From positions 62,001-126,000 of the forward strand of contig NZ_FOAP01000018.1 of assembly GCF_900109545.1 (NCBI RefSeq): 64,000 nt of DNA, in the 5' to 3' direction. Shown one piece after another: positions 1 to 64,000 of the stretch. The notes below the pieces were generated by a model that did no database searches, was not told the DNA's origin, and worked only from the letters and a program-made list of their open reading frames with translations. Position 1 is the stretch's first letter, and each line of letters begins with the position of its first letter. Source of the stretch: Stigmatella aurantiaca. Lineage in GTDB: Bacteria; Myxococcota; Myxococcia; Myxococcales; Myxococcaceae. A program made the translations under genes and the position numbers.

Positions 1-38
1 TCATGCCCGGCCCCCGCCGGGGCGCCCCGCGCTGACAT
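1..38 (-). CDS. Start of a downstream gene, cut by the window edge
   Basis: An ATG at 38 opens a frame of 12 codons that is still open at base 1. It lies 14 bases after the stop of the ligase gene and is preceded by a purine-rich ribosome-binding-site-like stretch (AAGGGGG, about 9 bases upstream). The residues visible (Ala/Gly/Pro-rich) are too few to identify a family. If real, it is the next member of the ectC-MFS-ligase operon. It could equally be chance. Confidence 0.35.
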   Translation of the reverse strand, partial: MSARGAPAGAGH

Positions 39-52
39 GGTGGCGTCCCCCT

Positions 53-2569
53 TCACCCGCGGGCGCCCGAGACCTTGCGCATGGCCGGCTTGTCGAAACA
101 GAACTCGTCGGGAATGACCGGCGGGCCGATCAAGGCGACGAACCGTTCGATGGCGTCCCGGTCGTTCGACGCGACGAACTCATAGAAGTTCGTGCTGTTC
201 CACAGCAGGTACACGTGCTGGAAGTGCCTTCCGAGCGAGGCCACCAGCGTCTCGTAGTCCACCTGCCCGTTCTCCATCTGCGCCAGCATCTGCTGCTTCT
301 TCCAGGCGATCTCCTCGGGCGTGAAATAGAAGCTCTTGTGCCGCTCGTCCTTGGCCCGCTCGCGGCGCTCGTATTCCTCGGCGTCCGGATGGTTGAGCTT
401 CTCCAGGAAGAAGGCCAGGCCCTCGGGCTTGAGCAGCTTCGCGACATGGCCAATCTGGCGATCCCGATCCGTGCCGTAGAACTGGAACGCAGCGGTCTCA
501 TAGAGATAGTCGACGCCCTCGGCGAACGCGCGGTACTCCGGCTGGCTGGCGAGGACGCTCGCGTCCACCTCCAGGCACGACTTGCCTATGAACTGGGAGA
601 GCCGGTGGTCCGCGTATTGGTTGAAGGGCTCCTGGTTGGCCTTGTTGGGAGAGCTCGTGAGCGTGCGGATCCGCCCGCCGGAGAAGACCGCGAGCGTGCG
701 CCCATTCGAGCCGTCGAACGCATCCGCCTCATAGAAGGAGAAGGTTCGATCGCTCCCCTGGGCACGCTCCTCCGAGAAGCGCGTCAGGGCGGCGCCCACG
801 CGCGACATCTCCTCCAGAATGCAGGGCACGCTCGCGAGGAAGTGAGAGAACAGAGGCCCTGTCTTCCCCACGAGCAGGTCATGGTAGGCCAGCACGCGGG
901 GGTCCGGGATGCTGCCGCGGAACCGCGTCACGACGGGTTGCCGGGGGACCTGGGTCTGTCCCGTCGCCAATGCATGGAAATGGCCTGCCATCCGGATCAT
1001 CGCGGACTGGGAGAGATACTCCTGGACGTCCGTGGGCTTCGGGCTCTCTGCCGAATCATCCTTGTTCATCTCAAACCTCTTGGAAGTCTTTCCCGTCAAG
1101 GTTCTGGGGAGCGCATCGGTGAACACCACGCTCGTGGGCACCATGTGCCAGTCCAGGGAGGCGGCGCAATGCTGAATCAGCGCCTCGGCGCTGAGCGTGG
1201 CGCCCGCGCGGAGCACGACGTGCGCCCTGGGGACATGGCCCACGGCCTCCTCCGCCACGGGCACCACCACCGCCTCGGCGACGGCCTCGTGTGCCATGAG
1301 CACGGTCTCGATTTCCCGGGGGTTGACCTTGAAACCTCCCCGGGAGAACACGTCGTCCTTCCGGCACACGTAATAGAGATATCCGTCCGCATCGGTCCGG
1401 AACAGATCGCCGGTGAAGAGCACCCGCTCCTCTCCGAAGAGATGCTCCTTGAGCACCTGCGACGTCTGCTCCGGCCGGTTCCAGTACCGCAGCATCACCA
1501 GGTCTCCGGCGACGGCGAGCTGCCCGGTCCGGCCTCGCTCCATGAGCGTCTGGCCGTCGTCATCGACCAGATAGGTCCGGACGCCCGGAATCGCCTTGCC
1601 CACGGAGCCGGGTCGCTGGTCGATCTCCGAGGGGGGCAGGTAGGCCACACGCTTGCACTCCGTCAGTCCGTAGTTGGAGAAGATCCGAAGCTGTGGGAAC
1701 GCGCTCCTCAGCCGGCGGATGTGCTTGAGCGGCAAGGGTTGCCCGCTGCTGGAGATGTAGCGCAGAGGACCGATACTCCCAGGCTCGAGCGTCTCAGCCT
1801 GGCACAGGCGGAACACCGCCGGCGGGAAGACCTGCATGCCCGTCACGTCCTCCCGGCGGATCACCTCCAACATCTGTTCTCCCCGCGCGGGGATTTCCTT
1901 CTCCACCACCGCCGTGCCCCCGAAGAGCAGCGGCATCAGGATGTTGTAGAAGCCGTAGTCCGAGGCCAGCGTCGAGTAGCTCAGGATGGTGTCGCGGGGC
2001 GTGTTCTCCAGATAGCCCGTCACGGAGTGAAACGCCGCGAGCATGTTCTTGTGGCTGACCAGCACCCCCTTGGGGTTCGCGCTGGAGCCCGAGGTGTAGA
2101 AGATGGCCCCGAGGCGGGCATCGTCATCGTCCGCGTCCGCCTCGAACGTCCCTGCTTCCTCCTGCGCCCCGGCGGCGGCCTCCCCCGCGCCCACATGAAG
2201 CACGGCCTTCAGCGGCACCTCCTGGAGAAGGGGCGCCAGGTCTCCGGAGAGCCCCGTGATGAGCCCGCTGGCCCCAGAGTCCTGGAGCTGAAAGAGCAAC
2301 TTGCGCGGGCTGAAGGAGTGATGAACCGTGACCAGGACGCAACCGGCCTTGAAGATGCCGAGCACGGCGGCCAACGCCTCGATCGAGGCATCGGCGTAGA
2401 GGGCGACGCGCTCGCCCCGGCCCAGGCCGCGCTGAACCAGCGCCTGGGCGGCCCGGCAGGCCATGCGGTCCAACTGCCCATACGTGGCGGACCGCGCGTC
2501 AACCACGATGGCCCTCTTGTCCGGGAACCGTTGGACGTTGCGTTCGAAGAGGTGGTGAAAGAGTGTCAT
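53..2569 (-). CDS. Adenylate-forming ligase (acyl-CoA synthetase/NRPS A-domain-like) with C-terminal methyltransferase-like domain
   Basis: This 838-residue protein should activate a carboxylic acid as its acyl-adenylate. Residues 1-500 show the ANL superfamily motifs in order: the phosphate-binding loop around 158-169 (YTSGSS..PKG), NYGLTE at 299-304, TGD at 386-388, the hinge SRGGFKVNPREIE at 409-421 and the catalytic Lys at 494 in LTGKTSK. No carrier-protein Ser motif follows. Residues about 520-838 form a separate domain with the look of a class I methyltransferase half (a late strand-turn LLKPEGLAFFLE and an aromatic-rich C-terminus), but the glycine-rich SAM-binding motif I is not recognisable, so activity is doubtful. 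Its ATG overlaps the MFS stop by 4 bases (ATGA), so it is translated with that gene. The substrate is unknown. The operon also carries an ectoine-synthase-like gene. Confidence 0.85.
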   Translation of the reverse strand: MTLFHHLFERNVQRFPDKRAIVVDARSATYGQLDRMACRAAQALVQRGLGRGERVALYADASIEALAAVLGIFKAGCVLVTVHHSFSPRKLLFQLQDSGASGLITGLSGDLAPLLQEVPLKAVLHVGAGEAAAGAQEEAGTFEADADDDDARLGAIFYTSGSSANPKGVLVSHKNMLAAFHSVTGYLENTPRDTILSYSTLASDYGFYNILMPLLFGGTAVVEKEIPARGEQMLEVIRREDVTGMQVFPPAVFRLCQAETLEPGSIGPLRYISSSGQPLPLKHIRRLRSAFPQLRIFSNYGLTECKRVAYLPPSEIDQRPGSVGKAIPGVRTYLVDDDGQTLMERGRTGQLAVAGDLVMLRYWNRPEQTSQVLKEHLFGEERVLFTGDLFRTDADGYLYYVCRKDDVFSRGGFKVNPREIETVLMAHEAVAEAVVVPVAEEAVGHVPRAHVVLRAGATLSAEALIQHCAASLDWHMVPTSVVFTDALPRTLTGKTSKRFEMNKDDSAESPKPTDVQEYLSQSAMIRMAGHFHALATGQTQVPRQPVVTRFRGSIPDPRVLAYHDLLVGKTGPLFSHFLASVPCILEEMSRVGAALTRFSEERAQGSDRTFSFYEADAFDGSNGRTLAVFSGGRIRTLTSSPNKANQEPFNQYADHRLSQFIGKSCLEVDASVLASQPEYRAFAEGVDYLYETAAFQFYGTDRDRQIGHVAKLLKPEGLAFFLEKLNHPDAEEYERRERAKDERHKSFYFTPEEIAWKKQQMLAQMENGQVDYETLVASLGRHFQHVYLLWNSTNFYEFVASNDRDAIERFVALIGPPVIPDEFCFDKPAMRKVSGARG

Positions 2570-3816
2570 GGTCCTCGCTCGTCCTGCGCCGGGCCCCCCG
2601 GGCCCCGGGCCTTCACACGCCGCGCGTACGCCCGCACCACGAGGGAGATCCCCACGCAGTAGACGCCCATCGCCTGGATTTGAAGCGGGTAGCTCAGGCC
2701 TCCATCAATCAAGAGCCCCGTGAGCCCCGGGCCCGCGGCCGAGGCGACAATCAGCACCGAGACGATCATCGCCCGGATCGCGCCCAGGTGTTTCACCCCA
2801 TAGATTTCGGGCCAGATCGTTCCGAAGAGGGTCAACGAGAACCCATTGGAGATGCCGTAGAGGGCCATGAACGCGAACGCGCTCCAGGCCGCCTCCAGGC
2901 TCCCCAGCAGCAGCAAGCCCAGCCCCAAAGGCATCAAATAGAAAGGCAGGAGCGCCACGGACGAGAAGCGGTCGGCCAGCTGCCCGGACACCAGCGTGAA
3001 GACGATGGTCATCGAGGCGTAGAGCGTGAACGCCGAAGCAAACGTCCCCGGCGGCCAGCCCCGCAGGTCCGCCAGATACACCTGATGAAAGAAGAGGGTG
3101 TTGCCGATGAAGGCAGGCGGCACCATGGCCAGCAGGATGGGGTAGAAGCACGGATCTCGCAGCACCTCCTGCCGTGTCCAGCCCTGGGGCGCGGCGGAGG
3201 AAGTGCCTCCCGCGGCGCCCGCCTCGGCCACGTGGGGCGCGCGCTCGACCGCGACCAGCATGGCAACCCCCGGCAGGGCCAGCAGGACGAGGAGCCCGGC
3301 GGCGAGCTGCCACGTCCCGCGCCACCCGGCAGTGCCCGCCAGCGCCACGAAGCCCAGCGGGAGCAGCGCTTCGCCCGTGTTGAAGCCCAGCGTCGAGAGG
3401 GAAATGGCCCGTCCCCGGCGCGCCGAGAACCACCGGCCCAGGGCGGTGAACGCCAGGCTCATCAGCCCCTGGCCGGACAGGCGCAGCAGGAAGAGGGTGG
3501 CGAACAGGAGCACCACGTGCCGCGACAGGGACATGGACACGGCCGCCAGCGCCATCATGGGCACGGTGAACAGCACCACGTTCCGCGCGCTGTACCGGTC
3601 GGTGGCATGGCCCACCCGCGACAGCGTGAGCGCGCTCACCAGCGTGGCCGCCATGTAGAGCGTGCTGAACTCGCCCTGCGTGAGCGCGTACTCCCGGCGG
3701 ATGTCTCCCCCCGAGAGCGCGATGAAGAAGGTCTGCCCGAAGGACGAGAAGAAGAACAGCAGGAAGCCGCCGGCCACCCAGCGGGCATTGTCGCGAAGGA
3801 AGAGGAGCCCCTCCAT
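2566..3816 (-). CDS. Major facilitator superfamily transporter
   Basis: A 416-residue integral membrane protein with roughly 12 hydrophobic segments in two halves. The loop between segments 2 and 3 carries a loose MFS motif-A-like stretch (GHATDRYSARN, residues about 69-79), and there is a charged central loop near residues 200-230. It starts 23 bases after ectC and overlaps the ligase gene by 4 bases, so it most probably exports or imports the small molecule handled by these two enzymes. The substrate cannot be told from the sequence. Confidence 0.88.
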   Translation of the reverse strand: MEGLLFLRDNARWVAGGFLLFFFSSFGQTFFIALSGGDIRREYALTQGEFSTLYMAATLVSALTLSRVGHATDRYSARNVVLFTVPMMALAAVSMSLSRHVVLLFATLFLLRLSGQGLMSLAFTALGRWFSARRGRAISLSTLGFNTGEALLPLGFVALAGTAGWRGTWQLAAGLLVLLALPGVAMLVAVERAPHVAEAGAAGGTSSAAPQGWTRQEVLRDPCFYPILLAMVPPAFIGNTLFFHQVYLADLRGWPPGTFASAFTLYASMTIVFTLVSGQLADRFSSVALLPFYLMPLGLGLLLLGSLEAAWSAFAFMALYGISNGFSLTLFGTIWPEIYGVKHLGAIRAMIVSVLIVASAAGPGLTGLLIDGGLSYPLQIQAMGVYCVGISLVVRAYARRVKARGPGGPAQDERGP

Positions 3817-3839
3817 GGTCCAGGCCCGGCGGGCGGGCC

Positions 3840-4226
3840 TCAGTAACCGGAGCCGGTCTGCTTCGTCAGGTCATGCCGCTCGATGCCCTTGAGCGGCGGG
3901 TTGAAGATGCTGACCAGGATCAGATCCGTGTCCTTGCCGCCCCGCAGGTAGTGGCGGTCATTCTGATCCAGGACATAGATATCGCCGGGACGGATGGGAT
4001 AGACGTTGCCGTCCATGTCCTCGACTTCGCCCTCGCCCGCGATGCAGTAGCACGCTTCGAGATGGTTGCGGTAATGCAGCAGGGACTCGGTGCCCGCGCG
4101 GACCACCGTGTGGCAGACGGTGAATCCCATCCCGTCTTTCTCGGTGAGCAACCGGTGGCTCGTCCCGGCGCCCCACTCGACGAAGAACTGGGTTTTTTCC
4201 ACATCCGACAAGCTGCGAACGAACAT
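3840..4226 (-). CDS. ectC: Ectoine synthase-like cupin (solitary EctC)
   Basis: A 128-residue cupin with the length and motifs of L-ectoine synthase, which cyclises N-gamma-acetyl-2,4-diaminobutyrate by water elimination. Counting from the ATG at 4226, the residues known in EctC as metal ligands and catalytic groups are visible: Tyr52, His55 and Glu57 in the HYRNHLEA stretch, and Tyr84 and His92 in [12 protein letters not shown]. The frame is open further upstream, but the ATG at 4226 gives the usual EctC N-terminus (MFVR.L) and has a GAGG about 8 bases upstream. No ectA, ectB or ectD is present in the window. The gene leads an operon with an MFS transporter and an adenylating ligase, so it may act on a substrate other than the ectoine precursor. 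The family call is firm and the substrate is not. Confidence 0.9.
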
Positions 4227-4346
4227 AAACAAGCCTCGGTGATGCGGGGCCCAGAGTGTGGCCCCCTTGGGCTCTTTCCAGAGCCTGCTGTCCCCCCGGA
4301 ACGTAGCAAAGGGTCTGGAAATTAGCCTCACCGGCATCGCGCGCTC

Positions 4347-6035
4347 TCACCGGGCGCGGATGACCACCGCCTGGTAGGGCTTCAAGCGCAGCTCCCCGGT
4401 GCCCTCCAGCGAGGCGTAGTTGTTGCTGAGCACCTCGCCCCCCACGAACTCCTGGGGAAGCGCGTACGTCCCGGGCTGGCGGCTGAAGTGGCCCACCACG
4501 AGCAGCCGCGTGTTCCCGTCGTCCCGGATGTAGCTGAAGAGCGTGGGGTGCTCGGCCTCCAGCAGCGCGAAGGTGCCATCCCGCACCACCGGCAGGGCTT
4601 TGCGCAGCGCGATGGTGTCCCGGTAGTGGTGCCAGACCGAGCCTGGATCCGCCTCGGCCACCGTGGCGTTGATGTCCGGGTAGTTCGGGTTCAGGGCAAT
4701 CCACGGCGTGCCGTCCGTGAACCCCGCGTTCTTCTCCCCGGACCAGTGCATGGGCGTCCGGGCGTTGTCCCGCCCCCGGCCGTACACGCCCGCCAGAATG
4801 CGCGCCGTGTCCCAGCCGTGCTCGTCGCGCAGCACCTTGTAGGCGTTGAGGGTCTCGATGTCCTTGTAGTGATCGATGCTCTCGAAGGACACGTTCGTCA
4901 TGCCCAGTTCCTGCCCCTGGTAGATGTAGGGCGTTCCCTGCATGAACAGCAGCACCGTGCAGAGCATCTTCGCGCTCTCCACCCGGTACTCCCGGTCATC
5001 GCCAAAGCGGGACACCGCGCGCGGCTGGTCGTGGTTGTCCCAGTACAGGCTGTTCCACCCCTTGCCGTGCAGCTCCGTCTGCCAGCGCGCCAGCACGCGC
5101 TTCATGGCGGGCAGCGACAGCGGCGGGTTGCTCCACTTGCCGCGCTCGGCCGTCTCGTCGCCGACGAACACGTGCTCGAAGTGGAACACCATGTTCAGCT
5201 CGCCCCGCTCCGCGCCGCAGTACAGCGCGCCCTCCGCGGGCGTCACCCCCGGCGTCTCGCCCACCGTCATCACGTCGTAGTGCGCGAGCACCTCGCGGTG
5301 CATCTCCTGGAGGTACTCGTGGATGCGCGGGCCGTTCAGGAAGTACGGCTGCCCTTCGGTGAGCACCGAGCCCCGGATGGGCCGGCCTTCCGGGTAGTCC
5401 GGCGGTTTGCTCAGCATGTTGATGGTGTCCATGCGCCAGCCGTCCACGCCCTTGTCGAGCCAGAAGCGCATCATGCTGTACACCTCGCGCCGCACCTGGG
5501 GGTTCTCCCAGTTCAGGTCCGGCTGCTTGCGGCTGAAGAGGTGCAGGTAGTACTCGCCGCTCCGCGCGTCCTTCTCCCAGACCGAGCCGCTGAAGAACGA
5601 CTCCCACCGCGTGGGCGGCTGGCCCTCCTTCCCCTTCTTCCAGATGTAGTAGTCGCGCTTGCTGGAGTCAGGGCTCGACCGGGACTCGATGAACCAGGGG
5701 TGCTCGTCGCTCGTGTGGTTCACCACCAGGTCGAGCATGATCTTCAGCCCCCGCGCGTGCGCCTCCCGGAGCAGCTCCTCGAAGTCGGCCATGGTGCCGA
5801 ACTCGGGCATGATGGCGCGGTAGTCGGAGATGTCGTAGCCGTTGTCGTCATTGGGCGATGCGTAGATGGGCGACAGCCAGAGCACGTCCACGCCCAGGCG
5901 CTTGAGGTAGTCGAGCCGCTGGAGGATGCCCCGCAGGTCGCCGATGCCGTCCCCGTTGCTGTCCTGAAAGCTGCGGGGGTAGATCTGGTAGACGACCGCG
6001 TCCTTCCACCAGGGAATGTGCTCAGGGGGGGCCAT
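4347..6035 (-). CDS. GH13 alpha-glucosidase (oligo-1,6-glucosidase-like)
   Basis: A 562-residue cytoplasmic-looking GH13 enzyme that hydrolyses alpha-glucosidic bonds of short oligosaccharides. It shows the four conserved regions: DLVVNH (102-107), GWRMD with the nucleophile Asp203, VGE with the acid/base Glu260, and NHD with the transition-state stabiliser Asp336. The QDSNGDGIGDL element near residues 24-34 is a typical calcium-binding loop of the oligo-1,6-glucosidase group. There is no signal peptide. It starts 10 bases after the stop of the FAD oxidase gene, with GAGGAG upstream of the ATG. Trehalose-6-phosphate hydrolase or isomaltulose synthase are possible alternatives in the same subfamily group. 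Confidence 0.9.
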   Translation of the reverse strand: MAPPEHIPWWKDAVVYQIYPRSFQDSNGDGIGDLRGILQRLDYLKRLGVDVLWLSPIYASPNDDNGYDISDYRAIMPEFGTMADFEELLREAHARGLKIMLDLVVNHTSDEHPWFIESRSSPDSSKRDYYIWKKGKEGQPPTRWESFFSGSVWEKDARSGEYYLHLFSRKQPDLNWENPQVRREVYSMMRFWLDKGVDGWRMDTINMLSKPPDYPEGRPIRGSVLTEGQPYFLNGPRIHEYLQEMHREVLAHYDVMTVGETPGVTPAEGALYCGAERGELNMVFHFEHVFVGDETAERGKWSNPPLSLPAMKRVLARWQTELHGKGWNSLYWDNHDQPRAVSRFGDDREYRVESAKMLCTVLLFMQGTPYIYQGQELGMTNVSFESIDHYKDIETLNAYKVLRDEHGWDTARILAGVYGRGRDNARTPMHWSGEKNAGFTDGTPWIALNPNYPDINATVAEADPGSVWHHYRDTIALRKALPVVRDGTFALLEAEHPTLFSYIRDDGNTRLLVVGHFSRQPGTYALPQEFVGGEVLSNNYASLEGTGELRLKPYQAVVIRAR

Positions 6036-6045
6036 GGTCTGCTCC

Positions 6046-7449
<1,404 letters not shown>

Positions 7450-7518
7450 GCTCCCTGGCGTATTGCAGGCGCCTCACGCTGACAAGGGGCAGCCCCGGCC
7501 GGCTGGTACTCCCGTTGA

Positions 7519-8043
7519 CTACCGGGAGGCCGGCCCTGGGTCCCCCGGCTCCTGGAAGTGCAGCTCATAGGTGACGGCGGCGGGCTTTTCCCGGCCGATG
7601 ATGTCCTCCAGCAGCGCGCGGTGGGGCCGCAGCTCCGTGGGGGCGCGCACGCAGATGTGGAAGGGCCGGGGCATACCGTCCGGCCCCGGCACGCGCTCGT
7701 CCAGCTCGAAGTCCCGGCGCCCCGTGGCCGTGGACAGGAAGAGCAAGAGCCCCCGCGCCGTGCCCCGCCACTGGGACAGCTCCGCCCCTGCGGCCACCAG
7801 CTCCCGCAGCCGCCCCAGCCCCGTCGTCACCGGCAGGTCCAGGTCCATCCACCGCGCCAGCACGGGCACGAAGCCCTCCGGCGCGCGGCGCGGATCAAAC
7901 AGCGCGTCCAGCTCCGCGAGCACCGCCTCGTCCGGCGCGTGGAACCCCTCCATCGCGTCCAGCAGTGCCCTCAGCCGGCCGCCGAGCTTGGGGGGGGCCT
8001 GGAACACCCCGGGCAGCAGCCGCGCCAGCTCAGCACTCCTCAT
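7519..8043 (-). CDS. Phage-tail-like protein (tail protein I / TIGR02242-like)
   Basis: A 174-residue protein resembling the tail protein I family found in contractile-injection-type particles, where it links the baseplate to fibres. Visible features are the N-terminal LLPGVFQ, the DE..L.ELD.LFDPR region around residues 38-52 where such proteins dock, and the W-D-L/R-G-T core around 65-95. It overlaps the baseplate gene by 14 bases and is preceded by a strong ribosome-binding site (GAGGGGAAG). It is the last gene of a four-gene tail module. No fibre gene follows; the next gene downstream is the FAD oxidase. Confidence 0.75.
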   Translation of the reverse strand: MRSAELARLLPGVFQAPPKLGGRLRALLDAMEGFHAPDEAVLAELDALFDPRRAPEGFVPVLARWMDLDLPVTTGLGRLRELVAAGAELSQWRGTARGLLLFLSTATGRRDFELDERVPGPDGMPRPFHICVRAPTELRPHRALLEDIIGREKPAAVTYELHFQEPGDPGPASR

Positions 8044-10591
8044 CTTCCCCTCCCACGTCCACCTCGTGGAAGCCGGAGCACAGCAGCCAGGTCGGCGGCA
8101 CCGTCACCTCCTCCGAGAACTCCCGCTGCGAGCACGGCACGTCGCTCCCACCCTCCGCCGTGCGGCGGGACACCCCCTGGGGCCCTCCGGACAGCAGGGG
8201 CAGGCCGCCCTTCTGGAGCGCCAGGGCCTGCACGGGGGGGAAGACGCCCGCCTCCGGCCGCCGCCAGACCGCCTCGGCCGTGCCCCCCGCCAGCGACAGC
8301 ACCCCCGCCTCCTGCGTGCCGGCGTAGACCGTGGCCCCCGCGAAGGCGAGCGACAGGCAGGTGCCGCCCTCCCAGCCCTGGCCGAAGCCCCGCCAGCCGC
8401 CCGGCGGGGGCTCGCCCCCCGACAGCTCCCAGCACATGGCCCCCTGGCCCGTCCCGTCCTCCGGGTCCGCCCCCAGCCCCGCCCAGAGGAAGGCGCGGGC
8501 CCCCTCGCGCTGCACCTCCAGCACGCGCACGTCCTGCCCCCGCAGCCCCAGGTGCCAGAAGGTGCCCGGGCGCCCTTCCCGGTCCGACAGGAGCACGCCC
8601 GCCCGGTCCATCGCCGCCACCGCCACGCACATGCCGCCGCCCGCATCCGGGGTGGCCGCCACCGCGCAGAAGCCCAGCCTCGGGTGCGACGGGTCCACGA
8701 GCACCGGCCGGGGCAGGGCCCCAGGCCGCATCACCCACTCGAACAGCCCCGTCACCGTGGCAAGCAGCAGCACGGGCGTGTCCTCCCGCACCGTCCACGC
8801 CAGGTCCTTCACCCCCTCCAGCGTGGCGGTGCCCGGCTCCCACGTCTCGCAGCAGTCGCGCGAGAGGGCCACGCGCGAGTGCGAGGGCATGCCGCCCCGC
8901 GGCCGGGACACCACCGCCACCCACCCCGCGCGCGAGGGGTGCGCCTCCACCCCGTCCACCTGCTCCCCGGAGAAGCGCCCCACGGCCTCCCACCCCTCCC
9001 CCGCGTTCCCCGTACGAAAGAGCAGCTCGTCCGCCCCCGCATAAAAGGTGTGGGGCTGCGAGGCGTCCGCCGCCAGCGTGCGCACCTCGCGCGGCACCTC
9101 GTCCACCCGCACCCGCACGCGCTCCACGCTTCGGACGCCGGGCTCGGACAGGAACACGTCCCGCACCTGCGCGGTGCGCAGCGGCTGGCCGAAGCCCCAC
9201 CCGCCCGGGTGCACCGTGGAGGAGAGCGGCGAGAGCGTCCGGTAGAGCCGCTCCAGCAGGCGCAGCTTCAGGGCCTCCGCGTCCTGCGTGGGCTGCGCCA
9301 CCACGCGCGCCACCACGCTCACGGTCTTGTAGCGCGCCCAGGACACCTGCACCTCCGTGCCCAGCGGCCGGCGCGCCTCCAGCTCCCGCTGCACCTGGGC
9401 CCGCACCTCCTCCGACTGGTGCCGGCGCAGCCGCCCTGCCGTCACCCCCTCGCCATGGCAGCCCTGCAGCTCCGGGGGCAGGTGCGGCACCAGCAGCACC
9501 TGCACCGTCCCGGGGGCCGCATGCACCCAGCTCTGCGCCAGGGTGAAGGCCTTGGCGCGCGCCACCGCGCTTGAGGCACGCAGCGCCAGCAGCTCGAAAT
9601 CCCCGGCGGTGATGGCCCGCCGCAGCGAGTGCCGCTCCATCGGGCCCCGCACCAGCGCGTTCTCCAGCGTCTCCGCGGCCCGGCCCCCCATGGCCGGACG
9701 GGGGTTCGTCACCTTCACTCCGGGCAGGGGCTCCTCGAGCACCTCCAGGCTGTGCGCGGTGACGTTGCCCAGCGTCCCCCCGCCGCGCCGGTACCACACC
9801 CGGATGGCGCGGCCCGCGGGGGGCACGGCCGCCAGGGCCCGGGCCTCTCCCAGCGCCCCCTCGTCCCCCAGGATTCGCGCCGCGGGGGCAAAGGAGAGGG
9901 TGCCCGTGGCCCGGTCCACCCGGTACGCGGGCTCGTTGGGCGCCAGGTACGCGAAGTCCTCCACCTCCCACCACACGCGGTACAGGCGGCCCTCGTGCCG
10001 GCGCGCGGGCGCGCGGGCATCCAGCTCCCCGGGCTCCGCCTCCACGCCCACCACCACGTCCAGCCCGTCCCCCGTGGGGGCCACCACCGGCGGCCGTCCC
10101 AGCCGCACGGTGAGCCCGGGCTGGCCGGTGCCGTACCCCACCAGGTCCGCCTCCACGTGCTCACAGTGGTAGGCCAGCACCCGCACCTCGGAGGCCCCCG
10201 GGAGGATGCGCACCGCCTCGGCGGTGGAGAAGACCACCGGCTCGGGGCCCGCTTCCGCGCGCACCGTGGCCACGCGCGTCCCCCGGGGAATGTCCACCGG
10301 GTGCCCGGCCGGTGCCTCCAGGCTGAAGCGCAGCGAGACCGAGGCGGCCGAGGGCGGCTGGAGCCGCACCCCCAGCAGCCGCAGAAACTCCACGTAGGCC
10401 TTGTCCGGCAGGCGGTTGAGCCGGTGCAGCATCATCTCCGTCAGGTGGGCGAAGGCCTCCAGCAGCACCTTCTCCGGCTCCTGCGGGCTCAGCGCGCCCC
10501 ACTCCGGGCACTTCCCGGCCATGCGCACGTGCGCCTCGTCCAGGAGCTGGCGGAAGGTACGGTCGTCCAACTGCGGGGACGGAAGTGACAT
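8030..10591 (-). CDS. Baseplate assembly protein (J-like, TIGR02243 type) fused to a beta-propeller-like region
   Basis: An 853-residue structural protein. The N-terminal part (residues 1-75: DDRTFRQLLDEA.., P.K.LLE.FA.LTE.M..RLNRLPDKAY..FL.LLGV) is the hallmark start of the 'putative baseplate assembly protein' family of phage-tail-like injection systems. Residues about 250-500 carry the J-like wedge domain (GR..ETLENALVRGP..R..RAIT..DFE.LA). From about residue 510 to the end there are repeated short beta-strand units with an Asp-box-like motif (SRDCCETW, 577-584), suggesting a sialidase- or BNR-type propeller. It starts 40 bases after the Pro-rich gene with GAGGAGAG upstream. Whether a full particle exists elsewhere in the genome cannot be seen here. 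Confidence 0.8.
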   Translation of the reverse strand: MSLPSPQLDDRTFRQLLDEAHVRMAGKCPEWGALSPQEPEKVLLEAFAHLTEMMLHRLNRLPDKAYVEFLRLLGVRLQPPSAASVSLRFSLEAPAGHPVDIPRGTRVATVRAEAGPEPVVFSTAEAVRILPGASEVRVLAYHCEHVEADLVGYGTGQPGLTVRLGRPPVVAPTGDGLDVVVGVEAEPGELDARAPARRHEGRLYRVWWEVEDFAYLAPNEPAYRVDRATGTLSFAPAARILGDEGALGEARALAAVPPAGRAIRVWYRRGGGTLGNVTAHSLEVLEEPLPGVKVTNPRPAMGGRAAETLENALVRGPMERHSLRRAITAGDFELLALRASSAVARAKAFTLAQSWVHAAPGTVQVLLVPHLPPELQGCHGEGVTAGRLRRHQSEEVRAQVQRELEARRPLGTEVQVSWARYKTVSVVARVVAQPTQDAEALKLRLLERLYRTLSPLSSTVHPGGWGFGQPLRTAQVRDVFLSEPGVRSVERVRVRVDEVPREVRTLAADASQPHTFYAGADELLFRTGNAGEGWEAVGRFSGEQVDGVEAHPSRAGWVAVVSRPRGGMPSHSRVALSRDCCETWEPGTATLEGVKDLAWTVREDTPVLLLATVTGLFEWVMRPGALPRPVLVDPSHPRLGFCAVAATPDAGGGMCVAVAAMDRAGVLLSDREGRPGTFWHLGLRGQDVRVLEVQREGARAFLWAGLGADPEDGTGQGAMCWELSGGEPPPGGWRGFGQGWEGGTCLSLAFAGATVYAGTQEAGVLSLAGGTAEAVWRRPEAGVFPPVQALALQKGGLPLLSGGPQGVSRRTAEGGSDVPCSQREFSEEVTVPPTWLLCSGFHEVDVGGEDEEC

Positions 10592-10631
10592 CGGACAGGC
10601 TCTCCTCGGGTTGGGATTCCACGCCGGGGGC

Positions 10632-11153
10632 TCACTCGCCCCACGGCTCCAGCTCCAGCCACCGCAGGCGTGCCCACTGGTGCAGCAGCGCCACCGTGTC
10701 CCTCGGCTCGGGCTCGGCCGCCTCGGACGGCTCGGGCCAGGGATAGAGGAGCCTCTCGCCCGCCGGCGCCGGGGACTCCACCGGGGGCGGCACCGGGGCC
10801 TCCGCGAACGGCAAGGGGGCGGCGCGCGGCCGCGGGCGGCGCAGGGGAATCACGGCTTGCAAGGGCAACGCCCTGTCCGTGGCCGGGAAGCTCCGGGCCG
10901 GGAGCCCCCGCCCGGCCGGTGTCCGCATTCCCCAGAGCGGCGCGGCGCCCGCCTGCATCGTCTGGACATCCTGGAGCCAGTGCGCAGGCCCCTCGCGCGG
11001 CGCCCCCCGGGGCCCCCGCAGCGGTGTGGCCGCGGACAGCTCCCGCCCGGGCAGCTCGGCCTCCTCCAGCACGGAGTCCGCCCAGGCCTTCATCCGCAGC
11101 GCCATGGAGCGCATCCACCCGCTTCGCGAGCGGCCCTTGAGCAGCTCATCCAC
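10632..11153 (-). CDS. Hypothetical proline-rich protein of the tail module
   Basis: I do not recognise a family. The frame is open from 11312, but the first part lies inside the tube gene. The most likely start is the GTG at 11153, which overlaps the tube stop by 8 bases and gives 173 residues; an ATG lies a few codons further on. The N-terminus is a basic, Met/Trp-containing helix, the middle is rich in Pro, Ala and Arg, and the C-terminus has an acidic-aromatic stretch (WLELEPWGE). Its place between tube and baseplate genes suggests a small structural or chaperone role in the tail-like particle. Confidence 0.6.
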   Translation of the reverse strand: MDELLKGRSRSGWMRSMALRMKAWADSVLEEAELPGRELSAATPLRGPRGAPREGPAHWLQDVQTMQAGAAPLWGMRTPAGRGLPARSFPATDRALPLQAVIPLRRPRPRAAPLPFAEAPVPPPVESPAPAGERLLYPWPEPSEAAEPEPRDTVALLHQWARLRWLELEPWGE

Positions 11154-11619
11154 GGCGGAGGGCCTCGAAGGACAGGACGAGCCGCGAGAGGGCCGCTTGC
11201 TGGCGCCGCGCATCGGCCGCCTCGCATTCCCAGTCCCGCAGCCCACAGCCCAGCAGCTCGTACCGGAACACCTCGGTGATGCCGTCCACGCCCAGCATCT
11301 GGATGGAGACATTCTTGCTGCGCGAGTGCCCCTCCATCGAGGCGAGGAACCAGTCCCACAGCTCCGCCGCGGTGCACAGCCCGTAGCTCAGCGACACGGA
11401 GCCCATGCCCAGCGGCAGCGAGGGCTTGCGCCCCCCGGTGCGGCCCTCCTCCCGCAGGGGGATGACGTCCACCCGCGAGCGCAGGCCCGTGCATTGGGTG
11501 AAGTGCCCCTGGACGGCGCCCCCCATGAGCAACTTGAAGCTGTAGGCCCGGAATGGGACCTGCGGCGCTCCCATTCGAAGGCCTTCCTCCATGCCTTTCA
11601 GGACCTTGGCTTCCGTCAT
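11146..11619 (-). CDS. Tail tube protein (gp19 / TIGR02241 family)
   Basis: A 157-residue protein of the conserved phage-tail tube family used in phage-tail-like particles and extracellular contractile injection systems. The typical start (P.RAYSFKL...G...G.FT.CTGL....D.IP.REGG-like) is visible at residues 22-62, followed by SVSLSYG and W.WFLASMEG.....NVSIQML, and ending with the family pattern R.ELLGC....WE....DA......A...L.LSFE. An AGGGGTGAG ribosome-binding site precedes the ATG. It is the first gene of the module, and no sheath gene lies next to it, as would be usual for a contractile system. Confidence 0.82.
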   Translation of the reverse strand: MTEAKVLKGMEEGLRMGAPQVPFRAYSFKLLMGGAVQGHFTQCTGLRSRVDVIPLREEGRTGGRKPSLPLGMGSVSLSYGLCTAAELWDWFLASMEGHSRSKNVSIQMLGVDGITEVFRYELLGCGLRDWECEAADARRQQAALSRLVLSFEALRRG

Positions 11620-11853
11620 TGCTCACCCCTGGACGATGACCGGCGCCCCCCGTCCCCTGGCCCCCAACATTCGGCAACGCCAGGAAGACGTGAAACACGG
11701 CAAGCAACCTTGCAATCAATCCCAGCCGGGAACACTTGCCCTGAGGGCCCGCCGCGCGTCATCCCGGCAACGGAAGTGGACCTGAGCCCCTTCTCTTTCC
11801 GCGAGCGCCCACGAATGATGGCCCCCTCCCCCCTTCGCGGAACGAGCCGCCCG

Positions 11854-12495
11854 ATGCCCCGACGCCCTTCCGTCCCCTCCCGCCCGGGCCTGACCGGCGC
11901 GCTGGTGCTGGGCCTGGCCTGGCCGGCGCTGGCGCAGGAGCCCCTGCCGCCCCCGGACCCCACGGTGAGCGCCGAGCCCGCCCCGGCCCCCGGCTTTACC
12001 CGGCTCGGGGTGTCCCTGGATGCCGGCGTGCCCGATGGCGTCGGCGTCTCCGCCGTGGTGCGGCCCTGGAGGTGGCTGCGGCTGCATGGCGGGGTGACGT
12101 CCAACACGCTGAGCATCGGGCTGCGCGCGGGGGCCAGCTGGGTGCCGCTCGCCTCCACCGTCTCCCCGTCGCTCAACGTGGACGTGGGCCATTACTTCGA
12201 CGCGAAGTACAACAAGCTCGTCGACCGGCTGGGCAGCAATCCCCTGAAGACGGACGCGCCCATCGAGGACGTGGGCTACGACTACGCGAGCGCGAGCGTG
12301 GGCGTGGAGGTGGGCAGCCCCAACCGCTTCGCCGCCTTCCTGCGCGTGGGCCTGAGCTACAGCACCCTCCAGGTGGACAACGCGGAGGGCCTGCTCCGGG
12401 ACGTGACGGACGACCCCGAGCTCACCTCGACGCCCCTGTCCCTGCGCTTCACCAGCCCCTCCGTCAAGCTGGGCTTCCTCCTCTACTTCTTCTGA
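11854..12495 (+). CDS. Predicted outer-membrane beta-barrel protein
   Basis: A 213-residue secreted protein. From the ATG at 11854 the N-terminus is a clear signal peptide (basic start, hydrophobic core, cleavage after PALAQ). An in-frame ATG at 11815 would add 13 residues that spoil this, so I prefer 11854. The mature part has a short Pro-rich linker and then alternating beta-strand segments ending in LKLGFLLYFF-like hydrophobic-aromatic residues, as in small outer-membrane barrels. I do not recognise a specific family. A lipoprotein gene follows after 11 bases, presumably co-transcribed. It is divergent from the tail module. Confidence 0.7.
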   Translation: MPRRPSVPSRPGLTGALVLGLAWPALAQEPLPPPDPTVSAEPAPAPGFTRLGVSLDAGVPDGVGVSAVVRPWRWLRLHGGVTSNTLSIGLRAGASWVPLASTVSPSLNVDVGHYFDAKYNKLVDRLGSNPLKTDAPIEDVGYDYASASVGVEVGSPNRFAAFLRVGLSYSTLQVDNAEGLLRDVTDDPELTSTPLSLRFTSPSVKLGFLLYFF

Positions 12496-12506
12496 GAGAG
12501 CCGACC

Positions 12507-13058
12507 ATGCGCCGCCTTCCCTTCCGCGTCCCCATGGCTTGCCTGGCGCTGCTCGGCACCGGCTGTGGCCCCCTGTTCTTCCTCGAGGCCGAGACGGAGG
12601 AGACGTGCACCGTCGAGCGGGGCCTCACCTTCCCCGCCGCGCTGCCCACCACCGTGAGCGTGCAGCAGACCGTCGTCTTTCCCCTGGAGGACATCGCCGA
12701 TGCCCTGCCCGATGGGGACACCGAGGCCACGCTGCGCCTCAAGAGCTTCGAGCTGACGCCCACCCAGGGCAATCCGGACTTGCGCGGCATCGAGCGCGCC
12801 CTGGTGTCACTGCGCAAGCCCGGGCAGACGGGCCTCACGCCCCTGCTGGAGTACCGGCGCACCTCCTCGCAGACGGCCCCGCGGAAGATCGCCGCCACCG
12901 GCACCGAGTCCGTGGACCTGGCGGCTCAGATCCGCGAGAAGGAGCTGGAGCTGGTGTTCGAGGCGCGCGGCGCGCTGCCCGCCCAGGAGTGGAAGGCGGA
13001 CTTCAGCGCCTGCGCGGGCCTGAAGGTCAAGGTGGACTACCTCGACTGGGTGTTCTGA
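12507..13058 (+). CDS. Putative lipoprotein of unknown function
   Basis: A 183-residue protein starting at the ATG 11 bases after the barrel gene. Residues 1-20 form a signal sequence ending in GTGC, a loose lipobox, so lipidation is likely but not certain. The rest is an acidic, beta-rich domain with no motif I know; it contains two further Cys residues, one near the start of the mature chain and one near the C-terminus, that could pair. Its spacing suggests it works with the preceding outer-membrane protein. Confidence 0.65.
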   Translation: MRRLPFRVPMACLALLGTGCGPLFFLEAETEETCTVERGLTFPAALPTTVSVQQTVVFPLEDIADALPDGDTEATLRLKSFELTPTQGNPDLRGIERALVSLRKPGQTGLTPLLEYRRTSSQTAPRKIAATGTESVDLAAQIREKELELVFEARGALPAQEWKADFSACAGLKVKVDYLDWVF

Positions 13059-13074
13059 CGCAGCGCGCCCGGCC

Positions 13075-13614
13075 TCACAGCTCGGTGGGCAGTTGCAGCG
13101 CGCCGCCGAGCACCCGGCTCTCCGCGTAGCGGGCGATGGTCTGCCGGAGGAACTCCAGGTGGTCCTCCTCCTCGGCCAGGCGGATGCCGAAGGTGTCGAG
13201 CGCCTCGTCGTCGTCGGCGTCCTCCGCCAGCGACATGAGCAAGTCCCACCCCGCGTTGTCCACCAGCTCCGCGGCCATCAGCGCGTGGAACAGGTGCGGC
13301 AGCTGGGGCGCCTGGCTCAGGATGACCTGCTCGATGCCCCGCGCCTCCTCCGTCACCAGCCGGGACAGCTCCGTCTCCCCGTTCACGTCCCCACCCAGGG
13401 CGCGAATCTGCTCCTCCAGCCACGCCTGGTGCTCGGCTTCCTCGTCCCGGTAGGCCCGCATCGTGTCCAGCATGCCGTGGATCTGCGGCTCTCCCGAGGA
13501 GGCCATCAGGGCCAGGACCCGGTCATAGAGCTTCACGCTCGTGCGCTCGAACGTGAGCCGCTCCTGCAGCAGGTCCACCAGCTTCTCCGGGTTCTTCTCC
13601 GCCAGCTTCCTCAT
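13075..13614 (-). CDS. Ferritin-like four-helix protein
   Basis: A 179-residue all-helical protein with the pattern of ferritin-like di-iron proteins: Glu in the first helix (ERTSVKLYD, about 23-31), E-x-x-H in the second (DEEAEHQAW, about 57-65), a Glu in the third helix (AAELVDNAGW) and E-x-x-H again in the fourth (EEEDHLEFL). These could bind two metal ions. The exact activity (iron storage, oxidase or DNA-protection type) is not clear. It lies convergent to the lipoprotein gene and 9 bases after the histidine-box membrane enzyme gene, with which it may be co-transcribed. Confidence 0.75.
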   Translation of the reverse strand: MRKLAEKNPEKLVDLLQERLTFERTSVKLYDRVLALMASSGEPQIHGMLDTMRAYRDEEAEHQAWLEEQIRALGGDVNGETELSRLVTEEARGIEQVILSQAPQLPHLFHALMAAELVDNAGWDLLMSLAEDADDDEALDTFGIRLAEEEDHLEFLRQTIARYAESRVLGGALQLPTEL

Positions 13615-13623
13615 GACAGGAAG

Positions 13624-14178
13624 CTATGCACTGCGGCGGCTGGCCTCCGCCGGGACGCGCGCCTCCCCTTCGGGCGACACGCCTGCTTGCCCCTCGGGCG
13701 AGCACCACGGGGCTTGGGTGCATACGAACTCTTTGCGCGTGCCCAGGACGAGATCGAAGAACGGGTGCGTCACACACCAGTTCGCGTTCTGGTCTTTGCC
13801 CATGTGGTGGTCGTAGTGCCACGGCAGGTGGACCCGCGCCCACTGCGGATCCAGGTGTGCCCGCCGGTGCACGAGGTAGTAGCGAACCGTCGAGTACCAC
13901 ACGGTGGCGGTGAAGAAGGGTGCCCGGGAGAACAGCGGCACGTGCCCCACCACGATGGCCGCCAGCCCCAGCAGCTCCTTGGCGTTGGTGGCCCAGCGCC
14001 CCCGGGGCTTCGTGTACTGGTCGTCCACCATCGCGTTGCGCCGGGAAGTCTGATGGTGCTCGTGCCAGTGGAAGCGCCAGAAACTCTTCGGGTTCTTCCC
14101 CAGCCCGTGCAGCAGGTATTTGTGGAGGAACCACTCCCCGAAATTGCAGTACGCAAGCCCCAGCGGAATACCGATCAT
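13624..14178 (-). CDS. Fatty acid hydroxylase / sterol desaturase-like membrane protein
   Basis: A 184-residue protein with four histidine clusters (HKYLLH, HWHEHH, HRRAH, HYDHH) spaced as in the membrane di-iron fatty acid hydroxylase superfamily, and hydrophobic segments between them. It should hydroxylate or desaturate a lipid at the membrane, but the substrate is unknown. The protein is short for the family, with the N-terminal membrane segments reduced. The last 25 residues are low-complexity (Pro/Glu/Ala). The ATG at 14178 has GGAG upstream. It is divergent from a TetR regulator across 89 bases that contain a palindromic operator candidate, so control by that regulator is likely. Confidence 0.75.
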   Translation of the reverse strand: MIGIPLGLAYCNFGEWFLHKYLLHGLGKNPKSFWRFHWHEHHQTSRRNAMVDDQYTKPRGRWATNAKELLGLAAIVVGHVPLFSRAPFFTATVWYSTVRYYLVHRRAHLDPQWARVHLPWHYDHHMGKDQNANWCVTHPFFDLVLGTRKEFVCTQAPWCSPEGQAGVSPEGEARVPAEASRRSA

Positions 14179-14230
14179 CGCGCGTCTCCGGTGCTGCCTC
14201 CGGCCACTGTTCCCCGGCCGCGGCGAATAC

Positions 14231-14244
14231 TGACTATTTGGTCA
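14231..14244. promoter_or_regulatory. Candidate TetR operator
   Basis: The 14-base imperfect palindrome TGACTATTTGGTCA has arms TGAC/GTCA plus an inner A-T pair. It sits in the short divergent region between the histidine-box enzyme gene and the tetR-type gene, just before a run of T. Palindromes of this TGAC-N6-GTCA form are common TetR-family operators. The assignment is by position and symmetry only. Confidence 0.55.
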
Positions 14245-14267
14245 CTTTTTTTTGAGATCGCAACTCA

Positions 14268-15002
14268 ATGTGTCCTAAGCCCCGCTCGCCCCCCCCCACT
14301 GCCATGCCTGCTCCCCCCACCCCGCCGCGCCGGCCGGGCCCCCAGGGCGGGCCCCGGGAGAAGAACCGGCGCGAGCGCATGAAGGTGCTGAGCGAGGCGG
14401 CCCTGCGCCTGTTCCTGGAGCGCGGGTTGGACGCCGTCACCATCGACGACATCACCCAGGCCTCGGAGGTGGCGAAGGGCACCTTCTACCGTTACTTCGA
14501 GGACAAGACGGCGCTGGTGGATGCGCTGCTGGAGCCGGTGCGGCGCGAGCTGCTCGATGGGCTGGAGGCCTGTGGCCGGGCCCTGTCCGAGGCGCGCGAG
14601 GTGGAGGCCATGTTCGAGGCGTACCGGGCCATGGCCGCGGTCATCGCCAGCGCGCTGCTCCAGTACCCGGGCGTGGTGCGGCTCTACCTCCAGGAGTGCC
14701 GGGGGCCCTCGGCGGGGGCCCGGATCAAAGTCGTGGAGCTCTCCCGGCTCGTGTCCCGGCACGCGGTGAGCATCACCGAGAAGGCGCACACCCACGGCCT
14801 GCTGCGGCCCATCCGCCCGGCCGTCAGCGGGCTCGCGGTGGTGGGCGCCGTGGAGCGGCTGCTCCTGGCGGTGCTGAGCGAGGAGCCCATCGGCAACCCG
14901 CTGGAGCTGCCCGACGCGCTCACCACGCTGGTGCTGGATGGGCTGCGGCTGCCGCCCCCGGTGGCCCGCCGGAAGATGGACGGGAAGCCCGGACGCCCTT
15001 AA
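14268..15002 (+). CDS. TetR-family transcriptional regulator
   Basis: A 244-residue repressor-type protein. The helix-turn-helix lies at about residues 38-84: VLSEAALRLFLERG..AVTIDDITQASEVAKGTFYRYFEDK, the classic TetR N-terminal domain, followed by an all-helical ligand-binding domain. The first 30 residues are Pro-rich and unstructured, so translation might instead begin at the ATG at 14304; neither start has a strong ribosome-binding site. It probably represses itself and the divergent fatty acid hydroxylase-like gene through the palindrome at 14231-14244. The ligand is unknown and may be a fatty acid. Confidence 0.88.
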   Translation: MCPKPRSPPPTAMPAPPTPPRRPGPQGGPREKNRRERMKVLSEAALRLFLERGLDAVTIDDITQASEVAKGTFYRYFEDKTALVDALLEPVRRELLDGLEACGRALSEAREVEAMFEAYRAMAAVIASALLQYPGVVRLYLQECRGPSAGARIKVVELSRLVSRHAVSITEKAHTHGLLRPIRPAVSGLAVVGAVERLLLAVLSEEPIGNPLELPDALTTLVLDGLRLPPPVARRKMDGKPGRP

Positions 15003-15012
15003 GGGTAGGGCC

Positions 15013-15678
15013 GTGGCGCGCAAGCGGAGCCAGGCCGGGGTGCAGGTGCCAGGGTGGGCGTGGTGGAGCCTGTGTGCGCTCCTCCCCCTCGTCCTGCTCA
15101 ACGGGGCCGTTGCCTTCCTGGGGGAGACCCAGGTGCCCCTGCTGTCGCTCTCCTTTCTGGCCGAGAAGGCGCACGCGCTGGGCGCGTACACCCAGCACCG
15201 CGCCGCGTGCCTGCTGGAGGAACACCCGCCGCTGGAGCCCCTCGTCGCCGAGGCCGAGCGCCGGCACCGCCTGCCCCCCGGGTTGCTCCAGGCCCTGGTG
15301 CAGGTGGAGTCCGAGGCGAAGGTGCACCGCATCTCCGCCGCCGGGGCCATGGGGCCCGGCCAGCTCATGCCCGGCACCGCGCGGATGCTGAAGGTGGAGG
15401 ACCCCTTCGAGCCCGCCGCCGCCATCGACGGCAGCGCGCGGTACCTGGCGCGGCAGCTCGCGCGCTACGGCGACGTGCGGCTGGCGGTGGCCGCCTACAA
15501 CGCGGGGCCGGGCTCCGTGGGCACCCGCGTGCCGCGCAACGGGGAGACGGAGTTCTACGTGGCGAAGGTGCTCAGCGCCTACGCGCGCCTGCGCCCCGCC
15601 CCGCCCCCGCCCGCCTCCGCCCGGCCCACGCCCCCGCGCCGGGCCGGGCCTGCGCCCAGGGGCACCCCGCATCCTTGA
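15013..15678 (+). CDS. Lytic transglycosylase (SLT domain)
   Basis: A 221-residue membrane-anchored peptidoglycan lyase. It starts at GTG 15013, preceded closely by AAGGGTAGGG. One hydrophobic segment (residues about 14-36) anchors or exports it. The SLT domain follows: the catalytic Glu in ALVQVESEAK, the AAGAMGPGQLMPGTA motif, and the AVAAYNAGPGSV motif near the end of the domain. The C-terminal 30 residues are Pro/Arg-rich and probably disordered. It cleaves glycan strands to leave 1,6-anhydromuramic ends. It is 10 bases downstream of the tetR gene, but any shared role is unclear. Confidence 0.87.
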   Translation: MARKRSQAGVQVPGWAWWSLCALLPLVLLNGAVAFLGETQVPLLSLSFLAEKAHALGAYTQHRAACLLEEHPPLEPLVAEAERRHRLPPGLLQALVQVESEAKVHRISAAGAMGPGQLMPGTARMLKVEDPFEPAAAIDGSARYLARQLARYGDVRLAVAAYNAGPGSVGTRVPRNGETEFYVAKVLSAYARLRPAPPPPASARPTPPRRAGPAPRGTPHP

Positions 15679-15694
15679 ATAGGGGCTTTTGGGT

Positions 15695-16432
15695 TCAGCG
15701 CTGCTCCAGGCCACTGGCCGCGGCGCTGTCCAGCCACAGCACCACGTCCCGGTGGAGCTGGAGGAAGGAGGCCGGGCACTGGGGGCTGACGGGGCCGTGC
15801 AGCATGGCCGTCACCGCGGCCGCCTTGCTCGCCCCGAACGCCAGCAGCAACACCTGCCGGGCCTGCATCAGGGCCGCCATGCCCATGGTCAGCGCCGCCA
15901 GCGGCACGCGCGTGGCGTCATTGCCGAAGAACGCCGCCAGCCCCTGGCGCGTCTCGCGCGACAGGAGCGCCCGGTGGCACGTGGCCACCAGCGCATCCCC
16001 GGGCTCGTTGAAGGCGATGTGGCCGTTGGGGCCAATGCCCAGCATCGCCACGTCCAGGCCCCCCGCCTTCTCCACGGCCGAGTCATAGCGCGCGCACTCC
16101 GACTCGGCCTCCGGGGCGCTCCCATCCAGGAAGTGGATGCGCTCGGGCAGCAGGTTCACGTGCTGGAAGAGGTGGCGATCCATGTAGGCCCGGAAGCTGC
16201 TCGCGTCGTCCGGCGGCAGCCCCAGGAACTCATCCAGGTTGAAGGACATGGCCCGGGACAAGTCCAAGGCCCCCTGGGCGTGCAGCGCCACCAGCTCGCG
16301 GTAGACGTTGAGCGGAGAGCGCCCCGAGGGAAGCCCCAGGACCAGCTCCGGCTTGGCGCGGACCTCGGTGGCGATGTGAGCCGCGCACGCGGCGGTGGCT
16401 TCCTGCTCGGAAGAGAAGACGCGGACTTTCAC
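15695..16432 (-). CDS. nagB: Glucosamine-6-phosphate deaminase
   Basis: A 245-residue enzyme that converts glucosamine-6-phosphate to fructose-6-phosphate and ammonia. Motifs seen are LGLPSGRSPL (phosphate binding), SFNLDEFLGL with the catalytic Asp, GIGPNGHIAFNEPG with the catalytic His and Glu, and the FGASKAAAV loop. The frame extends to a TTG at 16462, but the GTG at 16432 gives the usual NagB start (VKVRVFSS) and leaves the inverted repeat at 16445-16462 outside the gene. Neither start has a good ribosome-binding site. It is divergent from the amidase gene. Confidence 0.88.
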   Translation of the reverse strand: MKVRVFSSEQEATAACAAHIATEVRAKPELVLGLPSGRSPLNVYRELVALHAQGALDLSRAMSFNLDEFLGLPPDDASSFRAYMDRHLFQHVNLLPERIHFLDGSAPEAESECARYDSAVEKAGGLDVAMLGIGPNGHIAFNEPGDALVATCHRALLSRETRQGLAAFFGNDATRVPLAALTMGMAALMQARQVLLLAFGASKAAAVTAMLHGPVSPQCPASFLQLHRDVVLWLDSAAASGLEQR

Positions 16433-16444
16433 GGAGCGCCATGT

Positions 16445-16462
16445 TTGGCCCAGCCAGGCCAA
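16445..16462. promoter_or_regulatory. Inverted repeat, candidate operator
   Basis: TTGGCC-N6-GGCCAA with perfect 6-base arms lies in the divergent region between nagB and the amidase gene, just upstream of the favoured nagB start. This is where a regulator of amino-sugar use might bind. GC-rich DNA yields such repeats by chance, so confidence is low. Confidence 0.3.
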
Positions 16463-16518
16463 GAGAGGGGGCTTGTCACTTACCGCGAGAAGAAACCCCA
16501 GAAAAGGACTCTTCCGGT

Positions 16519-17958
16519 ATGGTCCCTCGCATGGACGCCTTCGCCTCCCTCGATGCCACCGCGCAAGCGGACCTCGTCCGCCGCAAGGACGTCCACCCGC
16601 GGGAGCTCGTGGACGCGGCCATCGCCCGCATCGAGCGGCTCAACCCCCGCCTCAACGCCGTCATCGCCTCGCGCTTCGAGCAGGCCCGCGAGGAGGCCCG
16701 GGGGCCGCTGCCCGAGGGCCCTTTCCGGGGCGTGCCCTTTCTCATCAAGGACCTGCTCGCCTCGTTCGCGGGCATGCCCCTCACCTCGGGCTCGCGCTAC
16801 CTGGCGGGCTTCGTCCCCCCGCACGACAGCGAGCTCGTTGCCCGCTACAAGCGCGCGGGCCTCGTCATCCTCGGCAAGACGAACCTCCCCGAGTTCGGCA
16901 TCCTCTGCACCACCGAGCCGCGCCTCTTCGGCCCCACCCGCAACCCGTGGAATCCGGACCACACCCCCGGGGGCTCCAGCGGCGGCGCCGCGGCGGCGGT
17001 GGCCAGCGGCATGGTGCCCTTCGCCCATGGCGGCGACGGGGCCGGCTCGCTGCGGATTCCCGCCGCGTGCTGCGGCCTGTTCGGGCTCAAGCCCTCCCGG
17101 GGGCGGATGCCCATGGGGCCGGACGTGGGCGACGTCATGCACGGCCTGGTGACCGAGCACGCCCTCACCCGCTCCGTGCGCGACAGCGCCGCCCTGCTGG
17201 ATGCCACCGATGGCGCCGATGTGGGCGCCCCCTACGCGGCCCCGCCCAAGGCCCGCCCCTATGCCCAGGAGGTCGGCGCGCCCCCCGGCACACTGCGCAT
17301 CGCCTATACCACCCGCGCCCACACGGGCGTCCCCATCGACCCGGAGTGCCAGGCGGCGGTGGACCAGACGGTGCGGCGGCTCACGGAGCTGGGGCACACC
17401 GTGGTGGAGGGCAGCCTGGAGGTGCCGGGCGAGGAGCTGCTGGCGCAGCACTTCATCGCCCTGTGGAGCGCCGGCGTGGTGCTCGCCATCGACGGGCCGT
17501 CACTCCTGACTGGTCAGGAGTCAGCGCCGGAGCACTTCGAGCCGCTCACCTGGGCCCTCTATGAGATGGGGCGCCAGCAGTCCGTGTCCCAGTACCTGCT
17601 GGCCCACCACGCGCTCCAGGGCTACGCCCGAGCCTTCGCCGCGAAGTTCGCGGACGTGGACGCCTGGCTGCTGCCCACCACCGCCGAGCCCCCGCCCCCC
17701 CTGGGCACCTTCGATTCCCCCCCGGAGGAGCCCCTGACGGGCCTGCTGCGCGCCGCCGCCTTCACCCCGTTCACCCCCCTGGCCAACCTCACCGGTCATC
17801 CGGCCATGTCCGTGCCCCTGCACTGGACGGCCGGCCACCTGCCCGTGGGCGTGCAGTTCGTGGGCCGGTTTGGGGACGAGGCCACCCTTTTCCGGCTGGC
17901 CTCCCAGCTGGAAGCCGCCTTTCCCTGGAACTCGCGCCTGCCCGCCCTCTTTGCATGA
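16519..17958 (+). CDS. Amidase (amidase-signature family)
   Basis: A 479-residue hydrolase of the amidase-signature family (GatA/6-aminohexanoate-cyclic-dimer hydrolase type). The Ser-Ser-Lys triad is visible: Lys in FLIKDLL, Ser in the [14 protein letters not shown] loop and the nucleophile Ser in [11 protein letters not shown]. The ATG at 16519 has AAAGGA upstream; another ATG at 16531 is possible. Being alone, without gatB or gatC, it is more likely a stand-alone amidase than the tRNA amidotransferase subunit. The substrate is unknown. Confidence 0.87.
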
Positions 17959-17994
17959 GACGAAGCCGGCCGCTCGCGCTAGAACGCGCATCTT

Positions 17995-19032
17995 ATGAAA
18001 GTTGCCGTTCTGACGGGCGGGGGTGACTGCCCCGGCCTCAACGCGGTCATCCGCGCCGTTGTCCGCCGTGCCACCGAGCACGGCTTCGAAATGATGGGCT
18101 TGAGAGACGGATGGAAGGGCCTCCTGGAGGACAACCACTTCCGCCTCACCCGGGAGACCACCTCCGGCATCCTCCACCGGGGCGGCACCATCCTGGGCAC
18201 CTCGCGCGTCAACCCCTTCAAGGTCGAGAACGGCCTGGAGAAGGTGAAGCGCGCGGTGGAACGCAATGGCATCCACGCCGTCATCGCCATTGGCGGCGAG
18301 GGGACGCTGTCGGCCGCCACGCGCATGTCCCAGGAGGGGCTGCGCATCGTCGGCGTGCCGAAGACCATCGACAACGACTTGAACGGCACGGACTTCACCT
18401 TCGGCTTCGACACCGCGGTGACCATCGCCACCGACGCCATCGACCGGCTGCACTCCACCGCCGAGTCCCACAAGCGCGTCATCGTCTGCGAGGTGATGGG
18501 CCGCCATGTGGGGTGGATTGCCACCTACGCGGGCATCGCCGGCGGGGCGGACGTCATCCTGGTGCCCGAGATTCCCGCGGACCTGAAGAAGGTGGCCGAG
18601 CACATCCAGCGGCGCAACGCGTCGGGCCGCACGTTCTCCATCGTGGTGGTGGCCGAAGGCACCCTGGTGAAGGCCTCCCCGGACCAGGACGAGCACCTCA
18701 TCACCTCGGGCGCGCTGGACGAGGCGGGCCGGCCGCGGCTGGGCGGCGTGGGCAGCATCGTGGCGCAGCAAATCGAGCAGCGCACGGGCTTCGAGACGCG
18801 CGTGTCGGTGCTGGGCCACATCCAGCGCGGCGGCGTGCCCACCGCGCACGACCGGGTACTCGCCACGCGCTTCGGCGTGCACGCGTGCGACATGGTGGCC
18901 CGCGGCGAGTTCGGGCAGATGGCGGCCCTGCGCGGCAATGACATCGTCAGCGTGGACCTGGCGCTGGCCACCAAGGAGCTCAAGCGGGTGCCCGAGGAGT
19001 TCTTCAAGGTCGCCCAGGTGTTCTTCGGGTAG
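17995..19032 (+). CDS. pfkA: 6-phosphofructokinase
   Basis: A 345-residue glycolytic enzyme that phosphorylates fructose-6-phosphate. Visible are the nucleotide loop TGGGDCPGLN at residues 7-16, the IGGEGTL loop (Gly after Glu, the pattern of ATP-using rather than pyrophosphate-using enzymes), the catalytic PKTIDNDL, the MGRHVGW effector/substrate motif and the LGHIQRGG motif. The length and the TIDND..GTD..FGFDTA region fit the bacterial mixed-substrate (PFK III-type) group. It stands alone, 30 bases before xdhC. Confidence 0.93.
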   Translation: MKVAVLTGGGDCPGLNAVIRAVVRRATEHGFEMMGLRDGWKGLLEDNHFRLTRETTSGILHRGGTILGTSRVNPFKVENGLEKVKRAVERNGIHAVIAIGGEGTLSAATRMSQEGLRIVGVPKTIDNDLNGTDFTFGFDTAVTIATDAIDRLHSTAESHKRVIVCEVMGRHVGWIATYAGIAGGADVILVPEIPADLKKVAEHIQRRNASGRTFSIVVVAEGTLVKASPDQDEHLITSGALDEAGRPRLGGVGSIVAQQIEQRTGFETRVSVLGHIQRGGVPTAHDRVLATRFGVHACDMVARGEFGQMAALRGNDIVSVDLALATKELKRVPEEFFKVAQVFFG

Positions 19033-19062
19033 GCCGCGCCCGCAAGCGCCCGCGCCCCGCCC

Positions 19063-19833
19063 ATGGACCTCTACGCGGAAATGGCCGCCCTGGTGGCCCG
19101 GGGCGAGCCCTTCGTCCTCGCCACCGTCATCGAGAGCGCGGGCAGCACGCCCCAGAAGCCGGGCTCGAAGATGGTGGTGCTGGCGGATGGCTCGCTGCGC
19201 GGCACGGTGGGCGGGGGCGCCATCGAGCTGCAAATCCTCGAGGCGGCGCGGGAGCTGCTGGCGGCCCCCCGCCAGACACGCCTGCTCGAGACGCACCTCA
19301 CCCACGAGCTGGGCATGTGCTGCGGGGGCCGGATGACGGTGTTCCTGGAGAAGCACGGGGCGCCGCCCCAGCTCACCGTGTTCGGCGCGGGCCACGTGGC
19401 GAAAGCACTCGCGGCGCTGGCGCTGAACGTGGGCTTCCGCGTGCGGGTGGTGGACAGCCGGGCCGAGTGGGCCACCGCGGAGCGCTTCCCGGGGTGCGAG
19501 GTGCTGCGGGAAGACCCAGCGGACCACGCGCGCGCGCTGGAAGGGAGCGCGCGCGACTACTTCTGTGTCACCACGCACGACCACCCGCTGGACCAGGCCG
19601 TGGTGGAGGCGCTGCTCTCCAAACCCGCGGCGTACCTGGGCGTCATCGGCAGCCGGCGCAAGGCGGAGCGCTTCCGGATGCGGCTGCAGGCGGCGGGCGC
19701 GGCCCCGGAGGCCCTGGACCGCATCCGCTCGCCCATGGGGCTGCCCATCCACGCGCTGACGCCGGAGGAGATCGCCGTGTCCATCGTGGCGGAGCTCGTC
19801 CAGGTGCGGCGCGGCCAGGAGCCGCGCCGCTAG
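19063..19833 (+). CDS. xdhC: XdhC/CoxI family protein
   Basis: A 256-residue accessory protein for molybdenum hydroxylases, whose family members bind molybdopterin cofactor and help its sulfuration and insertion. The N-terminal XdhC-CoxI domain shows ESAGSTPQKPGSKM, GTVGGGAIE and the LGMCCGG motif. The C-terminal Rossmann-like domain has VFGAGHVAKAL and then VIGSRRKAERF. No xanthine dehydrogenase or CO dehydrogenase genes are in the window, so its client lies elsewhere. It converges on the phosphoesterase gene with only 10 bases between. Confidence 0.88.
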   Translation: MDLYAEMAALVARGEPFVLATVIESAGSTPQKPGSKMVVLADGSLRGTVGGGAIELQILEAARELLAAPRQTRLLETHLTHELGMCCGGRMTVFLEKHGAPPQLTVFGAGHVAKALAALALNVGFRVRVVDSRAEWATAERFPGCEVLREDPADHARALEGSARDYFCVTTHDHPLDQAVVEALLSKPAAYLGVIGSRRKAERFRMRLQAAGAAPEALDRIRSPMGLPIHALTPEEIAVSIVAELVQVRRGQEPRR

Positions 19834-19843
19834 GCCCGGCGCC

Positions 19844-21661
19844 CTACTCCATCAGGTCCGCCACGTCCTCCGGGCGGTCCGCGGGCGGCAGCTCCTGCGG
19901 GAAGCGCAACGAGGCGGGCGGGTGGTTCGGATCATCCACTGGCCCCGGCGGCGTCTCCACGGAGGAGGCCGGGGACACCAGGAACGCGGAGGTGGCCGGC
20001 ACCGTCTTCGTCAGCGAGAAGCTGTCGCGCACGGTGCCTGTGGGGTTGATGAACTGGGCGCTCAGCGTGCCGCCCTCCACCACGACGCTCAGGTAGCCCG
20101 CGTCGGTGTTGTTGCGGTAGGCCGTCCAGGAGGGCTGCGAGCCCGGGAAGGTGCGCAGGGTGGCCCCGCCGCTGCCCACCACCACGTAGGGGACGCCCTT
20201 CACGCCCGAGGCCGCCACCGCGTCGCCCTTCATCGCCTTGGAGCGCTCGTAGTTGTGGTCGTGCCCGGTGAGGACGAGGTCCACGCCGTACTGCTCGAAA
20301 ATGGGGGCGAACTCGCGCCGCATGGCGAGCTGGGAGCCGTGCTCGCCGCTGGACCAGGGCGGGTGGTGGAAGAAGACCACCTTCCAGGGGCGGCTCGTGG
20401 CGGCCAGGTCCAGCTTCACCCAGTTCTTCTGGGCGGACAGGGTGCACCGGTCAGACGAGGCCAGGCCGATGGCACAGTTGGAGTCCAGCGAGACGAAGTG
20501 CACGGGGCCCCAGTCGAACGAGTAGTAGCGCTCGGAGCCCGCGGGGTTGTTGGCGGGCATGTAGAGGTTGTCCAGGTAGGGCTGCCCCTGGTCCGTCACG
20601 TACTCATGGTTGCCCGGGGTGGCGAACAGGGGCACCCGGCGCAGCAGGGCCGCCATGGGCTTGAACATCCTGTCCTGGAACTCCTGCTCGGTACCCGAGG
20701 AGTAGGCGTTGTCGCCCAGCGCCAGGATGAGCTCGCCGACGTTGCTGCCCTGGGCCATCCGCTCCAGCACCTTGGCCTGCAAGCTGCCGCCCGTACCGAA
20801 GTCGCCCATGGTGGTGAAGTGCACACGCGAGGTGCCCGCGCCGGAGGCGGTGCGGAACTGCCGCACGCCCGCCGTCGAGCCACATGCCTCGACGACGTAG
20901 CTGTACGTCTGGCCGGGGCTGAGGTTCTCCAGCTTCACCGCGTGGCGCCAGCCGGCCGCGGTGGCCGTGGCCGTGCGGGACAGGTCCGAGCCCGGGCCGA
21001 AGCGCACGTAGGGCGTGCACGAGACGCCGGAGCGGAAGGCCACCAGCGCGCTCGTGGGGCCCACGCTCTGCAGGTAGGGCAAGCGCGGCAGCGCGGGCCC
21101 CGAGTCCACCGAGGACACGGGCTGCACGCCGCACGCGCGGGCCTCGGTGATGGAGGCCCAATCGTTGACGGTGTTGCCATTGACGGTGATGCGCACGTAG
21201 CGCCCGGAGCGCTGCGCGCCAAAGGCATACGTCTGCACGGCGGACGTCAACGCGCTGGTGCCCGCATGGGCCTGGGTGAAGCTGACGCCATCGTCCGAAG
21301 TGGAGAGCGTGAAGTGGTTCTGGCGCGTGGTGCCCTGGTGCCACGTCACCGCCACGCCCGTGAGGGCCTGGGAGCCGCCCAGGTCCATCGTGAGCCAGGC
21401 GCCCTTGCCGGGGCCACTCCAGCGCGTAGCGAGATCATCATCCTGGCTGTTGGCGGCCACGCTGCCCGCGCCATCGTCACCACTGGCGCTCACTTGAGCG
21501 GTGGTGAGCACGGTGCAGTTGGAGGCGGTGAGCGCCGGAGCGGCCGTGGGCACTTCCGGGGCGGGGGCTTCGGCGGAAGGCGTGGGGGGAATGGACTCCT
21601 CACACGCCGAGGTAAGCCATACCGAGAGCAACAGGGTCGAAAGAAGGGGGGATTTCTTCAT
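19844..21661 (-). CDS. Secreted purple-acid-phosphatase-like metallophosphoesterase with discoidin domain
   Basis: A 605-residue lipoprotein (lipobox LTSAC at about 16-20 from the ATG at 21661). Residues about 45-180 form an F5/8-type C (discoidin) carbohydrate-binding-like domain (ATRWSGPGKGAWLTMDLG...GRYVRITVNGN). Then comes an Fn3/purple-acid-phosphatase N-domain and the catalytic domain with the metallophosphoesterase motifs GDFG, GDNAYSSG, GNHEY, HHPPW and GHDHNYER. The C-terminus is Pro-rich. It should hydrolyse phosphate esters outside the cell or at its surface. The frame runs on upstream to 21952, but only the inner ATG gives the signal sequence. Confidence 0.85.
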   Translation of the reverse strand: MKKSPLLSTLLLSVWLTSACEESIPPTPSAEAPAPEVPTAAPALTASNCTVLTTAQVSASGDDGAGSVAANSQDDDLATRWSGPGKGAWLTMDLGGSQALTGVAVTWHQGTTRQNHFTLSTSDDGVSFTQAHAGTSALTSAVQTYAFGAQRSGRYVRITVNGNTVNDWASITEARACGVQPVSSVDSGPALPRLPYLQSVGPTSALVAFRSGVSCTPYVRFGPGSDLSRTATATAAGWRHAVKLENLSPGQTYSYVVEACGSTAGVRQFRTASGAGTSRVHFTTMGDFGTGGSLQAKVLERMAQGSNVGELILALGDNAYSSGTEQEFQDRMFKPMAALLRRVPLFATPGNHEYVTDQGQPYLDNLYMPANNPAGSERYYSFDWGPVHFVSLDSNCAIGLASSDRCTLSAQKNWVKLDLAATSRPWKVVFFHHPPWSSGEHGSQLAMRREFAPIFEQYGVDLVLTGHDHNYERSKAMKGDAVAASGVKGVPYVVVGSGGATLRTFPGSQPSWTAYRNNTDAGYLSVVVEGGTLSAQFINPTGTVRDSFSLTKTVPATSAFLVSPASSVETPPGPVDDPNHPPASLRFPQELPPADRPEDVADLME

Positions 21662-21911
21662 TGCGGCGCGCCCAACGGAGGCACCGCAAATCGCATTCCA
21701 ATTTTGAACAGCAATGAAGCCATCCCCGCCTGCCCTCTCGGGGGCCTGCCAGGCCCTGCGCGTCCAAGCCTCTGAATGTTCAAGCTCCCCCGCTCTCCTG
21801 GAGAACGGAGAGACCGCCGGGCGCGGGCCCTCCTGAAAGCGCATCGGACCCGGAGGAAGGAGGCAGCCGGGTTTCACGGAGCGAGTAGCATCCTCCGCAG
21901 GAATCACACCC

Positions 21912-23807
21912 ATGGACTCTCCTCCCCGCTCCCGTCCCGTCACCGGCCGCATCGACGTTCACCCCCGTGGCTTCGGCTTCCTCGTCGTGCAGCCGCCTCC
22001 GTCCGGAGAAGTGCTCTCCGCGTTCATCCCCCCGCCCGAGCTGGCCACCTTCCTCGCCGATGACATCGTCTCGGCCACGGTGAGCCAGGGGCAGGACGGC
22101 CGGTGGACGGCGAGCGGGCTGGCGCTCCAGCAGCGCCCGCGCGAGCAGGTCTACGGCGAGGTGGTGCTGCGCAAGGGCGCCCTCTTCCTGCGCATCGACC
22201 GGGAGGTGGCCAGCTCTGACTGGCCCCTGGAGGCGGCCGGGACGGCGGTCCAGGCCGGGGATGCGGTGGTGGCGCGCATCGGGGAGGGCAAGACCGTGCT
22301 GCTGCACCGGCTGGAGCCGGGGGTGGACCGCTCGGTGGCGCGCATCATCGCCCGGCATGACCTGCGCCGGGACTTCCCGCCCGAGGTGGTGGAGGAGGCC
22401 CGCGCGGTGCGCACCGTGCCGCATGCCCTGGGGGCCCGGCGGGACTTGCGCGCGCTGCCCACCGTCACGGTGGATGCGCCCTCCACGCGGGACATCGACG
22501 ATGCCATCACGGTGCTGCCCGCGGGCGAGGACGGGGCGCTGCGCCTGCTCGTCTCCATCGCGGACGTGGCGGAGTTCGTCACCGAGGGCTCGGCGCTGGA
22601 CCGGGCGGCGCGCGAGCGCGGCACGAGCGTGTACCTGGCGGGCCACGTGCTGCCCATGCTGCCCGAGGAGCTGTCGGCGCACTGGCTGAGCCTGGTGCCC
22701 GGGGAGGAGCGGCGGTGCCTCACGGTGGAGCTGCGCATCGACGCCGAGGGGCGCGTCACCGCGGCGGACGTCTCCGAGAGCCTCATCCGCTCCTGGGCCC
22801 GGCTGAACTACGACGAGGTGGCGGCCTACCTGGACAAGGGGCTCGTGTCGCCCGCCATGGAGCCGGTGCGCGAGGCGATGCCCTGGTTCCGCGCGGCCTC
22901 CGCCCGGCTGGCGGTGGCCCGGGCGGGCCGGGGCGGCATGGAGATGGCGCGCGAGGAGGCCCGCTTCACGTTCGACGCGGACACGGGCCAGGTGTCCGGC
23001 ATCGAGAACACGCCGCCCACCACGGCGCACCAGTTGATTGAGCGCTTCATGGTGGCCGCCAACGAGGCCATCGCCACCTGGATGGAGGACCGGGGCCTGC
23101 CCGCCGTGTTCCGCGTGCAGGACGAGCCGGACCGGCAGCGGGTGGCGGACCTGGCGGCCTTCGCGCACCACTCGGGCTTCGCGGCGGGGTTCGGCGGCAG
23201 GCTCACCCCGCTGGCGCTGGGCGCGTTCGACCGGCAAATCTCTGGCGGCGCGGCGGAGCCAGCCCTTCGCTCGGTGCTGCGGCGCTCCCTGGGCTCGGCG
23301 CGCTACACGGTGGTGCCCTCGGGGCACTTCGGGCTGGGGGCGCGGCGCTACCTGCACTTCACCTCCCCCATCCGCCGGTACGCGGACCTGGCCGTCCACC
23401 GCATCTTGAAGAAGTACCTGCACGGGCACCGGGACTTCCTCCACCAGGACCCGGCCGTGGAGCAGCTCGCCGTGCGGCTCAATGCCCGGGCGAAGGGCGC
23501 CTCCCGCGCGGAGCAGGACCGGCACCGGGTGCTCGAGGCACGGCTCATGGCCAGCCACGTGGGCCAGCGCTACCCGGCGCGCATCACCCGGGTGAAGCCC
23601 TTTGGCCTGCTCATCCAGCTCGATGGCATGCTCGTGGAGGGGCTGGTGCCCGTGGACGCGCTGGGCGACGGCCCGTTCCGGCCGGACGCGCGGGAGACGT
23701 CGCTCGTGGGCCCCCAGAGAACCTTCACCATCGGCATGCCCCTGGTGGCCCAGGTGGTCTCCACCGACGAAGGGCTCGGCCGCATCGAGTTCGCCCTGGC
23801 AGAGTAG
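21912..23807 (+). CDS. RNase II/R-type (RNB domain) exoribonuclease
   Basis: A 631-residue 3'-to-5' exoribonuclease. A short cold-shock-type OB region (GRIDVHPRGFGFL at 12-24) precedes the RNB domain, whose catalytic acidic motif is at 188-197 (Asp188, Asp194, Asp196, Asp197). The YLHFTSPIRRYADL motif near residue 480 is diagnostic. An S1 RNA-binding domain ends the protein (YPARITRVKPFGLLIQL..). It is shorter than typical RNase R (about 750-800), having only a reduced N-terminal part and no Lys-rich tail. It is divergent from the phosphoesterase gene. Confidence 0.9.
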   Translation: MDSPPRSRPVTGRIDVHPRGFGFLVVQPPPSGEVLSAFIPPPELATFLADDIVSATVSQGQDGRWTASGLALQQRPREQVYGEVVLRKGALFLRIDREVASSDWPLEAAGTAVQAGDAVVARIGEGKTVLLHRLEPGVDRSVARIIARHDLRRDFPPEVVEEARAVRTVPHALGARRDLRALPTVTVDAPSTRDIDDAITVLPAGEDGALRLLVSIADVAEFVTEGSALDRAARERGTSVYLAGHVLPMLPEELSAHWLSLVPGEERRCLTVELRIDAEGRVTAADVSESLIRSWARLNYDEVAAYLDKGLVSPAMEPVREAMPWFRAASARLAVARAGRGGMEMAREEARFTFDADTGQVSGIENTPPTTAHQLIERFMVAANEAIATWMEDRGLPAVFRVQDEPDRQRVADLAAFAHHSGFAAGFGGRLTPLALGAFDRQISGGAAEPALRSVLRRSLGSARYTVVPSGHFGLGARRYLHFTSPIRRYADLAVHRILKKYLHGHRDFLHQDPAVEQLAVRLNARAKGASRAEQDRHRVLEARLMASHVGQRYPARITRVKPFGLLIQLDGMLVEGLVPVDALGDGPFRPDARETSLVGPQRTFTIGMPLVAQVVSTDEGLGRIEFALAE

Positions 23808-23846
23808 GCCTGGGGCTGCTTTCACATCCTCAAGGGGAACATTCGC

Positions 23847-25550
23847 ATGCGAACGCGCATCAAGAGTCTTGGCCCGGTAGGGCTGGCGGTGGGAACCCTG
23901 GCCCTGGCCTGCGGGGGCGACGATAAGCCCCCCGCTCCCGGCGCCTACACGGTGGGCGGAGCCGTCTCAGGGCTCGAAGGGAGCCTCACCCTGCAGCTCA
24001 ACGGGGCACAACCCCTCTCCCAGAGCGGGGACGGGGCCTTCACCTTCGCGGAGCCTCTTCCGGACAAGAGCCGCTACGAGGTCAGCGTGACGGCCTCGCC
24101 CGACGCGCAGGAGTGTACCGTCCAGAATGGCACCGGCCAGGTGAGCGGCGCGAACATCACCTCCGTGCAGGTGAGCTGCGCGGAGAGGACCTACGCCGTC
24201 GGCGGCACGGTGGAGGGGCTCACGGGAACACTCCAGTTGCGGCTGAACGGCACGGAGAACCTCTCCCTCACCACGAATGGCCCCTTCTCCTTCCCGGTCC
24301 GGCAGAAGCGCGGCAGCGCCTATGCGGTGGACATCGCTACCCAGCCCCAGGGCCACCGCTGCACGCTCACGGGCGCGAGCGGGACCGTGGCGGACAACGT
24401 GGACACCGTGCGCGCCGTCTGTGCGCCCTGGTTTGCCTTCACCCCCTTCCAGAACGCCAGCCGCGTCCTCGGCCAGAGTGACTTCACCCACAACAGCCCG
24501 GACCAGGGGGGCACCCCGGGGCCCCAGACCCTGAATGGCCCGTGGGGAAGCCCCGTGTTCGCGGGGGACATGCTCTACCTCCCGGAGCTGGACTCGAACC
24601 GCGTCCTCGGCTTCAACGGCCTGCCCACCCAGAACGGGGCGGCGGCGAACTTCGTGCTGGGACAGCCCAACTTCACGAGCACCGCGGAAGGCGGCGGGCG
24701 CACGGGGCTCTCCAGTCCCGAGGGCAGCACCTCCGATGGCACCCGCCTGGCCGTGGTGGACAAGGGCAACAACCGCGTCCTCGTCTGGAACACCCTCCCT
24801 GCGAGCTCGGCCGCCCCGCCGGACCTCGTCGTCGGACAGCCGGACTTCGACACCACCGAATTCCAATGTGACGCCCGCTCGCTCGGCCTGCCGGAGGATG
24901 TCTTCATGGGCCACGGCAAGCTGCTCGTGGCGGACAGCGGCAACAACCGGATCCTCGTCTGGAACACCCTCCCCAGCACGCCGGGTACCCCCGCGGACCT
25001 GGTGCTCGGCCAGAGCTCCCTCACCACCTGCGCCGCCAATGATGCCGATGGCGATGGCGTGAGGGACCTCACCGCCACGGCCTCGACGCTCTCCTCCCCC
25101 GCGGGCGTCTGGACGGACGGCACCCGGCTGCTGGTGGCCGATACCGGCAACAACCGGGTGCTGGTCTGGAATGAGTTCCCCACCACCTCCGGACAGCCCG
25201 CGCAGGGCGTCCTCGGCCAGGCCAACTTCACCTCGCGCACCGCGGGCCTCGCGGCGAACCGGCTGAGCGCGCCCTACAGCGTCACCTCCACCGGCCAGCA
25301 GATCTTCGTCGCCGAGTACCAGAACAACCGCGTGCTGCTCTGGAACCAGTTCCCGGCGGCGCCGGGTGCCCCCGCGGACACCGTCCTGGGCCAGCCCGAC
25401 TTCACCTCCAACGCGCGCTTCGAGCCGCCCAATGGGACGGCGCCCAGCGCCCGGAGCCTCTACCAGCCCGTGGGGCTCCACCTCGCCACGCCTTACCTGT
25501 TTGTCTCGGATTACGGCAACAATCGCTTGCTCGTCTTCGAGAGCCCCTGA
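23847..25550 (+). CDS. NHL-repeat-like secreted lipoprotein
   Basis: A 567-residue lipoprotein (lipobox ALAC near residue 22). Residues about 30-195 contain two copies of a small beta-sandwich (Y.VGG.V.GL.G.L.L.LNG...LS....G.F.F..., each ending at a conserved Cys). Residues about 200-567 hold about five repeats of the type VLGQ.(D/N)FT.....L..P.G......L.VAD.GNNRVL.WN..P, the signature of an NHL/six-bladed propeller. Such surface proteins may bind polymers or partner proteins. Function is unknown. Confidence 0.8.
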   Translation: MRTRIKSLGPVGLAVGTLALACGGDDKPPAPGAYTVGGAVSGLEGSLTLQLNGAQPLSQSGDGAFTFAEPLPDKSRYEVSVTASPDAQECTVQNGTGQVSGANITSVQVSCAERTYAVGGTVEGLTGTLQLRLNGTENLSLTTNGPFSFPVRQKRGSAYAVDIATQPQGHRCTLTGASGTVADNVDTVRAVCAPWFAFTPFQNASRVLGQSDFTHNSPDQGGTPGPQTLNGPWGSPVFAGDMLYLPELDSNRVLGFNGLPTQNGAAANFVLGQPNFTSTAEGGGRTGLSSPEGSTSDGTRLAVVDKGNNRVLVWNTLPASSAAPPDLVVGQPDFDTTEFQCDARSLGLPEDVFMGHGKLLVADSGNNRILVWNTLPSTPGTPADLVLGQSSLTTCAANDADGDGVRDLTATASTLSSPAGVWTDGTRLLVADTGNNRVLVWNEFPTTSGQPAQGVLGQANFTSRTAGLAANRLSAPYSVTSTGQQIFVAEYQNNRVLLWNQFPAAPGAPADTVLGQPDFTSNARFEPPNGTAPSARSLYQPVGLHLATPYLFVSDYGNNRLLVFESP

Positions 25551-25671
25551 GACACCTCGAAGCCTGGGCTTGCGGCCAACCGCTTCCGGCGCAAGACCAT
25601 GAACTTGTGGAGTTCCCCGGGCCCGCCACACAATGCGGGCCGGGGGAACCGCCAGGAACGCTTCGAAATCT

Positions 25672-28674
<3,003 letters not shown>

Positions 28675-28687
28675 GGAGAATCCGAGG

Positions 28688-29686
28688 ATGCTGAAGCGCA
28701 GGCCTTCGACGGCCCTGGCCCTGGTGTGGCTGCTGTGCTGGGCGGCGCCCGTGTTCGCACAGGGGAGCGCCGAGCGCCCCTGGGCGCAGGGCGTCTCTCC
28801 GGACAAACAGAAGACGGCCCTGGAGCTGTTCCGCGCGGGCAACGCCCTGCTGAAGGAATCCATCTTCGTGCAGGCCGCGGAGAAGTACCGCCAGGCGCTC
28901 GCGCTCTGGGACCACCCCGCCATCCACTACAACATGGCCCTGGCGCTGCTGAACCTCGACCAGCCCATCGAGGTCCACGAGCACCTGGAGGCGGCGATGC
29001 GCTACGGCGCGGCCCCGCTGGATGCCGAGAAGTTCGAGAACGCGCGCGCCTACAAGACGCTCGTGGAGAAGCAGCTCTCCCGGGTCATCCTCACCTGCGA
29101 CTCGCCGGGGGCCACCGTGACGATGGACGGCCGGGTGCTGTTCGTGGCGCCGGGCCGCTACGAGGGGCTCGTCCGCCCGGGCCCGCACACCCTGCGGGTC
29201 TCCCTGGAGGGCCACCCCACCACCGACATGAGCCGCACCCTGCTGCCCGGGGAGACAACGCCCCTGGCGCTCAAGCTGTACACCGCCGAGGAGCTGACGC
29301 GGTACCGCCGGCACTGGTCCGCGTGGAAGCCCTGGGCCCTGATGGGCGCCGGAGTGGCCGTGGCGCTCGGCGGCGGGGCACTCCACATGCAGTCGCGGGA
29401 CAGCTACCGCGACTTCGACACCCAGGTCTCCGCGTGCGGCGGCTGCGTGCCCCCGCAGGGCGTCACCGACCTGCGCATCCGGGGCGACAACTTCCAGCGG
29501 GCCGCGCTCGGCACCTATGCGCTGGGCGGGGCGGCGGTGATTACCGGCGCGGTGCTCGCCTACATCAACCGGCCGCAGCCCTACCGCATCAACCCCGGCG
29601 CGGTGGAGAGCGAACCGCAGGCCGTGAACCTCGCGCCCCTGCTCGGCGGCCGTGAGCGCGGCATCCAGGCAACCTTCCGCTTCTGA
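28688..29686 (+). CDS. TPR/PEGA-like periplasmic or membrane protein
   Basis: A 332-residue protein with a signal peptide (cleavage near VFAQG, residue 25). Residues about 40-110 form TPR-like helices (ALELFRAGNALLKES.F..AAEKYRQAL.LWDHPAIHYNMALAL). Residues about 130-200 form a PEGA-like beta domain (GATVTMDGR...PGRYEGLVRPGPHTLRVSLEGH). Two membrane segments (about 215-235 and 270-290) flank a small domain with a CGGC pair. It sits 13 bases after the kinase gene with GAGGAG upstream. Such proteins often accompany myxobacterial kinases, but their role is not established. Confidence 0.75.
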   Translation: MLKRRPSTALALVWLLCWAAPVFAQGSAERPWAQGVSPDKQKTALELFRAGNALLKESIFVQAAEKYRQALALWDHPAIHYNMALALLNLDQPIEVHEHLEAAMRYGAAPLDAEKFENARAYKTLVEKQLSRVILTCDSPGATVTMDGRVLFVAPGRYEGLVRPGPHTLRVSLEGHPTTDMSRTLLPGETTPLALKLYTAEELTRYRRHWSAWKPWALMGAGVAVALGGGALHMQSRDSYRDFDTQVSACGGCVPPQGVTDLRIRGDNFQRAALGTYALGGAAVITGAVLAYINRPQPYRINPGAVESEPQAVNLAPLLGGRERGIQATFRF

Positions 29687-29694
29687 GGTCTTCG

Positions 29695-32028
29695 ATGCAC
29701 CGAGACACCCTTTCCTCCCGCCTGCGCCTCCCGCTGTGGATGCTCCTGGCCCTTCCGCTCGTCTCCTGCTTCGAGCCCGCGAGCGTCCTCTGCCCCTCGG
29801 GCCTCGTGTGCCCCGAGGGCCAGGCATGCGCCGCCAACCAGGCCGTCTGCATCAAGACGCCGTGCGGCGACGGCATCCGCCAGTCCGATGAAATCTGTGA
29901 CGACGGCAACATCCTGGACGGGGACGGCTGCAGCCGGGACTGCACGTCGGACGAGTCCTGCGGCAACCGCACCATCGACCTGAGCATTGGCGAGGTGTGC
30001 GACGACGGGAACACCGCGGACCAGGACGGATGCAGCGCCGACTGCAAGTCGAGCGAGCTGTGCGGCAACGGCGTCACCGACACCACCGTGGGCGAGGTGT
30101 GCGACGACAAGAACCTCGAGGACAAGGATGGCTGCAGCGCCAACTGCCGCTCCAACGAGCGCTGTGGCAACCGCGTCACCGATACCCTCCTGGGCGAGGT
30201 GTGTGACGACGGGAACACCCTGGACGGCGATGGCTGCAGCGCGGACTGCCGCTCGGGCGAGGGCTGCGGCAATGGCACCCGGGACTCCGACGAGGAGTGC
30301 GACGACGGCAACCGCAGCAACGAGGACAACTGCGTGGAGGTGAGCCTCCAGTGCGTGCTGGCCCGCTGCGGGGATGGCTTCGTGGACGGCCAGGAGCCGC
30401 GCGTGGAGGCCTGTGACACCCAGGGCGAGTCGGAGACCTGCAACAGCAACTGCACCCTGGCCTCCTGCGGGGACGGCATCGTGAACACCAGCGCGGGCGA
30501 GCAGTGCGACAACCGGGGCGGAGGCGAGACCTTCACCTGCGACCGCAACTGCACGATTGCCTTCTGCGGCGATGGCGACACGAACACCACCCGGAGCGAG
30601 CAGTGCGACACGGCGGGCAACTCCGCCACCTGCGATGACGACTGCACCCCCTCCTCCTGTGGCGACGGCTTCGTCAACAACCAGGCCAACGAGCAGTGCG
30701 ACACCCAGGGCAACACCCTGGGCTGTGACGCGGACTGCACGAATGCCTACTGCGGCGACGGCTTCGTCAACAACCAGGCCAACGAGCAGTGTGACACCCG
30801 GGGCAACTCCGCCACCTGCGACTCCGACTGCACCCCGGCGGTCTGCGGGGATGGCTTCCTCAACAGCCAGGCCAACGAGGCGTGTGACACCCGGGGCAAC
30901 TCCGCCACCTGCGATGGCGACTGCTCCGCCCCCTCTTGCGGCGACGGCTTCATGAACCCGGCCGCCAACGAGGAATGCGATGACGGCGTGAATAACAGCG
31001 CCACGGGCAACTGCCTGCCCACGTGCAAGCTCAACCGCTGCGGCGACACCTTCCTGGATCAGGCCGAGCCCCGCAAGGAGGTCTGCGACGATGGCAACAC
31101 CATCACCGAGACCACGTGCAACTACGGCCAGCAGACCTGCCAGGGCTGCCGGGCGGACTGCATGGAGCTCCGGCAGCTCACGGGCGCCTACTGCGGCGAT
31201 GGCACCAAGAACATCCCCGAGGAAGTCTGCGACGACGGCAACCAGGAGACCGAGAACGCCTGCCCCTATGGCACCCCTACCTGCACCGCTTGCCGCGCGG
31301 ACTGCCAGAAGGCCCTGGCCCTGGAGGGCGCCTACTGCGGGGATGGCGTCACCAACGGCGCGGAGAAGTGCGATGACGGCAACAACGACTCCTGCGGGAC
31401 GTGCAGCGCCGCGTGTACGCAGATCCAGTTCGCGAAGGCCGCGGGGCGCATCACCGTGCGAAACGCCGTCAACATCCGGGACCGGAACGTCTTCCTTATT
31501 AGCGACGGCATCCACCCCGTGGTGACCTTCGAGTTCGACCGCAATGGGGACTGGTACGACTTCAGCATTCCCATCGAGCTGGCCGGCTCGGACACCACCA
31601 CCACCATCGCCCAGAAGATCCGCAACGCCATCAACAACGCCAATCTCTCACTCGACATCACGGCTTCGCAGAGCGGCAACACCGTGACCCTCACGCATGA
31701 GCTGATCGGCACCTTCGGAAACCAGCGGATCGCCTCCTTCATCAACGAGGACTATTTCCTGGCGGAGGGAATGGGCGGCGGCGCGGGCGCCAGCTGTGGC
31801 GAGAACACCCGGTGCATGCGGAACGAGGACTGCCAGCCCGGGTTGATCTGCCAGGCCAACAAGACCTGTGGAGAACAGGCCCCGCCCCCCGTGGACGCGG
31901 GAACGCCGGACTCCGGAACGCCGGACTCTGGAACACCGGACTCCGGGATGCCGGATGCCGGAGCCCCCGACGCAGGCGTTCCCGATGGCGGGAGCGAGGA
32001 CGCCGGGGCCCCCGGCGATGCGGGCTGA
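29695..32028 (+). CDS. Cys-rich repeat (DUF4215 / myxobacterial type) surface lipoprotein
   Basis: A 777-residue secreted lipoprotein (signal ending LVSC near residue 23). Residues about 55-580 consist of more than a dozen Cys-rich repeats of two kinds: CGDG.......E.CDDGN...DGCS.DC (DUF4215 type) and a shorter CGDGF.N.QANEQCDT.GNSATCD.DC form. Every unit has paired cysteines, so it is expected to be an extended, disulfide-stitched stalk. Residues about 590-690 form a non-repeat domain, and the tail is a Pro-Asp-Ser/Ala-Gly repeat (PDSGTPDSG..PDAG), low-complexity. It begins 8 bases after the TPR protein gene. An adhesive or surface-display role is plausible. Confidence 0.82.
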   Translation: MHRDTLSSRLRLPLWMLLALPLVSCFEPASVLCPSGLVCPEGQACAANQAVCIKTPCGDGIRQSDEICDDGNILDGDGCSRDCTSDESCGNRTIDLSIGEVCDDGNTADQDGCSADCKSSELCGNGVTDTTVGEVCDDKNLEDKDGCSANCRSNERCGNRVTDTLLGEVCDDGNTLDGDGCSADCRSGEGCGNGTRDSDEECDDGNRSNEDNCVEVSLQCVLARCGDGFVDGQEPRVEACDTQGESETCNSNCTLASCGDGIVNTSAGEQCDNRGGGETFTCDRNCTIAFCGDGDTNTTRSEQCDTAGNSATCDDDCTPSSCGDGFVNNQANEQCDTQGNTLGCDADCTNAYCGDGFVNNQANEQCDTRGNSATCDSDCTPAVCGDGFLNSQANEACDTRGNSATCDGDCSAPSCGDGFMNPAANEECDDGVNNSATGNCLPTCKLNRCGDTFLDQAEPRKEVCDDGNTITETTCNYGQQTCQGCRADCMELRQLTGAYCGDGTKNIPEEVCDDGNQETENACPYGTPTCTACRADCQKALALEGAYCGDGVTNGAEKCDDGNNDSCGTCSAACTQIQFAKAAGRITVRNAVNIRDRNVFLISDGIHPVVTFEFDRNGDWYDFSIPIELAGSDTTTTIAQKIRNAINNANLSLDITASQSGNTVTLTHELIGTFGNQRIASFINEDYFLAEGMGGGAGASCGENTRCMRNEDCQPGLICQANKTCGEQAPPPVDAGTPDSGTPDSGTPDSGMPDAGAPDAGVPDGGSEDAGAPGDAG
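31906..31962 (+). repeat. Short tandem repeat encoding a PDSGT-type tail
   Basis: Four imperfect copies of a 15-base unit (GGAACGCCGGACTCC and variants) encode the Thr-Pro-Asp-Ser-Gly tail of the Cys-rich lipoprotein. Such units slip easily, so tail length may vary between strains. Confidence 0.6.
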
Positions 32029-32039
32029 ACGCGGCTGAG

Positions 32040-32072
32040 CTGCCCCCCTCTCACGGAGGAGAACGGGGGCAG
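32040..32072. terminator. Candidate bidirectional terminator hairpin
   Basis: CTGCCCCC and GGGGGCAG form an 8-base-pair stem around a 17-base loop, in the 63 bases between two convergent genes. There is no T-tract, so it may be only a hairpin that stabilises transcript ends. Confidence 0.35.
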
Positions 32073-32091
32073 GCCCCAACCGGAGCCGCGG

Positions 32092-33930
32092 CTACCAGGG
32101 GCAGTTGACGACGTTCACGGTCCGCGTGATGGGCGCGGCGCTGTTCCCGCCACTGTCCGTCAGCGAGTACGTCACCGTGTACGTGCCCACGGCCCAGCCG
32201 TTCACCGTGCCCGAGCGCCACACCTGCGCGGTGATGTTCCCGTAGCACGCGTCCTGGGCCTCCACGCCGGGGTCCACCCACTGGCTGCCGCACGTGTGGG
32301 TCATCTGCGTGGCCCCCTTGAGCGTGAGCGTGGGGGGCGTCCGGTCATCCACCGTCACCGTCCGGAGGGCGCTCGACATGGCGCCGCTCGCGTCCTTCGC
32401 GGTGTAGGAGACGTGGTAGGTGCCCTCGTTGCGCAGGTTGGGGCCCGGTCCGCTGGAATCGGCGCCGGTGTTGTAGCCCTGCACCGGCAGGCTGCGGCCA
32501 CACGCATCGAACGCCTGCGCGCCCAAGTCCTGGTACACGCCCGGCCCGCACTCCAGCGTCACCGCCGCGCCACCCGTCATCACGATGGACGGCGCCTCCG
32601 GACCACAGGCATCGGTCACGAGCCGCCTCCACGGCCGGCGCACGCCCGCGGGATCCGCCCCCTGATACACGGACAGGAGGAGGCCCGCGCCCACCGAAGC
32701 GATGGCGCCCCGCTCCACGTAGCTGTCGGTAGGCACTTCGGCGAGCACCAGCTCCGCGTCCACCGCCCCCTCCGGCTTCACGCGCGTGACCAGGGCCTTG
32801 CGGGCCCCGCCCCGGGTAGCCTGCCAGGCGACCCAGTAATTCACGGCGTCGAACGTCACCTCGGCGGGGGCCACCCCGTCCGCGCCCAGGAAGAGGTCCG
32901 CGGAGCCCAGCTTGGCGCCGTCCGAGGCCCGCACCCGCCGGCCCCACAGGCCCTTGTCCGCGCCCGTCCAGACCGCCAGGAACTCCCCCTGCCGCGCGGC
33001 CACGGCCGGGTTGCCTTCAACGCCGGTCCCTGCCGTCAGGCTCAAGGCCACCGTGTCCAGCACCTGTCCCGAGGAAGCCGCAACGCGCGCGGCCTTGATG
33101 TCACCGCCCTGCTCCCACGCCACCAGATAGTGGCCGTCCGCGTACGCCACGCGGGACTTGCCGTATCCCGGGCTCCAGTTCCCGCTCACCAGGGCGATGG
33201 GGAAGCCGGCGGACTCCAGGGGGACACCATCCGAGGCCCCCACGCGGATGCCCATGATGCCGCGGCCATAGCCCTGATGCGTGGACCACTCGCCATCCCA
33301 GACCACCAGGTAGTTGGTTCCATCGAACGCCACCGCGGGTCTCATCGCATACTGCATGCCGGAGTCATAGGGCGGAGGACCGCTGAGCGGGCGGCTGATG
33401 AGCTGCGGCGTGGCATCCAGCACCGCGCCATCCGAGGCCCTCACGCGGGCGCCACGGATGAGCGGGTAGGCGCCGATGTCCGACCAGACCACCAGGAAGT
33501 TCGTGCCGTCGAAGGCCACGGCGGGATCCAACTGAACGCTTGCGCCTCCCAGGGCGATGAAGAAGGGGCTGGCATCCAGCGCGGCGCCATCCGAGGCCCT
33601 CACGCGCAGGCCGAAGAGCTTCGGACTGTTGTTGGCGACTTCCCACCAGACCAGCAGGTAGAGGCCCGGGCCCGCCGTGGCCACGACCTGCTGCTGGAGG
33701 GTGAACTCCGGGGTCTGGCCCGCCGAGGGCACGGGCAGCGCGGGCGACAGCTGGGACGCCGTGGACAGCGCCTGCGCCGCCGAAGCGGACACCGGCTCGC
33801 CGGAGGCCCCGGAAGGCGCCTCACTGCACGCGGCCAGCACCGCGCACAGGGCGGCGAGGGAAGTGAAAACCGGCCTGCGGAATCTGAAGCGTCCGGGAAG
33901 CGCGGTGTCGAGAGGAGTGACAACCGTCAT
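32092..33930 (-). CDS. Secreted lipoprotein with Ig-like (HYR/DUF5011-type) C-terminal domains
   Basis: A 612-residue lipoprotein (lipobox VLAAC near residue 35 from the ATG at 33930). Residues about 60-430 contain repeated blades ending in L(R/T)VRASDGA.LDA.P..I, with regularly spaced AFDGTN.LVVW motifs, so a propeller-like fold is likely. Two C-terminal domains (about 450-612) look like HYR/DUF5011 immunoglobulin-like domains (E.GTY.VSYTA.DASG, VGTYTVTYS.TDSGGN). I assign no enzyme activity. It stands 108 bases after the cytochrome-c-like gene and may or may not be in the same transcript. Confidence 0.72.
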   Translation of the reverse strand: MTVVTPLDTALPGRFRFRRPVFTSLAALCAVLAACSEAPSGASGEPVSASAAQALSTASQLSPALPVPSAGQTPEFTLQQQVVATAGPGLYLLVWWEVANNSPKLFGLRVRASDGAALDASPFFIALGGASVQLDPAVAFDGTNFLVVWSDIGAYPLIRGARVRASDGAVLDATPQLISRPLSGPPPYDSGMQYAMRPAVAFDGTNYLVVWDGEWSTHQGYGRGIMGIRVGASDGVPLESAGFPIALVSGNWSPGYGKSRVAYADGHYLVAWEQGGDIKAARVAASSGQVLDTVALSLTAGTGVEGNPAVAARQGEFLAVWTGADKGLWGRRVRASDGAKLGSADLFLGADGVAPAEVTFDAVNYWVAWQATRGGARKALVTRVKPEGAVDAELVLAEVPTDSYVERGAIASVGAGLLLSVYQGADPAGVRRPWRRLVTDACGPEAPSIVMTGGAAVTLECGPGVYQDLGAQAFDACGRSLPVQGYNTGADSSGPGPNLRNEGTYHVSYTAKDASGAMSSALRTVTVDDRTPPTLTLKGATQMTHTCGSQWVDPGVEAQDACYGNITAQVWRSGTVNGWAVGTYTVTYSLTDSGGNSAAPITRTVNVVNCPW

Positions 33931-34038
33931 AGGGGTTTCTGCCTGGGAATCCCTGCCCAGGCATTGGGCAGGGGGCGCGAAACACTCTACGAGACGGTGA
34001 AGCAACACTCACTCAGGGTCTGAGGCTTCTCCCCCGGG

Positions 34039-35400
34039 TCACCCGTCCTCCAGCGCTCCCGCGAGAATCCACGCCTCGATGTCGGCGAGCTGCTCCGGGG
34101 GCAACGTGCGGTTGCCATTGAGCGGGTCCACCGGCATGCGGGAGCCCAGGATGCTGCCGTCGCCCGAGAGCTTCAGCCACAGGTAGCTCGTCTCCGGACG
34201 GCCCGAGTCGATGAGCTTGAGGTTGGGATTCTGGGCGGAGGGCTGGCGCAGGCGCGCCCACGTGCCCGCCGAGAGCAGATCCAACCCGCCCTGGGGACTG
34301 GAGCCCCCATGGCAGCCGCCGCAGCTCGACTGGAGAATGGGCTGCACGCGCTGGCGCCACGTCACGCCCGTGCCCACCAGGCTGAGCGCCTGCGGGTTGG
34401 CGGAGTAGGAGCACCGCGCGTAGTCGATGGAGGAAGAAAGGTTCCACTGTGAGGCGCTGGGGTCCAGCCCCTCGATGAAGCACATGAGCGCCAGCATGTC
34501 CGGGATGGACGGCGGCTGGTTGGCCAGCGGCATGCGGGAGCCGGGAATGGCCTCGCCCTGCATGTGGCCGCGCATGCGGGCCACCAGGTAGCTCTCCTCG
34601 GGCTTGCCCGGGTTGAGCAGCGGCACGGACTTGCCCTCGCGCGCGCCGAAGACGCCGTTGCGGTTCTGGTCCCCCTGGAGGATGCCCACCGAGAGCAGCG
34701 CATCCACCGCGTCGCGCTGGTAGTCACGCACCTCGCCGAAGAGGTGGCGCCCATCGCCCAGCACCCACCAGCGCGTGTTGTAGCTGGCGAAGGACAGGGC
34801 CTCCACGTTGCCCTGGGCGTTGATGAAGTTGCGGATGAAGGTGCCCGTGCCCCAGTGCGCCTTGCCCTGCGCCAGCGGCACCGGGTCCCTCAGGTGGAGG
34901 TGGAAGCCCGGCGCGTCGTCGGGAGGCGTGAACTGATCGGGGTACTCCTCGTACGCCCCGAGGATGACGGCGTACCAGCCGATCTCGATTTCCTTGAAGG
35001 ACTGCTCGGTGAACTTGAAGCGGTCCCCGAGCCGCTCGCACCGGTCGTACACGCCCTCGTAGCTGCCCGCCTGCACGTTGCAGGGCGCGTTGATGGCGGC
35101 GGCGAAGGTGCCGGCGGTGTGCAGATCCGGGTACTCCTTCTGGTTGTGGCACACGCCGTTGGTGGGGCCGCAGGTGCGCAGCACCACCTTGCGCTGCAGG
35201 TCCGCGCCCGTGCTCAACCGGGCCTGGGCCTCCAGCACCAGCGGATCCTCGCCCGTGTAGGGCGCGACGCCCACGGGCGTGCCCGGGGTGGGCCGCTGGG
35301 GCTCGAAGGGGATGTTTCCCGAAGGGCCCGTGTAGGGGCCGGAACCGCCACACCCGGCCACGAGCAGGGCCAGGACACCCGCGAGCGAAGCGCGCATCAT
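34039..35400 (-). CDS. Cytochrome-c-like lipoprotein of the DUF1501 operon
   Basis: A 453-residue lipoprotein (lipobox VAGC near residue 17). A CxxCH heme-binding motif (SSCGGCHGG) lies at about residue 370, and an earlier Cys-rich CHNQ site at about 82 may be a degenerate one. The pattern GSRMP repeated after PE.SYL...(R/L).G resembles the domains of planctomycete/myxobacterial 'cytochrome c domain' lipoproteins. The start is the double ATG at 35400, overlapping the DUF1501 stop (ATGA). It probably acts in the periplasm together with the DUF1501 protein, perhaps in electron transfer. Function is not established. Confidence 0.75.
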   Translation of the reverse strand: MMRASLAGVLALLVAGCGGSGPYTGPSGNIPFEPQRPTPGTPVGVAPYTGEDPLVLEAQARLSTGADLQRKVVLRTCGPTNGVCHNQKEYPDLHTAGTFAAAINAPCNVQAGSYEGVYDRCERLGDRFKFTEQSFKEIEIGWYAVILGAYEEYPDQFTPPDDAPGFHLHLRDPVPLAQGKAHWGTGTFIRNFINAQGNVEALSFASYNTRWWVLGDGRHLFGEVRDYQRDAVDALLSVGILQGDQNRNGVFGAREGKSVPLLNPGKPEESYLVARMRGHMQGEAIPGSRMPLANQPPSIPDMLALMCFIEGLDPSASQWNLSSSIDYARCSYSANPQALSLVGTGVTWRQRVQPILQSSCGGCHGGSSPQGGLDLLSAGTWARLRQPSAQNPNLKLIDSGRPETSYLWLKLSGDGSILGSRMPVDPLNGNRTLPPEQLADIEAWILAGALEDG

Positions 35401-36806
35401 GTGAAGAGATCCTCGATGGGGTTGTCCGCGGGGAAGATGCCGCTGTGGTCCGCGCCCAGCAGATCCAGCATCGTCTTCATCACCGCGCGGTAGGAATACA
35501 CCTTGCCCTCGGCCTTGAGGTCCGAGCCTCGCGTCTGGCCGAGCAGCCGCCCGCCCTTGCCCGCCGAGGAGATGACCCCGCCCATCATCGGCATGGACAT
35601 CCATCGCGTGGCCAGGTCGCTGTTGTGGTCGCTGCCCTTGGCGGAGTTGAAGCGCTTGCCGCCCGTGGTGCGGCCGAACTCGCTGCCCACCACCACGAGC
35701 GTCTTGTCCCAGTAGGACAGGCCCGTGGGGTCCTTCATGCGCTTGAGCGCCGCGCGCAGGCCGCTGAGCAGGCGGTTCGCCTGCTCGATTTCTCCCGACA
35801 GCCCCTCCTCCTCGTCGGAGTGGAAGTCGTAGAAGCCCTGGTTGAGGAAGACGGCCGGGCAGCCGAAGTGGAACAGCCGCAGCGCGAGCGCCGCCTGCCG
35901 TCCCGTGGGGGTATCCCCGAGCATCGTCACCAACTCCTGGTTGGTGATGCCGTCGGCGGCGCCCTGCGAGGAGGGCCCGATGCGCAGCAGCGGATCCCGG
36001 AAAATCTTGCCGTAGGAGCGCGTGGCCTCGCGGCTCTGCTGGTAGACCTCCACGTTGTTGCGCAGCCGCAGGTGGAGCCGGTCGCGCATGCGGCTGTCCA
36101 TCTTCCCCGCCAGCGTACGGGCCCACTCGGGCACTCCGGAGTCCGGGTCGAAGCTGAAGCGCTCGAAGCCGCTGCCATCCAGCACCGGCGGCCGGTACCC
36201 GGCGTAGGCGCCCGCGCCCAGCGCCATGCCGGCCTCGCCGAGGCTGAAGGCGGGCAGCACCGTGCGGCCCGCGGCCGTCTCCTGCGCCACCCGCTCGCGC
36301 AGCCCGTAGTTGATGAAGGTGAAGAAGCTGGTGGTGCCGCCCACGAAGCCGGTGAGGAAGCGCTCCAGGCCGGTGCCGTGGTTGCCGTCCGCCCGCGCGG
36401 AGAAGGGCTCGTGGTCCACGCACGGCAGCACGCAGATCTCATTGGAGAAGGCGCTCACCGGCTGCATGCCCAGGTCGGCCCGGGCGGCGCCCTCCTCCTC
36501 CTCCAGCCAGGAGGCGCGCTCCAGCAGCTTGCCCACGCCCCACTCGGTGCCGGGGGCGCGCTGGCTGGAGCGGCCGAAGGGGTTGAACTCCTCGGCGCTG
36601 TCCGCGTTGAAGGCGGTGGTGAAGCGGAAGCCGCCCGACAGGCGGATGTAGATGAGATGCTGCACGCTGTTGCGCCCGGACGTCTGGGCATAGGCGGAGC
36701 GGGGCAGCCACAAGGTGGGCAGGGCCAGCGCGGTGGCACCGGCCCCCAGTCCCTGGAGCAACCCGCGGCGGCCGAACGTGAGGGGCTTCTTCGTGTCGTC
36801 GGACAT
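35397..36806 (-). CDS. DUF1501 family protein, Tat-exported
   Basis: A 469-residue protein with a twin-arginine signal at its N-terminus (FGRRGLLQGLGAGATALALP). The rest is DUF1501-like, a family with sulfatase/alkaline-phosphatase-like architecture: LIYIRLSGGF near residue 50, the ADGNHGTG segment, and VVVGSEFGRT followed by the GSDHN motif near the end. It starts 20 bases after the preceding gene and overlaps the next by 4 bases. The family's enzymatic role is unproven; members usually pair with cytochrome-c or DUF1549/1553-type proteins, as here. Confidence 0.88.
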   Translation of the reverse strand: MSDDTKKPLTFGRRGLLQGLGAGATALALPTLWLPRSAYAQTSGRNSVQHLIYIRLSGGFRFTTAFNADSAEEFNPFGRSSQRAPGTEWGVGKLLERASWLEEEEGAARADLGMQPVSAFSNEICVLPCVDHEPFSARADGNHGTGLERFLTGFVGGTTSFFTFINYGLRERVAQETAAGRTVLPAFSLGEAGMALGAGAYAGYRPPVLDGSGFERFSFDPDSGVPEWARTLAGKMDSRMRDRLHLRLRNNVEVYQQSREATRSYGKIFRDPLLRIGPSSQGAADGITNQELVTMLGDTPTGRQAALALRLFHFGCPAVFLNQGFYDFHSDEEEGLSGEIEQANRLLSGLRAALKRMKDPTGLSYWDKTLVVVGSEFGRTTGGKRFNSAKGSDHNSDLATRWMSMPMMGGVISSAGKGGRLLGQTRGSDLKAEGKVYSYRAVMKTMLDLLGADHSGIFPADNPIEDLFT

Positions 36807-36826
36807 GGACAGGCTTTCCCGTGAAC

Positions 36827-38626
36827 TCAGTAGAAGAGGCGCTCGGCGCTGGAGAGCATCGCGAAGCACAGCGGACGGGCGAACTGCTCGGCCGAGCAGC
36901 GGGTGAGCAGGCACTGGCCTCCGGCCTCCTGGGCCTCGGCCAGCTCCTCGGCGCTGGGGGCACGGCCCAGCAGCGTGCGGTACTGGTGGGCCGCCACGTC
37001 CCGGGCCAGCTCCGGCGTCAGCGCGCGCGCGCCCTCCACCCCTTCGGGCAGCAGGCGCTCGATGGGGGCGGCCGTCTGGGACGGCTCCAGCGTGGGGTTG
37101 CACAGCTCGTTCACGAACGACAGCTGCGTGCCCGTGGTGAGGATGCTCACCACCTTGAAGCGTCCGCCCACGATGTTCTCGGGGCAGCCGCCCAGGGTGC
37201 GGGCCAGGTTCGCGTAGCGGGTGTCCACCTTGCCCTGCGCATCGAGGCTCCAGCGCGAGTTCTCCAGCACCCGGTACGTGGAGAGGCTGCCGGCGCGCAG
37301 CAGGTTCTCCGGCTGGCTGAGCCGGTGGTCACACGTCGAGGTGGTGTAGCCGGTGTTGCGCGCCATCGAGTCGATCCACACCTCGGCCTCCAGCTGCTTC
37401 AGCGGCCCATACGTCCAGCGGTAGGCGGTGGGCGTCTCGCCCTCGTGGGACTGGAGGTAGGCGGCGGAGGTGAGCACCGCGTGGTGCACGGAGCGCAGGT
37501 CACCCTGGTGGTCCAGCAGCCAGCGCACCAGCTCGGAGCGGACCTCCGGCACCTGCGAGGACACGTCGTAGCCCAGGTACAGCTCCAGCACGTCGTCCAC
37601 GGCGCGCTCCCAGAAGGCCACCTCCTGGGACAGCACGCGGCCGGGCATCTGGAGCTGGCCCCACTCCTCCGGGGAGAGCAGGCCGTTCCACACCGTCAGC
37701 TCGTTGATCTGCCGGTCCTGGGAGGCGCGCAGGTCCGGGGTGAGCACCAGCTCGTGGTAGCCCCAGAGCACGCTGGTGCACTCGCCCTTCTTCACGGGGT
37801 CCACCTCGCCCTCCTTCGTCAGGCAGCGGAAGCGGATGAAGGCGTCGGGCAGGCGCGAGCCCAACTGCGGGTGGTCGTAATAGCCCGAGTGCCACAGCCA
37901 GTAGAGCCGGGACATGTCCGCCTTCTCGTGCTCGAAGGGGGGACGGCCCAGGAACAGGCGGAAGAGCGCCTCCACCTTGTCCCCGGGGGCCGCATGGCGG
38001 CGGGTGAGCACCGGGTGGGCGCTCACCACGGCGGCGAACTGGTCATACGGCACCTTGCCCCGGTAGAGCTTCTCCACCAGCCGGTCCATGTCGTAGATGG
38101 CCTGAAGGTTCACCACCTCGTTGCTGTAGAGGAACCGGTCGGCGGCGCGGCGCTGGTTGACGAAGATGAACTCGCTGCTGTTCATCAGCTCCTTCACCGT
38201 GGCGTCCCAGTTGCCGGTGCAGGTGGCCTCGGCCTCCTCGGCCGTGGGCAGGCGCCCCGTCATGTCCACGAAGAGCCGGCGGCACGCCTCGGCGTGCTGA
38301 ATGGGCCGGTGCGAGAGCCCCACGCCCCACAGGCTGCGGCACAGCCCCCGGTTGACCGGGTTGTGCAAATTGGCGGCGTTGCAATACGCCACGCACTGCC
38401 CATCACAGTCCGGCGGGCGGGAGTCGTCCGGCAGCGGCGCCTCGCGGGCGGCGGGCAGCACGTCGCTGCCGCCGGCGAAGTCACCCTCGTTGAGGGGCGG
38501 GCCATTGCCCACGAGCCCGCCGGGCCCCACGGCGAGGTGTTCCGGATCAAAGCCCTTGTCGCGCGAGCAGGAGGCCAGCACCACGGCCAGGGCGGTAAGA
38601 ACCAGCTTGAACGAGGAAGAAGGCAT
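36827..38626 (-). CDS. Lipoprotein of DUF1549/DUF1592-like type, DUF1501 partner
   Basis: A 599-residue lipoprotein (lipobox VVLASC at about 15-20). The chain is helical and holds motifs typical of the large proteins that partner DUF1501 in myxobacteria and planctomycetes: CRRLFVDMTGRLPTAEEAEA near 115, the RAADRFLYSNEV segment, LFRLFLGRPP near 220, and near the C-terminus QYRTLLGRAPSAEELAEA. Several Cys pairs suggest disulfides in the periplasm. It lies between the barrel protein gene (8 bases) and DUF1501 (20 bases) in one operon. The exact domain name is uncertain. Confidence 0.75.
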   Translation of the reverse strand: MPSSSFKLVLTALAVVLASCSRDKGFDPEHLAVGPGGLVGNGPPLNEGDFAGGSDVLPAAREAPLPDDSRPPDCDGQCVAYCNAANLHNPVNRGLCRSLWGVGLSHRPIQHAEACRRLFVDMTGRLPTAEEAEATCTGNWDATVKELMNSSEFIFVNQRRAADRFLYSNEVVNLQAIYDMDRLVEKLYRGKVPYDQFAAVVSAHPVLTRRHAAPGDKVEALFRLFLGRPPFEHEKADMSRLYWLWHSGYYDHPQLGSRLPDAFIRFRCLTKEGEVDPVKKGECTSVLWGYHELVLTPDLRASQDRQINELTVWNGLLSPEEWGQLQMPGRVLSQEVAFWERAVDDVLELYLGYDVSSQVPEVRSELVRWLLDHQGDLRSVHHAVLTSAAYLQSHEGETPTAYRWTYGPLKQLEAEVWIDSMARNTGYTTSTCDHRLSQPENLLRAGSLSTYRVLENSRWSLDAQGKVDTRYANLARTLGGCPENIVGGRFKVVSILTTGTQLSFVNELCNPTLEPSQTAAPIERLLPEGVEGARALTPELARDVAAHQYRTLLGRAPSAEELAEAQEAGGQCLLTRCSAEQFARPLCFAMLSSAERLFY

Positions 38627-38634
38627 GGTCAGGC

Positions 38635-39336
38635 TCAGAGGGAGAACTCGGCGCCGAGCGTCAGGCCCAGGCGCAATCCAAAGGTGTCCCAGTTCTTGTC
38701 GAACTGGATGCCATCGATCTTCTGGCTCGTGGAGAACAGGTAGAGCTTCTCGAACTGCCCGGCGAGGTCCGCGCGCAGGAAGATCTTCTCGCTCATGCGC
38801 CGCCGGGCGCCCAGCGACAGGCCCAGCAGCCAGCCCACGCGCGGCACGCTCCACACGCTGACGCCGTCATCCTGGAGCCGATCGATTTCATCGCTGAACT
38901 CGCGGCCAGGCAGCAGCAGGGACAGCCCGCCGCGCAGGCCCACCAGGGCCTCCGTCCGGTCCGCCACGGGCAGGCCATACTCGCCACTGACGAAGGCCTG
39001 GTTGAGCAGGCCCAGGCCAAACAGCTTGCCCTCGTTCTCGGTGCCGTAGTTGCCGAACAGCCGCACCCCGCCGCCCAGGCGGACCCGCTCCGGGGCGATG
39101 GGAGCGGGCACGGTCATGGAGAGCGTGGCCGACAGGATGCTGGTGCTGCCGTAGTCGAAGGACTCATCCCGCCGCGAGAGGTTGATGGCCTGCTCCCCGG
39201 TCAGGTGCGAGTTCTCGGTGAAGAGGTCCAACCCCACGCCGATGCGCGGCTGCGCCTGGGCAGGCAGCGCGCACAGCAACAGGGGCACGGCCAGAAGGGC
39301 CTTCCAGAGGGCGGGACGAACGAGCGGAGCGACCAT
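38635..39336 (-). CDS. Predicted outer-membrane beta-barrel protein
   Basis: A 233-residue protein with a signal peptide (ALPAQAQP cleavage near residue 29). The mature chain is an alternation of beta-strand segments ending in a C-terminal Phe-Ser-Leu, as in outer-membrane barrels. It is the first gene of the DUF1501 operon, and may provide an outer-membrane partner for the periplasmic proteins. The specific family was not recognised. Confidence 0.7.
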   Translation of the reverse strand: MVAPLVRPALWKALLAVPLLLCALPAQAQPRIGVGLDLFTENSHLTGEQAINLSRRDESFDYGSTSILSATLSMTVPAPIAPERVRLGGGVRLFGNYGTENEGKLFGLGLLNQAFVSGEYGLPVADRTEALVGLRGGLSLLLPGREFSDEIDRLQDDGVSVWSVPRVGWLLGLSLGARRRMSEKIFLRADLAGQFEKLYLFSTSQKIDGIQFDKNWDTFGLRLGLTLGAEFSL

Positions 39337-39505
39337 GCGAGGCCCGGGGCGAGGGGGTTGGGGCGGAGCCTACTCCAGAATCCCCATGGCCCCGATGCCC
39401 CCCCTCTCAGGTGGTCATGACACCTACGCGCCAGGGCCTCGGGTGCGCCTGGGCTAAGGTGCGGGCTCCGGCTCTTCCCACGGGAAGACTCCACGAGGGT
39501 TGTAC

Positions 39506-39931
39506 ATGCATCGGGTACCGCTTTTCCTCCCGGGAGTGCTGTCACTCCCCTTCTTCGCGGGAGCCGTTGTGTTCGGCGTGAAGGCCGCCGACTTCACGAT
39601 CCATTCCGTGAGCGTCCCGGGTGTCATCAGCGGCCACGACACCCTGGAATGCACGTCCACGGACTCGAACGACCGGGAGTATGCCTACACGTGTTACCAG
39701 TACCGCGCGCGCTACACGCTGCAGGGCGTCTCCCACGACTCGCCCGTTGAGCCGGACCGCCCCCGGGGGACGGACAGGCTGGGCGAGACCGTGGAGCTGC
39801 GCGTGGACCCCCGCACGAACACGGTGTACTTCGCGGGCGTGGGGCCCTGGGTGGATTGCATCTTCTTCTCGGTCTTTGGACTGATGCTCCTCGCCACAAC
39901 GGTCCTATTCCTCAGATTCTTCAGCGATTAG
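39506..39931 (+). CDS. Small membrane protein, first of a tandem pair (DUF3592-like)
   Basis: A 141-residue protein with a membrane segment at each end (about 5-25 and 110-135) and a central extracytoplasmic beta domain of about 80 residues, the layout of DUF3592-type proteins. It contains two Cys pairs and a conserved LRVDPRTNTVYF.GVGPW motif. A TTG is in frame two codons upstream, but the ATG at 39506 has GAGGG in the right place. The following gene is a close paralogue with the same ribosome-binding-site context, so the pair arose by tandem duplication. Function is unknown. Confidence 0.75.
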   Translation: MHRVPLFLPGVLSLPFFAGAVVFGVKAADFTIHSVSVPGVISGHDTLECTSTDSNDREYAYTCYQYRARYTLQGVSHDSPVEPDRPRGTDRLGETVELRVDPRTNTVYFAGVGPWVDCIFFSVFGLMLLATTVLFLRFFSD

Positions 39932-39963
39932 CGGAGAGGAAGCGGCGCGCCAGAGGGTGGTAC

Positions 39964-40473
39964 ATGCGTTGGGTAGGCCTTTTGATCCTGGGAGCGGTCA
40001 CCCTCGGCTTCTTCGCAGGAGCTGTTGCGTTCGGCGTGAATGCCGCCGATTTCACGGCCCATTCCGTGAGCGTCATGGGCGTGATCAGCGGCTACAACCC
40101 CCTGCTCTGCACGTCCACGGACTCGAACAAACGGAAGTATTCCTACACGTGCTACGAGTACCGCGTGCGCTACGAGCTGCAGGGCGTCTCGCACGAATCT
40201 CCCGTCGAGCAGGACCGCCCCTCCACCACGGAGCGGCTGGGCGAGGCCGTGGAGCTGCGCGTGGACCCCCGTACCCACACCGTGTACTTCTCGGGCGTGG
40301 GGCCCTGGCTGGGTTGCCTCTTCTTCGCGGTCTTTGGACTTTTTAGCCTCGCCGGAACGGTCCTGTACTTCAGGCACGAGCACGGAGACTCGGCGCGGCG
40401 TCTCAGGGCCCTCCGCGAGAAGCTCGTCCTCGCCCTGAAGCAGCGGGCCCGTCCCGGGGACTCACGGGGATGA
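39964..40473 (+). CDS. Small membrane protein, second of the tandem pair (DUF3592-like)
   Basis: A 169-residue paralogue of the preceding gene, with the same FFAGAV.FGV.AADFT.HSVSV start, CTSTDSN, Q-GVSH-SPVE and LRVDPRTHTVYFSGVGPW landmarks, plus an extra basic C-terminal tail of about 30 residues. The ATG follows AGAGGG and the leader TACATG also matches that of the first copy, so the duplication included the 5' region. Confidence 0.75.
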   Translation: MRWVGLLILGAVTLGFFAGAVAFGVNAADFTAHSVSVMGVISGYNPLLCTSTDSNKRKYSYTCYEYRVRYELQGVSHESPVEQDRPSTTERLGEAVELRVDPRTHTVYFSGVGPWLGCLFFAVFGLFSLAGTVLYFRHEHGDSARRLRALREKLVLALKQRARPGDSRG

Positions 40474-40477
40474 AACA

Positions 40478-40505
40478 GCGCGCCGGGAAACGCTCCCCAG
40501 CGCGC
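40478..40505. terminator. Candidate hairpin between convergent genes
   Basis: GCGCGC at 40478-40483 pairs with GCGCGC at 40500-40505, with an inner GGG/CCC extension and a small loop. It lies in the 49 bases between two convergent genes. There is no T-tract. Confidence 0.35.
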
Positions 40506-40522
40506 GGCCTGCCTTCACGTGC

Positions 40523-41077
40523 TTAGAAGTGGCCACCCAGCAGCGTGGACACCTGGAGCGTCGCGGAGGTGTCGTCCCCCAGCTCGGTGATGAGCCCCGG
40601 GCCCGCGCCGATGAAGAAGCTGGAGGTCAGGTGCACGAGGAAGGGCGCCTCGAGGCTGATCGACAGGAACGTGCGATCGCCGATGCCGTAGTCCTCGTGG
40701 TTCACGCCCAGGCCCAGCCGGGGCCACACCGACACCGTCTCATTCAGCCAGATGTTGTAGCCGCCGCGCACGCCCAGGCCGGCCTGGACCGCGTTGGGCC
40801 CCTCCTGGAACACGGTGGCCAGCGTCACGTAGCCACCCAGCGAGAGGTTCTCCTTGAGGAAGTAGTCCCCCGCGGGCTGCAGGACGATGAAGAACTGGCC
40901 ATCGCCGGCGCTCCGGTAGCCGATGCTGCCCGAGAGGTCCGAGCTGAGGACGATCTCTCCGGCCGAGCCAAAACGGCCCACGCCACCGCGGCGAACCTCT
41001 TGCGCGGACGCCTCCACGGTGAAGATGAGACCCGCCACGAGCGCCAACGCCGGCCACTGCATTCCGTTCCGCTTCAT
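40523..41077 (-). CDS. Predicted outer-membrane protein, barrel type
   Basis: A 184-residue secreted protein (signal cleavage near ASAQE, residue 26 from the ATG at 41077, which has AAGGAG upstream). The mature part is a regular run of amphipathic beta strands with frequent Gly and aromatic residues, ending TLLGGHF, consistent with a small outer-membrane barrel or OmpW/surface-lipid-like protein. No further assignment is possible from sequence alone. Confidence 0.68.
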   Translation of the reverse strand: MKRNGMQWPALALVAGLIFTVEASAQEVRRGGVGRFGSAGEIVLSSDLSGSIGYRSAGDGQFFIVLQPAGDYFLKENLSLGGYVTLATVFQEGPNAVQAGLGVRGGYNIWLNETVSVWPRLGLGVNHEDYGIGDRTFLSISLEAPFLVHLTSSFFIGAGPGLITELGDDTSATLQVSTLLGGHF

Positions 41078-41225
41078 CACAAGCACTCCTTCAATTCGGT
41101 GCCAATCCGGGACCGTCCCGGTACGCGGAGCGCGTTGTAGCCAAACCGCCTGCAAGAGGCAGGGCTTTTCGGGAGAAGCGTTCGGTTCCCATCCTCCGAG
41201 AGAAACTCCTGTAAACTCGCCTTTG

Positions 41226-42185
41226 ATGGCGTCTCCTGCTTCGAGCACCTGCCCCCGGTGCGGCGCCCCCCGTGCGCCCGCTCCGGAATGCCCCCAGTGC
41301 GGCGTCTACTACGCCAAGGCGGAGGCCCGGTTCGCGGCGAAGGCCCCCGGCGCTGTCCTGGCGGAAGCCCTGCCCCCGGAGCCCCCCTCCCCTCCCCTCG
41401 TCTGGCGGGGTGCGGCCGAGGATGCCGCGCGGGAGCTCTCCATCCGCGCGTTCGCCCTGCCCGGGGCCCTGCTCGGCATGTGGCTCCTGTGTTCCTCCGG
41501 GCTGGGGCGGACCGTGACGCGCGTCTTCCTCTCGATGTGGGTTCACGAGTCCGGACACGCCCTCACCGCCTGGCTCTGCGGCTACAAGGCCTTTCCCGGG
41601 CCCTGGGCCACCTCGGTGGAAGAGGTGCGCTCTCCGTTCTTCTCGGTGCTGCTGGCGGGGGCCCTCGGGCTGATGGTCTACCGCGGCTGGCGACGCGCGC
41701 ACCGTCCCCTGCTCATCGCGGGCCTCGTGCTGCTGGGCCTGCAGTTCGTGGGGACCGTCCTGGTGCCCTCGCACGTGGCGCGGGCCCTCATCTACTTCAA
41801 CGGAGACGGGGGCGGGCTCGTCCTGGGCACCTTGCTGATGGCCACCCTCTACGCCCCCCAGGGCAGCGCCTTGCACGAGGGGTGGCTGCGCTGGGGGCTC
41901 CTCGTCATCGGCGCGGCGGCCTTCGTGGACATCTTCAAGGTCTGGTGGGACGCGCGGCGCAACTTCGGCTCCATCCCCTTTGGCCGCAACGAGGGCAGCG
42001 GGCCGAGCGACCCTTCGGCCCTCACCGACATGTTCGGCTGGAGCGTCAACACGCTGGTCCACCGGTACATGACCCTCGCCTGGGTCTGTCTGGCCGTGCT
42101 CGTGGGGCTCTACGCCCTGGGGCTGTACCGCGCCCACGCGGCCTGGCGCCTCACCCGCGGCGCGGCAGGCGCGGCCGGCCCGTGA
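41226..42185 (+). CDS. M50-like membrane metalloprotease with N-terminal zinc ribbon
   Basis: A 319-residue integral membrane protein. The N-terminus has a zinc-ribbon-like pair (CPRCGAP...CPQCGVYY, residues 9-29). About seven membrane segments follow, and a HESGH motif at 107-111 (an HExxH type) lies within or at the end of a helix, as in M50 intramembrane metalloproteases. A later Asp (SHVARALIYFNGDGGG) may complete the metal site. The likely activity is proteolysis within the membrane, but the target is unknown. The stop overlaps the convergent gene by 35 bases. Confidence 0.7.
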   Translation: MASPASSTCPRCGAPRAPAPECPQCGVYYAKAEARFAAKAPGAVLAEALPPEPPSPPLVWRGAAEDAARELSIRAFALPGALLGMWLLCSSGLGRTVTRVFLSMWVHESGHALTAWLCGYKAFPGPWATSVEEVRSPFFSVLLAGALGLMVYRGWRRAHRPLLIAGLVLLGLQFVGTVLVPSHVARALIYFNGDGGGLVLGTLLMATLYAPQGSALHEGWLRWGLLVIGAAAFVDIFKVWWDARRNFGSIPFGRNEGSGPSDPSALTDMFGWSVNTLVHRYMTLAWVCLAVLVGLYALGLYRAHAAWRLTRGAAGAAGP

Positions 42186-42618
42186 CGGGCTCCGGGCGCA
42201 CCGGCTCGGCCTCCACCACCACCGCCCCCTGAGGGGAAATGGGCGGCCCCAGCGCCACCACCAGCTGCCGGTAGGCCTCCTCGAGCCGCCGGTACAGGAC
42301 GCTGAACGTCTGCTGGACGGTGCCGGGCATGTCCTCGGTGTAGGTGAAGTACCAGCGCATCTCATCCAACCGCTCGTGAAAGCCATGCACCACGGCCTGC
42401 TCCTTCTCGGGCAGGTGCACCAGGTCGTGGAATGTGGCGCTGGTGAAGCGGGTGGTCAGCGTGGTGAGCATGGGCTCGCGGCTGCGCAGGCGCGAGAACA
42501 GGACGAACATCTCGTCCCGGCGCGCCTCCAGCCGCCGCATGATCAACGCCGCATCCAGGGCAATCAGGTTGCGGACGCGGCGGGTGCTCTCGTCCTCCGT
42601 CTTCTTGCGGCGGGCCAT
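42151..42618 (-). CDS. Conserved hypothetical helical protein
   Basis: A 155-residue protein, basic at the N-terminus (MARRKKTEDE) and mostly helical with many Arg and Glu. I recognise no family. The 3' end overlaps the M50-like gene by 35 bases in the opposite direction. It is preceded 12 bases upstream by the methyltransferase gene, so the two may be co-transcribed. Confidence 0.6.
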   Translation of the reverse strand: MARRKKTEDESTRRVRNLIALDAALIMRRLEARRDEMFVLFSRLRSREPMLTTLTTRFTSATFHDLVHLPEKEQAVVHGFHERLDEMRWYFTYTEDMPGTVQQTFSVLYRRLEEAYRQLVVALGPPISPQGAVVVEAEPVRPEPVTGRPRLPRRG

Positions 42619-42630
42619 GTGCGCCCCAGC

Positions 42631-43197
42631 CTACTGGGCTGGACGCACCGCCACCAGCCGGGCCTCGTGCGTCCCCTCCTCGGTCCACCCCTCGGTGTAC
42701 GAGACGGCCTCCAGTCCCTGGAGCAGTCCGGGCAGCTCGCCGTCCTCCAGGAGGAACCGGGCGGACGGGTGCCGGTGGCGCTGAAGGTTGCTCCGGGTCG
42801 GCTGCGCGAAGACGAACAGCCCTCCGGGCGAGAGCCGCCCGGCCACGGCGGCGAACAGCGGCCGGTGGAGGAAGTTCAGACAGAGCACCACATCGAACGG
42901 CCCCGGCGGCAGGGCTCCCGTCTCCAGGTCCACCTGCCGCGTCTGGAGGCCCACGCCCGCCTCGCGCGCCGCGGCCTCGGCCTGGACGAGCGCCACCTCC
43001 GAGATGTCCACCAGGGTGACCTCCAGCCCCCGCCGCGCCAGCCACAGGGCCTCGCGCCCCCGGCCGCCCGCCACATCCAGCGCCCGGCCCCTCTCCGGCA
43101 ACCGGGGCCCGAGCGCCTGGAGAAACCGCGAGGGCTCCCCGCTGCCTCCCGGCTCCCGGTAGCGCTGGTTCCACTTCTGACGGTCTTCGCCGGCCAT
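42631..43197 (-). CDS. SAM-dependent methyltransferase (TehB-like)
   Basis: A 188-residue class I methyltransferase. Motif I is LDVAGGRGREALWLA, followed by the acidic end of strand 2 (LVDIS) and motif IV-like FDVVLCLNFLHRPLF. The start KWNQRYREPGG is typical of TehB/thiopurine-type small-molecule methyltransferases. The first gene of a pair, it is separated from the histidine kinase gene by only three bases, so it may share its transcript. The substrate is unknown. Confidence 0.85.
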   Translation of the reverse strand: MAGEDRQKWNQRYREPGGSGEPSRFLQALGPRLPERGRALDVAGGRGREALWLARRGLEVTLVDISEVALVQAEAAAREAGVGLQTRQVDLETGALPPGPFDVVLCLNFLHRPLFAAVAGRLSPGGLFVFAQPTRSNLQRHRHPSARFLLEDGELPGLLQGLEAVSYTEGWTEEGTHEARLVAVRPAQ

Positions 43198-43200
43198 GGC

Positions 43201-46071
43201 CTACTCCCTGCCCAGGGCGAACCGGCCGGACAGCGAAGCCAGCACCGCGAGCAGCTCCACCGGCTCCACGGGCTTGGGCACATGGCTGTGGAAGCCCGCC
43301 AGCAGGACCCGCGCCCGGTCCTCCATCCGCGCGTAGGCGGTGAGCGCCACGGCGGGCGTCCGCCCCCCTTCCTCGGCACTCAAGGCCCGCACCCGGGCGA
43401 TGAAGCCATAGCCATCCACCCCGGGCATGCCGATGTCGGAGATGAGCAGGTCGGGCCGCTTCGACACGAGCGTGGCGAGCCCCTCCTCGGCCGAGGCGGC
43501 GGTGAAGATCGTCACCTGGCAGCCCTCGAGCAACGTCCGAAGCAGCTCCCGCGTGTCCTCCTCGTCATCCACGAGGAGCACGCGCAGGTGCGCCAGCTCC
43601 GGCGGGCACTGAAGCCCCTGGGGCAGGTCCGGCGCGATGGAGTGCGGGATGACCACCTCCCGGCGCAGCGCCACGGACATGGGCAAGGTGACGATGAAGG
43701 TCGCGCCCTTGCCCTCCCCCTCGCTCAGGGCCTGCACGGTGCCTCCGTGCAACTCCACGAGGTGCCGGACGATGGACAGCCCCAGTCCCAGCCCTCCCGC
43801 GCTGCGCGTGGTGCTGCCGTCGGCTTGCCGGAAGCGGTCGAACACGTGCGGCAGGAACTTCTCCGGAATGCCCCGGCCGGTGTCGGCCACGGTGATGTCG
43901 ACCGAGGAGTCGCGCCGCTCGACGAGCACCTGGATGCGCCCGCCCTTGGCGGTGAACTTCACCGCGTTCGAGAGCAGGTTCCAGACCACCTGTTGCAGCC
44001 GCTGGGCATCCCCCATGACGTGGCCGGTGGAGTCCACCGCAGCCTGGATGCGGATGCCCTTGGCGGCCGCGGCGGGCTGCACGCTCTCGAGCGCCTGCTC
44101 CACGACGACGCTCACCTCCACGGGCGACACCTCCAGCTTGAGCTTGCCGGACATGATGCGGCTCACGTCCAGCAGGTCCTCGATGAGCTGTCCCTGGGCC
44201 CGGGCGTTGCGCTCCACCGTCTCCAGGGCCCGGGCATGCTTGGCGGCCGGCAGGGTGCCCATGCGCAGCATCTGCACCCAGCCGAGCATCGCCGTGAGCG
44301 GCGTGCGCAGCTCGTGGCTGACGGTGGCCAGGAACTCATCCTTGAGCCGGTTGGCCTCCTCGGCCTCCTCGCGGGCCGCGCTCTCGCGGGCCAGCAACTC
44401 CTCGCGCTCGACCTCGGCCTGCTTGCGATCCGTGATGTCGGTGAGGCTGCCGATGTAGCCCAGGAACTCGCCGTCCGGCGCGAACCGGGGCGAGGCCGAG
44501 TCGATCATCCAGCGGTACTCCCCGTCCTTGCCCCGCAGCCGGTAGTCCAGCCGGAAGGCCTCCTGCCGCGCGTTGGCGGACAGAAACACCTCGCTGGAGC
44601 GCTTCGCGTCGTCCGGGTGAACCTTCGACAGCCACCCGAACCCCAGCCCCTCGGCCTCGGTCTGGCCGGTGAAGTCGTACCACCCCTTGCTGAGGTAGGA
44701 GCACAAGGCGGAGGGCTCCGTCACCCACAACAGGACGGGGGCATGGTCCGCCATGTTGCGGAAGCGCGCCTCGCTCTCCTGCAGCCGCACCATCAGGCGC
44801 TCCCGCTCCTCCTGCACCGCTCTCAGCCGGGTGGTGTCGAGCATCAGCGCCAGGCCGCGCGTATGCCCCGCCTCGAGGGCGAACCCACTCACGAGCAGGT
44901 CCACCTGGCGGCCATCCTCGCGCACGTAGCGGGCCTCGAAGGGCGGCAACACGCCGGTCTCCGTCAACTGCGCCAGGGCCTCCCCGTTCCCAGCGGCCAG
45001 GCGCTTCCAGAGGCCAAAGCCCGGCGCCAGCGCGGCCTCGCGGGTGAGCCCCAGCAGCCCCAGCAGGGCGTCATTGATCGCGGTGGCGGCCCCGTCGGCC
45101 CTCCACTCCAGCATGCCGAAGACGCCCGCGTCGATCAGCCGCCGGTAGCGCAGCTCACTCTGGCGCAGGGCCTCCTCGGCGGCATGGCGGGCCGTCACGT
45201 CCTGCATCGCCCCCACCATGCGCAGCGCCCGCCCGCCCGCGTCCCGCACCAGGTAGCCCCGGTCGTCGATGGCCGCGTAGGTGCCATCCCCGCGGCGGAA
45301 GCGGTACTGCTCCCGCCAGAAGGTCTCCCTCCCGTCGATGACGGCGTGAATGCTCTCCGAGATCCACTCGCGCTCCTCCGGGTGGATGTGCTCCAGCCAC
45401 CACGCCGCGGGCGTGAGGTACAGCCCCGAGCCGATGGCCTGGGGGGCGTGGCCGAGCACCAGGCGCACCGCCTCGTTCCACACCACCTCGTTCGAGATGA
45501 GATCCCAATCCCACACCACATCGTTCGTGGCCAGCATCACCAGGCGGTAGCGCGCCACGGTGAGCTGCTCCCCGTCCGCGGCCGAGGCCTGCGTCGCCGA
45601 GCTGAACTGGGAGAGGGCCTCCCGCGTCCCGGTGTCGATGCAGCGCGAGAGCAGCCGCAACTGCGCCACGGGCGGATGCAGGCCGTGCTGCTGGATCCAC
45701 TCGAAGAGGCAATCGCGCAGCAGCGCGAACTCACGCACCACCAGCGCCGCGTCGAACCCCAGGCGGACCCGGTGACGGCCATGGGCCGCGGCCACGTGGC
45801 TGTGCCCAGGCAACGGGGAGCCGCTGGGTCCCCCCGCCTCCTGCCGCAGGGCGCCGGTCATTTCTTCCAGGAAGCGCGGCAGCGTGCCGATCAGCGCCTC
45901 GTCCGGAAGCGTCTGGGTTGCGCCCAGCAAGCGGGCCTGCTGAACCCAGTGCAGGAAGAAGGCGGTCTGGCCCACGTCCAGAAGCTCCGGCAGGGACTTC
46001 GCGGAGGAATTCCCATCATCCCGAGGTAGCGATGCTTTCCTGCGGGCGTCCTCTGGAAGCGGCGGGCTCAT
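43201..46071 (-). CDS. Hybrid sensor histidine kinase, PAS-PAS-PAS-HisKA-HATPase-REC
   Basis: A 956-residue cytoplasmic sensor with no membrane segment. Residues about 25-165 form a helical N-terminal domain like the RsbRD type. Three PAS-type domains follow (about 175-295, 305-415 and 435-550). The HisKA domain carries the phospho-acceptor His586 in SHELRTP. The ATPase domain has the N box (NLLSNA, Asn702), then DTGRGIP and GGLGLGLSIV. The receiver domain (about 828-950) has the phospho-acceptor Asp879 in LISDIGMPG. Three bases separate it from the methyltransferase gene. The signal is not evident. Confidence 0.93.
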   Translation of the reverse strand: MSPPLPEDARRKASLPRDDGNSSAKSLPELLDVGQTAFFLHWVQQARLLGATQTLPDEALIGTLPRFLEEMTGALRQEAGGPSGSPLPGHSHVAAAHGRHRVRLGFDAALVVREFALLRDCLFEWIQQHGLHPPVAQLRLLSRCIDTGTREALSQFSSATQASAADGEQLTVARYRLVMLATNDVVWDWDLISNEVVWNEAVRLVLGHAPQAIGSGLYLTPAAWWLEHIHPEEREWISESIHAVIDGRETFWREQYRFRRGDGTYAAIDDRGYLVRDAGGRALRMVGAMQDVTARHAAEEALRQSELRYRRLIDAGVFGMLEWRADGAATAINDALLGLLGLTREAALAPGFGLWKRLAAGNGEALAQLTETGVLPPFEARYVREDGRQVDLLVSGFALEAGHTRGLALMLDTTRLRAVQEERERLMVRLQESEARFRNMADHAPVLLWVTEPSALCSYLSKGWYDFTGQTEAEGLGFGWLSKVHPDDAKRSSEVFLSANARQEAFRLDYRLRGKDGEYRWMIDSASPRFAPDGEFLGYIGSLTDITDRKQAEVEREELLARESAAREEAEEANRLKDEFLATVSHELRTPLTAMLGWVQMLRMGTLPAAKHARALETVERNARAQGQLIEDLLDVSRIMSGKLKLEVSPVEVSVVVEQALESVQPAAAAKGIRIQAAVDSTGHVMGDAQRLQQVVWNLLSNAVKFTAKGGRIQVLVERRDSSVDITVADTGRGIPEKFLPHVFDRFRQADGSTTRSAGGLGLGLSIVRHLVELHGGTVQALSEGEGKGATFIVTLPMSVALRREVVIPHSIAPDLPQGLQCPPELAHLRVLLVDDEEDTRELLRTLLEGCQVTIFTAASAEEGLATLVSKRPDLLISDIGMPGVDGYGFIARVRALSAEEGGRTPAVALTAYARMEDRARVLLAGFHSHVPKPVEPVELLAVLASLSGRFALGRE

Positions 46072-46164
46072 TAGGGTCCTCGATGAGGATGTTCACCCCC
46101 AAACCAGGGGCAACCCTCTATCCAGGACTCTTTCTCCTCGAAACCTCTGGCAGGCAAGCAGGCT

Positions 46165-46180
46165 GAGGCCCAAGGGCCTC
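46165..46180. promoter_or_regulatory. Perfect palindrome in the gap upstream of the hybrid kinase
   Basis: GAGGCCC-AA-GGGCCTC reads the same on both strands. It lies in the 173-base gap between the double-DsbA gene and the hybrid kinase gene, both on the minus strand. It may be an operator or the stem of a transcript-end hairpin. Nothing else stands out in this gap. Confidence 0.3.
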
Positions 46181-46244
46181 GAAGCCGTTACCAGTCCGCG
46201 CACCGGGGCGCCAGAGGCCCCCGGGCGCGGTGGCCCTCGCGGGG

Positions 46245-47585
46245 TTAGCGGGCGGCCACGCCCGCCTTGCGCAACTCGTCATCGATGACGCGGCGGAAGT
46301 TCTCGATGGGCTTGGCGCCCACGATGGGCCGGCCGTTCACGAAGAAGGTCGGCGTGCCGGCCGCGCCAATCTGGTGGCCCTGGGCGGAGTCCGCGGAGAT
46401 CTGCGCGTCGAACTTGTTGGAGTCGAGCGCCGACTTGAACTTGCCCATGTCCAGCTTCAGCTCCTCGGCGTAGCGCTCCAGCGCGGCCCGGTCCAGCGCC
46501 GTCTGGTTGGCGAAGAGCTTGTCGTGGTACTCCCAGAACTTGCCCTGCTCGTTGGCGGCCAGCGAGGCGGCCGCGGCCAGCTTCGCGTTGGCGTGCCGGG
46601 GCAGCGGCTGGTGCTTGAAGGCCACGCGCAGCTTGCCCTGGTACTCCCCCTCCAGCTGCTTCACGGTGTTCGCCGCGCGCGAGCAGAACGGGCACTCGAA
46701 GTCCGAGAAGGCCACGAGCGTGACGGGCGCGTCGCTGGGGCCCTTGGCCGGCGCGGTGCCCAGGTCCACCTTCTGCGCGGGCGGCTCGGGCGGCGGCGGC
46801 GGCGCGCTCACCCCGTGGGCGAGGACCGAGGCGTACACGTCCGAAGGCTTCATGCCCTCCTTCACCAGCAGGGACGCCTTGCCCAGCTCCTCCTCGATGA
46901 CGGCACGGAACACCTCGATGGGCTGCGCGCCCGAGAAGAAGCGGCCGTTGACGAAGAAGCCCGGCGTGCCACCGGCGCCCAGCGACACCGCCAGCGCCGT
47001 GTCCCGGTCCACCGCCTGGGCCAGCTTCGGGTCCGCCAGGCTCTTCTTCCAGCGCTTGATGTCCAGCCCCACTTCCTTCGCGTACGTCTCCAGGCTCGCG
47101 TCATCCAGCGCCTTCTGGTTGGCGAAGAGCTTGTCGTGGTACTCGAAGAACTTGCCCTGCTCGTGCGCCGCCAGGGACGCCAGCGCCGCCGGGCGCGCGC
47201 GCGCGTGGAAGGCCAGCGGGTGCTGCTTGATGACCACGCGCAGCTGCCCCTGGTAGTCCTCCATCACCTGCTTCACGGAGGCGCTCGCCCGGGAACAGAA
47301 CGGGCACTGGAAGTCGGTGAACTCCACCAGCGTCACCAGCGCGTCGGCAGGGCCCTGGGAAGGCGAGTCGTCCAGGGGGACCTTGAAGACGGTGGACGAC
47401 ACCAACGGACGCTGCGGAGGGGCCGTGGGGGCCGCCGCGGGCGCCGCAGGGGCCGCGGGGGCCGCGGCGGCCTGGGCGGTCGCGGCCTTCGAGGTATCCG
47501 CTGGAGCGCCCCGGCTCCAGAGAGCCCCTGCCACGCCCAATCCCACCAACAGGCCCACAACCAGGCCCAACACACCTGTCTTCAT
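46245..47585 (-). CDS. Double DsbA-like thioredoxin-fold protein
   Basis: A 446-residue envelope protein starting at ATG 47585 (GGAG upstream; a TTG lies one codon before). A membrane anchor or signal (about 5-25) and an Ala/Pro linker are followed by two DsbA-type thioredoxin domains. Each has a CPFC active site (about Cys94/Cys97 and Cys298/Cys301) and a cis-Pro loop (GGTPGFFVNG, AGTPTFFVNG). The internal similarity shows that they arose by duplication. It should oxidise or isomerise disulfides of secreted proteins, such as the many Cys-rich proteins of this organism. Confidence 0.88.
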   Translation of the reverse strand: MKTGVLGLVVGLLVGLGVAGALWSRGAPADTSKAATAQAAAAPAAPAAPAAAPTAPPQRPLVSSTVFKVPLDDSPSQGPADALVTLVEFTDFQCPFCSRASASVKQVMEDYQGQLRVVIKQHPLAFHARARPAALASLAAHEQGKFFEYHDKLFANQKALDDASLETYAKEVGLDIKRWKKSLADPKLAQAVDRDTALAVSLGAGGTPGFFVNGRFFSGAQPIEVFRAVIEEELGKASLLVKEGMKPSDVYASVLAHGVSAPPPPPEPPAQKVDLGTAPAKGPSDAPVTLVAFSDFECPFCSRAANTVKQLEGEYQGKLRVAFKHQPLPRHANAKLAAAASLAANEQGKFWEYHDKLFANQTALDRAALERYAEELKLDMGKFKSALDSNKFDAQISADSAQGHQIGAAGTPTFFVNGRPIVGAKPIENFRRVIDDELRKAGVAAR

Positions 47586-47831
47586 CAATGCACTCCACTA
47601 GGGGTTTGAAGCACCCGGGCATCCGAGACCCGCGAGCCGGGGAACTCTACTCAAGAGTGAACAGAAAGGCTTCGGGGTTTCAGGGACTTCTTGTTTGTCT
47701 CCCGGGCAGCCCTTCGAGGAAGCCCCAGGTAGGTTTCTCGCCTTCACCCCGCCCCGCGCGCGGAATGGGCTATGACAGACAGGGACGGACAAGCCGGAGA
47801 TCCGTGGAACGCTGAGCGCGTACGACGAGCC

Positions 47832-49274
47832 ATGAACGGACGACGGATGAGGCGGTACGGAACGCGGTACGGAACATGGATGGGGTGCCTGTGGGTGTCC
47901 CTGGCCAGCGCCCAGGAAGCCTCCCCCCTCCCCGAGGAGCCCCTCTCCCCGGACCTGAACCTGGCGCTCCCAGAAACGTCTACCTTCACGCAGGTGGTGG
48001 GAGAGGTGACCGTGCTGGGGGCGGAGAAGACGCGCCCGGAGACCGTGCAAGCCTACTCGCGGCTGGACGCGGGCGATGCCCTGTCCCCGGAGGAGCTCAC
48101 CCGGGTGGAGCGGCGCCTGGTGGCCACGGGCCTCTTCCAGGAAGTGCGCGTCAGCACGCAGCCCATGGCGGAGGGCCAGGTGCGGGTGCTGCTCGAGGTG
48201 AAGGACAAGGCCTCCTGGGTCATCGCCCCCACCTTCTCGCTCTCCAACTCGAACATCGGCGGCGGCGTGCTGTACGCGGAGAGCAACCTCTGGGGCCGCA
48301 GCAAGAAGTTCGTCGCGGGCGCGCAGGTGAGCACGGCGGAGACGGGCCTGTTCGTGGGCTACCTGGACCCCAACCTCTTCGGCTTTCCGCCGCTGCGGCT
48401 GAGCCTGGAGGGGCAGCTGCGCAGTGACCGGGTGGAGGAGTTCCGCCTGGACGCGAGCCAGGATGACCCGGAGGTGCTGCGCCGGACGCGGCTCAACTCG
48501 GCCTCCGTGACGGGGGAGCTGGCGGCGATGATTGCCGAGCGGGTGCGCGTGGCGGCCAAGTACCGGCTGATGCTCATCGACGCGCGGCCGCCCTCCACGG
48601 ACACGGAGGTGGTGGAGCCGGCCTTCGAGCCCGGCCCGGCGCAGCGCGACACCTCGCTGCGGCTGATGGTGGGGCTCGACACGCGGCAGAACCTCCACGC
48701 GGTGATGGAGGGCATCAACCTCGAAGGCTCCTGGGAGCTGTCCTCGCCCAGCGTGTGGAGCGACTTCCGCTACCAGCGCGCCGGGGTGCTCTACCGGCAC
48801 GGCATCCGCTTCTTCCAGGAGCACAACCTGGTGCTGCGCGCCGAGGCCAGCCTGGGCCAGGACCTGCCGTTCCACCAGGAGCTGGTCGCGGGCGCGGGCT
48901 CGCTGCGCGGCTTCCTGTACCGGCAGTTCCGCGGGGACACCCGCCTGTCCTTCACCGCCGAGTACCACTTTCCCCTGTTCACCATCCGCTCCCTGTCCTT
49001 CCGGGGCGTGGGCTTCTCGGACTCGGGCCTGCTGATGTGGCGCTCGCTGCCGGAGGACAAGAAGCTCCGGGACATCACCGGCCGGGTGGTGCGCGGCTAC
49101 CTGCCGGAGGCCCAGAGCGGGCTGGACAATGCCACCGTGGCGCAGGGGGTGGGCGCGGGGCTGCGGCTGTACCTGCGCAGCGTCGTCCTGCCGCTGCTCG
49201 GCGTGGATGTGGCCTACGGCGTCAACTCGGGTGAGTTCCGCTTCTACCTGGTGGCCGGGGTGAGCCCCACCTGA
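47832..49274 (+). CDS. BamA/TamA-like outer-membrane protein (POTRA plus barrel)
   Basis: A 480-residue protein of the Omp85 superfamily. After a signal sequence (cleavage near SLASAQ) there is one POTRA-type domain (about 55-120: GDALSPEELTRVERRLVATGLFQEVRV). The remainder is a 16-strand-type barrel region, with the loop motif GAGSLRGFLYRQFRG (about 373-388) related to the Omp85 RGY/RGF lid-loop motif, and the C-terminal strand ends FYLVAGVSPT. The frame opens 20 codons earlier, but the ATG at 47832 fits a signal peptide. It may help insert surface proteins or act as a lone TamA-like channel. Confidence 0.82.
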   Translation: MNGRRMRRYGTRYGTWMGCLWVSLASAQEASPLPEEPLSPDLNLALPETSTFTQVVGEVTVLGAEKTRPETVQAYSRLDAGDALSPEELTRVERRLVATGLFQEVRVSTQPMAEGQVRVLLEVKDKASWVIAPTFSLSNSNIGGGVLYAESNLWGRSKKFVAGAQVSTAETGLFVGYLDPNLFGFPPLRLSLEGQLRSDRVEEFRLDASQDDPEVLRRTRLNSASVTGELAAMIAERVRVAAKYRLMLIDARPPSTDTEVVEPAFEPGPAQRDTSLRLMVGLDTRQNLHAVMEGINLEGSWELSSPSVWSDFRYQRAGVLYRHGIRFFQEHNLVLRAEASLGQDLPFHQELVAGAGSLRGFLYRQFRGDTRLSFTAEYHFPLFTIRSLSFRGVGFSDSGLLMWRSLPEDKKLRDITGRVVRGYLPEAQSGLDNATVAQGVGAGLRLYLRSVVLPLLGVDVAYGVNSGEFRFYLVAGVSPT

Positions 49275-49279
49275 CCCCG

Positions 49280-49311
49280 CCCGTCAGTAGAGCAACCCGT
49301 CAGTAGAGCAA
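49280..49311. repeat. 16-base tandem duplication at the bestrophin stop
   Basis: CCCGTCAGTAGAGCAA is present twice in direct succession, and a third diverged copy follows inside the gene end. The stop codon of the bestrophin gene lies at 49300-49302, so the outer copy lies in the short gap and carries another stop. Confidence 0.7.
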
Positions 49312-50454
49312 CCCATCAATAGGCTGCACCGGCGGGGGCAGCTCCGTCTCCCCCAGGGCCTGGCGCAGGTTGATCTCGATGGTGCGCGTGAGCGCCGTCA
49401 TCGGCGTGTCGCTGACGCTGTTCTCGAACGGGGTCTCGATGTCGTGCCCCACCGCGTCCATCGCGATGAACATGAACGCGAGGATGGCGGTGACGGGAGG
49501 GGTGAGCCACCCCAGGTCGCTCACCACCCCCAGCGGCATCAGTGCCAGGTAGGCCCGCACCATGGCCCGAGGCAGGATGTCGTACTGGCGGGGCAAGGGG
49601 GTGTTCTTGATGCGCTCGCACGCGCCGAGGATGTTCGTCAGCTCATTGAGGGTGTTGTTCAGCGCCACCAGCAGGAACACCCGCTCCTCGCCGTGGAGCT
49701 GGCCAAAGAGCAGCCTCAGGCGCGTTCCAATCCAGAGCAGGATCGCCGCGGGCACGTTGTGCTCTTCGCGCAGGGCCTCGAGCACCGAGGACCGGAAGAA
49801 CGGGGCGATCTCCGGAAACGGATCCTGGCGCCGCAGGTGGCAGCGCAGCGCGTTCACGAAGCCGATCTGCGCATACACCAGCTCCCGCGCCTCATCGGTG
49901 ATGCCCTCGAACAGGCCGGTGATGACGCCACGGGAGGCGCCCTGCACCTCGTGCGACATCTCCAGGGACACGCGCCGCGCCGGCAGCGAGTCCAGGGGAT
50001 AGGCCTCGTACGCCTTGCCGAGCCGGTCCCGGACGGCCCCATCACTCGTCACGGACCAGAAGGAGAGCCGGGAAGTCGAAGAGGGCTCTTTCGCCGTCTG
50101 CATCAGGCGGGGGGTATTTTCAGCCCCCTCCGTTCCGCCTTCGAGCGGCCGGTGCGGGGGGGCGGGCAGGAGCGTGAGCACCTGTCGGGCGAAGGAGCGT
50201 GAGGTATTCACCAGCCCCCCCCACAGCGTCCGGGCTTCCCACCACCGGTCGTAGGCGGAGTTGTTGCGAAAGGCCAGCAGGACCCCCAGCGCGGCGGCGA
50301 GCACGGTCACGGGGAGCGCGGGAACCGCCAGCCAGGTGGCGCCCAACCCCTCATGGGCGGCGGCAATGCCCAGGGCGAGCAGCACATGCAGCGCGACTGG
50401 CCGGCCCGTGTATCGGATCACGATACGCCAGGACAACATCCGTCCAACGATCAT
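49300..50454 (-). CDS. Bestrophin / UPF0187-type anion channel
   Basis: A 384-residue membrane protein of the bestrophin-like family, which form anion-conducting channels. Typical features are the start RMLSWRIVIRYTGRP, the FRNNSAYDRWWEAR.LWG motif near residues 62-80, and the late PLGVVSDLGWLTPPVTAILAFMFIAMDAVGHDIETPFE segment. The ATG at 50454 has AAGGAA upstream and removes an unlikely 42-residue extension. It is divergent from the SDR gene with a palindrome in the 118 bases between. Confidence 0.87.
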   Translation of the reverse strand: MIVGRMLSWRIVIRYTGRPVALHVLLALGIAAAHEGLGATWLAVPALPVTVLAAALGVLLAFRNNSAYDRWWEARTLWGGLVNTSRSFARQVLTLLPAPPHRPLEGGTEGAENTPRLMQTAKEPSSTSRLSFWSVTSDGAVRDRLGKAYEAYPLDSLPARRVSLEMSHEVQGASRGVITGLFEGITDEARELVYAQIGFVNALRCHLRRQDPFPEIAPFFRSSVLEALREEHNVPAAILLWIGTRLRLLFGQLHGEERVFLLVALNNTLNELTNILGACERIKNTPLPRQYDILPRAMVRAYLALMPLGVVSDLGWLTPPVTAILAFMFIAMDAVGHDIETPFENSVSDTPMTALTRTIEINLRQALGETELPPPVQPIDGLLY

Positions 50455-50487
50455 CCAGCGCGTTCCTTCACAGGTGGAGCGAGCGGG

Positions 50488-50500
50488 CCATGTAACATGG
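50488..50500. promoter_or_regulatory. Perfect 13-base palindrome, candidate operator
   Basis: CCATGT-A-ACATGG has 6-base perfect arms and lies in the divergent region between the bestrophin and SDR genes. It is AT-richer than its surroundings, which makes chance less likely. No regulator gene is adjacent. Confidence 0.35.
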
Positions 50501-50572
50501 ACTGCGACCCTCAGGACCCTCTTCCCTTCCGGACGATGTCCGGGACTGAGCAGCCGCTCCAAGGATTCCCCC

Positions 50573-51334
50573 ATGCACACCCTTCACGGATGGACAGCCC
50601 TCGTCACGGGGGCCAGCTCGGGTATCGGCGAAGCCTGCGCCCTCGCCCTGTCACAGGCCGGTGTACGCCTCGTCCTCGTGGGCCGGCGGGAAGACCGGCT
50701 GCGGGCACTGGCCTCGAAGCTCGCGGTGCCCGCCCACCCACTCGTGCTGGATGTGCGCTCGCGCCCGGACGTCGAGGCCGCCCTGGCCGCCTTGCCGGCG
50801 GAGTTCGCCTCCGTGGACATCCTCGTCAACAACGCGGGCCTGGCCCTGGGCACGGACGCCGCGCACCAGGCCTCCCTCGATGACTGGGAGACGATGATCG
50901 ACACCAACTGCAAGGGGCTCGTCTACCTCACGCATGCCCTGCTCCCCGGCATGGTGCGGCGCAACCGCGGCCACATCGTCAACCTGGGCTCGGTGGCCGC
51001 CACCTACCCGTACCCCGGCGGCAACATCTACGGCGCCACCAAGGCCTTCCTGCACCAGTTCTCGCAGAACCTGAAGGCGGACCTCGTGGGCACGCGCGTG
51101 CGGGTCACCGACGTGCAGCCGGGCATGGTCGAAACGGAGTTCTCCCAGGTGCGGTTCCGGGGCGACACCCAGCGCGCCAGCAAGCTCTACGAGGGGATGG
51201 AGCCCCTCACGGCGGCCGACATCGCGGACGTGGTGCAGTGGTGTGTCACCCGGCCGGCCCACGTGAACATCAACGTGGTCGAGGTCATGCCCGCGGACCA
51301 GGGCTTCGGGCCCTTCGCCGTCAAGCGGCGCTGA
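50573..51334 (+). CDS. Short-chain dehydrogenase/reductase (YdfG-like)
   Basis: A 253-residue NADP-type SDR. It has the Rossmann loop TGASSGIG (12-19), an Arg-rich GRRE stretch after strand 2 that favours NADPH, the NNAG motif, the catalytic Ser (NLGSVAA) and YxxxK (YGATK). It resembles 3-hydroxy acid dehydrogenases of the YdfG type. AAGGA precedes the ATG. Its 3' end overlaps the convergent sugar phosphate cyclase gene by 14 bases. It is not in the same operon, though an SDR could act on a cyclitol. Confidence 0.88.
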
Positions 51335-52526
51335 CGGGCACCGCGGGAGGCAGGCCCTCGCGCCCGCGCTGGGCGCGCTCCGCCATGCGGCGGATGGCCC
51401 GCGCCAGCGCCTCGCGGGGGACATCCTCCAACCCGTGCAGGAACATCCCCTCGCCGATGCGGGCGGGAATCACCAGGTTGATGCGGTGCCCCCGGTGCAC
51501 GTTCACCTCCATCAGCGCCTGCCACATCGCATCCACCGAGCAGAGCGAGGCGTCGAACACCGGCAGCCCCACCACCTCCAGCAGCGTGAGGATCCGCTCG
51601 AACTCGGCCTCCGCGAGGATGCCCAGCTCGTTGCTCAAGCAGGCTGACAGCGCCATGTCCATGGCCACCGCCTCGCCGTGGGCATGGGCATAGCCGCTCG
51701 CCGTCTCCAGGCTCATGCTGAAGGTGTGCCCGAAGTCGACCAGGCGCTCCAGGTTCAGCTCGAACAGGTTGGGCTGCAGCTCTTCGATCATCCGGACCAT
51801 GGCGCCCACCACCGCCTCCTGCGGCAGCGCGTGCTCCAGGCGCCGGCTCAGGGGCGGCAGGAAGTGCCGCTCCAGGGCGGTGAAGATCTCCGGATCACAC
51901 ACCAGCCCCATCTTGATGATCTCCGCCAGCCCGCAGCGCAGCTCCCGGGCCGGCAGGGTGGACAGGAACCCCCGGTCATTGAGCGTCGCGTACGCGGGGT
52001 AGTACGTGCCGATGAGGTTCTTCGAACCGGCCAGGTTCACCCCCGTCTTCACGCCCACGGCCACGTCCACCTGGCCCACCAGGGTGGTGGGCACCTTGAT
52101 GTAGCGGATGCCCCGCCGGTAGATGGACGCGGCGAAGCCCACCGTGTCCAGGACGATGCCGCCGCCGATGGCGACCAGCAGCCCGTGACGGTCCAGGCTG
52201 AAGGACTTGGCGGCCTCGCAGAGGCGCAGCACGTTCTCGATCGACTTGTTCGACTCGGAGGTGCTCAGCACCAGGAAGCGGTACTGCTCCGGCGCGAAGT
52301 GGGCGCGGAAGTACTGGCGGATGCGCTCCCCGTGCAGCCGGTCCACGGAGGGGCTGATGCACACCAGCATGCGCGCGTCGCGGCACAGGCCGAGCAGCAC
52401 CGAGCTGCCCGGCTCGAAGAGCCCGTCCTCGTTGTGCACGCCGTAGCCGAAGTCCGCCTGTGCGGCGACCTGCAGCGTGGTGCCCAGAACGCTCGTACCG
52501 CCACCCACCACCTTGATATGCGCCAT
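51321..52526 (-). CDS. Sugar phosphate cyclase, sedoheptulose-7-phosphate cyclase type (valiolone synthase-like)
   Basis: A 401-residue member of the dehydroquinate synthase superfamily. It keeps the NAD loop GGG (121-123) with Asp127, then PTTL, Asp154, Lys160 and Asn164 in VGVKTGVN, Lys169, the zinc/substrate pair Glu202/Lys205 in GLAEIIK, His267 in GHTF and His283 in HGEAV. However, several residues fixed in true dehydroquinate synthase differ: the second His of GHTFGH is Met271, the Asn of LNLGHT is Asp, the Arg of the LR motif is Glu and the upstream substrate Lys is Met. These changes are as expected for enzymes that cyclise sedoheptulose-7-phosphate to a C7 cyclitol (valiolone, epi-valiolone or desmethyl-4-deoxygadusol). 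The subtype is not fixed. A TTG at 52541 is a possible alternative start, overlapping the dioxygenase stop. It is the last gene of a four-gene leftward operon. Confidence 0.82.
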
Positions 52527-52537
52527 GATGTCGTCAC

Positions 52538-53257
52538 TCAACCCGCGTAGTTCACTCGCCCATTTCGATAGATGCCCACGGAGGTCTGCTTCCGATCCAA
52601 CGCACCATTGCGGAAGCGCATGTTGATCGACACGCGGTCCCGGCCCGAGGTGTTGTGGTTCACCTTATGGAACAGGGTGCAATCCGTGATGACCAGATCG
52701 CCCGCCTTCGGGCACAGCTGCTTCTGGCCCGGCAGGTCGCCGTGGGGCTCGCCGGACGGCAGGCGCTTGTTCCCATGGCTGCCTTCCACCACGTGCAGAG
52801 CCCCGGACTCCAGCGAGGTGTCGAACGGGTAGAGCAGGAAGTTGAACATCTGCCCCGCCCCGACGGTCTCCGGGTCGATGTCCTGGTGCCAGGGGATGGC
52901 CTGCCCCTCGCCGGCCTTGTGATACTGCACCAGCGAGGCATGGAAGAGCCCCTCCTCCGGCAGCAGCTCGCGCACGATGTGGCGCAGGCGGGGGTGTTCA
53001 ATCAACGCCGCGAGGGTGGGCACGTGCGCGTGCCGGTCCACGTAGCAGTAGCTCGTGGACTGGTACTTCTTGAAGAAGTGCTCGGAGCCCTCGCGGGGCA
53101 CCATGAGCGCCTTGTTGGAGATGAGCGCCAGCACCTCGGCCTGGAGCGCCTCCAGCTCGGCGCCATGCACGAAGGACGGCAGGTGGATGTAGCCCTGCGC
53201 CTGGAAACGGGACGTGTCGAACAGCCAGCGTGTGTTGTCCACCGATGGGCTCTCCAT
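52538..53257 (-). CDS. Fe(II)/2-oxoglutarate-dependent dioxygenase, PhyH family
   Basis: A 239-residue phytanoyl-CoA-dioxygenase-type oxygenase. Counting from the ATG at 53257 the facial triad is His124-x-Asp126 (WHQDID) and His197 (TLFHKVNHN), and Arg208 is positioned to bind 2-oxoglutarate. An ATG four codons upstream also exists, but GGAG stands correctly spaced before the inner ATG. It should hydroxylate or desaturate a small molecule, and its place between the GH4-type enzyme and the cyclase suggests the cyclitol product or intermediate. The gap to the GH4 gene is about 24 bases from the chosen start. Confidence 0.87.
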
Positions 53258-53281
53258 GGGGCACTCCATGACGTTCGCCGG

Positions 53282-54565
53282 TTACGGCGACGGGGATAGG
53301 GGTTTGATGAGCGGGTCCACCTCGGACAGGGCGGAGAAGTAGGCCCGGACCGCACGGTGGTCCTGAATCATCGGGTTCATCAGGCAGGCGCGCAGCACCC
53401 GCTGGGGCGAGCGCTCCAGGATGGCCTCCAGCAGCTCCACCTCGGCCTGCTTCATCTGCTTGACGAGCGTGAACTCGGGAAGGCGGGCCACGTGCTCCGG
53501 CGGCGCGAGCGCCACATGGCCCCCGGCCCCCATGCGGGCGTTGGTCTCGACGACACACGTGCGGCAGCCCAGACCAAAAGGGTCCGGGACTCCCAGGTTG
53601 AGGATCAACGGGTCGCGGGCGAGCTGAAGCAGGTTCGAGAGCACGGGGGTGACGATGAGATCGTACCAATCGCACCGCCGCGCGGCCAGCCGTTCCAGGA
53701 AGGGCTCCGGAGCCAGCGCCTCCAGGGGTGTCTGTCTCACCTTGTCGGCCAGTTCCTGCTCGAGCGCATACAGGAACGAGGCCCGGTTGGGCTTCTGCCG
53801 CTGCCCTTCCCAGACCGCGTTCCGGTTGAAGATCAAGTCCCAGGCGGGGATGACGATCGACTCGAAGGCCCGGTGGTACGCGGGCGCCAGGGCGCACGCA
53901 TCCAGGCGCTCCTTGAGTTCTGAGAAGATGCTCTGTCCCGACAGCCGCACATCGTGGACGAAGCCGAAGTGATTGACGCCAAAGTACTGGAGGTCGACCG
54001 CCGCCCGCGGCTGCTGGAGCAGCTCGGCATACGCGGAGCGCAGGACCTCAGGGTAGTCGCAGATTCCCACCACGGGCAGCCCGAACCGCTCCAGCATGTA
54101 CTGGGTGACGATGCTGCACGGGTTGGTGAAGTTCACCAGGGTGTAGGGCCCGGTCTTGCCCCGGAGCGTCTCCAGGAAGGGCGTCAGCCCCACGAGGGTC
54201 CGGATGGCATTGCTGACCCCCACCATGCCCAGGGTCTCGTCGGCCACCAGCCCCTGGGCCAGGGCGATCTTCTCATCCAGGTCGCGGGCGGCCATGCCGC
54301 CGAAGCGGAGCTGGTTGAAGACGAGGCCATACTCCCCGTCCAGGCAGGTCTCGAAGTCCGTGGTGAAGTCCGTCCGGAGCCCCGAGGCGCGCGTCAGCTG
54401 CCCACACATCCGCGCCACGGCCTCGAGCCGCTGCCGGTCCCGCCCGAACAGGGTGATGCGGCGCAGGTGGGACGTGACTCCCGCACGGTGCAGCGACTCC
54501 ACCAGCAGCAGCGTGTAGAAGCTGCTGCCGCCCAGGATGAACAGGCTGGTCTGTGCGCCGCTCAC
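53282..54565 (-). CDS. GH4-family NAD-dependent glycosidase-like enzyme
   Basis: A 427-residue protein of glycoside hydrolase family 4 (6-phospho-glucosidase/alpha-galactosidase type), which uses NAD+ and a divalent metal in a redox mechanism. Seen are the Rossmann loop LGGSS (11-15), LRFGGMAARDLDE (86-98), ETLG, NFTNP (145-149), GICDYPE with metal ligand Cys169, and GVNHFGF with metal ligand His199. The start is a GTG 19 bases after the kinase-like gene. In this cluster it might hydrolyse a phospho-glycoside, oxidise/epimerise a cyclitol phosphate, or remove a protective sugar; none is proven. Confidence 0.85.
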   Translation of the reverse strand: MSGAQTSLFILGGSSFYTLLLVESLHRAGVTSHLRRITLFGRDRQRLEAVARMCGQLTRASGLRTDFTTDFETCLDGEYGLVFNQLRFGGMAARDLDEKIALAQGLVADETLGMVGVSNAIRTLVGLTPFLETLRGKTGPYTLVNFTNPCSIVTQYMLERFGLPVVGICDYPEVLRSAYAELLQQPRAAVDLQYFGVNHFGFVHDVRLSGQSIFSELKERLDACALAPAYHRAFESIVIPAWDLIFNRNAVWEGQRQKPNRASFLYALEQELADKVRQTPLEALAPEPFLERLAARRCDWYDLIVTPVLSNLLQLARDPLILNLGVPDPFGLGCRTCVVETNARMGAGGHVALAPPEHVARLPEFTLVKQMKQAEVELLEAILERSPQRVLRACLMNPMIQDHRAVRAYFSALSEVDPLIKPLSPSP

Positions 54566-54584
54566 GGGAGTGCTCGCAGGGGCC

Positions 54585-55688
54585 TCAGCTCGTGGGGAGC
54601 TGATACTCCACGGCCTTGGCCCTCAGCTCCTGATATTTGAGGATGAGCTCATCCTGCGTCTTCGTCTCATCGCCGAAGAACAGGCCGTTCTCCTCGCGCA
54701 GCAGCGTGAAGTGCTCGCGCAGGGTGCTCACCGCGAACTCGGCCTTCTTGAGCGTGATGGGCGTGCAGGACTTGCCATGCAAGTCATCGAAGAGGTCCAG
54801 CACGTTGGAGCGGAAGGACTCGATCAAGTACAGCTTGTGAAGACTGTCATTGCTGCGCAGGGCCTGCCGCCAGCGCTGGTTGATGGCCGCCTGCCATTGC
54901 AAGACGGGCTCGACGGCCTTCATGGCCTCCAGCCGCTGAAGCTTGTTCTCGTAGTGCTTCAGCGCGTATGTCTTTTCCTCGCGGTAGACGCCAAAGAGCC
55001 CCTGCGCATCCAGGCCGTGGGGGTTTCGCAGGAGGTGGTCGAAGAAGTTGCGCGTCTCGAACCGCTCGACGCCATGGAACAACGGGGTCGCGAAGCCGTT
55101 GTTGTTGTAATGCTGGCGCGGGTCGAAGCGGTACATGTACCCGAAGTCGAACAGGAAGATCTTCTGGCCGTCGTCCAGGACATTGCCCGGGCAGAAGTCC
55201 CACTCGAACAGGCCGTGCAGCTCCAGGTTCACGATGGTGCCGAAGAGCTGGTCATACACCCGGCCGTCGAAGCGCTGGAGCCGCTCGCCTTCGATCCAGG
55301 GCGAGAGGATGACCCCATCGAGGAAGGAGGCGTACTGGGTCTCGACGATGTGGGTGAACAGCGGGGCCGTCTCCGGCTGACGCTGGAGCGCGGTGATGTC
55401 GCGGCGGCGCTGGACCTCGTTGAGAAACGATGTCTGGCCATCCACATTCTTCACCAGACTCTCGGCCCGCTTGCGCTTGAGCGTCCAGTGGCGGCCCCCG
55501 GCCTGAATCCGGTAGACATAGGCCGTCAACCCAGACTCGATTGCCTTGACCACATACTCGCTCTGGGGCGTGGTGTGGGCCAATTGCTCCACGGGCAGCG
55601 GCAGGGCGGACTTCTCGCCCACCTCGATTTGCTGGCCGCTTGCCTGGAACGCAAGCTGGGACTGTTGCCTCTCCTTTTCCAGACTCAT
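54585..55688 (-). CDS. Kinase-fold phosphotransferase of unknown substrate
   Basis: A 367-residue protein with protein-kinase-like fold motifs: Lys71 in WTLKRKR, a helix-C Glu at 91, HGLFEWDFCPGN with catalytic Asp164 and Asn169, and DFG at 181-183. The arrangement is like that of lipopolysaccharide- or small-molecule-type kinases rather than Hanks Ser/Thr kinases, and it has no regulatory domain. The C-terminal half (200-367) is helical and charged. It is the first gene of the leftward operon (AAGG upstream of the ATG), beginning 125 bases from the divergent exporter genes. A cyclitol or sugar phosphotransferase, or a self-resistance kinase, are the plausible roles. Confidence 0.7.
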   Translation of the reverse strand: MSLEKERQQSQLAFQASGQQIEVGEKSALPLPVEQLAHTTPQSEYVVKAIESGLTAYVYRIQAGGRHWTLKRKRAESLVKNVDGQTSFLNEVQRRRDITALQRQPETAPLFTHIVETQYASFLDGVILSPWIEGERLQRFDGRVYDQLFGTIVNLELHGLFEWDFCPGNVLDDGQKIFLFDFGYMYRFDPRQHYNNNGFATPLFHGVERFETRNFFDHLLRNPHGLDAQGLFGVYREEKTYALKHYENKLQRLEAMKAVEPVLQWQAAINQRWRQALRSNDSLHKLYLIESFRSNVLDLFDDLHGKSCTPITLKKAEFAVSTLREHFTLLREENGLFFGDETKTQDELILKYQELRAKAVEYQLPTS

Positions 55689-55749
55689 GGGGGCCTTCTA
55701 CCGTAGATTTCCCAGCATCGCCAGCCCTGCCCGAGCCCCGGGACTTCCG

Positions 55750-55778
55750 TTGACACGGCATTTTGATCCACCTAAAAT
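55750..55778 (+). promoter_or_regulatory. Sigma-70-type promoter of the rightward export/biosynthesis operon
   Basis: TTGACA at 55750-55755 and TAAAAT at 55773-55778 are separated by 17 bases, a near-perfect housekeeping promoter. Expected transcription starts about 28 bases before the GTG of the first ABC gene at 55814, which is preceded by AAGGA. ATTTT and AAAAT arms within the promoter (55760-55778) could be part of an operator. The divergent leftward operon starts 61 bases away on the other side, so one region may control both. Confidence 0.7.
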
Positions 55779-55813
55779 CCATTGAATTGGTGCCGTGCCG
55801 TAAGGATTAACCT

Positions 55814-57664
55814 GTGTCATTGCTGTCCATCCTTGAGCGTCATCGCCTGCTGGACAGCGAAGCCCTCGCCCACATCCGCCGGTTGCAGCGTGACAAGGGC
55901 TACCTGGTCGAAGAAGCCCTGAAGGAGCTGGGGCCCGCGCACGCGGGGGCCGCCGAGAGCGCCGCGGCCCTGCTGGAGCGGGAGCGGCGCCGGGCGCTGA
56001 ACGTGAAGGGGCTGCGCCGCGTCTTCTCCGAGCTGAGCCGGCACCGGGGCGCCGCGGCCCTGCTGTTCGTGTTGAGCGCGGGCAGCGCGGTCTTCAGCTT
56101 TCCCTTCGCGTTCGCCTGGTATCTGGGCACCGTGTTGCAACACCTGCGATACAGCCATGATACCTCGTCGCTGTGGGTGTTGACGGCGGTGGCCGCCACC
56201 GTGCTGGTGACGGGAACGTTGCTTGAATTCCTGCTCAACACGTGGGCCGCGCAATGCAATTTTCACATCACCCAGGGGCTGGTGATGCGCTGCTGGGAGC
56301 GTCTGCTCCACATGCCCTATGTGCTCTACCGGCGCCAGGAGCAGGGGCGGCTGCTGAGCCACCTCACGGATGTCCTGGAGGTCTTGCAGAAACACCAACT
56401 CTACACGTTGCGGAACCTGCTGCGCTCACTGTGTCTCATCGTGGCCTCCACCGTGGCGCTGCTCTCGTTTCACGTCGCGTTTGTCCTCATCGTCGTCCCG
56501 GCGGTGGTGCTGACGTGCGGGGTTCCCATCCTCCTCTCGGACCGGGCCACCCCCTCGCTGCGGCAAGAGCCGAAGCTCATGGGGCGGCTCAGCGGCTTTC
56601 TCAAGGCCGCGTTCGCCTCGCACTGGCTGCTGCGCTTCCAGGGGGCGGAGGCGGTGGAGCGCAGGCTCGCCCACATCGCCGCCGGGCACTTCAACAACCA
56701 GGCCCGGAAATGGCTGACCTGGAATCTGGCGTACAACAGCCGGGTCACCCTGACCCTGCTCAGCTTCCTGTCGGTGCTGTGGATTGGCGGCTCGCTGTAT
56801 CTGGCGGGCACCCTCAGCCTGGGGGACCTGGTCACCGCCTACGTGCTCGTCACCATGGTCACCCCGAAGCTGGACGACGTGTACCGCATCTACGTGTACG
56901 GCCAGTCCATGCAGGCCAACTACGACATCCTCGACGAGCTGATGAGCGCGCCAGTCCAGGAGGCCCCGGGCCCGCGCGAGGGGGAAGCCCCGCGCATCAC
57001 CTCCTTGCGGCTGGAAGGGGCGAGCTTCCGCTACCGTCCCGGTGAGCCCGAGGTGCTCCGGGACGTCTCCCTGGAGCTGCGCCGGGGGCAGCACTGCGCC
57101 ATCCAGGGCGAGAGTGGCGCGGGCAAGAGCACGCTCGTGGATGTGCTCCTGGGCTTGCTCCACCCCGACACGGGCCGCCTGCTCGTGAATGGCCAGCCCC
57201 TCTCCCCCGCGGAGCTGCCGGGCTTCTGGCGCCGGGTGGCCCTGCACGACCAGGCCAACTTCGTCTTCCTGGACCGCAGCGCCGCCGCCAACGCCACCCC
57301 CGCCCGGGGCGACACCGGCCCCGGCGAGGAGTGGCGGCGGCTGGCGGACCGGCTGGGCCTGCCCCTCTGGGGCCACAAGCGCCCTTCCGAGCTGTCGGGG
57401 GGAGAGCGGCAGCGGATCTGCCTGCTCAGGACCCTGGCCACCCCCGCGGACATCTACATCTTCGACGAGCCCACCTCCGCCCTGGACGAGGCCAATGCGC
57501 GGCTGGTGCTGGACAGCATCCTCGCCCTGCGGGATGCCATCGTCCTCGTCATCAGCCACGCCCCGGAGGTCCTCCAGCGCTTCGAGCAGGTCCTGCGCGT
57601 CGAGCAGGGCCGCGTCACATCGAGCACGGCCGCCCCGGGGCATGAGCGGGAGCCGGCGGCGTGA
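55814..57664 (+). CDS. ABC exporter subunit (permease-ATPase) with N-terminal extension
   Basis: A 616-residue half-exporter. Residues 1-60 are a charged helical extension (LLDSEALAHIRRLQRDKGYLVEEALKELG) that resembles the small N-terminal domain of GspE-type ATPases and is not usual in ABC exporters. About six membrane helices occupy 80-350. The ATPase domain has Walker A GESGAGKST (432-440), a Q-loop-like HDQAN, the signature ELSGGERQR (526-534), Walker B IYIFDEP and H-loop His582. The D-loop SALD is intact. GTG start with AAGGA. It overlaps the next ABC gene by 4 bases, so the two likely form a heterodimer. Confidence 0.9.
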   Translation: MSLLSILERHRLLDSEALAHIRRLQRDKGYLVEEALKELGPAHAGAAESAAALLERERRRALNVKGLRRVFSELSRHRGAAALLFVLSAGSAVFSFPFAFAWYLGTVLQHLRYSHDTSSLWVLTAVAATVLVTGTLLEFLLNTWAAQCNFHITQGLVMRCWERLLHMPYVLYRRQEQGRLLSHLTDVLEVLQKHQLYTLRNLLRSLCLIVASTVALLSFHVAFVLIVVPAVVLTCGVPILLSDRATPSLRQEPKLMGRLSGFLKAAFASHWLLRFQGAEAVERRLAHIAAGHFNNQARKWLTWNLAYNSRVTLTLLSFLSVLWIGGSLYLAGTLSLGDLVTAYVLVTMVTPKLDDVYRIYVYGQSMQANYDILDELMSAPVQEAPGPREGEAPRITSLRLEGASFRYRPGEPEVLRDVSLELRRGQHCAIQGESGAGKSTLVDVLLGLLHPDTGRLLVNGQPLSPAELPGFWRRVALHDQANFVFLDRSAAANATPARGDTGPGEEWRRLADRLGLPLWGHKRPSELSGGERQRICLLRTLATPADIYIFDEPTSALDEANARLVLDSILALRDAIVLVISHAPEVLQRFEQVLRVEQGRVTSSTAAPGHEREPAA

Positions 57665-59295
57665 AGGCCCTGCTGCGCTACCTGCGCACCGGCTACGGGG
57701 CCTACTGGGCGATCCTGCTGGGGTTGATCGCCTTCGTCTCCCTGTTCTCGTTCGTGATTCCCAGCACCTTCAAGGTGGTGGTCGACTCCTTGCTGCCGTG
57801 GGGCAGCACCCGCCAGTTCCACCTGTTCTGCCTCTTCGTGCTGCTGCTGGTGTTCACCCGCACGGTGCTCAATGCGTTGCAGGACTACCTGTTCCTGCGC
57901 CTGCGGCAGCTCATCGAGAAGGGCCTGCTGAAGCGCTACTTCGAGTCCGTCATCACCCTGCCCATCACGCGCCTGTCCGCGCTGGGGGAGGGCGAGCTGG
58001 TCAACCGCATCTCGTTGATTCTCACCAACTTCCAGATGCTGCTGCCCGAGTTCGTCTACTACTGCGCCTATGCCTTGTGCGTGTCCCTGGCGGTGATGGG
58101 GGTGCTGTACCTGGTGAACCCGGTCTTCCTGCTCATCAGCCTGGGGTTCCTCCTCCTCCACGCCCTCAACTTCGCCCTCCACCACACCGCCAGCCGCCGC
58201 TTCTCGACGGCCTACGTCACCACCAAGGGACAACTGGCGAGCGCGTACGTGGACATCTTCAAGGGGCGCAAGCTCATCACCCTGACGGGGACCGAGCAGA
58301 CGATCCTCCAGTCCCTGGAGCAGGACAACCGGGCCATCCATCAAGCGGCGTTCCGGCGCGACCTGGCCGAGAGCGGCCAGGCCCTGGGGCAGCAGATGCT
58401 CCACGGGGCCACGTACCTGGCGCTGGTGTCCCTGGGCGCGCTGGCCATGTTCGAGGGGCGCCTGACGGCGGGAGACCTGGCCCTGAGCCTGCTGCTGGTG
58501 GGCTTTGCCTACGAGCCGGTCTACCGGCTGAGCCGGCTGTCCAAGGCGCTGGCGGAGGCGGATGCCCAGTTCGCCCGGGTGCTGCCGGTGCTGGCGGAGT
58601 CCTCCCGCCGCGCCCGCGAGACCGTGAGCCCTGGACGCCTGGAGCGGCTGGAGCTGCGGGGCGTGACGTTCGAACGGGCGGGCCGGGAGCTGCTGCGCTC
58701 GGTGGACTTCGAGTTCCTGCCAGGCCATGTCTATGTCATCCAGGGACCGAGCGGCGGCGGGAAGACCACCCTCTTCCACCTGCTCGCGGGGCTCGTGCGG
58801 CCTACCCAGGGACAGGTGCTGTGGAATGGCCGGGACGTGAGCACGCTGTCCCCAGCGGAGCTGTCCCAGTGGATGACGTACTGCCCCCAGCAGAGCCTGC
58901 TGCTGGACGGCACCGTGGAGGAGAACATCACCCTCTTCGGCAGCACGTCCAACCAAGCACGTCTGGTGGAAGCCTTGCACCGGTCTACCGCCAGCCTCTT
59001 CGTGCGTGAGGATCAAGCCGCGTCCTGGAAGGTCGAGAACGAGGGCACGAACTTCTCGGGCGGCCAGAAGCAGCGGCTGCACCTGGCCCGCGCGTGGTAC
59101 CATGCGGCGCCCGTGATGCTGTTCGATGAGCCCACCGCCAGCCTGGACACAGACACCGAGGAACTTTTCTTTCAACGCCTCTCCGAAGCCGCCGCGGACC
59201 GTATCCTCTTGATCATCTCGCATCGCCCTGGGGCGCATCGCCATGCCAGCCAGGTGCTGCGGTTGGCGCAGGGCACCCTGCGGCGCCTGGAGTAG
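57661..59295 (+). CDS. ABC exporter subunit (permease-ATPase)
   Basis: A 544-residue half-exporter beginning at a GTG that overlaps the preceding stop (GTGA). Six membrane segments lie between residues 15 and 285, with an ABC_membrane pattern. The ATPase has Walker A GPSGGGKTT (362-370), Q-loop PQQS, signature NFSGGQKQR (464-472), Walker B VMLFDEP and H-loop His521. It lacks an N-terminal peptidase domain, so it is not a bacteriocin-processing exporter. It likely dimerises with its neighbour to export the cluster product. The Walker and signature motifs of both subunits look complete. Confidence 0.9.
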   Translation: MKALLRYLRTGYGAYWAILLGLIAFVSLFSFVIPSTFKVVVDSLLPWGSTRQFHLFCLFVLLLVFTRTVLNALQDYLFLRLRQLIEKGLLKRYFESVITLPITRLSALGEGELVNRISLILTNFQMLLPEFVYYCAYALCVSLAVMGVLYLVNPVFLLISLGFLLLHALNFALHHTASRRFSTAYVTTKGQLASAYVDIFKGRKLITLTGTEQTILQSLEQDNRAIHQAAFRRDLAESGQALGQQMLHGATYLALVSLGALAMFEGRLTAGDLALSLLLVGFAYEPVYRLSRLSKALAEADAQFARVLPVLAESSRRARETVSPGRLERLELRGVTFERAGRELLRSVDFEFLPGHVYVIQGPSGGGKTTLFHLLAGLVRPTQGQVLWNGRDVSTLSPAELSQWMTYCPQQSLLLDGTVEENITLFGSTSNQARLVEALHRSTASLFVREDQAASWKVENEGTNFSGGQKQRLHLARAWYHAAPVMLFDEPTASLDTDTEELFFQRLSEAAADRILLIISHRPGAHRHASQVLRLAQGTLRRLE

Positions 59296-59298
59296 ACC

Positions 59299-59982
59299 GT
59301 GCTCGAGTTCCTCTACCGCCTGTACGAACGCGACGTGGGCTCCGGGGACTACCGCGGCACCTTGCTGCTGGCCTTCGGAGTGGTGGCCTCCGGCATCGGC
59401 CTGCTCGCCACGCTGGCCACCCGGCCCTTGCACGAGGTCTACACGGCGGACGGGCGCGTCGAGCCGGGCCGGCTGGAACAGTTCCACAGCGAGGCGGACG
59501 GCCTCATCCAGCAGAACCGGCTCGAGCTGGGCAAGGTCTATGCGCCGGGCGAGCCGGTGTTCACGGCCGCCCCGGGGAGCAGCGGTGGCACTCCCCGCGT
59601 CTACGCCGCCCCCTGCCGTTGTGTGGTGCTCCGCTCGGACCTGCTCCACCGCACCACCGGGCCCATCCGGGCCGGGGAGCTGGTGGCGGAGTTCGCCGAC
59701 ACCACGCACTGGAAGGTGCGCTTTCCCCTGGCGGGGCGCTGGCAGGGCGGCATTTCGCCGGGGGCTCAGGTCCACGTGCTCGATGGAGACCGGGCGTCGC
59801 TGGTGGGCTCGGTTGAACGCGTGTATTCCCTTCCTGGAGAGACGTCCCACGGCGAGGCGTCCGCCTCGGTCCCGGGCGGCCCTGGGCTGGCGCCAGGCCA
59901 CCGGGTGACGGTGAAGGTGGACATGCCACCGGTGTCCCTGTGGCGGCTCTTCGTGGAGAGCCTGGGGCGGCCTGCCCGATGA
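59299..59982 (+). CDS. Short HlyD-like membrane fusion protein
   Basis: A 227-residue protein with one N-terminal membrane helix (about 19-43). The extracytoplasmic part has the pattern of a periplasmic adaptor: G.V.PG...Q.HSEADG, then a lipoyl-like half (GEPVFTA..., ...YAAPC.CVVL...) and a barrel-like end (PLAGRWQGGISPGAQVHVLDGDRASLVGSV). The long coiled coil of classical HlyD is missing, and the middle is short for the family. It starts at a GTG three bases after the ABC gene, so it is the third component of the exporter. Confidence 0.72.
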   Translation: MLEFLYRLYERDVGSGDYRGTLLLAFGVVASGIGLLATLATRPLHEVYTADGRVEPGRLEQFHSEADGLIQQNRLELGKVYAPGEPVFTAAPGSSGGTPRVYAAPCRCVVLRSDLLHRTTGPIRAGELVAEFADTTHWKVRFPLAGRWQGGISPGAQVHVLDGDRASLVGSVERVYSLPGETSHGEASASVPGGPGLAPGHRVTVKVDMPPVSLWRLFVESLGRPAR

Positions 59983-60038
59983 AACCCACACATCCCTTTC
60001 CGGGGTGCGAGTCTTTAGCGAGCTGAACGGGAGCGACA

Positions 60039-60404
60039 ATGCGCACGAACATGCTGCAGGAATTGATGAAGCAGGAGCATGGGTGTCATGGAGGCGAGGG
60101 CTTCATCCATGTCTTCCGCGCCTTCACGCGCAAGGACTCTCCCGTCCAGGTGGACTTCATCGACTTCGTCATCATCCCCAGCGGGGCCACCATTGGCCGC
60201 CACCGGCATGGCGACAACCGCGAGTGGTACGTCATCATCAACGGCCACTGCGAGATGCTGTTCGGCAACGAGCGCGTCCAGGTCAAGCCGTGGGACGTGC
60301 TGGTGAATCCGCCCTCGGGCGAGCACGCCCTGTACAACAACTCCGGCCAGGATGTGACGCTGGTGGTGTTCCAGGTGAGCAAGGACGGCGACAGTGAGCA
60401 CTGA
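60039..60404 (+). CDS. Small cupin protein
   Basis: A 121-residue single-domain cupin. Motif 1 is G(A)TIGRHRHGDNREWYVIING with two His and a Glu as metal ligands, and motif 2 (PWDVLVNPPSGEHALYNN) brings the third His. It could be a metal-dependent isomerase/epimerase or a lyase acting on a sugar or cyclitol phosphate. It is preceded by GGGAG and overlaps the aminotransferase gene by 11 bases, so their products may act in sequence. Confidence 0.85.
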   Translation: MRTNMLQELMKQEHGCHGGEGFIHVFRAFTRKDSPVQVDFIDFVIIPSGATIGRHRHGDNREWYVIINGHCEMLFGNERVQVKPWDVLVNPPSGEHALYNNSGQDVTLVVFQVSKDGDSEH

Positions 60405-61686
60405 GGACATCCTCCAGACGGAGCGCCGCTACCTCAACCAGGGCATCTCCGAGGAGGCGGCGCTGGGCGGCGTGGCCTTCACCCACGGCCGGGGCACCCT
60501 GCTGTTCGACGCGGAAGGCAAGCAGTACCTGGACATGTCCGCGGGCATCTTCACCCAGTCCACCGGGCACGGGCACCCGCATGTGACTGGCAGCATGCAC
60601 CGCCAGCTGGACCGGCTGTGGAACGTGCACGACTTTCCCACCGACGCGCGCGCCGCCCTCTGCGAGAAGCTGGCGCAGCACTTCCCCGAGCACCTGCAGA
60701 CCTTCGCCTTCTTCACCACGGGCGCCGAGGCCATCGAGGCCGCCATCCGCGCCGTGTTCGGCGCCGTGCCGCCGCAGCGCCAGCGGCTGGCGGCCCTGCG
60801 CTACGGCTTCCATGGCAAGACCATGGGGGCCCGGATGCTGGTGCACTGGGACGTGGGCACCACGTCCTTCTCCGGCAACTCGGTGCTGGGCTATCCGGGG
60901 TACTGCTACCGCTGCCCTCTGGGGCGCACCTACCCGAGCTGCGAGATGCAGTGCGCCCAGCTCGTGAACAAGCACATCAGCAGCAAGAAGAACATCGCGG
61001 CCCTGTTCTTCGAGCCCATCCAGGGCGCGGCGGGCGTCATCGTTCCCCCGCTGGAGTACTGGCCGATGATTCAGGAGGAGTGCCGCAAGAACGGGGTGCT
61101 GCTCGTCGCGGATGAAATCGTCACGGGCGGGGGAAGGACGGGCGAGTTCCTCGCGTGCTCCCTCTTCAACGTCCAGCCGGACATCGTGGCCGCGGCCAAG
61201 GGGCTCTCCTCGGGCTTTCCCTTCTCCATGCTGGCGGGGCGCAAGAGCCTGCTGAACGAGGGGGAGTTCGCCCAGGGCGGCGCGGCCTCCTCCACCTTCG
61301 GTGGCAACCCCCTGAGCATGACGGCGGCCCGGGCCACCCTGGAGGTGCTGGAGTCCGAGCAGCTCCTGGACCGGGTGAAGCGGCTGGGCGCCCGGCTCCG
61401 GGAGGGGCTGCTGGCGCTCAAGGCGGACTTCCCCTTCGTGGGGGACGCGCGGGGCGTGGGGCTGCTCTATGCCCTGGAGTTCGTGACGACGCCCCAGGGC
61501 AAGGAGCCGGATGCGGCCAAGGCCCGCTTCTTCTTCCGGCGCTGCATGGAGCTGGGGGTGAAGACGTGTGTGGGGGGCCACATCATCCGCATGGGGCCGC
61601 CCTTCACCGTGAGCGAGCAGGAGCTGGAGCAGGCCCTGGACGTGTTCGGCCAGGTGCTCAAGCAGATGCATGACCAGAAGGTCTGA
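60394..61686 (+). CDS. Class III (PLP) aminotransferase
   Basis: A 430-residue fold-type I aminotransferase. The PLP Lys is Lys269 (AAAKGLSSGFPFSML), with Asp240 in LLVADEI, the phosphate-binding TTGAEAIEAAIR and the GFHGKTMGA segment. A CxxC...CxxxC-like group (Cys171, 174, 183, 187) occurs as in the GabT/4-aminobutyrate-type subgroup. It would place an amino group on a keto sugar or cyclitol or on a side-chain. The GTG start is 11 bases inside the cupin gene, with AAGGA upstream. In this context it is the likely nitrogen-inserting enzyme. Confidence 0.9.
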   Translation: MSTEDILQTERRYLNQGISEEAALGGVAFTHGRGTLLFDAEGKQYLDMSAGIFTQSTGHGHPHVTGSMHRQLDRLWNVHDFPTDARAALCEKLAQHFPEHLQTFAFFTTGAEAIEAAIRAVFGAVPPQRQRLAALRYGFHGKTMGARMLVHWDVGTTSFSGNSVLGYPGYCYRCPLGRTYPSCEMQCAQLVNKHISSKKNIAALFFEPIQGAAGVIVPPLEYWPMIQEECRKNGVLLVADEIVTGGGRTGEFLACSLFNVQPDIVAAAKGLSSGFPFSMLAGRKSLLNEGEFAQGGAASSTFGGNPLSMTAARATLEVLESEQLLDRVKRLGARLREGLLALKADFPFVGDARGVGLLYALEFVTTPQGKEPDAAKARFFFRRCMELGVKTCVGGHIIRMGPPFTVSEQELEQALDVFGQVLKQMHDQKV

Positions 61687-61704
61687 GCTTCCCAGGTGAG
61701 CGCC

Positions 61705-63222
61705 ATGACAGGACAGGTCTCCCGTACCCAACTCGAGGCGAACCGCTCCCGGTTGATTCAATCCTTCCAGGGCCAGCGCTGGCTGAGTGAGCCCAGCGGC
61801 CGGGACGCGGGGCTCGACATCGAGGACTTCGTGCAACTGCCCGGAGAGGCCAGCCCCTTCGTGCTCACGCTGCTGCGCTTCCACGGCTCGGGCAACCGCT
61901 ACTTCGTCCCCCTGCGCGTCACCCCCACCGCCGGGCAGGAGGCGCAGCTGAGCGATGCGTCCTATGACGCGGGGTTCATCACCGCGATGCTGCAGTGCAT
62001 GCGCGAGCAGCGGACGCTCACCACCGAGAAGCAGCGCGCCCTGCATTGCCGGACCCGGACGCCCTCGCCGGGGGCGCCCGCCCTGGAGGTCACCCCCTTC
62101 AAGGTGGACATGTCCTCCAACTGCCTCAGCGAGCTTCGCCACGGAGAGGACCGCTGGGTCTGCAAGCTCTACAAGCGCCTGAGCACCGATGGCGGCAATG
62201 AGCTCCGGGCCTTGCAGCTCCTGGCGGGCAGCGGCCTCGCCCCGGAGCTGCTGGGGTCCATCACCTACGAGGACGGCACGGGACTCCAGGCGCTGGGGGC
62301 CATGACGGCGCTGGTCGAGGGCGAGCCCATCTACCTGCCGCTCAGCCGTCACATCAAAGCCCTCATCGCGCAGGTGGTGGCGGCCCCAGAGGAGGCCAGC
62401 ACCTTCACCCGCGGCGGGCTCGCGGAGCTGGAACCGCTGTGCCGCAAGCTCGGCGAGCAGTTGCTGCTCTTTCACCAGCGCCTGAACCAGGGGCTGGGTG
62501 CCGCGACGGACGAGGCGGCCCTCTTCCAGCTCGCCCCCTACCTCGACACCCACCGGGCCCGCTGGGAGCGGCTCCATGCCGCCGTGGCGCAGGATGCGTC
62601 CCTGCCCGCCCCCTTGCGCGCCCAGGCCCTGCGGCAGCTCCAGCGGGTGTCCCACGACATCCTGGCGCCGGGGAAGCTGCGCCACCTGCCCCCGCTGCCC
62701 GCCACCATCGCCCACGGGGACTTGCACCTCTCGCACATCCTCGTCGCCGCTTCGGAGAGCGCTGCGCCCCGGCTCTCCATCCTCGACGTCTCCCCGCGCA
62801 GCCTCGACGCCCAGGCCCCCGCCTTCCTCACCCAGACCGTGTTGCAGGACCTGCTCAGCCTGCTGCGTGCCATCCAGTACTTCGCCTTCGATGAGATTCT
62901 GGATGGCATCAAGGACGTGCTGGGCAATACCCAGCTGGAGGCCACCCGGCTCGTGCTGGAGAATCCCGGCAGCCTGCCGCCCTCCTGCCAGGCCCAGCTC
63001 ACGGTGCTCTCGGATTGGAGCAAGGGGCTCTTCGGCTGCATCGAGCGCGCGTACCTGAGGGCCTTCGAGCGCGGCACCGCGCTGGACATCCACCCCAGCC
63101 ATGCGCGGCTGTTCTACGTCTGCCGGCTCCTCCAGGAGCTGGAATACAACTACAGCTACAACCGCGACTTCTTCAAATACTGCGACTTCTACTACCTGCT
63201 CCACCTGGAAGGGCTCGAATAG
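61705..63222 (+). CDS. Maltokinase-like phosphotransferase
   Basis: A 505-residue kinase with the fold of maltokinase (Pep2/Mak) and trehalose-synthase-fused kinases. Counting from the ATG at 61705 (AGGTGAG upstream; a GTG is three codons earlier), an N-terminal cap (QRW near 25) leads to Lys154 (VCKLYK). The catalytic loop HGDLHLSHIL has Asp339, and the metal-binding Asp361 lies in ILDVSP. It should phosphorylate a sugar or cyclitol hydroxyl, at C1 in the maltokinase case. It follows the aminotransferase by 18 bases and precedes the glycosyltransferase by 12, so it may activate the sugar or cyclitol for transfer. Confidence 0.82.
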   Translation: MTGQVSRTQLEANRSRLIQSFQGQRWLSEPSGRDAGLDIEDFVQLPGEASPFVLTLLRFHGSGNRYFVPLRVTPTAGQEAQLSDASYDAGFITAMLQCMREQRTLTTEKQRALHCRTRTPSPGAPALEVTPFKVDMSSNCLSELRHGEDRWVCKLYKRLSTDGGNELRALQLLAGSGLAPELLGSITYEDGTGLQALGAMTALVEGEPIYLPLSRHIKALIAQVVAAPEEASTFTRGGLAELEPLCRKLGEQLLLFHQRLNQGLGAATDEAALFQLAPYLDTHRARWERLHAAVAQDASLPAPLRAQALRQLQRVSHDILAPGKLRHLPPLPATIAHGDLHLSHILVAASESAAPRLSILDVSPRSLDAQAPAFLTQTVLQDLLSLLRAIQYFAFDEILDGIKDVLGNTQLEATRLVLENPGSLPPSCQAQLTVLSDWSKGLFGCIERAYLRAFERGTALDIHPSHARLFYVCRLLQELEYNYSYNRDFFKYCDFYYLLHLEGLE

Positions 63223-63234
63223 AGCGACGACGTC

Positions 63235-64000
63235 ATGCACATCCTCGAGTGCTATCTGGAATGCGGCGGTTTTGATTACAGCTTCATCAAGGGCGGCATC
63301 TCCGTCTACACCTGGAACCTGGCCAGCGCCTTCCGGGCCGAGGGGCACCAGGTCTCCGTGCTCACCGCCGCGCACGGCCGCCTCGACTACCTCCAGAAGA
63401 ACTACCCCGTGGAGGAGCTGCCCTACCGGCGCCGCTACACGCTGCCCCTCCAGTTGGATCCGCGCGTGTGGCGTGATTTCGAGCCCCGGCAGGAGCTGGA
63501 GCTGGAGACGCGGGCCTACCGGATCCGCCACCAGGGCGTGGACCTGTACTTCCTGTGCAATGACATGCTGGACCGGTACAGCGACACCTTCTATCCGCCC
63601 TACGAGAGCAAGGGGAAGGACCTGGGCTTCTTCAAGCCGCTGGTGTTCCAGATGGACATGGTGCTCTTCATCCGCGAGTTCTTCGCGGACGAGCAGCTGC
63701 TCATCCACGCCCACGAGCCCTTCTACCAGTACCTGCTGCCGCTCGCGTTCCGGGACGATGCCAACAAGCGCATGGTGAGCACCGTGCAGAGCAACATGCC
63801 GGTCAACAAGAAGGTGTACCGGCCCGAGCTACAGGCCCAGCTCGACTTCCTGGGCGTCCACGTCGACCTGGCGCCCTTCAACGACGTGCCGCAGACGGAT
63901 GCCTTCAGCCGCTGCCTGAATGGGTACCTGCCCGAGACCCACCTGCACTACCCCTACCCGGACGATTACATCGCCTTCTATCCGCTGCTGCTCGAGTACA
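63235..64000 (+). CDS. GT5 (glycogen/starch synthase)-like glycosyltransferase, incomplete
   Basis: The first 255 residues of a GT-B glycosyltransferase; the frame is still open at base 64000. Visible are the family start with a KGGISVYTWNLASAFRAEGHQVSVLTA loop (GGxxx donor-side glycine loop), the NDMLDRYSDTFYPPY region and LLIHAHEPFYQYLLPL, and STVQSNMPVNKKVYRPE. These match the GT5/glycogen-synthase-like N-terminal domain. The C-terminal nucleotide-binding half is outside the window. GT5-related proteins act as pseudo-glycosyltransferases in acarbose-type pathways, so this gene could couple a cyclitol to an amino sugar; a true glycosyltransferase is equally possible. Confidence 0.75.
   Translation, partial: MHILECYLECGGFDYSFIKGGISVYTWNLASAFRAEGHQVSVLTAAHGRLDYLQKNYPVEELPYRRRYTLPLQLDPRVWRDFEPRQELELETRAYRIRHQGVDLYFLCNDMLDRYSDTFYPPYESKGKDLGFFKPLVFQMDMVLFIREFFADEQLLIHAHEPFYQYLLPLAFRDDANKRMVSTVQSNMPVNKKVYRPELQAQLDFLGVHVDLAPFNDVPQTDAFSRCLNGYLPETHLHYPYPDDYIAFYPLLLEY

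Follow-up and report, generated by a model that had tools for sequence, protein, structure and literature searches.

Acarbose and validamycin, glycosidase inhibitors with clinical and crop uses, are actinomycete products, and a stretch of Stigmatella aurantiaca DNA raises the question of whether a myxobacterium makes a product by a similar route. Within the 64,000 nucleotides analysed here (the window), the first-pass annotation had recognised a candidate C7-(amino)cyclitol biosynthesis and export cluster with the logic of those two pathways. We found this reading well supported once the nucleotidylyltransferase, ROK kinase and PfkB kinase genes lying beyond the window were included, with two corrections: by sequence the cyclase is not a plain EEVS, and the PhyH dioxygenase may not be foreign to such pathways. 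No published description of the Stigmatella cluster was found among the matches listed by a literature search. PMC6616573 counts three saccharide clusters of myxobacteria that resemble no known cluster; the present one may or may not be among them.

Extent and conservation of the cluster

The cluster comprises 14 genes, and the window covers only part of it (Table 1). An ORF and Pfam check of the window placed every gene where the first-pass annotation had located it, and the gap between the two divergent operons measures exactly the 125 bases reported. The end assigned to position 64000 was a window artefact: the cluster continues for about 4.25 kb and closes with the PfkB gene, which ends at position 18252 of L004, the locus extending past the window (equal to window position 68251).

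Table 1. Features of the cluster and its immediate surroundings (window positions unless marked L004).
Feature	Position	Strand	Remarks
Sugar phosphate cyclase (SH7P-cyclase-like)	51321..52541	-	406 aa, TTG start; Pfam DHQ_synthase 126 bits
PhyH-type Fe(II)/2-oxoglutarate dioxygenase	52538..53269	-	Pfam PhyH 69.4 bits (cut-off 22)
GH4-like NAD/metal-dependent enzyme	53282..54565	-	Pfam Glyco_hydro_4 70 bits
AarF/UbiB-like kinase-fold protein	54585..55688	-	Kinase-like motifs by eye
Divergent control region	55689..55813		125 bases
Sigma-70-like promoter TTGACA-17-TAAAAT	55750..55778	+	Inside the 125-base gap
ABC exporter half 1 (ABC_membrane + ABC_tran)	55814..57664	+	Pfam
ABC exporter half 2	57661..59295	+	Pfam
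HlyD-like adaptor	59299..59982	+	Pfam HlyD_3 37.9 bits
Small cupin	60039..60404	+	Pfam Cupin_2 40.1 bits
Class III aminotransferase	60394..61686	+	Pfam Aminotran_3 287.8 bits
APH/maltokinase-like kinase	61696..63222	+	Pfam APH 32.6 bits (vs 23.2)
GT4/GT5-like (GT-B) transferase, first 766 bases	63235..64000	+	Whole gene L004 13236-15209, 657 aa
Nucleotidylyltransferase (GlgC-like)	L004 15190-16284		Beyond window
ROK kinase	L004 16253-17314		Beyond window
PfkB kinase	L004 17311-18252		Beyond window
malQ	L004 18225-19850	-	Beyond window; opposite strand, follows PfkB gene

All 14 genes are collinear in four of the seven genomes of the genus, and the comparison of gene order that the first-pass annotation had suggested found them kept with the cyclase in all four cyclase-bearing genomes. 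Orthologues in the three further genomes share 74-100% amino-acid identity and the dN/dS of the 14 genes ranges from 0 to 0.37, indicating purifying selection, which argues that the cluster is not a chance assembly. The cyclase and glycosyltransferase are missing from the other three genus genomes. A malQ gene adjoins the cluster in three of the four cluster genomes; at E<=1e-100 the remaining four of the seven gave no match to it. An SDR gene upstream (frame at window 50261-51334) was left out of the cluster because its distance to it varies among other genomes.

The promoter listed in Table 1 is the sole occurrence of this pattern in 51000-60500, with 0.5 expected in shuffles, and both hexamers are identical across four aligned species. 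Zero matches were returned by an Rfam search of the window, and Pfam recognised no resistance or regulator gene among the 14. Among the exporter genes, the N-terminal 57 residues of the first ABC half have no match in one of the compared genomes (G078), and the HlyD-like adaptor is the least conserved gene of the cluster (74-91% identity to orthologues).

Relationship of the sugar phosphate cyclase

The cyclase is named 3-dehydroquinate synthase-like by NCBI families, with a score under the cut-off, and it also falls short of the aroB equivalog TIGR01357 (226.9 against a cut-off of 305). Compared with PDB entries, it matched ValA (EEVS) best at 254 bits, with DDGS at 202 and the best dehydroquinate synthase (DHQS) at 162. 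In our tree it falls on the sedoheptulose 7-phosphate (SH7P) cyclase side, apart from the 3-dehydroquinate synthases, and a grouping with DHQS, the placement that would have refuted the first-pass annotation, was rejected (p-AU 0.0012) in an AU test whose groups were chosen after tree inspection, with long branches flagged. On the TIGR01357 score, the PDB scores and this test we reject dehydroquinate synthase as its identity, and judged by its sequence the cyclase is not such an enzyme.

The cyclase also lies outside the 14-row group holding ValA and DDGS (support 100/99 and 100/98), and nesting inside this EEVS+DDGS group was rejected in the same AU test (p-AU 0.010). Its position as sister of the group has weak support (81/59), and its join with a cyclase of Streptomyces sp. 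NBC_00467 was flagged by the tree program for long branches as possibly false. Asp and His sites discriminate EEVS from DDGS, and in the active-site columns inspected, which were some of the total, the cyclase has the same Asp and His as ValA. It has Met at a column that is Pro in solved EEVS and DDGS and Val in place of a ValA Lys, these being the two active-site columns at which it departs from solved EEVS. PMC4426668 describes 14 active-site fingerprint residues for EEVS, as in ValA. The rejected nesting and the Met for Pro speak against a plain EEVS. We regard the window cyclase as kin of the SH7P cyclases, outside the EEVS+DDGS group.

An EVS was reportedly described from Stigmatella aurantiaca DW4/3-1 by Asamizu in 2012, with a Stigmatella cyclase said to have been assayed, in agreement with the first-pass remark that such cyclases are known from myxobacteria; the window cyclase may therefore already have been characterised. 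The EVS label was nevertheless provisionally set aside for it, because the other genus cyclase (L074 14003-15184) is the DHQS-like one and the EVS clade would by sequence be taken for DHQS (passages of PMC5133447), a description that fits this second cyclase better. A single-protein scan of a collection of genome contigs found only 11 distant cyclases, at 26-35% identity.

Companion enzymes and related clusters

VldB/AcbR cyclitol nucleotidyltransferases use valienol 1-phosphate with GTP. The nucleotidylyltransferase of the cluster is 48-51% identical to both cyclase-linked nucleotidylyltransferases found, compared with 31-35% to other relatives in the seven genus genomes and 29-32% to other plasmid matches (11 listed of 615), and its score against the glgC equivalog is about half the cut-off (207 vs 425 bits). 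Like VldB/AcbR, it is GlgC-like but outside GlgC. The glycosyltransferase shows weak kinship to glycogen synthases, scoring 47.7 bits against a glgA cut-off of 328 bits, and is of a general GT-B type distant from every solved enzyme. Pseudoglycosyltransferases form a non-glycosidic C-N bond; the enzyme here could equally well make an ordinary glycosidic bond or a C-N bond. The APH-type kinase, with a weak match to the maltokinase model (25 bits), is proposed as the candidate C1 cyclitol kinase.

A related cyclase cluster is found on the Streptomyces sp. NBC_00467 plasmid NZ_CP107895.1, at about 137-156 kb. The shared collinear order is cyclase-cupin-aminotransferase-(ABC)-APH-GT-NT-ROK; on the plasmid, three ABC-transporter genes separate the aminotransferase from APH, and a PfkB-type kinase lies further on. 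Identities are 44% for the cyclase, 39% for the cupin, 53% for the aminotransferase, 26% over nearly full length for the APH-type kinase, 45% for the glycosyltransferase, 48% for the nucleotidylyltransferase, 42% for ROK and 33% for the PfkB-type kinase. The AarF/UbiB-like kinase, GH4, PhyH, HlyD and second ABC half were unmatched at E<=1e-4 among the features of the Streptomyces stretch that were compared (20 of 36 annotated), which leaves roughly one third of the set outside the shared core. Only the Streptomyces cluster has ABC-2 transporter, RmlD, NUDIX, HAD, GMC oxidoreductase, AKR and radical SAM genes, and malQ, HAD and dTDP-sugar genes occur near it.

Sequence motifs persist in several of the accessory enzymes. 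The PhyH protein shows HxD (WHQD) plus a distal H..R. When aligned with four annotated 6-phospho-beta-glucosidases, three orthologues and two relatives near cyclases, the GH4-like protein keeps the NAD motif, the Cys and His that bind the metal in GH4 and the Tyr of its active site, with a divergent middle region. The cupin retains the metal motif HxH..E...PxG..H...N and is 33-39% identical to cyclase-adjacent cupins of Streptomyces NBC_00467 and of three genomes from a different family within the order. In two genomes from a different family within the order, GH4-like genes are likewise found one gene away from a cyclase; the GH4-like enzyme, which together with PhyH had been noted as outside the known acarbose and validamycin sets, is unusual but does occur near cyclases elsewhere. 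One validamycin cluster includes the 2-oxoglutarate dioxygenase VldW (validamycin B), and PhyH may thus not be foreign to such pathways; our literature search did not find VldW as a dioxygenase precedent. For the AarF/UbiB-like protein, Pfam gave no match above cut-off, and its neighbourhoods in the sister genus (three of four inspected) were without a cyclase among called genes and indicated no function. Single-sequence AlphaFold2 models were worthless (mean pLDDT 37.5 for the AarF-like kinase and 39.4 for the cupin).

According to passages of PMC9200736, pseudo-oligosaccharide clusters are marked by a sugar phosphate cyclase, an acbR-type nucleotidyltransferase and a GT5-like transferase, mostly with an aminotransferase. 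All four co-occur in the Stigmatella cluster, the glycosyltransferase being matched by family only. In the acarbose cluster of Actinoplanes sp. SE50/110, the same passages place a ROK 7-kinase and a 1-kinase beside an acarbose kinase that is adenosine-kinase-like, and the two clusters have in common an SH7P cyclase, a ROK cyclitol kinase, a separate C1-kinase role, a GlgC-like cyclitol nucleotidyltransferase, a GT5-like transferase, an aminotransferase and an adenosine-kinase/PfkB-type kinase, a likeness of families and descriptions rather than of directly compared Acb sequences. A 4-alpha-glucanotransferase is also part of the acarbose cluster (PMC9200736, same passages), to be set beside the neighbouring malQ described above. 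Unlike in acarbose, the Stigmatella cyclase is outside the EEVS/DDGS group and one glycosyltransferase stands in place of AcbI and AcbS; the Stigmatella cluster instead has the GH4-like enzyme, PhyH, cupin, AarF-like kinase and HlyD-like adaptor. By Pfam, the 14 genes included no HAD phosphatase (AcbJ role) or dTDP-sugar genes and, going by the families of AcbO, AcbL and AcbN, no apparent counterparts of these three. Acarbose leaves the cell by ABC export, and the validamycin cluster contains an aminotransferase.

With the validamycin cluster (VldE/ValL type), the Stigmatella cluster has in common the cyclase, the GlgC-like nucleotidyltransferase (VldB/ValB) and the ROK-type cyclitol kinase (ValC), again from passages of PMC9200736. 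The validamycin transferase is GT20, whereas that of the Stigmatella cluster is GT4/GT5-like. The same genome has a second, validamycin-like cluster with a VldE relative (L074).

Proposed pathway and alternative readings

Given its gene content, collinearity, purifying selection and the subfamily kinship of its cyclase and nucleotidylyltransferase, the cluster probably directs biosynthesis and export of a C7-cyclitol pseudo-(amino)sugar or pseudo-oligosaccharide, in a manner similar to acarbose and validamycin with some enzymes different. In the pathway we infer, the cyclase would close sedoheptulose 7-phosphate to a valiolone-type ketocyclitol (step 1), the cupin could epimerise the position adjoining the ketone, and redox/elimination or reduction, the AcbL/AcbN role in acarbose, could fall to the GH4-like NAD/metal enzyme (step 2). 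Phosphorylation would be by the ROK kinase at the primary 7-OH and by the APH/maltokinase-like kinase at the 1-OH (step 3), after which the GlgC-like nucleotidylyltransferase would make the NDP-cyclitol (step 4). The class III aminotransferase would aminate the acceptor or ketocyclitol (step 5), the GT-B transferase would join NDP-cyclitol and acceptor (step 6), and PhyH might hydroxylate a late intermediate (step 7). Finally, the PfkB kinase, in the manner of AcbK acting on acarbose, together with the ABC-ABC-HlyD exporter would hold the product inactive within the cell and carry it out (step 8). Steps 2 and 7 are guesses, since AcbO, AcbL and AcbN have no apparent counterparts.

A more specific version is tentative and, taken jointly, doubtful: the cyclase would represent a further SH7P subfamily (Stigmatella and Streptomyces), the GH4-like enzyme a former glycosidase converted to an NAD-dependent cyclitol dehydratase or oxidoreductase, and the glycosyltransferase a new pseudoglycosyltransferase family with its own C-terminal domain, the product being an exported glycosidase inhibitor of a new pseudo-oligosaccharide class. 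A conserved intact cluster in Stigmatella, plus the validamycin-like one in the same genomes, would be a new pseudosugar source. It would also be a test case for what determines product stereochemistry in SH7P cyclases that fall outside the EEVS/DDGS group, and for which glycosyltransferase families turned into pseudoglycosyltransferases.

A plain glycoside of a C7-cyclitol, or the (amino)cyclitol in free form, is an unlikely alternative product; the glycosyltransferase would then form a normal glycosidic bond to the cyclitol, as in compounds of the streptol glucoside type, and no pseudo-oligosaccharide would arise. Such glucosides are known natural products (passages of PMC8599487), and the single glycosyltransferase, general in type and far from solved enzymes, would suit this; the cyclase-linked nucleotidylyltransferase and aminotransferase are, however, conserved together across phyla, which argues that the cyclitol itself is the activated donor. 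We consider it very improbable that a cyclitol or heptose-derived unit decorates a cell-surface or exported polysaccharide. The many sugar-metabolism families, the ABC-ABC-HlyD exporter and the lack of a Pfam-recognised resistance or regulator gene among the 14 would fit, but Pfam recognised no polymerase, flippase or lipid-carrier transferase among them either, the exporter is of the half-ABC type with adaptor, and the shared core in Streptomyces has a different (ABC-2) transporter. A shikimate-type housekeeping operon with a dehydroquinate synthase paralogue, as the below-cut-off NCBI family name would have it, is hardly tenable given the rejected DHQS placement, the three genus genomes missing cyclase and glycosyltransferase, and a separate AroB-like gene in all seven. 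In this genome, the neighbours of that AroB-like gene resemble, by eye, aromatic-pathway genes.

Gene order and conservation of the cluster

The source is a draft genome of 9.37 Mb, in which the window is positions 62001-126000 of contig C18; positions in locus L004, which reads the window region onward, equal the window position minus 49999. The gene set and coordinates of the first-pass annotation were correct, and its 125-base region between the divergent operons was exact. This region contained a single TTGACA-17-TAAAAT site oriented to the exporter operon, both hexamers of which were invariant across four species. Reading on beyond the window end gave a full glycosyltransferase (GT) of 657 aa, followed downstream by a nucleotidylyltransferase (NT), a ROK kinase and a PfkB kinase in overlapping frames, and then by malQ on the opposite strand. 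We also observed a 57-residue N-terminal extension on the first ABC half-transporter that was absent from G078, another cluster-bearing genome of the genus, where the gene has a GTG start immediately behind the same promoter.

Coordinates of the features described
Feature	Locus or contig	Positions
Intergenic region of the divergent operons	window	55689-55813
N-terminal extension, first ABC half-transporter	window	55814-55990
Corresponding stretch in G078	L033	11990-12195
Tandem repeats	window	29899-30951
Second, validamycin-like cluster	L074 (contig C1, about 1.046-1.057 Mb)	6191-16500
Plasmid stretch with GT relative, NBC_00868	L055	17561-31338

The cyclase was searched against 145 genomes of the order, 14 of which matched at E<=1e-55; it was found at 90-100% identity in four of the seven genus genomes, with the remaining matches at 39-43%. 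The proposed cluster called for neighbours conserved with the cyclase, and all 14 genes, cyclase to PfkB, were collinear in each of the three other cyclase-bearing genus genomes (74-100% identity), while the flanks of the block differed between genomes. Against these three genomes, dN/dS was 0-0.37 across the 14 genes. Within a phylum sample of 195 genomes the GT was found in four (E<=1e-15) and the GH4-like gene in 18 (E<=1e-18), the latter being restricted, within the window's own family, to the four cluster genomes. The locus had been likened to the acarbose and validamycin pathways; the cluster is real and intact, and we predict from its genes a pseudosugar cluster of that kind, set apart by its cyclase branch and its auxiliary enzymes.

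Placement and active site of the cyclase

The best solved relative of the cyclase was the EEVS ValA (254 bits), followed by DDGS (202) and DHQS (162). With groups defined post hoc from the tree itself, AU tests rejected both a grouping with DHQS (p 0.0012), in agreement with the earlier assignment to the sedoheptulose-7-phosphate cyclases, and a position within the EEVS/DDGS group (p 0.010). In a 46-row tree the window cyclase and its orthologues grouped with the cyclase of the Streptomyces plasmid NBC_00467 (99/96), a join flagged by the tree program as one between long branches and thus potentially spurious, and fell outside a 14-row group of ValA, DDGS and others (100/99), to which the sister relation of this branch was weak (81/59). 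An additional branch consisted of three cyclases belonging to a different family in the order. When NBC_00467 and other rows were left out (32-row tree), the window cyclase was again separate from the ValA/DDGS group (100/98). The chief reservation about the overall reading is that an orthologue may already have been assayed, in work from 2012.

At the active site the window cyclase retains the ValA Asp (LVDFGH) and His (VHR), with Met for Pro and Val for Lys. The NBC_00467 cyclase keeps Asp and Pro and has Glu at the Lys column and Arg at the His column, so the active site is variable even inside this pair. A different cyclase, near EEVS/DDGS in the tree, was observed in two sister genera (L039-L043, L046, L049), followed by a cupin-like pair in the two loci inspected (L039 and L042).

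Predicted pathway enzymes

The NT scored 207 bits to the glgC model (cut-off 425). Its relatives in the seven genus genomes fell in two steps: the NT adjoining a second cyclase, in four genomes, was 50-51% identical, and each of the seven also encoded two further proteins at 31-35%; among the best 12 of 615 plasmid records, the NBC_00467 NT was closest at 48%, with the 11 others at 29-32%. Of the individual arguments for a predicted NDP-cyclitol intermediate, this two-step pattern is the strongest; PMC9200736 reports this type of product for the GlgC-like enzymes AcbR and VldB.

The metal Cys, metal His and Tyr of GH4 were present in all ten aligned rows of the GH4-like protein. Their roles as ligands and as catalytic Tyr we take from GH4 enzymes, and their retention indicates that GH4 redox-elimination chemistry may be intact. 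In two genomes of another family, a relative is encoded one gene away from a cyclase. We infer that the protein would be a cyclitol dehydratase/oxidoreductase; the alternative is a true glycosidase acting on a pathway intermediate.

In NBC_00467, as in three genomes of another family, the cyclase gene is followed by one for a small cupin (33-39% identity), and this adjacency suggests that the cupin acts close to the cyclase product, conceivably as an epimerase.

Maltokinases phosphorylate C1. The ROK, APH/maltokinase-like and PfkB kinases are candidates for the three roles filled in acarbose biosynthesis by the ROK-like 7-kinase AcbM, the 1-kinase AcbU and the adenosine-kinase-like acarbose kinase AcbK, as described in PMC9200736. 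The ROK was 28.6-42% identical to six cyclase-linked ROKs compared and 25% to one unlinked. A fourth kinase-like gene, encoding the AarF/UbiB-like protein, is without counterpart; its relatives occur in Klebsiella (46%) and in four genomes of a sister genus (70-75%), and no cyclase was found among the called neighbours in the three sister-genus genomes inspected.

Plasmid counterparts and other cyclase loci

GT matches were found in two of 72,556 plasmid-collection records, both Streptomyces. NBC_00467 carries cyclase-cupin-aminotransferase-ABC(3)-APH-GT-NT-ROK plus more sugar genes, and for the 20 of 36 annotated features compared, identities to the window included cyclase 44%, cupin 39%, aminotransferase 53%, APH 26%, GT 45%, NT 48%, ROK 42% and PfkB-type kinase 33%. 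Its cyclase is in line with cupin to ROK, whereas that of the window lies in a separate divergent operon, and its ABC genes stand between aminotransferase and APH rather than ahead of the cupin. The GT relative on NBC_00868 was 40% identical; the window and NBC_00467 proteins share the strip SKFEMDTFLIAQGEAM, in which NBC_00868 has two residues changed. The NBC_00868 GT was accompanied by malQ, HAD and three glycogen-synthase-like genes, with no cyclase named among the 36 annotated features displayed for the stretch.

The genome of the window holds a second, validamycin-like cluster. Its cyclase is DHQS-like (287 bits to aroB, cut-off 305). Its other members include a GT20 protein, which matches VldE at 531 bits and the best-scoring trehalose-phosphate synthase at 182; alongside it are a GlgC-like NT, a class III aminotransferase and proteins of the RmlD-like, TIM-barrel and BadF types. 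Alcohol dehydrogenase-like and MFS transporter-like genes were seen there by eye. The GT20 protein occurred in five of 195 phylum genomes (E<=1e-90), four being the same four cluster genomes. The EVS description in PMC5133447 fits the second cluster better than the window cyclase.

Another putative C7-cyclitol-type cluster lies at L044, L045 and L047, in three genomes of a different family within the order. There a cyclase-cupin run precedes a small gene that resembles NUDIX by eye; in two of these genomes a GH4-like gene is present one gene upstream, and L045 also has a ROK kinase. Elsewhere in the window, 102- and 93-base tandem repeats were observed within long open frames, cysteine-rich by eye.
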